The notes beneath the pieces are model-generated. The model ran no database searches. It was not told where the DNA came from and was given only the letters and a program-made list of their open reading frames with translations. DNA of 27,630 nucleotides from a virus, in IMG/VR virus record IMGVR_UViG_3300022747_000266, positions 1-27,630 of that record, one strand, 5' to 3'. This document shows, piece after piece, positions 1 to 27,630 of the stretch. The translations under genes and the position numbers were made by a program. Positions within the stretch are counted from its first letter, which is position 1; every line of letters starts with the position of its first letter.

Positions 1-2
1 TG

Positions 3-236
3 AAGCACTTGGATGAGGCGTCAGTTTCGGAGTCACCCATTGAAGTGACCTACCGTCCGTACCTTTCCAACGATTTGAGTGGCCCACAGATGGATCCGCC
101 CATCACGTTGGTGATCACCGAGGTGGAGGCGGACGTGCAGCGGGTCACGGCCAAGGCACGGATGGCTGACATTGGCAACAAGACCTTCCCGTCACGCCTG
201 TACACCGCAACTGAGTTCCCTGGATTAGCACGATGA
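3..236 (+). CDS. DUF1833-type phage tail protein, C-terminal part (5' end outside the window)
   Basis: The reading frame is open from the first complete codon at position 3, so the visible 77 codons are the C-terminal part of a longer protein; a TTG at 9 need not be the start. The text includes PPITLVITEV, a run of charged beta-type residues and the ending FPSRLYTATEFPGLAR, which is how I recall DUF1833 proteins ending. Proteins of this family usually lie directly before an NlpC/P60 gene in siphovirus tail operons, and that is the case here. The stop codon overlaps the next start (ATGA, 233-236). The exact tail role is unknown. The family call rests on context and a short C-terminus. Confidence 0.7.
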   Translation, partial: KHLDEASVSESPIEVTYRPYLSNDLSGPQMDPPITLVITEVEADVQRVTAKARMADIGNKTFPSRLYTATEFPGLAR

Positions 237-655
237 CGAAAGAAGACTCGCCGAGTTGGGCGATCCAATACATCGGTCGTCCGTGGATTGCAGGTGAGAG
301 AGGCCCCGAGTCATTTGACTGCTGGGGCCTTTTTCTTTGGGTCCAGAAGACGCACTTCAGTCGTGAATTGCCTGTGATCCCGGTGGATGCACTAAATCTG
401 CGAACGGTCCTGCACACGTTCAAAACTCACCCTGAGAGGCAACGTTGGGCTGTGGTCGATGTGCCACAGCAGGGTGATGCGGTCTTGATGCGTCAGTCCC
501 GACACCCTGTTCATGTGGGCGTATGGGTCGAGGCAGACGGTGGCGGTGTTTTGCACTGTGCCCAGCAGGCTGGAGTGGTGTTTCAGCAACTGAGTTCTCT
601 GGCCAGTCACGGCTGGCAGGTGGAGGGGTATTACCGATGGAAGGAATCGCCATGA
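233..655 (+). CDS. NlpC/P60 family phage tail assembly peptidase
   Basis: 140 aa, about the usual size for the phage NlpC/P60 (C40) proteins equivalent to the N-terminal half of lambda gpK. The catalytic cysteine is likely in FDCWG (about residue 29), and the catalytic histidine in HPVHVGVW (about residues 91-98); both are placed as in the papain-like NlpC fold. The family cleaves peptidoglycan peptides, either to help DNA pass through the cell wall or during tail tip assembly. The start overlaps the upstream stop (ATGA) and the stop overlaps the start of the tail tip gene, so the three are probably translationally coupled. The active-site assignment is by eye. Confidence 0.86.
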   Translation: MTKEDSPSWAIQYIGRPWIAGERGPESFDCWGLFLWVQKTHFSRELPVIPVDALNLRTVLHTFKTHPERQRWAVVDVPQQGDAVLMRQSRHPVHVGVWVEADGGGVLHCAQQAGVVFQQLSSLASHGWQVEGYYRWKESP

Positions 656-2946
656 CAAGCACTTGCATGTCAGGCCTACCCAGTCCTGGACTGGTCATTT
701 GGATGCGAAATCCGTTCGAGCCCAGTGATAGGCAGGTGAGCCATGTGTTTGGATCGCCCACGATCGCTCAGTGGATGAGTCGTGATGGCGTTGAACTCGA
801 CCAGCCCACCTTGATCCTGAAAAACGGGCAGCCAGTACTGATGGCGCATAGGGCGGTGACGCCGATCGATGCAGGAGACGTCGTGGCTTTGGTCACTCTG
901 CCGCAAGGCGGTGGAGGTGGCGGCAAAAACCCGCTCAGAACCGTGCTCATGATCGCCGTGCTGGTCGTCGCAAATGCGTATGGCGGCGCTCTGGCTGCCT
1001 CAATGGGGTATTCAGGCACGCTAGCGACGGCGGTGGCGTCAACTGCGATCGCAGTCACGGGCTCTGTGCTTGTCAATGCCCTGGTGCCATTGCCAAATCA
1101 GGCCTTGCCCTCGGCATCAGCCAACACCACATCCCCCAGCCCGACGTACTCCTTGCAAGCGCGGGGTAACTATGGACGCCTGGCGCAACCCGTGCCTGTG
1201 ATCTATGGCCGCCATCTGGTGTACCCAGATCTGGCCACCATGCCCTATACGGAGTACGAGAACAATGAAGAGTATCTCCATCAACTGCATGTCATCGGTG
1301 TAGGCCAGTTCCAGTTTGAGGAGTTGTCTATCGATGACAGCCCGATCAGCTCGTTCGCGGAGGTGCAAGCGCAGGTGATTGAGCCAGGCGGCCAGAACAC
1401 ATTGTTCAATCCTGATGTGGTTACGGCCCCGGAGGTCTCAGGACAGGAGTTGATTGCTGTTAGCGATACCGGAGCCATCGTCGGCCCCTTCGCCCTAAAC
1501 CCGGTGGGCACACAGATCAATCAGGTCGGTGTCGATGTGGTGATGTTGCGCGGTCTCTACTATGCCAATGACAGTGGTGCATTGGAAAGCCGATCGGTGC
1601 AGTGGCGGGTTGAGGTGCGAAGCATTAACGATGATGGGGATGCCATCTCGGGTTGGCTTCATTTGGCAGACGAGACCTACTCGGCTGCAACCAATACCGC
1701 GCAGCGCCTATCGTTCAAGTATTCGGTGACACCTGGGCGTTATGAGATTCGCTTGCAGCGCCTTGATGCACGAGACACCAGCAATCGGGTTGGTCATGAG
1801 TTGCGCTGGGGGCAAGCCAAGGGCTATTTGGCGGGATCAAATTTGCCCACTGATCTGACCTACCTAGCGCTTAGGATGCGCGCCACCGACAACTTGTCGC
1901 AGCGTTCCTCACGGTTGGTCAACTGCCTGGTGACGCGCAAGCTCTCAAGTTGGAGTTCAAGCTCTGGGTGGTCTGCACCGCAACCCACCCGCTCGATTGC
2001 GTGGGCCTTCGCTGATGCCGTTAAGTCCAGCTACGGCGCAGGTCTGCCTGACCGGCAATTGGACCTGTCAGCCTTGGCGCGGTTGGATGCGGTGTGGTCG
2101 GCTCGAGGGGATACCTTCAATGCAGTGTTCGATCAGAACCAGACGGTGTGGGACGCCTTGGGGCAGATTGCCCGGACTGGACGTGCCGTGCCGTTCTTGC
2201 AAGGCGGGATAGTTCGCATCGTTCGCGATGAACCCAAGACCATCCCTGTGGCGCTCTTTTCTGCACGAAATATCGTGCGCAACAGCTTGAAGATTCAGTA
2301 CCTGATGGCAGGCGATGCGACAGCGGATGCGATCACGATCGAATACGTCAACCCCAAGAGCTGGAAGCCTGACGAGTTCACAGTGGCGTTGCCTGGATCC
2401 CAGGCTGTCAAGCCTGCTCGCGTGAGATTGTTTGGCTGTACCGATAGAGCTCAGGGTGTTCGAGAGGGTAAATACATCGCGGCGGCTAATCGATATCGCC
2501 GACGAATCGTGACCTTTCGCACGGAGCTGGAAGGTTTGATTCCAACCTATGGAGATTTGATTGCGCTCAGTCACGACATTCCGCGATGGGGTTTGAGTGG
2601 AGAGGTCTTGAGCTGGGACAGTCAGACGAGATCTGTGCGGTGTTCTGAGCCGCTGAGTTGGCAGTTAGGAGCCGTTCACTATCTCGTTCTGCGAAAGCCG
2701 GATGGCTCGGTCTCCGATGCCATTGAGGTCACGCAGGGTTCAACTGCTTCCCATGCCATCCTGAAAACGCTGCCTGGTTTTGAGCCGCAGGTCAGCGCTG
2801 ACCGTGAGCGAACGCATTTTGCTTTTGGTGTTGGGCAGTCTTGGTCCCAGCTGGCGCGCGTCATGAGCGTCAAGCCCAGAGCTGAGCAGGTCGAACTGAC
2901 ATGCGTTGCCGAAAACGCGTTGGTGCATACCGCCGATCAATCCTGA
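652..2946 (+). CDS. TipJ-like phage tail tip protein (host specificity J family)
   Basis: 764 aa from the ATG at 652. This start is preferred because AAGGA lies six bases upstream and the ATGA overlaps the stop of the peptidase gene; an in-frame ATG at 637 is possible. Residues 85-92 are a glycine run, followed by a long hydrophobic stretch (about 95-150) that is typical of TipJ/gpJ-like proteins. Next comes a conserved-looking block with GNYGRLAQPVPVIYGR, which I recognise from this family. The rest is beta-rich and shows no enzyme motif. The protein is expected at the distal tail tip, where it contacts the receptor and forms the conduit. It is shorter than lambda gpJ (over 1,100 aa), so the receptor-binding C-terminus may be reduced or encoded elsewhere; no fibre gene follows. 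Confidence 0.82.
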   Translation: MTSTCMSGLPSPGLVIWMRNPFEPSDRQVSHVFGSPTIAQWMSRDGVELDQPTLILKNGQPVLMAHRAVTPIDAGDVVALVTLPQGGGGGGKNPLRTVLMIAVLVVANAYGGALAASMGYSGTLATAVASTAIAVTGSVLVNALVPLPNQALPSASANTTSPSPTYSLQARGNYGRLAQPVPVIYGRHLVYPDLATMPYTEYENNEEYLHQLHVIGVGQFQFEELSIDDSPISSFAEVQAQVIEPGGQNTLFNPDVVTAPEVSGQELIAVSDTGAIVGPFALNPVGTQINQVGVDVVMLRGLYYANDSGALESRSVQWRVEVRSINDDGDAISGWLHLADETYSAATNTAQRLSFKYSVTPGRYEIRLQRLDARDTSNRVGHELRWGQAKGYLAGSNLPTDLTYLALRMRATDNLSQRSSRLVNCLVTRKLSSWSSSSGWSAPQPTRSIAWAFADAVKSSYGAGLPDRQLDLSALARLDAVWSARGDTFNAVFDQNQTVWDALGQIARTGRAVPFLQGGIVRIVRDEPKTIPVALFSARNIVRNSLKIQYLMAGDATADAITIEYVNPKSWKPDEFTVALPGSQAVKPARVRLFGCTDRAQGVREGKYIAAANRYRRRIVTFRTELEGLIPTYGDLIALSHDIPRWGLSGEVLSWDSQTRSVRCSEPLSWQLGAVHYLVLRKPDGSVSDAIEVTQGSTASHAILKTLPGFEPQVSADRERTHFAFGVGQSWSQLARVMSVKPRAEQVELTCVAENALVHTADQS

Positions 2947-2968
2947 TCTGAACCTGATTTTTGTAACC

Positions 2969-3003
2969 ACCCGCCGAGGAGCAATCCCGGCGGGTTTCTT
3001 TTT
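2969..3003 (+). terminator. Intrinsic terminator after the tail tip gene
   Basis: An 8-bp perfect GC-rich stem (2969-2976 with 2988-2995) encloses an 11-base loop and is followed by a T-rich tract (2995-3003). It lies between the tail tip gene and the lysis genes, so it may reduce or separate transcription of the lysis cassette. Confidence 0.72.
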
Positions 3004-3013
3004 GGAGAAATGA

Positions 3014-3397
3014 ATGCCAGAACCGACAAGTAGTGGAGTCGCAGGAGCTGCAGTGGCATACAAGGCGTTTGGCGGCACGGCGGCAGCAGTTGCCAGCGGA
3101 GCCACCTTGGCCGCCGTTGTAGTGATGTTGATGACTCCGCCGCGAAACAAACGTGAATGGGCCGTCGGCTTGATCAGTACGGTGGTATCGAGCATTGGTG
3201 GTGGCGCGTTCACCGTTGAGCATTTCGGCCTGCATCACTGGGCGTTCTCATTTATGGGGCTATGTGCTTTGGGTGGGTTGATCTTTGCGTGCGGTTTGCC
3301 AGGGTGGGCGATGGTTCGTTGGACCTTTGCTTTCATCGACAAGCGACGAGACGATTCGATCGATGAGGTGGCCAAAGACGTGAGGGAGCTGCTATGA
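3014..3397 (+). CDS. Putative holin-like small membrane protein
   Basis: 127 aa with about three hydrophobic segments: residues 8-40 (Ala/Gly/Val-rich), 50-72 and 77-107, then a short charged C-terminal tail ending in DVRELL. A GGAG lies six bases before the ATG at 3014. Size, three membrane passes and position directly before an endolysin and spanins fit a class I holin, which forms inner-membrane holes that release the endolysin. I do not recognise a specific holin family, so the role is inferred from topology and neighbours. The 3' end overlaps the endolysin start (ATGA at 3394). Confidence 0.65.
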   Translation: MPEPTSSGVAGAAVAYKAFGGTAAAVASGATLAAVVVMLMTPPRNKREWAVGLISTVVSSIGGGAFTVEHFGLHHWAFSFMGLCALGGLIFACGLPGWAMVRWTFAFIDKRRDDSIDEVAKDVRELL

Positions 3398-3858
3398 AGC
3401 CGATTGAATTCATCGCATTGATCGGCTCCTCTGCGCAGGCAACGGCCAAGCGCTCGGGCGTGTTCGCCAGCATCACGATCGCGCAGGCAGCGCTGGAGTC
3501 CGGTTGGGGTGAGTCTGGTCTGGCCAAGGTGGGGAAGAACCTCTTTGGCATCAAGGCCGACAGCCGCTGGAGGGGGGAGACCTTGATCCTTCAGACCAAG
3601 GAATTCATCCGTGGCCAGTGGGTTGTGGTGCCTGCCAAGTGGCGCAAATACGCCAGCTGGCAAGAGAGCATTGATGACCACGCAGCCTTCCTCAAGCAAA
3701 ACCCGCGCTATCAACCATGCTTCCAATGTCTGACGGCTGAGGCATTTGTACAAGCGCTGGCCAAGGCTGGGTATGCCACTGATCCGGGTTACGCCAGCAA
3801 GGTCATCGGGCTCATGAATCAGCACAAGTTACAAGCGCTGGATGGAGGTGCTCCATGA
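3394..3858 (+). CDS. GH73-type N-acetylglucosaminidase endolysin
   Basis: 154 aa and almost entirely one domain. The motif AALESGWGES (E35 is the probable catalytic acid) and NLFGIK (about residues 49-54) are hallmarks of the FlgJ/GH73 glucosaminidase family; YASWQESIDDHAAFL and the YA-S-K-V-I region near the C-terminus also fit. It should cleave the glycan backbone of peptidoglycan. No signal peptide is seen, which agrees with release through a holin. The start overlaps the holin-like gene and the stop overlaps the Rz gene, giving a compact holin-endolysin-spanin cassette. Confidence 0.88.
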   Translation: MKPIEFIALIGSSAQATAKRSGVFASITIAQAALESGWGESGLAKVGKNLFGIKADSRWRGETLILQTKEFIRGQWVVVPAKWRKYASWQESIDDHAAFLKQNPRYQPCFQCLTAEAFVQALAKAGYATDPGYASKVIGLMNQHKLQALDGGAP

Positions 3859-4352
3859 ACTGGCTCACCAAATTCTTCTTCGCTAATTGGAATTACCTGA
3901 TGGGCGGACTTGTACTGCTGATGGTTTTTATCTGCGGAGTACAGGTCGGTGAATCCCGCATCAATCGGGAATGGGATTCCGAGAAGTTGCGAGCTGCGCT
4001 GGTTGTTGCCAAGCAAGAGCAGCGTGTCGAAGACATCCGTCAATCACAAACTCAAATCAATCAGGGAATTTCAAATGACTATGCGAAGAACTCCAAGGTG
4101 CTGGCAGGTCGTCAGTCTGATTCTCGTCCTATCGGGATGTGCGACTACGCCACAACCAGTGGCAACAGTGTGCCCGTCATTTCCGATGCTTCCCAAAGAG
4201 CTGCAGTCCCCGCCACCGACGCTCTATTTGCTTCCGATGGAGATGCGAAAGGAATGAGTTGCGAGCAGCTTGAAAAAGATGCAGCACAGACCACTCTCAT
4301 GTTGCTTGAAGTGCAGCAGTGGTATCAGAAACAATCAGCTCTTCACCCGTAA
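3855..4352 (+). CDS. Rz-like inner-membrane spanin (i-spanin)
   Basis: 165 aa. A single N-terminal membrane segment (about residues 13-31, YLMGGLVLLMVFICGVQVG) is followed by a charged periplasmic region rich in K, E, R and Q that should form coiled coil. This is the type II membrane topology of Rz proteins. The role is outer-membrane disruption at the last step of lysis, in complex with the o-spanin. The assignment is strengthened by the lipoprotein gene nested out of frame inside it, the usual Rz/Rz1 arrangement. Sequence identity between Rz proteins is low, so topology and context carry the call. It overlaps the endolysin stop by 4 bp. Confidence 0.8.
   Translation: MNWLTKFFFANWNYLMGGLVLLMVFICGVQVGESRINREWDSEKLRAALVVAKQEQRVEDIRQSQTQINQGISNDYAKNSKVLAGRQSDSRPIGMCDYATTSGNSVPVISDASQRAAVPATDALFASDGDAKGMSCEQLEKDAAQTTLMLLEVQQWYQKQSALHP
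4075..4257 (+). CDS. Rz1-like outer-membrane spanin lipoprotein, nested in Rz
   Basis: 60 aa, wholly inside the Rz gene in a different frame. A positively charged N-terminus (MTMRRTPRCW) leads into a hydrophobic stretch and the lipobox LVLSGC; Cys22 would be lipidated. The mature part is about 39 residues and proline-rich (PQP, SPPPT), as usual for Rz1. An AGGGA lies about eight bases before the ATG at 4075; ATG at 4081 is an alternative start. The mature lipoprotein should span the periplasm with Rz and fuse inner and outer membranes. The nested frame and lipobox make this a confident call despite its size. Confidence 0.85.
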   Translation: MTMRRTPRCWQVVSLILVLSGCATTPQPVATVCPSFPMLPKELQSPPPTLYLLPMEMRKE

Positions 4353-4390
4353 AAAAAGCCCGGCTTGTCATTTGACAGGTCGGGCTTTTT
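4353..4390. terminator. Strong bidirectional intrinsic terminator
   Basis: An 18-bp stem with two G-T pairs (4353-4370 with 4373-4390) has A-runs on its left arm and T-runs on its right arm, so both strands give a GC-rich hairpin followed by U's. It ends the plus-strand phage late operon and, in the other direction, the minus-strand defence operon whose last gene stops at 4468. The 77 bp between hairpin and res stop show no gene. Confidence 0.9.
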
Positions 4391-4467
4391 CTTGTTTTCT
4401 AGACTATCAATCATACGAAGTGATTTACTTCTGATGCCTGTGTGTGTTGATTGGAAATATTTCTAAT

Positions 4468-7400
4468 CTACTTTACCAACTCCAATAGCTTTCCGAAATC
4501 GTTCACTACGTCATATTTGACATTCTCGGGGGCAAAGCGCCGATTCATTTCATCGAAGAACTTTCTGGCACATTTGATTTTCGTTTTTTCTATCTCTCGC
4601 AAATCCATTGATGACATAGATCCTTTTGTTTCGGCCACAAAGTAGATGTGTTTCACTGTTCCTTCTTTGAACGATATTGCCCAGTCTGGGTTGTAGTCAC
4701 CAACTGGGGTTGGTATCAAGAAGCCGCGCGGTAACTTGGCGTACACAACGACTTCGTTGCTGGCCTCCAACGCCTCAGCAAAATCGCGCTCCGGCCTCGA
4801 ACCGGAATCAGGTAGCACGAAGTCGTAGATGTGATGCTTGGGCGTTTTGACCGCGTAGCTGAAGTCCTGTTTGGTTTGTCCAGCCGTAAAGATGTCGAGG
4901 TCAAACTTGTCCTCGACTGGATCGTAGGCAAGGTGCTCGATGATGACGGTAGCCTTCTGCTCGTTGATCAGGCGAATCGCCTCGGCAATGAAGCTTTCCG
5001 GGTTGGTCTTGAACTGCGCGAATACGGCAGTGTTGAGTCCCTTCAGAATTTCGGTCACCGTGCGGCGTGTCAGGTGGGTGCCTTCAGAAAGCTTACCGAT
5101 CAGGTCGTACTTGACTGCTGAATGGATTGAGACACGGTTAGTTTCCGTTTCAGAGTCTTTCAATTCGAACGCCTTGCCGCCTTTGATCCCGTCGTAGGTC
5201 ACGGCGGCTGCCTGTTCACCGTGTTGGATGGTGTACTGCAACGGGCTCACACGAAGTCCAACATCTTTGTCGTTGAGAGACTTGATCGCTTTCTGAACCA
5301 GTTCGTTGGAATTAAAGTCAACGCTATATGCTGCTTTACGGTTGATTCGATTCCAAAGTTCCTTGAATTCCTGCTTCTCGAAGTTGGCGTTGAGTGGGTT
5401 CTTCTTCGGCTTGCGGTCGTCGCCAATTTCAGGCAACTGGCTCTCGCTGAAGACGCTGTCGATCAGCTTAAAGACCTGCTCAGCATGCGGTGCCAACTCG
5501 GGGGGCAATATTGCCAGCGCACCGTCCTTCTTGGCCTCGTGGTAAGTGCTTGTGATGCGATCAGCGTCGTCGGTGTAGTCGTGCTTGAGCAGGTATTTGT
5601 AGACCTGCTTGGCTAGCTGAGGCGTGACCTCGACATCGCCAGATTCCGACTTCAGTACCTTGCCGGTGAAATAAGCCTCGTCCGCAACGCGCGGACGTGC
5701 CGACAGCGACTCGCTGATGTCTTTCTGCAGCGCCGCGACAAAGTCTTTATAGCTCTCGCTGGCCACCACCGTCAGGACGTTCACGTCATGTACCGTGGCC
5801 GGGTGATCCATCCTGTCGCCGCTTTGGTTGACGGACAGACGCAAGCCACGTCCAACCTCCTGACGACGGGAAATCGTGTTGTCACTGTGCTTGAGCGCGC
5901 AAATTACGAACACGTTCGGGTTGTCCCAGCCTTCACGCAGGGCCGAGTGGGAGAAGATGAAGCGTACCGGCTCGGCGAATGATAGCAATCGTTCCTTGTC
6001 CTTCAGGATCAAGTCGTAGGCGTCCACATCGTCTGAAAGCCCCGCGTTTTCGCCGCGCCCCGCGACAGTAGGATCGGCCAGACGTTTACTTTTCTTGTCG
6101 ATGGAGAAGTAGCCGCTGTGAGTCTTGTCGACAGAAATGCCTTTTAGGTACTTGATGTACGGCGTCTCGTCGAGATCCAGTAGCTCATTAAGGTAGAGCT
6201 GGTACTCCTCTTCGAAGATGCGGGCGTATTCGCCTTTCTCATCTGGCGCGCCGTAATCGCGGTATTTGACCACTTCGTCGATGAAGTAGAGCGTGAGCAC
6301 CTTCACGCCTTGTTGGTACAGCGTCTGTTCCTTGTCGAAGTGCGCCTTGATGGCCTCGCGGATCTGAATACGGCGCAGCGCTGCCTCAGTCACATCACCG
6401 GTCGCATCCCCGACGGTGAGTTCAACGCCATTTGTGAAGCTCAGGGTGTCAGAGTTAGCATTGATGTCGGCTACTACAAAGCCATCTCGATACTGATCCA
6501 GGCCGTTCGACAGGTCGAAGAGGTTATCGCCTTTGGATAGCTTCCTCACTATGCGCTTTATGCTCCCTCCCGCCAACTTCTGCTCGAACTCGACACGCGC
6601 CTCGGGAGGTTTCTTGCTCGATATTTCGATGGTCTGCAGGTATAGATAGCCCGCTGTGCCAGCCAACCCTTTCACCGCGATGCCGCGTACCGCGATCTTC
6701 TTCACTAGTTTCTGGTTATAGGCGTCTAGGGCATCGAGGCGGTGAATTTTGTTATGAGCGGTTTTATGGGTGGCCGAGTAGCGCAACACCATCAATGCCT
6801 TGAACTCCTCCAATGACTTCAGCGTTGCCGCACCTTCCATCTTCTGCGGCTCATCCAGAATCAGGATGGGGCGGTTGGCGCTGATCACGTCGATGGGCTT
6901 GCGTGACTGGAAGTCATCGAGCACGTCATAAATGCGGCGATTGTCGGCTCCTCGTGCGGCGAAGGCCTGAACGTTGATCACCATCACGTTGATGCCCGCA
7001 TCCGACGAGAAACTTTCCAAGTGGTGAAGCTGCTTTGAGTTGTAAATGAAGAAGCGTGCTTTCTTGTGGTAAGTCTCAAGAAAATGCTCAGCAGTGATTT
7101 GCAGCGACTTGGCCACACCTTCACGGATGGCAATGCTGGGCACCACGATGATGAATTTGCTCCAGCCGTACTGCTTATTTAGCTCGAAAATTGTTTTGAT
7201 GTAGCAATAGGTCTTTCCAGTACCCGTTTCCATCTCGATGTCGAGATTGATCTTCGATACCTTGGTCTTGACCACCGAATCCGAGAGCGGCAAATTCTGT
7301 GCTCGTTGGACGTCGTGGATGTTGGTGAGCAGTACCGAATCTGACAGCACCAGATCAGCGTTCTTGAAACCGTCTCCTCCAAACAGATCCTCTACGCCTT

Positions 7401-7530
7401 GTCGAGCCTTGCCAGGATCAATTCGATAAGTCATAGCTTCAGCGGAAGCAGTAGGCTGCCCCTGGAAGCAGTCCACAACTGCTTGAACCGCAGCTGTCTG
7501 GTAGGCCTGCGTTTTGAATTTCAATTTCAT
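4468..7530 (-). CDS. Type III restriction enzyme Res subunit (helicase-nuclease)
   Basis: 1,020 aa, full length for Res. Walker A is METGTGKT (residues 100-107); the helicase motif II is LDEPQKM, the DEPQ/DEPH form seen in type III Res. A late helicase motif is seen in [12 protein letters not shown]. The C-terminal nuclease has the PD-(D/E)XK pattern NPDW...AETKG (P948-D949, E967, K969). The protein should translocate or switch on DNA when two unmodified sites are recognised and cut nearby, together with Mod. AGAGGA lies eight bases before the ATG. It is the last gene of the six-gene minus-strand operon, 31 bp after the accessory gene. All catalytic motifs are intact. Confidence 0.92.
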
Positions 7531-7561
7531 TACTGCATTCCTCTCAGCGCATCCGATTTAT

Positions 7562-8233
7562 TCATTGATTAACCTTCATCATGAGATGATTCCTGAAATA
7601 CTCTATCGACACCACCTCTTGATCAGAGTCGGAAAATTCAACGTACAACTCAATTGACCCTCTGATCTCCATTTCAGAGACTGCATATTGTTTCTTTGGA
7701 GTTGGCCTGATAAAAACAAATTTTTCAACTGGCTTCAAAAAGTGAAGTACAAGCCATACATCTTCTGTTGGATGGTTCTCGGAATATTTAAGCTTGTCCG
7801 GCCGCACCCAGTACGTTGTCCCACGCATGAATTCTGTGCCGGTAACTTCTACGAGCAAAAGAATCCTTCCGCCATCCCGAAGTTTTACCTCAAGATCAGG
7901 TTTGCCTGATTCCGTTGGATGCCCTGAAATGAATTCATTCGTATCTGCGCCAAATCCGACTATTTCAACAAAAACCCGATTGTCAAAACTTTCGATGAGC
8001 GCCTTCACCTTTCCCAAGCGAATCTTTTCTTTGTCCCATGCGCTCTGACCATATGCATGCTTCCAATGATGACTCTCAAGTTCCTTTATTTGCTCGCAAG
8101 AGATGGATTGGCCAACCTTAAGATTGAGGGCGGGAAATGTGCGTGAGCGAATGCTTGTGCAGTAATCGCCGTCAACAAAGATCCAGTAACGCTCGCGATC
8201 AGCTTTGAATTCAATACGCGTGATTGTTGGCAT
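7562..8233 (-). CDS. Probable PD-(D/E)XK nuclease-like protein between mod and res
   Basis: 223 aa, family not recognised. Residues 5-53 (ERYWIFVDGDY...ALNLKVGQSIS...IKELE) resemble the N-terminal portion of RecX-type proteins. Residues 66-165 read like a restriction-endonuclease fold: a helix (WDKEKIRLGKVKALIESF), KPDLEVK (D113), a hydrophobic strand with LLLVEVTGTE (E129, then T131 where the usual lysine would be), a helix and a second hydrophobic strand (DVWLVLHFL). This suggests a PD-(D/E)XK-like protein, possibly with altered chemistry. AGGGG lies about six bases before the ATG. It is 16 bp after mod and 31 bp before res, so it belongs to the operon. Its composition is more AT-rich than res. 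The function is inferred, not established. Confidence 0.6.
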   Translation of the reverse strand: MPTITRIEFKADRERYWIFVDGDYCTSIRSRTFPALNLKVGQSISCEQIKELESHHWKHAYGQSAWDKEKIRLGKVKALIESFDNRVFVEIVGFGADTNEFISGHPTESGKPDLEVKLRDGGRILLLVEVTGTEFMRGTTYWVRPDKLKYSENHPTEDVWLVLHFLKPVEKFVFIRPTPKKQYAVSEMEIRGSIELYVEFSDSDQEVVSIEYFRNHLMMKVNQ

Positions 8234-8249
8234 GAATATCCCCTTGATC

Positions 8250-10145
8250 TCAGATCACTTTGACGTCGGTTTCTGGCGAAATCACTCTCAAGATTTGCTC
8301 TGCATTAATCTTTGCAGCATCATCTTTGAAGCCGCGATCTCTAAACACAACCCTGAGCGGGCGGCTTTTGCCAAGCTCCTTGATAAACGCGTCGTCGATT
8401 TTTCCATTGCTATCGAAGCATGCTACTAGAGTATTTCCATCTGCGAAGAGGCACTCCACCCCGTTGATTGTTTGTTTGGAGATTGGTAGCCCGAGGTCCA
8501 CGCCCCAATCAAGCATCACCTGGAAGAGTAGGTCTTCCGCATTTCTGTCAGATTTGACGTTGTCTACAAATAGATCGAGGCTGGTGGTGCTAATTGCGTC
8601 GGGTGTGTAATAGACATCAGCCATATTTGTCGAGTCCACTTTCAAAACTCGAAAACCAATGTCTTTATTCCATTCCTTGCAAGTGTTCTCCATCGAAATT
8701 TTCTTTCCGACTCGGCGAATTCTTTCTTTGCTTATATCTGCAATGGTCTGAAATCCATCTTTTTTCGCTTGGCTTCTGGCCTCACATTCCTCTGGAATTT
8801 GAATTAGTATGAAGCGGACATTAGAGCCATTTTTTGCATTCATCGCCAAAACTGCGTGCGCGGTTGTTGCCGATCCTGCAAAGAAGTCGAGGACGATGTC
8901 CCCATCTACCAATTGGCATTGAGATGCGAGGGATGAAACAAGTTGCGTAGACTTTGGGTGAGGAAATAGCTTCGCACCAAAAATGTCTTGGAGTTCGCGC
9001 GTTCCTTGTGTGTTTGCTGGTGCAACCAATGAATTCGAGATCTTGTCTTCTGGTCGAGAAACAATCCAAGTGGAAACAGGAACCGTGTCAAACTTCGCTT
9101 CATTTTTGAAGCGTTTAAGCATTGGCCTACCATTGGCCGTTGCGGGAAAAATTACTCTACCCTCTGAGATTTTTTCGGCCATTGTTTTTCGACTGTACGG
9201 CCAGTATCTTCCTGCCGGAGGCAGAAATTGATTTCCAGTTTTCGGGTCAGTTATTGGATAATGAACGTCACCACCAGCTTTTCCGGCGCTTAAATTATCT
9301 GCTTTCCAAGGGCCCCGGGGATCGTTGTCCGGATTGGCGTACCCGTCATAAGTGCGCTCTATTCCTGCAAGTCTCCCTTTTGATTTTCCGTAACACAAAA
9401 CGTACTCATGATCTACGCTGGTGTTGTCTACGGAGTCCATCGCGCCGCTCCTTCTTTTCCAAATGAAGGTGCAGTAATAGTTTTGCGATCCAAATATTTC
9501 GTCGCAAAGTGCCTTTAAGTTACTGGCCTCAAAGTCATCTATTGAGATAAAAATAATCCCATCATCTCGTAGTAGATTCTTTGCAAGTCGTAGCCGAGCA
9601 AACATCATGCTTAGCCAGTCAGAATGGAATCGTCCATTGGACTCTGTATTTGCTACGAGTCGATTACCAGCCTGATCGATTTGCTTTGAACTCTCGAAAT
9701 AGGATGCGCTGTCTTCCGCGAAATCATCTTCATAAATGAAATCGCTGCCGGTGTTGTATGGCGGGTCGATGTATATCATCTTGACTTTGCCAAGATAGTT
9801 TTCCTGCAGCAACTTCAAAGCATCAAGGTTGTCGCCCTCGATGAATAAATTCTTAGTGGTGTCAAAGTCCACACTTTCAGTGCGACAGGGCCGCAACGTT
9901 TTGGCGATAGGTGCGTTAGCTGTGAGCAGTGCCTCACGCTTACCTGGCCAATTCAATTGATAACGTTCTTGTGGTCCTTCGACGATTGAGTCAGTCAGTT
10001 CTTGACGCAATTGATCAAAGTCCACGGTCAACTTTAAGCTGCCGTCTTCACTTTTGCCTTCCTTTACGCAACTAGGGAACAGCTCGCGAATACGGACGAT
10101 GTTGTCTTGCGTCAGATTTGGTGAATGCATTTTCAGTTTGTCCAT
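8250..10145 (-). CDS. Type III-like adenine-specific DNA methyltransferase (Mod)
   Basis: 631 aa. The motif order is that of beta-class N6-adenine methyltransferases: the catalytic motif IV DPPY (residues 127-130, in IYIDPPYNTGSDF) precedes the AdoMet-binding motif I DFFAGSATT (420-428). The middle region (about 230-400) should hold the target recognition domain, and the N-terminal 100 residues (LFIEGDNLDALKLL just before motif IV) match type III Mod proteins. It should methylate the host's recognition sites and guide Res. GGGA lies about seven bases before the ATG at 10145. It is the fourth gene of the operon, 38 bp after DUF4391. The recognition sequence cannot be read from the protein. Confidence 0.92.
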   Translation of the reverse strand: MDKLKMHSPNLTQDNIVRIRELFPSCVKEGKSEDGSLKLTVDFDQLRQELTDSIVEGPQERYQLNWPGKREALLTANAPIAKTLRPCRTESVDFDTTKNLFIEGDNLDALKLLQENYLGKVKMIYIDPPYNTGSDFIYEDDFAEDSASYFESSKQIDQAGNRLVANTESNGRFHSDWLSMMFARLRLAKNLLRDDGIIFISIDDFEASNLKALCDEIFGSQNYYCTFIWKRRSGAMDSVDNTSVDHEYVLCYGKSKGRLAGIERTYDGYANPDNDPRGPWKADNLSAGKAGGDVHYPITDPKTGNQFLPPAGRYWPYSRKTMAEKISEGRVIFPATANGRPMLKRFKNEAKFDTVPVSTWIVSRPEDKISNSLVAPANTQGTRELQDIFGAKLFPHPKSTQLVSSLASQCQLVDGDIVLDFFAGSATTAHAVLAMNAKNGSNVRFILIQIPEECEARSQAKKDGFQTIADISKERIRRVGKKISMENTCKEWNKDIGFRVLKVDSTNMADVYYTPDAISTTSLDLFVDNVKSDRNAEDLLFQVMLDWGVDLGLPISKQTINGVECLFADGNTLVACFDSNGKIDDAFIKELGKSRPLRVVFRDRGFKDDAAKINAEQILRVISPETDVKVI

Positions 10146-10183
10146 TTATATTCCCATGCTTTCTGAGCTCTTAATCTCGAAAT

Positions 10184-10885
10184 TCAGCTGCTCAATTGTT
10201 CAAATTCGGCTTTTAACTGACGCAAAGTTGCATTAATCTCAACCTTGCGGTTGAATTGTTTTTCCTGAGCCAGTCGTATTTGTATTTTTTCTATTTCTCG
10301 ACGCTTTGCAATCGCTAGCTCTACGCGCGTGATCCAATCGGGCAAGGCTTCTTGCGGATGCGCTGACATCGGCAGCAGGCTTTGCAGCATGGCAGCGTAC
10401 AACTGGGTCATATCGAGTGCCAGTGGCATTGCAATGCGAGCAGTGACGGCTGGAGTCCAATCGGTGGCGAAATAGTCGGAGACCACCCAGCGGTTGGCGT
10501 CAGTCTCGCTTGGTCGTTTGTAAGCCGCCACCATTTGCGTTTTCGCTTGATTGCCCTGTCCTTGGTTCAGTTCAAACAGGATCGGAAACTTCACAGCGTC
10601 ATCTATGCAGCGCAATACTTCTTCGTGTAATTCGGTTGATTTGAGCTGAATGCTAAAAATCTGAATCTCCGGCACACCGGGCCGCGCAAGCAAGTTGATC
10701 GTCTCTGGAGCAAGCTTGTATTGCCAGACAATCTGCTCCACTTGTTCGACAAACAAATTTTTTAAACGAGTGTTGGCTCCGCTGTACTCGTAGATCTTGT
10801 TCTTGGGCAAAACACGCCCCAAAGCTGCCTGCTTGGGATACGCGAATAGTTTTGGTTGCTGTTGTGTGCTTGCGCGTTGAATCAT
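10184..10885 (-). CDS. DUF4391 domain protein of the restriction-modification island
   Basis: 233 aa. The text YPKQAALGRVLPKNKIYEY, the beta-rich middle with EIQIFSIQLK, and YFATDWTP...RIAMPLALD match my memory of DUF4391 proteins. The last 55 residues are charged (about 178-231) and likely form a coiled coil. The family has no known activity; members recur beside site-specific methyltransferases and SNF2-type helicases, as here. AGGAGG stands five bases before the ATG. The ATG overlaps the helicase stop (ATGA), so the two are translationally coupled. It may be a bridging or structural subunit; that is inference. Confidence 0.78.
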   Translation of the reverse strand: MIQRASTQQQPKLFAYPKQAALGRVLPKNKIYEYSGANTRLKNLFVEQVEQIVWQYKLAPETINLLARPGVPEIQIFSIQLKSTELHEEVLRCIDDAVKFPILFELNQGQGNQAKTQMVAAYKRPSETDANRWVVSDYFATDWTPAVTARIAMPLALDMTQLYAAMLQSLLPMSAHPQEALPDWITRVELAIAKRREIEKIQIRLAQEKQFNRKVEINATLRQLKAEFEQLSS

Positions 10886-13800
10886 CCAGCCTCCTGAATC
10901 ACGAGGAAGCTGATGAGCTCGAAGTCATTCAGCCCTGAGATTGAGTCGGTCAGCGCCGTAGTCTTGCCAGAGGAAAATAGACTGTCCAAATCCTTTTCTT
11001 CCTTCACCTCAATCATTGAGCGAATTGATTTGCTCAGCAGGTCTGAGTACATCTGCATCATGCGACCATTAGCCGTTTCTTGATTGAAGAGCTGACACAC
11101 ATCAGCATCTGGCATGTCCTGGCCTTTGCAGCATGTGCGCACCAGATCAAGCAAGCGCTTGACCTCGGTGTGGTTGTGAATGACGTCGCCCTCGCGGCTG
11201 ATGTAGACGAGGTAGAACGGGTGTAGGCGGTTGTGCTGGTTCAGGCTGCTTCCCGCGTTTCGATTACGCAGCGTGAAAATGGCACCTGGACGCAGCCCCA
11301 TCTCGGGTCTGGCGGAAACTACTGCGTGCATTCCGTTGGGCACATTGCTCATTTCTCCGTGAGTTTTGACGTAGTTGAGCAAATCCATACGAAAGTCATT
11401 CAAGCCCAAGTCAGTGATCGAGACCCCAGTCTTCAAATCCTCTAACTCGATGACTTCTTCCTGCAGACGACGCAGTTGTTCTTTGCGGTACGACACGTCA
11501 TTCGCTTGCGCAGACAATACGTTGTCGTCTCCAGTTGCCGTGACGTCGGCGATCATCATTCGACTCTCGACGCGTTCCTTGAGATTGATGTACTCGTCAA
11601 GCGAAATATCGGGCCAATAGTTGACAAGCTGAATGCTGCTGTTGGGCGAGCCGATGCGATCCACCCGACCAAAGCGCTGGATGATGCGTACCGGATTCCA
11701 GTGGATGTCGTAGTTAATCAGATAATCGCAGTCCTGCAGGTTTTGGCCTTCGGAGATGCAGTCGGTGCCAATCAGTAGATCCACCTCGTCCGGTTCGTCC
11801 GGCAGTATCACAGCCTTCTCTTTAGAGCGGGGGGAGAACAGGGTCAGGAGCTCTTGGAAATCGTAGTTTCGCTTCTGAGTTTTGCTCTTGATGGTTGACT
11901 GCGGCGCTCCCTTGCCAGTCACCTTTGCGCTGTGGATGGCGAGTTTGGCCAGTAACTCCGGCGCAAGGTTTGCATACAGGTAATCTGCGGTGTCCGCAAA
12001 GGCAGTGAAGATCAGCACCTTTCTGTTACCAGGGTTGATCGGTTTCTCTATCTTGCCGAGCAGTTGAGCCTTGAGGTGCTGCAACTTTGCGTCGTCCTGC
12101 GGCGTGATCTTGTTCATCGAATCCAACAGCGCATCGATGACCTGTAAGTCCACCTTGAGTTCATGCTCCCAGGACGGCAAGTCCATGTCGGCGAGGCTGA
12201 TTTTTATCTTGTTTCCGATCTCGCCGCTCTCGTCGCCGGGCATCGAGAGATCATCATCTTCGGCATCCAACCCCTCTAGCACTTCGGTGAGATCGTCTAC
12301 CGTAAACGTGCCGCCTGAATGATTGAACGCTTCGATCTTTGCAAGTGTGGATTCGTTGTTGGCGCGCAGCGATTGCAGCGTGAGCCGAAAGGACTGTACC
12401 GAGCTTTCAAGGCGCTTGAGCAGGTTAACCGTCATCAGGGCCTGCAAGCTTTTTTCGCGGTCGGCTTGACGTAGGGTTCCTTTGCTCCCCACCTTGGTGT
12501 CGTAGATTGCCTCGTACTTCTTTAGACGACTGGGCAGTATGTAGCTGATGGGCGCATATACAGCCAGCTTGAGCATGGAGAGCTGCTCGAAGATTTCGTT
12601 GAAGCCCAGTACGTCCGACCGCTCAGTTAGCGGACAGTGGAACGACAGCGGCTTTCGGCGCTCTGGAAATTGGCCTATGTCTTTGGTGTCGTAGAAGGTC
12701 TGGATATGCTTACGTGACCGCGCGATGGTGACGCTATCAAGCAGTTCGAAGAAGTCGAAGTCCAGTGAATCAAGGATCGCTCGCGCGGTACGTTCTTCCG
12801 GGGGGAGCTTAGACCAGGAATTGAAGGCTGCTTGGGCACCACGAAAAATCTCTTCGACGCTCCTGTCTGTGCGCAGCTTCTTTGTGAGTTTTTCGGAGTC
12901 GCCCTCATAGGCCAGGGCAAGTTGGTTACGCAAGTCAGTAAAGCGGTTGTTGACTGGGGTGGCCGACAACATCAGAACCTTGGTCTTGACGCCTTCTTGG
13001 ATCACCTTACGCATTAGCTTTTGGTAACGCGTTTCCTTGTCCTTATAGGCATCGTTGTTGCGGAAGTTGTGCGACTCGTCGATGACTACCAGGTCGTAGT
13101 TGCCCCAGTTGATCCGGTTCAGCGGTGTACCAAAGGACTCACCACTGGTGCGGGAGAGATCCGTGTGGCAAAGGACGTCGTAGTTGAACCGGTCGCGGGC
13201 GAAGATATTGGTCTTGAGGTTGCGGTTGTAATTGAGCCAGTTGTCAGCGAGTTTTTTTGGGCAGAGCACCAGCACCGAGCGGTTGCGTAATTCGTAATAC
13301 TTGACGACGGCTAGTGCTGTGAAGGTCTTGCCCAAGCCGACACTGTCCGCAAGAATGCAACCACTGTAGGTTTCCAGTTTGTTGATGATTCCGGTGGCGG
13401 CATCTTTTTGGTAATTGAAGAGCTTGTTCCAGATCAGAGTGTCCTTGTAACCGGTGCGGTCGTTGGGCAGAACGTCTTCGTTGATGTCGTCGAGGAACTC
13501 GTTGAAGATGTTGTAAAGCATCAAGAAGTAGATGCTTTCGGGAGAGTTCTCCTGATAGACCGAGGCGATGTGCTCGCAAATCTGCTCCGTCACATCCTCC
13601 AGCTTCTCCGGATCGTTCCAGATCTGATCGAACAGGCTCAGGTAGGTGGCCGCAAAGGGAGCCTCATCCATTTTGTTGACGAGGTTGGAGACTGCATTGC
13701 CTTGTTGGTATCCGAGATCGACAGCGGTGAACCCGTGCAGAGGCATGTAAGCGGTGTCGGTTCCGTTTGCTTGGACGCAGGCAAACTGCTGCATTGGCGC

Positions 13801-14172
13801 TTTGGTGCGATTGCTCCGGAACTTGGCCTTTCTGCGTATCCAGTCGGCACACTCTTTGGCCACCGCCCGCTGGGTGAGCTTGTTGCGAAGCTGGATTTCA
13901 AATTCACTGCCGTAGAGACTGCGCTCGCGATCCAGCTTGGGGATGTGGAATTCCTTACGCTCCTTGCGTATCTTGTCAGTAACTTCGTTGGCTACAAATG
14001 TAGGTGAGGTGAAGACGAAGTTAAGCTCCTCGATTTTCTCCAGCTCGGCTTTTAACGCTTCAAAGGCATACATCGAAAAGCACGAAGCTGCGACCTTCAG
14101 ACGCGCACCTGGCGTGAGTGCTTGCTTGAGATCGTCGCCTAGTAAACGACTGATGTTGTCGAGTAGCTCCAT
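10882..14172 (-). CDS. SNF2-type helicase with PLD-like N-terminal domain
   Basis: 1,096 aa. The N-terminal part (about residues 25-170) has the look of a phospholipase D-like domain (KVAASCFSMYAFEALKAEL ... FVFTSPTF), but I see no clear HxKxxxxD motif, so that domain may be degenerate. The SNF2/superfamily 2 core follows: Walker A GLGKT (279-283), DESH (365-368), SATPVNN, and a C-terminal helicase half with QRFGRVDRIGS. Such proteins occur in DNA-methylation defence islands, where they are thought to move along or remodel DNA. It is the second gene of the operon; its ATG overlaps the upstream stop (TGATG) and its stop overlaps DUF4391. It is distinct from Res, so the operon encodes two helicases. 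Confidence 0.86.
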   Translation of the reverse strand: MELLDNISRLLGDDLKQALTPGARLKVAASCFSMYAFEALKAELEKIEELNFVFTSPTFVANEVTDKIRKERKEFHIPKLDRERSLYGSEFEIQLRNKLTQRAVAKECADWIRRKAKFRSNRTKAPMQQFACVQANGTDTAYMPLHGFTAVDLGYQQGNAVSNLVNKMDEAPFAATYLSLFDQIWNDPEKLEDVTEQICEHIASVYQENSPESIYFLMLYNIFNEFLDDINEDVLPNDRTGYKDTLIWNKLFNYQKDAATGIINKLETYSGCILADSVGLGKTFTALAVVKYYELRNRSVLVLCPKKLADNWLNYNRNLKTNIFARDRFNYDVLCHTDLSRTSGESFGTPLNRINWGNYDLVVIDESHNFRNNDAYKDKETRYQKLMRKVIQEGVKTKVLMLSATPVNNRFTDLRNQLALAYEGDSEKLTKKLRTDRSVEEIFRGAQAAFNSWSKLPPEERTARAILDSLDFDFFELLDSVTIARSRKHIQTFYDTKDIGQFPERRKPLSFHCPLTERSDVLGFNEIFEQLSMLKLAVYAPISYILPSRLKKYEAIYDTKVGSKGTLRQADREKSLQALMTVNLLKRLESSVQSFRLTLQSLRANNESTLAKIEAFNHSGGTFTVDDLTEVLEGLDAEDDDLSMPGDESGEIGNKIKISLADMDLPSWEHELKVDLQVIDALLDSMNKITPQDDAKLQHLKAQLLGKIEKPINPGNRKVLIFTAFADTADYLYANLAPELLAKLAIHSAKVTGKGAPQSTIKSKTQKRNYDFQELLTLFSPRSKEKAVILPDEPDEVDLLIGTDCISEGQNLQDCDYLINYDIHWNPVRIIQRFGRVDRIGSPNSSIQLVNYWPDISLDEYINLKERVESRMMIADVTATGDDNVLSAQANDVSYRKEQLRRLQEEVIELEDLKTGVSITDLGLNDFRMDLLNYVKTHGEMSNVPNGMHAVVSARPEMGLRPGAIFTLRNRNAGSSLNQHNRLHPFYLVYISREGDVIHNHTEVKRLLDLVRTCCKGQDMPDADVCQLFNQETANGRMMQMYSDLLSKSIRSMIEVKEEKDLDSLFSSGKTTALTDSISGLNDFELISFLVIQEAG

Positions 14173-14375
14173 CAGTCACTTGCCCTTGCATCTTTGTTTG
14201 TGAGATTGGCAGCAATCCATTCGTCCAAATCGCTGCGGCGGAAGCGCCATGTGCCGCCTAGCTTGAAAGCCGGTAGCTTGCCTTCGGCTGCAAGGCGGTA
14301 GACGGTCCGTTTGCCCGCCTTCAAGTAGACGGCCACCTCGTCTAGAGTCAAGATTTCAATGTCAGAGTCCGCCAT
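14172..14375 (-). CDS. Excisionase-type winged HTH DNA-binding protein
   Basis: 67 aa from the ATG at 14375; a TTG at 14405 would add ten residues. The text LTLDEVAVYLKAGKRTVYRLAAEGKLPAFKLGGTWRFRRSDLDEWI is the classic MerR/excisionase-like HTH (HTH_17) pattern: recognition helix, then the 'wing' with WRF and the D-L-D-E-W-I helix. No strong ribosome-binding site is visible before either start. It heads the defence operon and overlaps the helicase start, so a role in controlling that operon is likely. Excisionase activity for an element is possible but there is no partner tyrosine integrase in the window. Confidence 0.82.
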   Translation of the reverse strand: MADSDIEILTLDEVAVYLKAGKRTVYRLAAEGKLPAFKLGGTWRFRRSDLDEWIAANLTNKDARASD

Positions 14376-14467
14376 CTTTTGCCGATTATGTAAGCTGATT
14401 GCCAAGATTTGCCAATACTACCGTGCTGACGCGAAAATTGGTACGAATATTTCTAACAAAAGCAAAA

Positions 14468-14513
14468 TACTTCCGATTTTTTCACCACGAATGAGGTAGA
14501 ATTACCGGAAGTA
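14468..14513. promoter_or_regulatory. Possible operator/promoter of the XRE-ImmA operon
   Basis: The 157-bp gap between the divergent defence operon and the XRE-ImmA operon holds an 8-bp inverted repeat, TACTTCCG at 14468-14475 and CGGAAGTA at 14506-14513. A -10-like TAGAAT lies at 14497-14502 between the arms; no good -35 box is found 16-18 bases upstream. An operator bent around a weak promoter would fit an autoregulated XRE repressor, but arms 30 bp apart could also be chance. Confidence 0.35.
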
Positions 14514-14532
14514 ACCTGTGGAGGTGTTTCAT

Positions 14533-15180
14533 ATGCGGCAAGTAGTTCACCATGAAGTTGTTAGTGTCCAGTCTCGCTTGGCTGAGTTGGGGTTGGATGA
14601 AGCTGATTTGCGTGATGCGGTCATGCAAGGCATGCTCGCTCGAAGCGAATGCACCCCCAATGACCCACCCCTAACGCCGGGATTCAATTCATGGTCACGA
14701 ACAGTTAGAGCTTTGCGTGAGAAGTTGATCCCCAAACACTGGACGCGTTCAGATGAAGGCAACTATCCATTGGTAGTCAATCCCGCAGGGAACTTGGCAA
14801 TTGCAGTGGCAACTGGAGATGATTGCACTGCCATTGCAACCTCGAACCCAATGACTAAGTCTCCTAAGGGGCCGCGAACTCAAAGTGCAATTGAAGTAAA
14901 TCAGTATCAGAGCTCTTTGTTTGAAGGGTTCCCAGATTTTGACGTGCCTGCGACTCCTCACAATGATCGAGTCACCTGGATCTTGCTGCAGCACTATGAC
15001 CAACGGAAAAAAGAAGTCCGTTTTGAGTTGTCACGTCCGTCTAGCTACGCTGGAAAAATTGACGGTTGGAGTGAGCGAATTATTTTGAATGGCTTGCCAT
15101 TTGACCCGGCCTTGGTGATCCCTGTCCCAATGGTTCCAAATCTGCCAGATATCGATATTCCATTGATTCGACGTGCTTAA
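14533..15180 (+). CDS. Unknown protein, conserved partner of XRE-ImmA regulator
   Basis: 215 aa from the ATG at 14533, chosen because GGAGG lies eight bases upstream; a GTG at 14518 overlaps that site. There are no membrane segments or known catalytic motifs. Notable text: SWSRTVRALREKLIPKHWTRSDEGNYPLVVNPAGNLAIAVATGDD, then a lysine-proline-rich SPKGPRT and a C-terminal region with VTWILLQHYD and ELSRP. I recall similar proteins directly before XRE-ImmA/IrrE genes in other Proteobacteria, so it may be the target or toxin-like partner of the protease. It is 11 bp from the next gene and surely co-transcribed. The function is unknown. Confidence 0.7.
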   Translation: MRQVVHHEVVSVQSRLAELGLDEADLRDAVMQGMLARSECTPNDPPLTPGFNSWSRTVRALREKLIPKHWTRSDEGNYPLVVNPAGNLAIAVATGDDCTAIATSNPMTKSPKGPRTQSAIEVNQYQSSLFEGFPDFDVPATPHNDRVTWILLQHYDQRKKEVRFELSRPSSYAGKIDGWSERIILNGLPFDPALVIPVPMVPNLPDIDIPLIRRA

Positions 15181-15191
15181 CGGATAGGGCT

Positions 15192-16286
15192 ATGTTCAAT
15201 CCAACGCGTTTAACTTTCGCCAGAAAGCGGCGAGGGTTCACCATGACACGACTGGCTGATGAGGTCGGCGTAGAGATGCGATCGATCTCTGGTTTTGAAA
15301 AACTGGAGTACAAACCTTCAGAGGACACTGTCCAGCGTATTGCAAAAGCATTGCGTTTTCCTCTGGAGTTTTTCTATCAAGAAGAAGAACTGCAAACCAT
15401 TGATAGTGGTGCTGCGAGTTTCCGTTCGCTCTCAAAAATGTCTGCAGCGCAGCGCGATATGGCCTTGTATTCAGGTGCGTTAACAATCACGCTGAATCAA
15501 GCAATTGAAAGACGATTCGAGCTCCCTGTTTCAAATTTGCCGGATCTGAGAGATTCCGACCCCGAGGCGGCGGCTGCAAGTCTGCGCCGCCACTGGGGCA
15601 TCGGAGAATTGCCCATTAAGAACATGATTCATTTGCTTGAAGCAAATGGTGTTCGTGTTTTTTCGTTGGCAATCGATGCAGCTGAGGTTGACGCATTTTC
15701 AATGTGGCGTGAACAAAAGCCATTTGTTTTTTTAAACACACTTAAAAATACTGAGCGCAGCCGATTTGATGCTGCGCATGAACTTGGCCATCTCGTGATG
15801 CATCGCCACGGCTCTCCGAATGGAGGGCAAGAAATCGAAAGAGCTGCGAATGATTTTGCAGCAGCTTTCCTGATGCCATCCGGAAGTGTCCTAGGCTATG
15901 CGCCAAAATTCATATCGATCGATGTGCTGCTCCAACTCAAAAAGATATGGGGAGTGTCGATTTCGGCACTGACCTATCGAATGCACAAACTCGGGCTATT
16001 GACGGAATGGCAGTACCGCGAGCTTTTTGTGCAAATTAGTCGACGAGGCTACCGTAAGTCTGAACCCGAGAGTTTGCCGCGTGAAACATCGCAGATCCTC
16101 GGAAAAGTCTTTACGGCATTACGAAAAGAAGGTGTTGCGAAATCCGATATTGCAGCCGAGTTGCATGTGGCTGATGAAGAGCTTGATGAAATGGTCTTTG
16201 GTCTTGTTTTGAACGCAGTGAAAAAAGGTGCGGGCCAAGAAACAAAGCCAGCGCGAGCCAAGCCTGATCTACATCTTGTGAGCTGA
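15192..16286 (+). CDS. XRE-family regulator with ImmA/IrrE metallopeptidase domain
   Basis: 364 aa. Residues 6-62 are a Cro/C1-type HTH (RLTFARKRRGFTMTRLADEVGV ... DTVQRIAKAL). The peptidase domain has HELGH (H196, E197, H200) and a third zinc ligand probably at E216 in EIERAANDFAAAFLMP, all as in the ImmA/IrrE family, so the active site is intact. C-terminal about 100 residues contain a second helical region. Such proteins repress an operon and destroy a partner or repressor on a signal such as DNA damage or phage infection. The upstream 215-aa gene is the likely partner. It may also control the divergent defence operon (inference). Confidence 0.9.
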   Translation: MFNPTRLTFARKRRGFTMTRLADEVGVEMRSISGFEKLEYKPSEDTVQRIAKALRFPLEFFYQEEELQTIDSGAASFRSLSKMSAAQRDMALYSGALTITLNQAIERRFELPVSNLPDLRDSDPEAAAASLRRHWGIGELPIKNMIHLLEANGVRVFSLAIDAAEVDAFSMWREQKPFVFLNTLKNTERSRFDAAHELGHLVMHRHGSPNGGQEIERAANDFAAAFLMPSGSVLGYAPKFISIDVLLQLKKIWGVSISALTYRMHKLGLLTEWQYRELFVQISRRGYRKSEPESLPRETSQILGKVFTALRKEGVAKSDIAAELHVADEELDEMVFGLVLNAVKKGAGQETKPARAKPDLHLVS

Positions 16287-16325
16287 TTAAGCGGGAAGCA
16301 ACATGCTCACAAAGGTCCATACTCC

Positions 16326-16781
16326 GTGAGTAAAGATCTGGGTGATCAGGACCTTAAAGTACTCTGGAGGCAGGGGCGGGTCCCAACCATCTTTAAGCCC
16401 AACAAGCCTTTGCCCGTGTTGGTCAAACTTCCATTTGCTGAAGGAAATCTGGAGTGGCTCCGAGATGGACGTAAGTCAAAGCCAAAGTGGAACTCTAGGT
16501 ACAAGGCTTGGGAAATTCCAACTGCATGGTTTGACAGTGTGATCAAGTTAGCCTTGCGAAGGTTCAACGAGACTTACGTAATTCAGCTGTATAGAGAACA
16601 ACAAAAATGTGCTCCAGCCTGTTGGAACGCGCAAGGGTTTCACTGCGAATGTTCGTGCATGGGCGAAAATCATGGCGGTGGTGATCCTGGTGGTAATTGG
16701 TACGAAGTGTCCGAGACTTACGCCGTGTCCTGGGGTGTGCAGCGGTATTCATGTCGCCACCTTCGGAAAAAGCTGAATTAG
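16326..16781 (+). CDS. Unknown cysteine-containing protein of the XRE-ImmA operon
   Basis: 151 aa with a GTG start; AAAGG lies about 11 bases upstream, so the start is less certain. The first 90 residues look like a compact domain with LPVLVKLPFAEGNLEWLR and KPKWNSRYKAWEIPTAWF. The C-terminal part has a cysteine/glycine-rich block (CAPACWNAQGFHCECSCMGENHGGG) that could bind metal or form a knuckle, then a W-G-x-Q-R-Y-S-C stretch. I do not recognise a named domain. It follows the XRE-ImmA gene by 39 bp on the same strand and precedes a 61-aa gene by 20 bp, so it probably belongs to that operon. Confidence 0.65.
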   Translation: MSKDLGDQDLKVLWRQGRVPTIFKPNKPLPVLVKLPFAEGNLEWLRDGRKSKPKWNSRYKAWEIPTAWFDSVIKLALRRFNETYVIQLYREQQKCAPACWNAQGFHCECSCMGENHGGGDPGGNWYEVSETYAVSWGVQRYSCRHLRKKLN

Positions 16782-16801
16782 CCTGTTTGAAGAGGAATCG
16801 C

Positions 16802-16987
16802 ATGACATTTGATTTGTTCCCAGATGATGAGAATGATCTGCCGATGTTGGTTGTTCGTATTCATATCCAAAAACAAGTAATCCAGCACTATCAAGAGATG
16901 CGGCTTCAGCACTGTGTGGAAAAAGAAGCTCAAGAGCTAGATCAGTTGGAAAAAAAGCTAACGTGGTTATCATTGAAAATTAAGTGA
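16802..16987 (+). CDS. Small unknown acidic/helical protein
   Basis: 61 aa from the ATG at 16802; AGAGGAA lies four bases upstream. The N-terminus is acidic (DLFPDDENDLP), followed by a short beta-like stretch (MLVVRIHI) and a long amphipathic helix with EKEAQELDQLEKKLTWLSLKIK that could be coiled coil. There is no catalytic motif and no known family. It is 20 bp after the preceding gene and ends the plus-strand operon. Confidence 0.55.
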   Translation: MTFDLFPDDENDLPMLVVRIHIQKQVIQHYQEMRLQHCVEKEAQELDQLEKKLTWLSLKIK

Positions 16988-17081
16988 GGCGTGTCGCCCG
17001 GCCATGCCTTTAACGCCTGGGAATGGGTCTTTTGTTCAGCTGTGCCGGTAACTCTCACGGACATCAAATCTGTTTGTTGCC

Positions 17082-17188
17082 GCGAAATGAGCGAAATGAG
17101 CGAAATCAGCGAAATCAGCGAAATCAGCGAAATGTGTTTCGCCACAATGGTTTAGACATGGTCAAGCCTGGCGAAATGAGCGAAATCA
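17082..17188. repeat. Array of 9-bp direct repeats with an inverted repeat
   Basis: Six tandem 9-bp units of the form GCGAAATSA run without spacers from 17082 to 17135 (GCGAAATGA twice, GCGAAATCA three times, then GCGAAATGT). The last unit forms a 6-bp inverted repeat with TTTCGC at 17137-17142 around TGTG. Two more units lie at 17171-17188, and the second of these contains the TGA stop of the ATPase gene on the minus strand. The array lies between two convergent operons. Iteron-type protein binding, a replication origin or a segregation site for the adjacent mobile element are possible; the sequence alone does not decide. Confidence 0.85.
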
Positions 17189-18559
17189 GGTCGAGGCTCC
17201 TAGCGCAAGCAAGCGGTAGAACCGCGTTGGTGAGCCGGGGGCGTCAGTGGGTCGTTGCTGCCACTCGACGCAGATTTTCGGTGGAGTTGTTGAGAGCAGG
17301 TAATCCAGGCACGAATCAATCTGTGCCTTGGATGATTTGCCTTTGAAGCAGTCAGAGCTGATTTCACTTCTGGAGGCTTTGCCATGCGCCTGCAGATAGC
17401 TCAGCAGCCTTTGCGCGAGGTGCAGCGCATGCGACATCCTTGCCTCGTCAGTGGCGCTCACAAAAACGTATCGCACTGATTCCATTCCATACCGGATCCA
17501 AGCTGCGGCGGCTTCAATGTGTGTCACGTTAATCTGCGTTTGCAGATCAGACAGCGCAAAGATCATTGCCATGCGCAAGAGCATCGGGGCACGTCTTTCG
17601 AGCATTGCACTTATCAATTCACTACCAGGATCATCAGATAGTTCAGCACGATACAGGTGTGAGTACAGCCAATGGGCTTGTGGTGCGAGCTCCATTCGAA
17701 TGCGGTCCCTGCGTTCGTGATTGTCTGCACAGACAAATTGCAGGATCTGACAAACACGATGTGCCAACTCGTCAACCACGGATTGCGAGGTGGCCTTCGG
17801 GAAGGGCAGTATTCGGCTTCGTTCGGCCCATATCATCATGAAGCGATTGGCAAATCCGTTAGTCAATTCCCGTGAGTTCATCAGCGAGGTCAGTTCACTC
17901 GGGGATATTGCTCCGCTGAGGCAAACGTGTGGATGGCTTGCATAAAGCCGATTTGATTTGGTCGCTGGCTTCAGGCACACGCCATCCCAACAGTCACGCA
18001 GGGCAGCAGACAGCGTGTTGCCTTCCCGTCGGCCTTGATGCAGCACATTGGCGAACTCCGATTCAACAACCCATAGGCGCTTATCTTCTATCGGGGGAAC
18101 CTCGTTCTTTCCCTGCTGGTAGCCGTCGTGCATCAGCGCCACCAATCCTTCGCGACTGGACAGTCCGCCTCGGTGAATTTGCGGTGCCAGTGTCGGTTCG
18201 ATCTCTCTAAGTGCTTGATCAAGACGCAGAACCAATGACAGAGCGTCACCCTTGCGCCCGCGTCCAGATCTTCCAATATGCAGAAGAAAAAGGCGGGGAT
18301 GGTGCCAGGTATTTCCGATGGGTAAGTACACCCCACGGCCAATCGCGCAGGATAAATATGTCATGAAGTTTGCGGCGACGGCGTAGGGATTGGTCTCGGT
18401 TTCGTCGCCGCCTACTCGTCCAATTTCACCGACTAATCCATAGAGGCAAGCTGGATCTGGTTGCGGTGAATTTCTGTGGACATCAATGTCGATGAAGTCA
18501 TCCATGAGAGGCTTTGCAAGACCGTTGGTCTGGCCAGCCGTTTTCGAGGCCTGCTGCAT
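17186..18559 (-). CDS. DUF3987-type P-loop ATPase of the recombinase operon
   Basis: 457 aa. A P-loop-like GRSGRGRKGD sits at residues 96-105; it is a variant of Walker A with RKG instead of GK(S/T), which I recall as typical for a DUF3987 subfamily. A Walker B-like region reads RLWVVESEFANVL (about 162-174), and SGAISPSEL could be a sensor motif. The C-terminal 80 residues look helix-turn-helix-like (SRSEISSDCFKGKSSKAQID). DUF3987 proteins are helicase/primase-related and unstudied. It is 12 bp after ParB 2 and the last gene of the minus-strand operon. Its stop codon lies within a 9-bp repeat unit. No strong ribosome-binding site is seen before the ATG at 18559, so the start is less certain. 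Confidence 0.75.
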   Translation of the reverse strand: MQQASKTAGQTNGLAKPLMDDFIDIDVHRNSPQPDPACLYGLVGEIGRVGGDETETNPYAVAANFMTYLSCAIGRGVYLPIGNTWHHPRLFLLHIGRSGRGRKGDALSLVLRLDQALREIEPTLAPQIHRGGLSSREGLVALMHDGYQQGKNEVPPIEDKRLWVVESEFANVLHQGRREGNTLSAALRDCWDGVCLKPATKSNRLYASHPHVCLSGAISPSELTSLMNSRELTNGFANRFMMIWAERSRILPFPKATSQSVVDELAHRVCQILQFVCADNHERRDRIRMELAPQAHWLYSHLYRAELSDDPGSELISAMLERRAPMLLRMAMIFALSDLQTQINVTHIEAAAAWIRYGMESVRYVFVSATDEARMSHALHLAQRLLSYLQAHGKASRSEISSDCFKGKSSKAQIDSCLDYLLSTTPPKICVEWQQRPTDAPGSPTRFYRLLALGAST

Positions 18560-18571
18560 GACAGATGCCGC

Positions 18572-19453
18572 TCATTTGTCTAATGCCACTGTTCTCACAA
18601 TGTGCTCGAACTCAACAAGCACATCGGGATGGTTGTGGGAAAGGTATCGAATGACGGCTTCGTTATCCAGCAGCTTGACGAGGTAGCCCTTTGCCAAGAC
18701 AAGATTCAACACATCTTGCCCGTAGGTCTGTTCAACCAGTTTGAACTGACCCTGAATATTGCCCATCTCCCTTTCCATCTTGGCCATTTGCTCTGGCGTC
18801 AAGCCACCAATCTTCTTGGGCTTGACCTCATCAACCAGCAAATGGCTTGGTGTTGCTGCCAGCAAAGCCTGCGCGTAGGACACGGTGATGTTGTTGGTTG
18901 CCACCATCAGCTCTACGCACTCAACCTGCCGAGTTGGTTTGAGTTTTCGGATGACTGCCCCAACGTTGGCCGAAAACTGCTGGTCCTTAAGCAGCTCTGC
19001 TGCCTCAGCGCAGACGCCATCAAGAAGGTTCATTTTCTTGATGATGTGGCTGATGTCCACGCTCAGGGCCTGCGCCAGGCGAGCTGGTGTGACGCCGCGT
19101 TCCACAGCACGACGGATCATGAAGTGCTCTTGGATGGTGGACAGCCGATTGATTCGATTGTTGTAGGTATAGGTTTCATCGTCGGTCGCCACCAGGCAAG
19201 GGGCATCTTTGAAACCGATCTGCTTCATGGCGAATAGCCGAATGTGGCCATCAAGCAAAACATGCATGCCAGTGGTTTTGTCTGGCTTGCCTATGGTCAA
19301 CGGCTCAATCAGACCGACGGCATCAATGGACGACTGAATTTGCTTGAATTTTCTGGAGGTGAGCAGACCTTCTGGAACTTTCCGCGAAGGCAATAGCAAG
19401 TCCAGTGAAATCGTCAACGGATCCGGAACGAAGCCAAGGGGCATTTGTGTCAT
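18572..19453 (-). CDS. ParB-like protein 2, RepB C-terminal domain type
   Basis: 293 aa from the ATG at 19453, which overlaps the ParB 1 stop (ATGA) and has GGAGG nine bases upstream; an ATG at 19474 would add seven residues. The N-terminal ParB-like domain carries DGHIRLFA (residues 68-75), a variant of the GERRxxA nucleotide-binding box. TYTYNNRINRLSTIQEHFMI follows, then an HTH (TPARLAQALSVDISHIIKK). The C-terminal half matches the RepB plasmid-partition C-terminal domain as I recall it. Such proteins bind DNA sites and may use CTP. It lies between ParB 1 and the ATPase in a coupled operon. No ParA partner is present in the window. Confidence 0.85.
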   Translation of the reverse strand: MTQMPLGFVPDPLTISLDLLLPSRKVPEGLLTSRKFKQIQSSIDAVGLIEPLTIGKPDKTTGMHVLLDGHIRLFAMKQIGFKDAPCLVATDDETYTYNNRINRLSTIQEHFMIRRAVERGVTPARLAQALSVDISHIIKKMNLLDGVCAEAAELLKDQQFSANVGAVIRKLKPTRQVECVELMVATNNITVSYAQALLAATPSHLLVDEVKPKKIGGLTPEQMAKMEREMGNIQGQFKLVEQTYGQDVLNLVLAKGYLVKLLDNEAVIRYLSHNHPDVLVEFEHIVRTVALDK

Positions 19454-20352
19454 GCTGCATGTCCTCCGTGCCAAACGCGTTCGGCCAGGTATTTCGGCAG
19501 CGTGTCCAGACCTTCCGCTCGTAGCAGATTGGTGAAGTTTTCGTTGGCCAGCAGCTGGCGCATTGCTTCGACAACAAAGAGAAGTCGCTGCTGAGCAAAC
19601 TCCGCCTTCTTCACCATCAGTTTTTGCCGCTCAACTTCCTTCTGGTAATTGCGAATCAGACTGGATGAGGTCACCTCTTCAGCGGCTTTGCGAGGCGTGC
19701 CTCGAGCGATGGAGCGGCCAAGGGTCCTTCTGCGTTCGATCACACGGCGCGCCTGGATGAGTTGCTTGCCCCGCAGCTTCCCCGACTCATAGGCTTCTTG
19801 CATCGCTGCCTGAATCTCTTTGTCATTGCCAGCCCCTGCAATGGAGAGCGCCGCGTTCAATGGAATGCGGCCACTTTCAACAGCAACCAGCAATCGCTCT
19901 TCTCCATTTTTCAGTAATTGCAGGATGCCGTTCACATAGTCGACACTCAGGCCCGTTTTTTCGGCGATCGATTTTTTGTCATACCCTTGATCTCTGAGTT
20001 GCTCAATGCCCATGAGCAATTCGAGAGGGCGGCACTGCCTACGCGCAATGTTTTCTGCCAAGCTCATGATGAAGGCATCTTCATCACTGACATTGACAAC
20101 CATGGCCGGGATCAAGGCTTCACCTAAGGTCTTGAACGCTTTGAGCCGCCCCTCGCCACAAATGAGTAAGTATTTCCCTTGGCCACTCTCATCTGTTCTG
20201 GGGGTGACGGTGATTGGTTTTTTCAGACCGATGGATTTGATGTTGCCTACGATCTCGTCGAAGACCTTGTTGTTTCGCTCTCTGGGGTTCAAGACCTCAA
20301 TGCGATCGACAGGAATCATCTGAAGATCTGCAGCCGAATGTTCCAAGCTCAT
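19450..20352 (-). CDS. ParB-like protein 1 (ParB/RepB/Spo0J family)
   Basis: 300 aa. The ParB N-terminal domain is clear: CGEGRLKAF (residues 65-73) as the nucleotide-binding box and SLAENIARR (97-105) as the ENxxR motif. An HTH follows (KKSIAEKTGLSVDYVNGILQLL, about 125-146). The C-terminal 90 residues are helical. It differs clearly from ParB 2, so the two are paralogues of different subfamilies and not a recent duplication. AGGAGG stands six bases before the ATG, which overlaps the recombinase stop (ATGA). Proposed role: DNA binding at a site of the element, with ParB 2. The lack of ParA argues against ordinary partition. Confidence 0.87.
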   Translation of the reverse strand: MSLEHSAADLQMIPVDRIEVLNPRERNNKVFDEIVGNIKSIGLKKPITVTPRTDESGQGKYLLICGEGRLKAFKTLGEALIPAMVVNVSDEDAFIMSLAENIARRQCRPLELLMGIEQLRDQGYDKKSIAEKTGLSVDYVNGILQLLKNGEERLLVAVESGRIPLNAALSIAGAGNDKEIQAAMQEAYESGKLRGKQLIQARRVIERRRTLGRSIARGTPRKAAEEVTSSSLIRNYQKEVERQKLMVKKAEFAQQRLLFVVEAMRQLLANENFTNLLRAEGLDTLPKYLAERVWHGGHAA

Positions 20353-21965
20353 GCTGCCCTCCTGATTCGACTGCGTTCTGCCATGCCGTACAGGTAGTCC
20401 AGGTTGTCAAAGCGATAGCTTTCATACTCAAGACCGTTGTGATCTGCCAGACTGACGCGAGCTTGGCCAAAATCCAGTCGTGGCAGCAGGTAGTAGTCCA
20501 GTGGAGCCTGGTTGGTCTCATCCAGCCGCACGGCCACGGTAATGTCGGGAGCCAGGCCAGTGTCAAACCGAACCTTCCAGCGCCTTCGCCCGTTTTCATG
20601 GAGCTGGCAACGTGACAAGACCAGTGATGCGGTGAACTCTTGGTTCACATTCAGCATGTCGGTTGCTGGATCCCGCTGCACTGTGCCACCCAGGTCTGCA
20701 ATCATCCGTTCGGTGTGAGCAATGATGTCCGGATGCAAGCGCCGCAGGTACTGATTGATCTCAAGGAAGCGGTAATCTCGATCCGGGGTGTAGCCCACCG
20801 CCTGGTAGGCACGAATCAGGCTTCCGAATCGGTGTATGTATGCAGACGCCGATGGCATGCCTTCTGTCTCGTCAATGATCAGCCCCGATAAGTAGCCTCG
20901 GTTCTGATAGAGATTTCGCAGCTTCTCGATCAACTCTTCGTTGCTGTACCGGTGTGATCTTGCTCGCAGAATCCCCTGGGCGGTGTAGAAAACTTCCGGT
21001 GGCACGATGCCCTCGAACGCCCCCTCTTTCTTGATCCACATGTCTGGTTCATTCGAGACGCGATGCTTCTTGAGCTTGAAGGAGATGCGGTTGTAGACGT
21101 TATTGCCGATGTACTTCTCGTTGGTCAGTACCTCGCGTACTGTTGCACGAGTCCAGTCCCGCTCCAGATCAGTTTGAATGCCCATGGTGTTGAGCCGTTG
21201 GGCAATTTCAAATTCCCGCAACCCATCGTCAATGAACCAGCGATAGATCATGTTGACGTTCTGAATTTCGGGGTCTGGCCCTGGCATCAAGATGACCCGG
21301 TCGGTTTGCAAGCTCTTGTGCTCACCTCGCGAGAGCTCACCTTTGACGGATCCAGTTTGATCAATCAGGACGCGTCGCAGACCATACCCGGCGGGGCCAC
21401 CTTGGCGGTATCCGAGCTCGATGAGTCGGCACTGGCCTGCGAAAACCTTCGCCGACAGTTCTCGGCTGTATTCACCAGCCATGGCACGTTTGACACCCTT
21501 GACGATGGTGGACACCGGCGAGCCGTCGTTTTCGAACTGCTCCGCAACGTACACCACATGGATGTTTTTGCGCTTGCAGATGTATTCGTAATACGCGCTT
21601 TCATCCGCGTCCTGGAATCGTCCCCACCGGCTGACGTCATAAACGAGCACGAGGTTGAAGTCGGCCTGGCCTGACTCGACATCATGGATGAGTTGCTGCA
21701 ATGCCAGTCGCCCACCGATGTTCAGGCCGCTCTTACCCTCGTCGGCATAGGTGCGCACGATCGCAATATTGCGCCGGGCCGCGTACTCACGGATCTTGTC
21801 TGCCTGGTTTTCTGTTGAGTACTGTTGATGTTCAGTGGACATCCGAACGTATTCGGCTGCTTTGACGTTGCTAGGTTGGTCCGTTGCATCGTGGATGGAC
21901 TCTTCTGACTGCATATAACCCGATCGCTTGTTGTTAGTGTTGATGCGCTCGGGCCTGCCATTCAT
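20349..21965 (-). CDS. Large serine recombinase
   Basis: 538 aa from the ATG at 21965; ATG at 21914 (521 aa) is an alternative, and neither has a good ribosome-binding site. The resolvase domain has EYVRMSTEHQ (catalytic Ser43), then VYDVSRWGRFQDADES and the E-Y-S-R-E-L-S segment. The recombinase domain holds GGPAGYGLRR and EVLTNEKYIGNNVYNR. No zinc-ribbon cysteine cluster is visible, and the C-terminal 200 residues, which include FGSLIRAYQAVGYTPDRDYR, are particular to this family. It probably integrates or excises an element and heads the recombinase-ParB-ParB-ATPase set. Translation is coupled to ParB 1. Confidence 0.9.
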   Translation of the reverse strand: MNGRPERINTNNKRSGYMQSEESIHDATDQPSNVKAAEYVRMSTEHQQYSTENQADKIREYAARRNIAIVRTYADEGKSGLNIGGRLALQQLIHDVESGQADFNLVLVYDVSRWGRFQDADESAYYEYICKRKNIHVVYVAEQFENDGSPVSTIVKGVKRAMAGEYSRELSAKVFAGQCRLIELGYRQGGPAGYGLRRVLIDQTGSVKGELSRGEHKSLQTDRVILMPGPDPEIQNVNMIYRWFIDDGLREFEIAQRLNTMGIQTDLERDWTRATVREVLTNEKYIGNNVYNRISFKLKKHRVSNEPDMWIKKEGAFEGIVPPEVFYTAQGILRARSHRYSNEELIEKLRNLYQNRGYLSGLIIDETEGMPSASAYIHRFGSLIRAYQAVGYTPDRDYRFLEINQYLRRLHPDIIAHTERMIADLGGTVQRDPATDMLNVNQEFTASLVLSRCQLHENGRRRWKVRFDTGLAPDITVAVRLDETNQAPLDYYLLPRLDFGQARVSLADHNGLEYESYRFDNLDYLYGMAERSRIRRAA

Positions 21966-22087
21966 TTCAGGGGATGGTGAACAGCCAGAGGTTTTTGGCT
22001 TTCACACATGTCCCCGAAACGGTTGCCATGCAGGTGGTCGAAATCGCATTTGGGAGCAACGGTAATGCCCAGCAACACAAATGACCA

Positions 22088-22504
22088 TCAAGTCCTATCT
22101 TTGCAAGCGTCATCTTTGCAGGGGCAGTCTGCGCAAACGGGCGTGATCTCAACGATCCACGCGTCTGTCTTTGCAAGCCCACTGGCAGGCACTGACTTGA
22201 TGCGATAAAGGCCTTCCAGGGTTGGTGGGGGTGCAGATGGCGACCGCTGCATGGCCCTGTTGCGCTCGGCATAGTCCGGGTTTTCATCGCGATACCTGCG
22301 CCAATAATCCGGGTTGCGCTCTTGCCAGGCTTTCTGCGACCGAGCTTTGTTCTCTCGGTAGTCTGGATCGGCCTGCAGCTTTTCGAGGTGCCAGCGTTGC
22401 CGCCGTGCTTTTTGGCATGCCGGGTCAGCGCAGAAGGTCTGACTGGGCACTTGGGGACGAGGTTGGAACGGGGAACCGCAGTTGGCGCAAAGCTTTTCGG
22501 GCAT
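22088..22504 (-). CDS. Cysteine-rich protein upstream of the recombinase
   Basis: 138 aa from the ATG at 22504 (a TTG just before it is less likely); GGAGA lies about six bases upstream. The N-terminus has a likely zinc-binding C-x2-C...C-x4-C (C6, C9, C25, C30) and the C-terminus has a second cluster (CADCPC...C). Between them are three copies of an (N/D)PDY-containing unit rich in Arg, Lys and Trp, which suggests DNA binding. I recall similar proteins beside this kind of recombinase, function unknown. It is 122 bp upstream of the recombinase on the same strand, so it may be co-transcribed. No enzymatic motif is seen. Confidence 0.72.
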   Translation of the reverse strand: MPEKLCANCGSPFQPRPQVPSQTFCADPACQKARRQRWHLEKLQADPDYRENKARSQKAWQERNPDYWRRYRDENPDYAERNRAMQRSPSAPPPTLEGLYRIKSVPASGLAKTDAWIVEITPVCADCPCKDDACKDRT

Positions 22505-22512
22505 CAAATGTC

Positions 22513-22533
22513 TCCATACAAAAGTTGTATGGA
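22513..22533. promoter_or_regulatory. Perfect inverted repeat before the cysteine-rich gene
   Basis: A 9-bp perfect inverted repeat (TCCATACAA and TTGTATGGA, 3-base spacer) covers 22513-22533. It starts nine bases upstream of the minus-strand start at 22504 and overlaps the ribosome-binding region. It is a good candidate for an operator controlling the recombinase operon, or for an RNA hairpin that hides the ribosome-binding site. There is no T-run, so a terminator is unlikely. Confidence 0.6.
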
Positions 22534-22620
22534 AACTCTCGTTCCCCCCGGTTCTTACCCCTAAGAAGTCACCATGGTTGCGCCTGCTGGCTAGTTATGG
22601 CCAACAGGAGAAGATTCAAT

Positions 22621-22737
22621 ATGAAACTCATGAGTTTCATTTAATCCTGCTATCAGGAACCTGTAGGTTTCGGGGTATTTGCATTATTGGAACCCATAGG
22701 TTAAGATGGCGGCATTAAAACGTTACCTGTAGGTTCC
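22621..22737. promoter_or_regulatory. Four dyad sites spaced exactly 33 bp, upstream of mobile mystery protein A
   Basis: Four dyad sequences lie at 22621-22640, 22656-22671, 22689-22704 and 22722-22737. Their centres are 22630.5, 22663.5, 22696.5 and 22729.5, so each is 33 bp from the next (about three helical turns). The first is a perfect 20-bp palindrome (half ATGAAACTCA). The other three follow GGAACC-N4-GGTTCC with one or two mismatches. The last ends at the base before the ATG at 22738. Spacer sequences differ, so the phasing is not just tandem duplication. Likely operator for the HTH protein encoded next. Confidence 0.85.
22679..22707 (+). promoter_or_regulatory. Possible promoter of mobile mystery protein A
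   Basis: A -35-like TTGCAT (22679-22684) and a -10-like TAAGAT (22702-22707) are 17 bases apart. The third dyad (22689-22704) covers the spacer and overlaps the -10, and the last dyad lies in the predicted leader, including a weak AGG ribosome-binding site before the ATG. Binding would therefore repress. The boxes are weak matches. Confidence 0.4.
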
Positions 22738-23196
22738 ATGGAAAACCAATTCCGCGATCTTCAGCTCCAGCAAATGGACGCACTTCTTGCCACTTGGAAG
22801 GCTGCGCAATTGAGCGCACGCCCCAGGTCTGGATGGGTGCGCGCGATTCGTGAGTCCCTGGGCATGTCCGCCGCAGCCTTTGCTCGTCGTCTGGGCATGT
22901 CCCATGCCGGTGTCCGCAAGCTGGAAAATGCAGAGGCGTCAGATGTCATCACGTTGGCCAGCCTGCGCAAGTTGGCTGAGGCGTTGGATTGCGAACTGCA
23001 ATATGCCTTGGTGCCTCGTACCAGCCTGTCGCAGCATGTGAAAGAACGAGCCGAGTCAGTGGCGCGGGAGCGCTTGCGCCCGATTGCCCATTCAATGGCA
23101 TTGGAGGATCAGGCTGTCCAAGGGCCATTGACCAAGCTGCAACTGGAGCTGGCCATCAAGGAGTTGCTCGAAGGTTCGCGTCGGGAACTGTGGTGA
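22738..23196 (+). CDS. Mobile mystery protein A (XRE-type HTH)
   Basis: 152 aa, the usual size. Residues 39-63 form the HTH (AIRESLGMSAAAFARRLGMSHAGVRKLENAE), followed by a segment LRKLAEALDCELQYALVP that I associate with this family (TIGR02612, from memory). These HTH proteins were named for their presence in mobile elements together with the Fic-domain protein B, encoded 10 bp downstream here. A and B may form a toxin-antitoxin-like pair with A as repressor or antitoxin; this is inference. The ATG immediately follows a dyad operator, and only a weak ribosome-binding site (AGGTT) is visible, which favours autoregulation. Confidence 0.88.
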   Translation: MENQFRDLQLQQMDALLATWKAAQLSARPRSGWVRAIRESLGMSAAAFARRLGMSHAGVRKLENAEASDVITLASLRKLAEALDCELQYALVPRTSLSQHVKERAESVARERLRPIAHSMALEDQAVQGPLTKLQLELAIKELLEGSRRELW

Positions 23197-23206
23197 GATA
23201 TTGAAT

Positions 23207-23794
23207 ATGGAATTTCATTACGCCCCAGGGGCAACCCCATTAGATCCGGACGAAGCCGCAGGTTTGGTGCCGACGCACATTACCACCCAAGGCGATCTAA
23301 ACGCATGGGAGCAAATCAACATCGTTCAGGGGGATCGCTGGGCTGCGCGCCAGAAAAAGCGGGACTTGCTGGATGAGGGGTTTATTCGAGATCTGCATCG
23401 CCAGATGTTTGATAAGACCTGGCAGTGGGCGGGAACATTCCGCAAGACCAATAAAAACATCGGTGTGGACTCGACACAGGTGGCGGTGAAGTTACGCAAC
23501 TTGCTGGACAATACAAAATATCAAATCGAGAATCATGTCTTTGATGCCGATGAGACGGCAGTGAGGTTTCACCATCAATTGGTGTGGATCCATGCCTTCC
23601 CGAATGGCAACGGACGCCATGCACGTTTGATGGCAGATTTGTTGGCAATGCGTCTTGGCCGTCCGCGACTGACATGGGGCGGCGGCGAAACATCCATCAC
23701 CACGGTGGGGGAGCTACGCGATCAATACCTTGCCGCCTTACGTGCAGCAGACCAGGGGCAGTTCGGCGATTTGATTGCATTTGCTCGCAGTTGA
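23207..23794 (+). CDS. Mobile mystery protein B (Fic-domain protein)
   Basis: 195 aa from the ATG at 23207; the TTG at 23201 is less likely. The N-terminus YAPGATPLDPDEAAGL and the Fic core HAFPNGNGRHAR (residues 129-140) with TFRKTNKNIG (77-86, the flap region) identify the family. Fic enzymes usually AMPylate proteins using HxFx(D/E)GNGRxxR. Here the D/E position is Asn (N133), so activity may be weakened or different. Genes of this kind sit after mobile mystery protein A in mobile elements. Translation is likely coupled (10-bp gap). A degenerate copy of its 3' end occurs about 890 bp downstream. Confidence 0.88.
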   Translation: MEFHYAPGATPLDPDEAAGLVPTHITTQGDLNAWEQINIVQGDRWAARQKKRDLLDEGFIRDLHRQMFDKTWQWAGTFRKTNKNIGVDSTQVAVKLRNLLDNTKYQIENHVFDADETAVRFHHQLVWIHAFPNGNGRHARLMADLLAMRLGRPRLTWGGGETSITTVGELRDQYLAALRAADQGQFGDLIAFARS

Positions 23795-23815
23795 CGAAGG
23801 GAAGCGTGGAATGGC

Positions 23816-24088
23816 ATGAACTTAGGAGCTTATATTTCAATTGGATCTGCGGTTACTGCGTTTGTGTCCGCGACTCTGTGGGTCATCGCAGCTCGTGCCC
23901 GAGTGCCCTATGACCCCAAGCCAAATGAAGATGGTTTTTATCCGTCCGGAATTTCAGATGGAGATGATGACTTCATTGAGACCGTGAAGAAGCAGGGGGA
24001 GTGGAACCGCTGGGCGGCCTACTCAGCTGCGATTGCCGCCGCTTTGCAGGGCATTTCGATGCTGCTCCAGGTCATTGAGTCGTCATGA
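23816..24088 (+). CDS. Small membrane protein with two hydrophobic segments
   Basis: 90 aa. Hydrophobic segments are at residues 4-26 (AYISIGSAVTAFVSATLWVIAA) and about 67-87 (WAAYSAAIAAALQGISMLLQVI), with an acidic loop between them (PYDPKPNEDGFYPSGISDGDDDF). A GGAAGCGTGGA lies before the ATG. No family is recognised. It starts 21 bp after the Fic gene and is followed by the zinc-ribbon gene after 21 bp, so the small genes may be one transcript. Function unknown; the membrane topology is a hairpin with the acidic loop on one side. Confidence 0.6.
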   Translation: MNLGAYISIGSAVTAFVSATLWVIAARARVPYDPKPNEDGFYPSGISDGDDDFIETVKKQGEWNRWAAYSAAIAAALQGISMLLQVIESS

Positions 24089-24109
24089 CAAAGAAAGGAG
24101 AAATTCAAA

Positions 24110-24589
24110 ATGGTTGATGCAACTATGGTTGGGGGTGCAATTTCTAGTCTGAAGACACTCTATGAAATTGCGAACGGAATGTTGACAGCAAGCAAAGATG
24201 CTGCCGTCAATGCCAAAGCAATAGAGCTGCTTTCCACAATTTCAGAAATACAAGGTCGCCTCCTTGAAGCTCAGCAATCAATGGCACAAATGCAGGATGA
24301 GTTGAGAAGAGCGAACGAAGAACTTTCGCGGAGAGCTCAATTCGATCGCTATGAATTGGCGGAGCCGTATAGGGGAACACGGTTGTATCGACTCAAGGCC
24401 GATGCGGCACGGTCGGGTGAGCCAATTCACTTCATCTGTCCCAATTGCAAAGATGTACTCAACAAGATCTCAATCTTGCAAGAGGATGGCAGTGCGGCCT
24501 ATTGCAAAAACAAAGATTGCGGACAGGTCTTTGACATCGCGCCGCAACCAAAATTTGAGCGGCAGCATCACAATCCGTATGCTGTTTGA
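24110..24589 (+). CDS. Unknown protein with coiled coil and zinc-ribbon-like C-terminus
   Basis: 159 aa. AAAGGAG lies nine bases before the ATG. Residues 38-76 form a strong amphipathic coiled coil (ISEIQGRLLEAQQSMAQMQDEL). Cysteines at 110, 113, 132 and 137 (CPNC...CKNKDC) suggest a zinc ribbon or rubredoxin-like knuckle, near FICPNCKD. The N-terminus (VGGAISSLKTLYEIANGML) looks helical. I recall similar phage- and plasmid-borne proteins of unknown role. It may bind nucleic acid or another protein. Its upstream neighbour is the two-segment membrane protein. Confidence 0.65.
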   Translation: MVDATMVGGAISSLKTLYEIANGMLTASKDAAVNAKAIELLSTISEIQGRLLEAQQSMAQMQDELRRANEELSRRAQFDRYELAEPYRGTRLYRLKADAARSGEPIHFICPNCKDVLNKISILQEDGSAAYCKNKDCGQVFDIAPQPKFERQHHNPYAV

Positions 24590-24656
24590 TTTTATTAGGA
24601 TGTGCTTGGAGAAGAATGTTTTTCCACCATGCTTGCGGCCAATTAGAGAGATCAAT

Positions 24657-24694
24657 GATTTGATTGCATCTGTCCACAGTTGAAAAAAGGGAGC
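24657..24694 (+). pseudogene. Degraded copy of the 3' end of the Fic gene
   Basis: This 38-bp stretch aligns without gaps to 23768-23805 with 30 identical bases, including 13 in a row at the left end. Both copies end in the same frame: DLIAFARS-stop in the Fic gene, DLIASVHS-stop here. Before it, a short open stretch (about 24600-24656) shows only faint similarity. It suggests an old duplication, or replacement of one Fic-linked cargo by another; nothing is expressed as a protein here. Confidence 0.62.
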
Positions 24695-24697
24695 CAT

Positions 24698-25852
24698 ATG
24701 CCAAGCGGATTGCCAAGCGCACAAGCATTGCTGGAAGACAAGAGCGTTGGCTTCTTTTCCATCGATACGGACGTAATTCAGAGCCATGCGTACAAATTTT
24801 CCGCCGGTGCGTTACGTGCATTGCCACTGCAGAGACCGGCTTGGTTGACCATCCAGCAAACTGAAATTGTTGAGCGGGAAGTCCACGCTCATCGAATGGA
24901 GCCAGTGTCCAAGGTTGCCAAAGAGTTGAATGCGGCAATTGCAAAACTGCAACGCCTATCAGGGCTGAATTTCACCCCTGTCAGTGAACAAGTCAAAGCG
25001 CTTGATTCCGAATCTGTCACCGCTCGCAATTTTTCCAGAGAGTTCAGTGCCTTTGTGGCAAGCCTAGGTGGAGGCGTCCTGCCAATAGCTGGGCCGGATT
25101 TGGCGCGGCAGATGTTTGACCGCTATTTCCAAGAAGCAGCACCATTCGAAGCCAGAAAGAAGTCCGAATTCCCCGATGCTGCCGCGCTTTTGACACTGGA
25201 AAACCATGCCAAGGCAACCCAAAAGCAAGGCATCTTGATCTCGAAGGACGGCGGTTGGACAGATTTCGCCAAGCACAGTGATTGGCTCTACTGTGTGAAA
25301 TCCTTGGATGAATTCGCCGCGCTGTTCAAGTCCACCAATCCGGTGGCAGCGGGCGTGACCGCGAAAGTCAGTGCGGAGCTCTCAAACACCGCCAGCAGTC
25401 TTTCTACGTTGGTACAGGCCGCAGTTGAAAACCATGTCACTGGCGCATATTGGAATGCAGATGATGTTTGGACGGGGTTCTGTCACCGTGTTGAGGCAGA
25501 GGTGGATCAAGCGCACTACCTTGGTCATTCGGTGGACCTGACTGGAATCGGTACATGGTTGGTGGAACATGACCCTACCATTTGCATCATCGAGGTCAGG
25601 GCGACAGTTCAGGTCTCGGTGGACGTGAATGTTGAATTCTTTATATACGACACCATCGACCATGAAGAGCTTAATTTTGGCTCTCTAGAGGTCTCACGCG
25701 ATCATGAAATGGAAGTCGATGTGTTCATTACCTTGCGTGGCGATCTGGAGCATGCGGCTGTTGATGAGCTGGACCCATCAATTGAGCTGGCTGGTGGTGA
25801 GTATGACGTTGAGGTTGGGGAAGTTGAACCTGATTTCGATATGGAGTCATAA
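24698..25852 (+). CDS. PIN-like (DUF4935-type) putative RNase
   Basis: 384 aa from the ATG at 24698, preceded by GGGAG at five bases; a TTG at 24680 is less likely. The first about 205 residues fit a PIN-like nuclease: FSIDTDVIQ (D23), a conserved acidic stretch EIVEREVHAH (E56/E59/E61), SEFPDAAALLTL (D160) and ISKDGGW (D184), the pattern I recall for DUF4935. PIN proteins usually cut RNA, often as toxins. The remaining about 180 residues are of unknown fold, contain short beta-like repeats and end in an acidic tail (EVEPDFDMES). No antitoxin is recognisable next to it; the small gene downstream is a membrane protein. Fairly confident about the PIN domain, not about its target. Confidence 0.68.
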   Translation: MPSGLPSAQALLEDKSVGFFSIDTDVIQSHAYKFSAGALRALPLQRPAWLTIQQTEIVEREVHAHRMEPVSKVAKELNAAIAKLQRLSGLNFTPVSEQVKALDSESVTARNFSREFSAFVASLGGGVLPIAGPDLARQMFDRYFQEAAPFEARKKSEFPDAAALLTLENHAKATQKQGILISKDGGWTDFAKHSDWLYCVKSLDEFAALFKSTNPVAAGVTAKVSAELSNTASSLSTLVQAAVENHVTGAYWNADDVWTGFCHRVEAEVDQAHYLGHSVDLTGIGTWLVEHDPTICIIEVRATVQVSVDVNVEFFIYDTIDHEELNFGSLEVSRDHEMEVDVFITLRGDLEHAAVDELDPSIELAGGEYDVEVGEVEPDFDMES

Positions 25853-25945
25853 CCAAGAAAAAAGTCCTGAGAATCAGATGACTACCTCGCGGCACCAAAT
25901 CCACTCTAGCCCTAAAAACACCTCGACAAATAATGGAGAAAAACT

Positions 25946-26134
25946 ATGGGGTCTTTGTCTGTATCTTTTTATGCCCTGCTCGGTTCATGGGCCCTGCTTT
26001 CTGTCATCAGGATGTATGAAAAAATCCGAGACAAATCTTGGCTAGAAAACGTGACGAAAGATCACGTGATTAGTGAAGTGGCTGGCGTTGTTGGCTGTTG
26101 TCTTTTTGTGCCGGAGCTTGTGATTTTCTTTTAG
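25946..26134 (+). CDS. Small membrane protein
   Basis: 62 aa. GGAG stands eight bases before the ATG. Two hydrophobic segments lie at residues 3-22 (SVSFYALLGSWALLSVIRMY) and 45-62 (VAGVVGCCLFVPELVIFF), separated by a charged stretch. No family recognised. It is 93 bp after the PIN gene; the gap has no obvious gene. It could be a small cargo protein. Confidence 0.45.
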   Translation: MGSLSVSFYALLGSWALLSVIRMYEKIRDKSWLENVTKDHVISEVAGVVGCCLFVPELVIFF

Positions 26135-26226
26135 GTCTAATCAGCGTTGGCTCGATGCTTGTTTCGTTGATTGGCTGTTGGCGCTTTGTCACGAAGAAGG
26201 ATCAAGAGGCTGTTTGATTGAATCCC

Positions 26227-27054
26227 TTAGAGATCAAAAACGGCTATTTCAGGGCGGGAGCCTAAGCGTGCAGAAATGATGGACATTCCGATGCCTCTCG
26301 ATACATAGAGGCGACAGCCTGGTACATCGTAAAAGCCTGCGACAAATCGGCCACTCCCTCTGGGGGTAAATGGTGCCCATCCTGCGATCGTGATTTGCCC
26401 GCCATGGGTATGTCCAGATAGGCACAAGGTGAAGTTATTTGGCCCCATGATTCTGCGAACTTCAGGTAGGTCAAAAAATCCAGGCGAGTGCTGCAGGATG
26501 ACAGTTGAGGCATCTCTATTGCGCAAGTATTCCATTCGCTCCAATAGACTTAGGTCAGGATTTCCAGCGGTGAAGTCATCAAGACCAATCAGCTGAATTG
26601 TCTGTTTTCCCTTGGTGAAAGATGCATGTCCGTTGAGAAGAAGTTGATTGCCAAGTCGACGCTCAATAACAGCACGCAAGCTAGAGAATTCCACGTCACT
26701 CCAATGCTCCCAGTTTCCTGGGACTGCAAAAAGTGGAATTGACCCAAGATCATCGACAAAAGATTGCAACAAAGGCAATGCGTCCGGGCGATCAATCATG
26801 TCACCAGTCAGGACCACCAGGTCAGGATTCAATTCCTTCACCTGGCTTGCCAGAGATTTTTCATGTTGCCCGTCATCTTGAAGATGGAGGTCAGACAGTT
26901 GAACAATTCGAAATCCCGGCGCGGTTCGATGATTGCCTATGTCGTGATAACTAACTTGTGTGCGGCCTGGCTCAATAAAAAACGCCATGCCCAAAACTGC
27001 TAACAAGCAAATGACTAGAAGAGATCCGACAAAAATCCGGAAGCGAAATGTCAT
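26227..27054 (-). CDS. Membrane-anchored metallophosphoesterase
   Basis: 275 aa from the ATG at 27054; an upstream in-frame ATG at 27192 would add 46 residues that look non-coding, and no strong ribosome-binding site marks either. One membrane segment at residues 6-26 (RIFVGSLLVICLLAVLGMAFF) anchors it. Metal-binding motifs of the calcineurin-like fold are intact: DLH (55-57), TGDMIDR, GNWEH and SGHTHGGQ. This resembles YkuE-type phosphoesterases of the cell envelope, which hydrolyse phosphoesters, perhaps of lipids or nucleotides. It is on the minus strand, opposite the cargo genes, and may be chromosomal backbone. Confidence 0.82.
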   Translation of the reverse strand: MTFRFRIFVGSLLVICLLAVLGMAFFIEPGRTQVSYHDIGNHRTAPGFRIVQLSDLHLQDDGQHEKSLASQVKELNPDLVVLTGDMIDRPDALPLLQSFVDDLGSIPLFAVPGNWEHWSDVEFSSLRAVIERRLGNQLLLNGHASFTKGKQTIQLIGLDDFTAGNPDLSLLERMEYLRNRDASTVILQHSPGFFDLPEVRRIMGPNNFTLCLSGHTHGGQITIAGWAPFTPRGSGRFVAGFYDVPGCRLYVSRGIGMSIISARLGSRPEIAVFDL

Positions 27055-27389
27055 TGATGTGAGTCTGAATTCTTGTTGGGAATGAATCGCCACGCATTCG
27101 GAGCGGGGGCTTGGTAAATATAAGCGACTGATCCACGACCGTATTCCCTGGCGGTCATTGGCGGTGGCAGGAAGCATTTGGTGGGGATACAATCAACTCC
27201 AAGCAAGTGTCACTGTGTTGGCGCAAGCAATCGACACACGCACGGGGACAAAATTTCCCGAACCAGTGAGGTGGTTAGAGCAGATTCTTGGATGCACTCC
27301 GTATTCCTCATTGGGGGCAAGCCCGGGACGGCACGTCTCACACCTACGGGATGAGTGTTTGCCGAACTGCTATACTCCACCACCAATCC
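27055..27389. other. Region without a recognisable gene
   Basis: This stretch holds only short ORFs with no family features. It contains TATACT at 27371-27376, but no fitting -35 box. I compared it with tRNA and tmRNA ends because of CCACCA at 27377-27382 and found no cloverleaf or TpsiC arm. Confidence 0.5.
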
Positions 27390-27421
27390 AAGACGCCCAA
27401 CTGTTCTCAGTTGGGCGTCTT
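27390..27421. terminator. Perfect hairpin, possible terminator
   Basis: A 14-bp perfect stem (27390-27403 with 27408-27421) closes a 4-base loop TTCT. The plus-strand tail (CTTCATTTGGGG) is only partly T-rich, so efficiency is uncertain. It may end a transcript entering from the left, or a small RNA. Confidence 0.6.
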
Positions 27422-27630
27422 CATTTGGGGCATCCCCAGAGCACGCGGGGTGTGGCGCAATTCTACGTGTGCCAACCCCCTCCGGTACTTGGGGCGGTAT
27501 TGACCCCCAAATCTCATACTCTGCCTTCTCTTCTCACGAAACTTCTGCAAACCCTCACGCTGTGGCACACGCAGAACGCCTTTCACGGCAACAACTTACG
27601 CGTGTGTCGGATACGAAGGTTTTGCTATCG
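27422..27630. other. Right edge without a recognisable gene
   Basis: About 210 bp with no convincing ORF or RNA. GC-rich short inverted repeats (for example GGGGCATCCCC near 27427-27437) are visible, but there is nothing I can name. Confidence 0.4.

Follow-up and report, generated by a model that had tools for sequence, protein, structure and literature searches.

Here, we found that a cysteine-rich protein, a serine recombinase and two ParB-family proteins are encoded together as one module, that a DUF3987 protein is its optional fifth member, and that the module is an integrative element whose relatives are mobile; the copy in the window, i.e. the whole stretch of 27,630 nucleotides analysed, may be mobile as well. 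We consider it somewhat probable that this cassette provides the mobility functions of a compact integrative element, that the element is carried in a temperate phage's cargo zone and that the ParB pair decides synapsis or the direction of recombination. Within the window, the module sits in a 23-kb cargo zone between phage tail and lysis genes and an attachment junction (27385):

233 to 4352, plus strand: last genes of the phage's structural and lysis module, for minor tail, tail fibre J and endolysin (PHROGs)
4468 to 14172, minus strand: cargo, restriction system of Type III (res, 4468-7530; mod, 8250-10145), accompanied by DUF4391 and an SNF2 helicase
14518 to 16286, plus strand: cargo, RmrT (14518-15180; PADLOC 1.4e-64) and RmrA (15192-16286; PADLOC 4.1e-154)
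17082 to 17190, minus strand: TTTCGC repeat block, putative right edge of the DUF3987-type cassette (conserved ~83-bp block after DUF3987)
17186 to 18559, minus strand: DUF3987 protein (fifth gene, optional) with a degenerate P-loop and a winged-helix-like C-terminal part
18572 to 19453, minus strand: ParB 2, RepB-type (PF07506); invariant LLDG(H)xR and NxxxNR motifs
19450 to 20352, minus strand: ParB 1; ParB N-domain with CGEGRxxA and ENxARR, plus RepB domain; PDB matches Spo0J, Noc and KorB
20349 to 21965, minus strand: serine recombinase (Rec); Resolvase, Recombinase and HNH_repeat domains; PDB relatives TP901-1 integrase and TnpX; phrog_95 integrase
22088 to 22504, minus strand: Cys-rich protein, first cassette gene; CxxC zinc-ribbon-like motifs and (N/D)PDY repeats
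22511 to 22534, minus strand: leader RNA hairpin of the Cys-rich gene, TCCATACAA..TTGTATGGAGA, containing that gene's Shine-Dalgarno sequence
22738 to 23794, plus strand: cargo, mobile mystery proteins A (HTH; TIGR02612 1.3e-43) and B (Fic; TIGR02613 2.8e-73)
24680 to 25852, plus strand: cargo, PIN-domain protein (PF16289 2.9e-18)
27380 to 27385, minus strand: TGGTGG attachment core (left-end motif), at which the right end of the phage (27386-27630) meets its cargo-side left end (27385 downwards)

The cassette forms a minus-strand operon in the order Cys-rich protein, Rec, ParB 1, ParB 2, DUF3987 protein, followed by the 9-bp TTTCGC repeats. The order, orientation and spacing of the genes agree with the first-pass annotation. 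An ATGA overlap joins Rec (21965-20349) to ParB 1 (20352-19450), and a second one lies at the ParB 1 stop, with ParB 2 starting at ATG 19453 instead of the listed TTG 19474; 12 bp separate the ParB 2 stop (18572) from the DUF3987 start (18559), and 122 bp lie between the end of the Cys-rich reading frame (ATG 22504, stop 22088) and Rec. The upstream protein had been described as cysteine-rich with (N/D)PDY repeats, and indeed carries three such repeats as well as CxxC motifs. Position 17082, where that annotation let the feature begin, is the first base of the 9-bp repeat array and a genuine part of the feature.

Are these genes conserved as a unit? Co-occurrence was counted over 101 loci with a near-full recombinase, among which ParB 1 was found in 93, ParB 2 in 92 and a Cys-rich homologue directly upstream of the recombinase in 87 (tblastn). 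Pairwise distances correlated at 0.71 for Rec and ParB 1, 0.78 for Rec and ParB 2 and 0.75 for the two ParBs, with permuted maxima of at most 0.27. Based on this strong co-variation, we treat the four genes as a single module. The five-gene module proposed earlier thus holds for four genes, which are conserved together in Beta- and Gammaproteobacteria (the Rec-ParB-ParB trio also in Alphaproteobacteria), and fails for DUF3987, present in only 21 of the 101 loci. Freely varying partners or genes not conserved together had been named as what would speak against a module; neither applies to these four genes. The gene order was kept in 80 genome loci and also in viral contigs and plasmids, and at one locus (L026) the trio stood in unchanged order at a recombinase identity of mere 37%. 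The module is carried by plasmids, chromosomes and phages and, counting the centre, occurs in 4 of the 369 species sampled from its class, i.e. about 1%; E. coli genomes gave no match, and the literature searched held no prior description of the gene set.

The claim of an integrative module is borne out in relatives by pairs of filled and empty sites and by direct repeats. Precise insertions of 4.7-5.7 kb with a recoverable empty site were observed in a Sphingobium plasmid (L126/L130), where in L130 the switch point falls inside TCCGGCCGTG, and in a Pseudomonas chromosome (L139-L140/L049), where the insert holds the four genes only. An identical 7.4-kb segment with flanking repeats occurs in two Roseomonas contexts, the same direct-repeat structure is seen in L093 as a duplication of a tRNA-Val 3' end, and a 5.46-kb unit keeps identical edges between unrelated flanks. 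Flanking repeats were detected in only ~10 loci, and the direct repeats at the relatives' insertions measure ~50-190 bp; the core of a serine integrase is usually shorter. The minimal inserts comprise the cassette genes and 0-2 others and lack the relaxase and type IV secretion genes of an integrative conjugative element. Many cassette copies are decayed (e.g. L055, L151). Among the IncP-2 megaplasmids, examined for the empty site of the Pseudomonas aeruginosa copy, no record had contiguous flanks, and the Thiomonas flanks yielded no clean empty site.

Several candidate ends were discarded. Inverted-repeat ends of a transposon were dismissed, as the left-end profile had no counterpart on the right; 135-bp conserved pieces common to right flanks turned out to be SNF2 helicase motifs; and the terminator hairpins beside left ends, which had suggested a terminator target, belong to the tRNA target or to the phage end. 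For the DUF3987-type cassette, the ~83-bp block directly follows DUF3987 in at least 16 loci with divergence beyond it, and its TTTCGC repeats are expanded to six tandem copies in the window. Judged from these similarity edges, the block would form a crisp right edge. No empty site was found for this cassette type, whose ends are placed by the crisp edges and one repeat pair, a second copy of the TTTCGC block lying left of AbiE in L052.

Positions 233 to 4352 are 94-97% identical to a 62-kb relative (G001), 27386-27630 match the tRNA-proximal phage end, and the Thauera empty site of the attachment core is the 3' CCACCA of tRNA-Phe. Defence and toxin-antitoxin systems abound among the genes that flank the module (AbiE, DISARM, Wadjet, BREX, Rmr), and mobile mystery proteins A and B are likely a toxin-antitoxin pair. 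The first-pass annotation had overlooked the cargo-zone setting, the relative's own serine integrase and the defence-rich flanks.

Rec matches Resolvase (PF00239, 6e-23), Recombinase (PF07508, 9e-22) and HNH_repeat, with the catalytic domain followed by the Recombinase domain as large serine integrase elements require. Its catalytic region is invariant among 16 relatives; Pfam matched HNH_repeat and no zinc ribbon, and the best NCBIfam relative, CcrB, lies far under the cut-off. The Cys-rich protein matched no family in Pfam or NCBIfam. The hairpin in its leader recurs in the 79 loci examined (mean z -2.1 versus shuffles), its arms co-change between loci (e.g. TCCATGC/GCATGGA and TCCAGT/ACTGGA), and an Rfam search of the window and of the conserved RNA after RepB gave no match. 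The protein is probably either a regulator under translational control or a DNA-binding part of its own.

ParB 1 matches ParB_N (4e-11) and RepB (9.5e-21), ParB 2 matches RepB (1.2e-45) and weakly ParB_N. The conserved CGEGRxxA and ENxARR motifs of ParB 1 are those of the ParB/Noc/KorB nucleotide pocket, its structure model matches Noc and CTP/CDP-bound ParB, and CTP binding is predicted; ParB 2 has the variant form LLDGHxR. In agreement with the earlier claim, ParA (PF13614) had no match in the window or the 16 related phage records and is annotated in none of the cassettes. The cassette thus has neither the ParA ATPase beside parB of a ParABS system nor repA, repB and repC in one operon, as in RepABC, but RepB-type genes only. 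Since ParB 1 keeps its nucleotide-pocket motifs and ParA is absent, we favour an obligate accessory role of the pair in recombination, for synapsis or directionality; the ParBs may instead serve transcription or maintenance.

As the filled and empty sites show for relatives, the recombinase inserts the element at its target by site-specific recombination, leaving the long direct repeats. The two ParB-family proteins, which are produced along with the recombinase and co-evolve with it, would bind the two ends of the element, with ParB 1 acting as a clamp that is switched by nucleotide. They may decide synapsis or reaction direction, by analogy with the directionality factors of other serine integrases. 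DUF3987 and the TTTCGC repeats, which are candidate parS-like sites for ParB, are an optional add-on, perhaps for replicating the excised form; the roles of the ParBs, the Cys-rich protein and DUF3987, and activity of the window copy, are conjectural. It is a rather unlikely extension that Rec works only with two ParB clamps, that nucleotide-controlled end loading sets direction and that exchangeable defence genes are loaded beside the cassette in phages and plasmids, i.e. that this is a new recombination machine.

Alternatively, the ParB pair could partition or stabilise a circular excised form, possibly aided by a ParA of the host, with DUF3987 and the repeats as helicase and origin and the recombinase only integrating. 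The ParB and RepB homology, the RepB/ParB annotation on plasmids, the repeat array beside DUF3987 and the prediction of DUF3987 domains as mobile-element helicases (PMC5862659) fit such a maintenance module, but ParA is missing from all 17 records, the ParB pair is fixed yet DUF3987 and the repeats occur in only about one-fifth of the loci, and the minimal Pseudomonas element has no replication gene. In addition, the P-loop ATPase label given earlier is weak: the Pfam match (3e-18) is confined to residues 160-366, the glycine-rich motif at residues 96-105, GRSGRGRKGD, is invariant and has no Walker A Ser/Thr, and the structure model is poor (pLDDT 52) and does not support a fold search. We therefore regard this explanation as unlikely.

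Equally unlikely is that the trio loads or swaps defence or toxin-antitoxin genes beside the conserved right block in phages and plasmids, like an integron platform. An identical 10.6-kb Wadjet cargo adjoins two cassette types (L046/L056), one cassette adjoins differing cargo (L045/L059) and both flanks are defence-rich; phage mosaicism and homologous recombination, however, account equally for such swapping, the cargo begins 100-155 bp from the block with no single fixed base, and a cargo-side site motif was not found. The same defence-island setting, together with the discussion of ParB/Srx-fold proteins as conflict effectors (PMC10853773), could also point to a defence or regulatory system, i.e. 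a ParB-fold nuclease or a Noc-like silencer of invading DNA, in which case its place in defence islands would be chance. We consider this improbable, as the module, like mobility modules, comes with ends of its own, with direct repeats and with empty sites, and moves without cargo in Pseudomonas. That the cassette is the integrase of the window's phage, as its place beside tail genes in viral contigs L009-L018 and a tyrosine integrase in 0 of 17 records might suggest, is very improbable and was rejected once G001 and L031 were found to have, at the opposite end of the phage, a classical serine integrase distinct from the cassette, which is therefore not the sole integrase; the Thauera tRNA-Phe junction adjoins the classical integrase region and not the cassette. 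The cassette is also found on plasmids and chromosomes that lack phage genes.

If the mobility module works as we propose, CTP-type ParB clamps, whose known tasks are gene silencing and the segregation of chromosomes and plasmids, would gain an accessory job in site-specific recombination. Lying amid anti-phage genes on plasmids, chromosomes and phages, the module may help to explain defence gene movement, and it might yield a novel integrase tool that brings its own control of direction.

How does the cassette compare with known systems? With the DUF3987 putative mobile-element helicases (PMC5862659) it shares the PF13148 domain and the location in mobile elements, whereas its DUF3987 protein is stand-alone, optional, without primase and with a degenerate P-loop. 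The SCC cassette chromosome likewise combines a serine recombinase module (ccr) with variable defence-like cargo; here there is no ccr pair, the target is another one and a ParB pair is present. Both ParBs contain the RepB domain (PF07506; 1e-45 and 1e-20) of the RepABC partition protein, yet RepA (ParA) and RepC are absent and the genes are embedded in an integrative element. ParB 1 resembles the ParB/Noc/KorB CTP-switch clamps in its N-domain motifs (GExRxxA and ENxxR), HTH and fold, but is encoded without ParA, beside a second, divergent RepB-type paralogue, and is translationally coupled to a recombinase. Finally, Rec shares with large serine integrases of the TP901-1, TnpX and phiC31 type (PF00239 and PF07508) the catalytic resolvase domain with S43 in YVRMST, the Recombinase domain and insertion at defined sites, a tRNA 3' end among them; it differs by its HNH_repeat and novel C-terminal region, in which no zinc ribbon was detected, and its cassette by an obligate ParB pair, a Cys-rich protein and long direct repeats.

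In the window, the five minus-strand reading frames of the cassette were confirmed from the sequence in the order given by the first-pass annotation (cysteine-rich gene, serine recombinase, ParB 1, the RepB-type ParB 2 and DUF3987), together with the two ATGA overlaps and the gaps of 12 and 122 bp. The starts of ParB 2 and of the cysteine-rich gene are better placed at ATG 19453 and ATG 22504, respectively. Pfam and NCBIfam likewise agreed with the assignment of a serine recombinase, two ParB/RepB-type proteins and a DUF3987 protein, and gave no known family for the cysteine-rich protein. The leader hairpin of the cysteine-rich gene contains the ribosome-binding site and its arms change together, which suggests translational control of this gene. 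The DUF3987 protein had also been called a P-loop ATPase; here the family holds, but judged by its sequence an ATPase is doubtful, as the P-loop part falls outside the family match and no Walker Ser/Thr is present in the invariant motif GRSGRGRKGD. DUF3987-type domains are predicted helicases of mobile elements (PMC5862659); compared with these, the protein of the window is an optional part of the cassette, and its P-loop is degenerate. Two further features of the window are:

233-4352, phage tail and lysis genes
17082-17190, 9-bp TTTCGC repeats after DUF3987

Six tandem TTTCGC copies are present (17082-17133) versus two or three in close relatives, e.g. L002, and thus the array expands or contracts.

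Is the cassette conserved as one module? When one genome per species was searched with a profile of the recombinase, 588 relatives were obtained, and in the best 80 of these, which were fetched, the order from the cysteine-rich gene to ParB 2 was constant save at contig ends or in decayed genes. Of the 101 loci whose recombinase is nearly full-length, 93 contain ParB 1, 92 ParB 2 and 87 the cysteine-rich gene, but just 21 DUF3987, so that four genes of the proposed five-gene order recur in other genomes and DUF3987 is no constant member. The trio of recombinase and both ParB genes resides on plasmids of Alpha-, Beta- and Gammaproteobacteria at 55–75% recombinase identity, and even a recombinase of 37% identity (L026) has both partners in order. 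Pairwise distance correlations within the trio amounted to 0.71–0.78, with permutation maxima of at most 0.27. An even draw of the class contained the recombinase in 4 of 369 genomes, the centre genome included; the other three carried one intact and two decayed trios. A proteobacterial-type cassette on a Lactiplantibacillus plantarum plasmid record (NZ_CP110863, 58% recombinase identity) is probably contamination. At L072, L104, L108 and L020 the cassette has one or two additional, diverged serine recombinases close by, which looks like an accumulation of elements at a single site, and in Ottowia (L151, G018:C1:1445451-1450500) a frameshifted second copy of the boxA type, ~15 kb from the first, is a tandem decayed element. 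After cassettes that lack DUF3987 (L003:8543-8768 and 13 other loci) comes a conserved stretch of ~225 bp, without a match in Rfam, that includes a perfect boxA-like antitermination motif (invariant TCTTTAACAA) and a long covarying hairpin ending in AACAGCGGC.

The integrative module suspected in the first-pass annotation is borne out in relatives by pairs of empty and filled sites and by direct repeats. On Sphingobium plasmids, a 5.66-kb insert of two left-hand genes and the trio is present in L130 and absent from L126; it is edged by direct repeats of ~76 bp (14708-14783 and 20369-20445), and element gives way to target inside TCCGGCCGTG. The L049 insert of Pseudomonas sp. GL-B-19 measures 4.75 kb, contains the four cassette genes alone and lies between repeats at 9063-9255 and 13808-14000, and G547 and G443 contain the matching contiguous empty site. 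One 7.4-kb stretch of Roseomonas occurs at 100% identity in two contexts, where 130-bp repeats enclose the recombinase, two RepB genes and a restriction gene. The flanking repeats of L093 are the 3' end of a tRNA-Val gene. Megablast pairs of DUF3987-type loci share a 5.46-kb unit with differing flanks, which starts 30–55 bp before the cysteine-rich gene and ends with the TTTCGC block; in L052 this block is repeated on the left, beyond an AbiE pair. The Sphingobium target (L126:14710-14785, 16902-16973; L130) is a leader-like sequence with a further copy ahead of a plasmid SSB gene, and arsenic, NhaA or cassette cargo replace one another at the site. Elsewhere, two NusG/RfaH-like genes (62% identical DNA) flank the cassette (L016:7158-8183 and 11992-12495; L009:6603-7109 and 10962-11468), and in L016 a polysaccharide operon begins with the right one; rfaH may serve as a target as well. 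The ssrA 3' end is a possible further one: similar sequences, seen by eye and not called by ARAGORN, adjoin the cassette in the left flanks of L043, L068 and L080.

The cassette of the window sits in a phage setting. The region 233-4352 is 94–97% identical to a 62-kb relative, G001, which has the same cargo and cassette. The reading of the cassette as the integrase of this phage was rejected, because G001 and L031 each have a separate classical serine integrase (phrog_95 in G001) at the other end. A conserved left end starting with TGGTGG is shared by eight loci. For the Thauera copy, the empty site of a relative at 97% identity identifies TGGTGG as the tRNA-Phe 3' end (CCACCA); the second junction, on a different contig, has an intact tRNA-Phe next to phage DNA whose homologue in G001 is the integrase-proximal part. 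In the window, the left-end motif occurs at 27385, and the segment 27386-27630 corresponds to the tRNA-proximal end of the phage together with its hairpin; the parts of 27380-27630 are the right end of the phage, the TGGTGG core and the left end. The contig therefore spans a joined attachment site and represents either a circular phage genome or prophages in tandem; the cassette lies inside ~23 kb of phage cargo. A similar junction was seen in L116 (5748-5790).

In PADLOC and Pfam censuses of the nearest genes, made without a random-locus control, the left flank shows AbiEi/AbiEii and Fic, and the right flank DISARM, Wadjet, BREX, AbiL and other systems of helicase/ATPase type. The cassette of the window has as neighbours RmrT/RmrA, mobile mystery proteins A/B, a PIN protein and a Type III restriction system, the last accompanied by DUF4391 and an SNF2 helicase, and a 10.6-kb Wadjet cargo adjoins two different cassette types. 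As in the window, mobile mystery protein A directly precedes the trio in L148 (7989-8285), which is from an unrelated genome.

What does the ParB pair do? ParB 1 keeps the pocket motifs CGEGRxxA and ENxARR, and its model (pLDDT 71) has Noc, KorB and CTP/CDP-bound ParB as best structural relatives; in ParB 2 the motifs LLDG(H)xR and NxxxNR are invariant. As noted at first pass, there is no ParA. A role in maintenance, in cargo capture or in defence is possible. The two genes are coupled to that of the recombinase and evolve together with it, and they occur in minimal elements that contain nothing further in need of maintenance; from this we infer that the pair would serve the recombination reaction itself, in synapsis or direction.

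Our literature search, whose coverage left out subscription journals and preprints, returned no study of the recombinase, ParB pair and cysteine-rich set. Compared with known systems, the cassette is a serine-integrase element, and its unusual feature within this kind is the obligate ParB pair.

What the first reader, a model, noticed from the sequence alone, without database searches (positions are those of the whole stretch)
22621..22737. Four dyad operators with exact 33-bp centre spacing
Seen: four dyads centred 33 bp apart, one a perfect 20-bp palindrome with only partial sequence match (10 of 16 core positions) to the other three. Spacers differ, so constant spacing is probably selected. 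33 bp puts the sites nearly on the same face of the helix. Inference: cooperative binding of the HTH protein, blocking a promoter at 22679-22707 and the ribosome-binding site. The leftmost palindrome may be bound by another protein or be a recombination/segregation site.
Basis: partly seen in the sequence, partly recalled or inferred. Interest (0 to 1): 0.72.

Follow-up and report, generated by a model that had tools for sequence, protein, structure and literature searches.

The report
Evenly spaced repressor sites before Fic operon
Four mirror-image DNA sites exactly 33 bases apart lie in front of a two-gene operon that looks like a bacterial toxin-antitoxin pair; the same 32-33-base ladder recurs in front of this gene pair across many bacterial groups even where the site sequence has changed, which suggests that the spacing itself is under selection.

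Summary
Four dyads are centred at 22630.5, 22663.5, 22696.5 and 22729.5, upstream of a 'mobile mystery protein A' gene (XRE helix-turn-helix, TIGR02612) followed by a Fic gene (protein B, TIGR02613). In 70 non-redundant A genes, an unbiased search gives a best three-dyad spacing of 32 or 33 bp on both sides in 46; shuffles give 0-2 of 70, control windows 1 of 264, other XRE genes 0 of 29, a separate plasmid sample 8 of 11. Operator sequence changes completely between lineages, and its outer half-site covaries with A's recognition helix (partial r 0.41; 0 of 2000 permutations). So the dyads are very probably A's operators and their spacing is conserved. The leftmost palindrome is the best operator of the four, not a foreign site. 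Best reading: cooperative autorepression of an XRE/Fic toxin-antitoxin-like operon. A also carries a near-invariant [S/T]MALE[D/A]Q motif resembling the Fic inhibitory helix, but an AlphaFold fusion did not place it confidently. Evenly spaced XRE operators are known (hipBA 28/39/28 bp; Legionella hipBST 53-bp gaps); one pitch kept across phyla I have not seen described. Binding, repression and toxicity are untested.

The parts
22621..22640 (.). O1, leftmost dyad, perfect 20-bp palindrome, centre 22630.5 (-107 from the start codon of A)
   Evidence: best site in the window with a matrix from relatives only; same position and near-identical sequence in L005-L007
22656..22671 (.). O2, dyad GGAACCTGTAGGTTTC, centre 22663.5 (-74)
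   Evidence: conserved position in relatives
22689..22704 (.). O3, dyad GGAACCCATAGGTTAA, centre 22696.5 (-41), lying in the promoter spacer and touching the -10 box
   Evidence: the most conserved of the four dyads among eight relatives (mean pairwise identity 0.79)
22722..22737 (.). O4, dyad GTTACCTGTAGGTTCC, centre 22729.5 (-8), abutting the ATG and covering the likely ribosome-binding region
22679..22684 (+). putative -35 box TTGCAT
   Evidence: sequence; TTG held at this place in 7 of 8 relatives aligned without gaps; not tested experimentally
22702..22707 (+). putative -10 box TAAGAT, 17-bp spacer
   Evidence: sequence; TA..AT pattern conserved in relatives
22738..23196 (+). mobile mystery protein A, 152 aa, XRE helix-turn-helix protein; recognition helix about residues 55-64
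   Evidence: TIGR02612 148.4 bits over cut-off 122.6; PF01381; model pLDDT 87.2, HTH matches HipB, HigA, 434-type repressors at Z 7-8
23089..23112 (+). codons of the conserved HSMALEDQ motif of A (residues 118-125), like the Fic inhibitory motif [S/T]xxxE[G/N]
   Evidence: M120, L122, E123 invariant in 65 sequences, H118, A121, Q125 at 90% or more; motif definition from PMC5033356 and PMC3667792
23207..23794 (+). mobile mystery protein B, Fic-domain protein, 195 aa, active-site motif HAFPNGNGRHAR (an upstream TTG at 23201 is an alternative start)
   Evidence: TIGR02613 245.8 bits over cut-off 124.4; PF02661; fold of a family member closest to VbhT and FICD

Best explanation
The four dyads are binding sites for dimers of the downstream XRE protein (mobile mystery protein A), arranged as a ladder whose 32-33-bp pitch is held by selection. 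A, alone or with the Fic partner B, fills the ladder cooperatively and represses its own operon: O3 sits between the -35 and -10 boxes, O4 covers the start of the transcript and the ribosome-binding region, and O1 and O2 extend the array upstream to sharpen the response. A is also the likely antitoxin for B. Shown here: the sites, their spacing, family-wide conservation of the spacing, and covariation of operator with recognition helix. Inferred: binding, cooperativity, repression, B as co-repressor, and antitoxin function.
For: Spacing: 46 of 70 non-redundant upstream regions have their best dyad triple at 32 or 33 bp on both sides, against 0-2 of 70 in ten shuffles and 1 of 264 control windows from the same loci. 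15 of 22 protein clusters at 60% identity contain such an array. Separate plasmid sample 8 of 11, including Ti-type, Vibrio, Shewanella and Bradyrhizobium plasmids. In chained arrays there are 98 steps of 33 and 40 of 32 bp; 29 loci have three dyads, 24 four, two five (those chains were built allowing only 32 or 33). Other XRE genes: 0 of 29 at 32/33, 4 of 29 at 27/28. Operator identity: outer half-site distance tracks recognition-helix distance after controlling for the rest of the protein (partial r 0.41, 0 of 2000 permutations), while the rest of the HTH does not (-0.05); the highest-ranked single residues include 58, 61, 56, 55, 57 and 60, with 47 the exception. Geometry: dyads at -107/-74/-41/-8 without indels in relatives, with a TTG..TAnnAT promoter frame around O3.
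Against: No binding or expression data exist here. 24 of 70 loci fail the strict test, some perhaps through wrong start codons or weak sites. The Mantel permutation does not fully remove shared ancestry. 33 bp is not an exact number of turns at 10.5 bp. The promoter position relative to the dyads is clear only in the near relatives; across all arrays the best sigma-70 match scatters. The AlphaFold fusion of A and B did not place the putative inhibitory motif with confidence.
Confidence: 0.78

Rival explanations
1. The sites are A operators, but the spacing is kept by the promoter and start-codon geometry (each site must block a fixed step) and not by protein-protein contact, so binding is independent.
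For: O3 and O4 sit at fixed places relative to the -10 box and ATG in near relatives.
Against: O1 and O2 lie outside the core promoter yet keep the same pitch; the distance of the last dyad from the assumed ATG varies between families (about -4 to -63) while the pitch does not.
Confidence: 0.15
2. The leftmost palindrome is a site of another regulator or a recombination or partition site, and only O2-O4 belong to A.
For: It is the most perfect palindrome, matches O2 at only 10 of 16 positions, and is missing in some relatives (L008, L013).
Against: Near-identical dyads occur at the same and at internal positions in L005-L007 and L025; best score in the window with a matrix from other species; in phase with the other three.
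Confidence: 0.04
3. A refinement of the best explanation: the array is a protein-bridged structure in which B, bound to A, joins A dimers on neighbouring operators (as HipA has been proposed to do for HipB, from memory), so the 32-33-bp pitch is set by the size of an A-B complex and repression depends on the A:B ratio.
For: A and B are nearly always adjacent (a B match downstream of A in 77 of 80 loci); A's HTH resembles HipB; hipB-type arrays have their own pitch of 27-28 bp.
Against: No complex structure; L061 has the array but no B detected downstream, and A alone could make the contacts.
Confidence: 0.35
4. Chance or repeat-driven similarity: the dyads arose by recent duplication and the 33-bp spacing is inherited, not selected.
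For: Near relatives share ancestry.
Against: The same pitch with unrelated operator sequences in lineages whose A proteins share under 50% identity; spacers are less conserved than the operators they separate; shuffles and control windows.
Confidence: 0.03

Closest known systems
Escherichia coli hipBA operator array (HipB, XRE antitoxin)
   Same: XRE antitoxin gene first, enzyme toxin second, four dyad operators upstream. Centres measured here at -125.5, -97.5, -58.5, -30.5 from the hipB ATG. A's HTH fold matches HipB at Z 7-8.
   Different: Spacing 28/39/28 bp, not a uniform 33; operator TATCCN8GGATA; toxin is a kinase (HipA), not Fic.
Legionella pneumophila hipBST operators (PMC10653801)
   Same: Three evenly spaced XRE operators upstream of a toxin-antitoxin operon, spacing conserved across the genus, HipB binding shown by gel shift.
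   Different: 53-bp inter-operator gaps; the operator sequence is itself conserved within one genus; different toxin.
VbhTA and EcFicTA, class I Fic toxin-antitoxin modules
   Same: Small antitoxin gene directly upstream of the Fic gene; best structural match of the A-B fusion model is VbhT from its complex with VbhA (Z 17.4); A has an [S/T]xxxE motif.
   Different: A has an XRE DNA-binding domain and is about 150 aa; the residue after the glutamate is D or A, not G or N; the Fic motif has N in place of D/E; no operator ladder was found described for EcFicA in the passages read.
Predicted Xre-Fic/Doc pairs (PMC2701414)
   Same: An Xre-type gene next to a Fic/Doc gene is listed there as a recurrent pair, 22 occurrences.
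   Different: No operators or mechanism described in the passages read; 'mystery' does not occur in that text.

Membership tests
mobile mystery protein A (TIGR02612) | whole-protein score over the curated cut-off | tested here: met
   148.4 bits against 122.6
mobile mystery protein B (TIGR02613) | whole-protein score over the curated cut-off, gene next to A | tested here: met
   245.8 bits against 124.4; 10-bp gap A to B
autoregulatory operator array of an XRE antitoxin (hipBA-like, as a kind) | several dyad operators of one kind upstream of the XRE gene, overlapping its promoter | tested here: met
autoregulatory operator array of an XRE antitoxin (hipBA-like, as a kind) | the XRE protein binds the operators and represses | not testable with these tools
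   needs footprinting and reporter fusions; only covariation supports it
HipB operators proper | TATCCN8GGATA operators with the hipBA spacing | tested here: not met
   operator core is AAC(C/T)NNTA(G/A)GGTT-like with 33-bp pitch; hipBA measures 28/39/28
class I Fic toxin-antitoxin (VbhTA, EcFicTA) | antitoxin encoded directly upstream of Fic | tested here: met
   (gene order only)
class I Fic toxin-antitoxin (VbhTA, EcFicTA) | inhibitory motif [S/T]xxxE[G/N] in the antitoxin | tested here: not met
   motif is [S/T]MALE[D/A]Q: S/T and E kept, last residue D or A in place of G or N
class I Fic toxin-antitoxin (VbhTA, EcFicTA) | Fic signature HxFx[D/E]GNGRxxR | tested here: not met
   B has HAFPNGNGRHAR; N at the D/E position in all members where the motif was recognised, both arginines kept
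class I Fic toxin-antitoxin (VbhTA, EcFicTA) | inhibitory helix of the antitoxin docks at the Fic active site | tested here: inconclusive
   A-B read-through fusion of L068 folded at pLDDT 90, but the motif region lies in the 54-75 blocks and no coordinates could be measured
class I Fic toxin-antitoxin (VbhTA, EcFicTA) | B toxic alone, neutralised by A | not testable with these tools
   needs expression in a laboratory strain

The most novel reading that the evidence does not exclude
A whole family of XRE/Fic operons uses a fixed-pitch (32-33 bp) operator ladder as a molecular ruler. The pitch is set by the A or A-B complex and stays fixed while DNA sequence specificity evolves freely through the recognition helix, so that array geometry, not operator sequence, is the conserved part of the regulatory code.
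Probability: 0.45. Interest if true: 0.65.

Novelty: new variant of a known kind. Interest (0 to 1): 0.52.

Why it matters
It gives a mechanism-level handle on a family that NCBI still calls 'mobile mystery proteins' and that sits on Ti and other plasmids and beside defence genes. The geometry is conserved while the operator sequence turns over, which makes two things testable with simple constructs: whether spacing is set by a protein ruler, and how recognition-helix changes are matched by operator changes. It also allows operators, and probably specificity residues, to be predicted for each member from sequence alone.

Tried and rejected
Foreign-site reading of the leftmost palindrome: rejected on relatives and matrix score. 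A regulon elsewhere: no further strong site in the window (next 9.98 bits). A 14-base pattern with 2 mismatches in three genomes gave counts near the reversed-pattern control (30 v 18, 88 v 59, 98 v 112), so it was too loose to decide. Sigma-70 scan over all arrays: the offset to the nearest dyad scatters, so promoter geometry is claimed only for near relatives. First hipB-family control ignored strand; repeated with correct strand. Structure of A-B: the fusion model did not settle docking of the HSMALEDQ motif; some A rows were misaligned by 11-22 residues into B in that alignment. No solved structure of A or B: only weak matches to 434-type repressors, an MBF1-like protein and HigA3, and to FICD and other Fic proteins. 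One search printed its table but ended in a file-writing error; the analysis was redone. Papers: 'mobile mystery protein' occurs in four open-access papers, whose titles are genome or expression studies and which I did not read.

Full report
WHAT IS THERE. Upstream of the gene at 22738-23196 lie four dyads, centred at 22630.5, 22663.5, 22696.5 and 22729.5, exactly 33 bp apart. They have 10, 7, 6 and 6 complementary pairs out of 10. The summed symmetry, 29, is the highest for any equally spaced run of four in the window (best unrelated run 24); forty Markov-1 sequences of the same length reach at most 26. The gene is mobile mystery protein A (TIGR02612, an XRE helix-turn-helix protein), followed after 10 bp by mobile mystery protein B (TIGR02613, Fic domain). 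A plausible promoter, TTGCAT 22679-22684 and TAAGAT 22702-22707 with a 17-bp spacer, has O3 in its spacer; O4 abuts the ATG.

SAME SITES IN RELATIVES. Eighty loci encoding A were fetched. In near relatives (Burkholderiales and other Betaproteobacteria) the dyads stand at -107, -74, -41 and -8 from the ATG, with occasional 1-bp shifts. In eight of these aligned without gaps, operators are more conserved (mean pairwise identity 0.54, 0.64, 0.79, 0.65) than the spacer that follows each (0.38, 0.54, 0.52 for the three spacers) and than DNA further upstream (0.26-0.27). O1 is absent in L008 and L013, so the three proximal dyads are the core. O1 of the window is GAAACTCATGAGTTTC; L025 has GAAACTCATGAGTTAC as its middle dyad, and L005 and L007 have GAAACTCATAGGTTTC at the O1 place. 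A matrix built without the window, L002 and L003 puts the window's four dyads first to fourth in 27.6 kb, O1 first. So O1 is an ordinary member of the array.

SPACING IS THE CONSERVED THING. For each upstream region I took the best triple of 16-bp sites (mutual similarity in either orientation plus symmetry) with the two spacings free between 22 and 45 bp. In 46 of 70 non-redundant regions both spacings were 32 or 33, which is 4 of 576 possible combinations; ten shuffled sets gave between 0 and 2, and 264 control windows in the same loci gave 1. The earlier run, with slightly different regions, gave 47 of 72. At 60% protein identity the set falls into 22 clusters, 15 of which contain an array. 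Eleven plasmid loci not used to find the rule gave 8 (records). Where arrays were extended, allowing only 32 or 33 bp, there were 98 steps of 33 and 40 of 32; 29 loci have three dyads, 24 four and two five. In 29 other XRE genes of the hipB type the count at 32/33 was 0, while 4 gave 27/28, and E. coli hipBA itself measures 28/39/28. The pitch is therefore particular to this family, and the method can see other pitches.

OPERATOR SEQUENCE IS NOT CONSERVED, BUT FOLLOWS THE PROTEIN. Half-sites differ wholly between lineages (GAAACCTA, TTGCACTA, ACAATTTA, TTCATTTA, TAAAGCCA, ATAAGTTA and others) around a roughly constant centre, CTA|TAG-like. Among 45 loci, distance in the outer half-site correlates with distance at recognition-helix residues 55-58, 60 and 61 after controlling for the rest of the protein (partial r 0.41; 0 of 2000 permutations as high), whereas the remaining HTH residues give -0.05 and the inner core gives -0.04. 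The permutation does not fully correct for shared ancestry, but the contrast between recognition helix and the rest of the HTH is hard to explain unless A binds these dyads.

WHAT THE OPERON PROBABLY IS. B is a Fic protein; the A-B fusion model of a family member (L068) matches VbhT, solved with its antitoxin VbhA, best (Z 17.4), then FICD. B also matches PADLOC candidate-defence models PDC-S04 and SoFic. A's HTH resembles HipB, HigA and 434-type repressors. Outside the HTH the outstanding conserved stretch of A is H-[S/T]-M-A-L-E-[D/A]-Q, with M, L and E invariant in 65 sequences. Class I Fic antitoxins inhibit through an [S/T]xxxE[G/N] helix whose glutamate pairs with the second arginine of the Fic motif (PMC5033356; PMC3667792). 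A keeps the S/T and the E, B keeps both arginines, and most B sequences have no such motif of their own. The last motif position (D or A) and the N in B's HxFxNGNGR depart from the strict class I definition, so I do not file the pair as class I FicTA; I say it probably works like one. The read-through fusion of A and B from L068 folded well overall, but the motif region was of low confidence, so docking is open.

MECHANISM. Shown: sites, pitch, conservation, covariation, promoter overlap. Inferred: dimers of A bind each dyad, neighbours touch (directly or through B) at 32-33 bp, about three helical turns, and a filled ladder blocks RNA polymerase at O3 and promoter escape or translation at O4. 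Whether B is a co-repressor, and whether the A:B ratio tunes repression, cannot be told from sequence. That the pitch is 32 or 33 but rarely anything else fits a protein contact with little slack.

NOVELTY. Evenly spaced XRE operator arrays are known: hipBA, and hipBST of Legionella with three sites and 53-bp gaps (PMC10653801). In the open-access papers searched I found no description of operators for mobile mystery proteins; subscription papers were not searched. The new element is one pitch held across bacterial phyla while the operator sequence and the recognition helix change together.

Noticed in passing
window 22513-22533: A separate inverted repeat, TCCATACAAAAGTTGTATGGA, sits just upstream of the minus-strand ORF 22088-22507; it is not part of the 33-bp ladder and may be that gene's own operator.
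   Followed up: no
window 523-4352: Left end carries a phage tail tip J-like protein (PF13550, PF24801) and a glucosaminidase (PF01832), so the record looks like a prophage end joined to an island.
   Followed up: partly
window 4468-14172, minus strand: Defence-like block: type III restriction enzyme and methyltransferase, a DUF4391 protein, and an SNF2/HKD helicase matching PADLOC C3a139.
   Followed up: partly
window 18572-21965, minus strand: Large serine recombinase (20349-21965) beside a ParB-family protein (19450-20352) and a second ParB-like ORF (18572-19474).
   Followed up: no
window 24680-25852: PIN-domain protein (PF16289) downstream of the Fic gene.
   Followed up: no
L082, L084, L085, L092: Mobile mystery A/B pairs on Vibrio, Shewanella and Rhizobium plasmids lie next to McrBC, Qat, type I restriction, helicase or DUF4297 anti-phage-associated genes.
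   Followed up: partly
L110, L112, L117, L124: Upstream regions of hipB-type XRE genes show three-dyad arrays with 27-28-bp pitch, suggesting that array pitch may be a family signature among XRE regulators.
   Followed up: partly
A proteins of L020, L021, L029 and the L032/L033/L035/L039/L040/L043 group: The conserved motif switches from SMALEDQ to TMALEAQ, the same S/T alternation that the Fic inhibitory motif allows.
   Followed up: partly
L061: A gene with a clear 33/33 array but no Fic partner detected within about 3 kb downstream.
   Followed up: no
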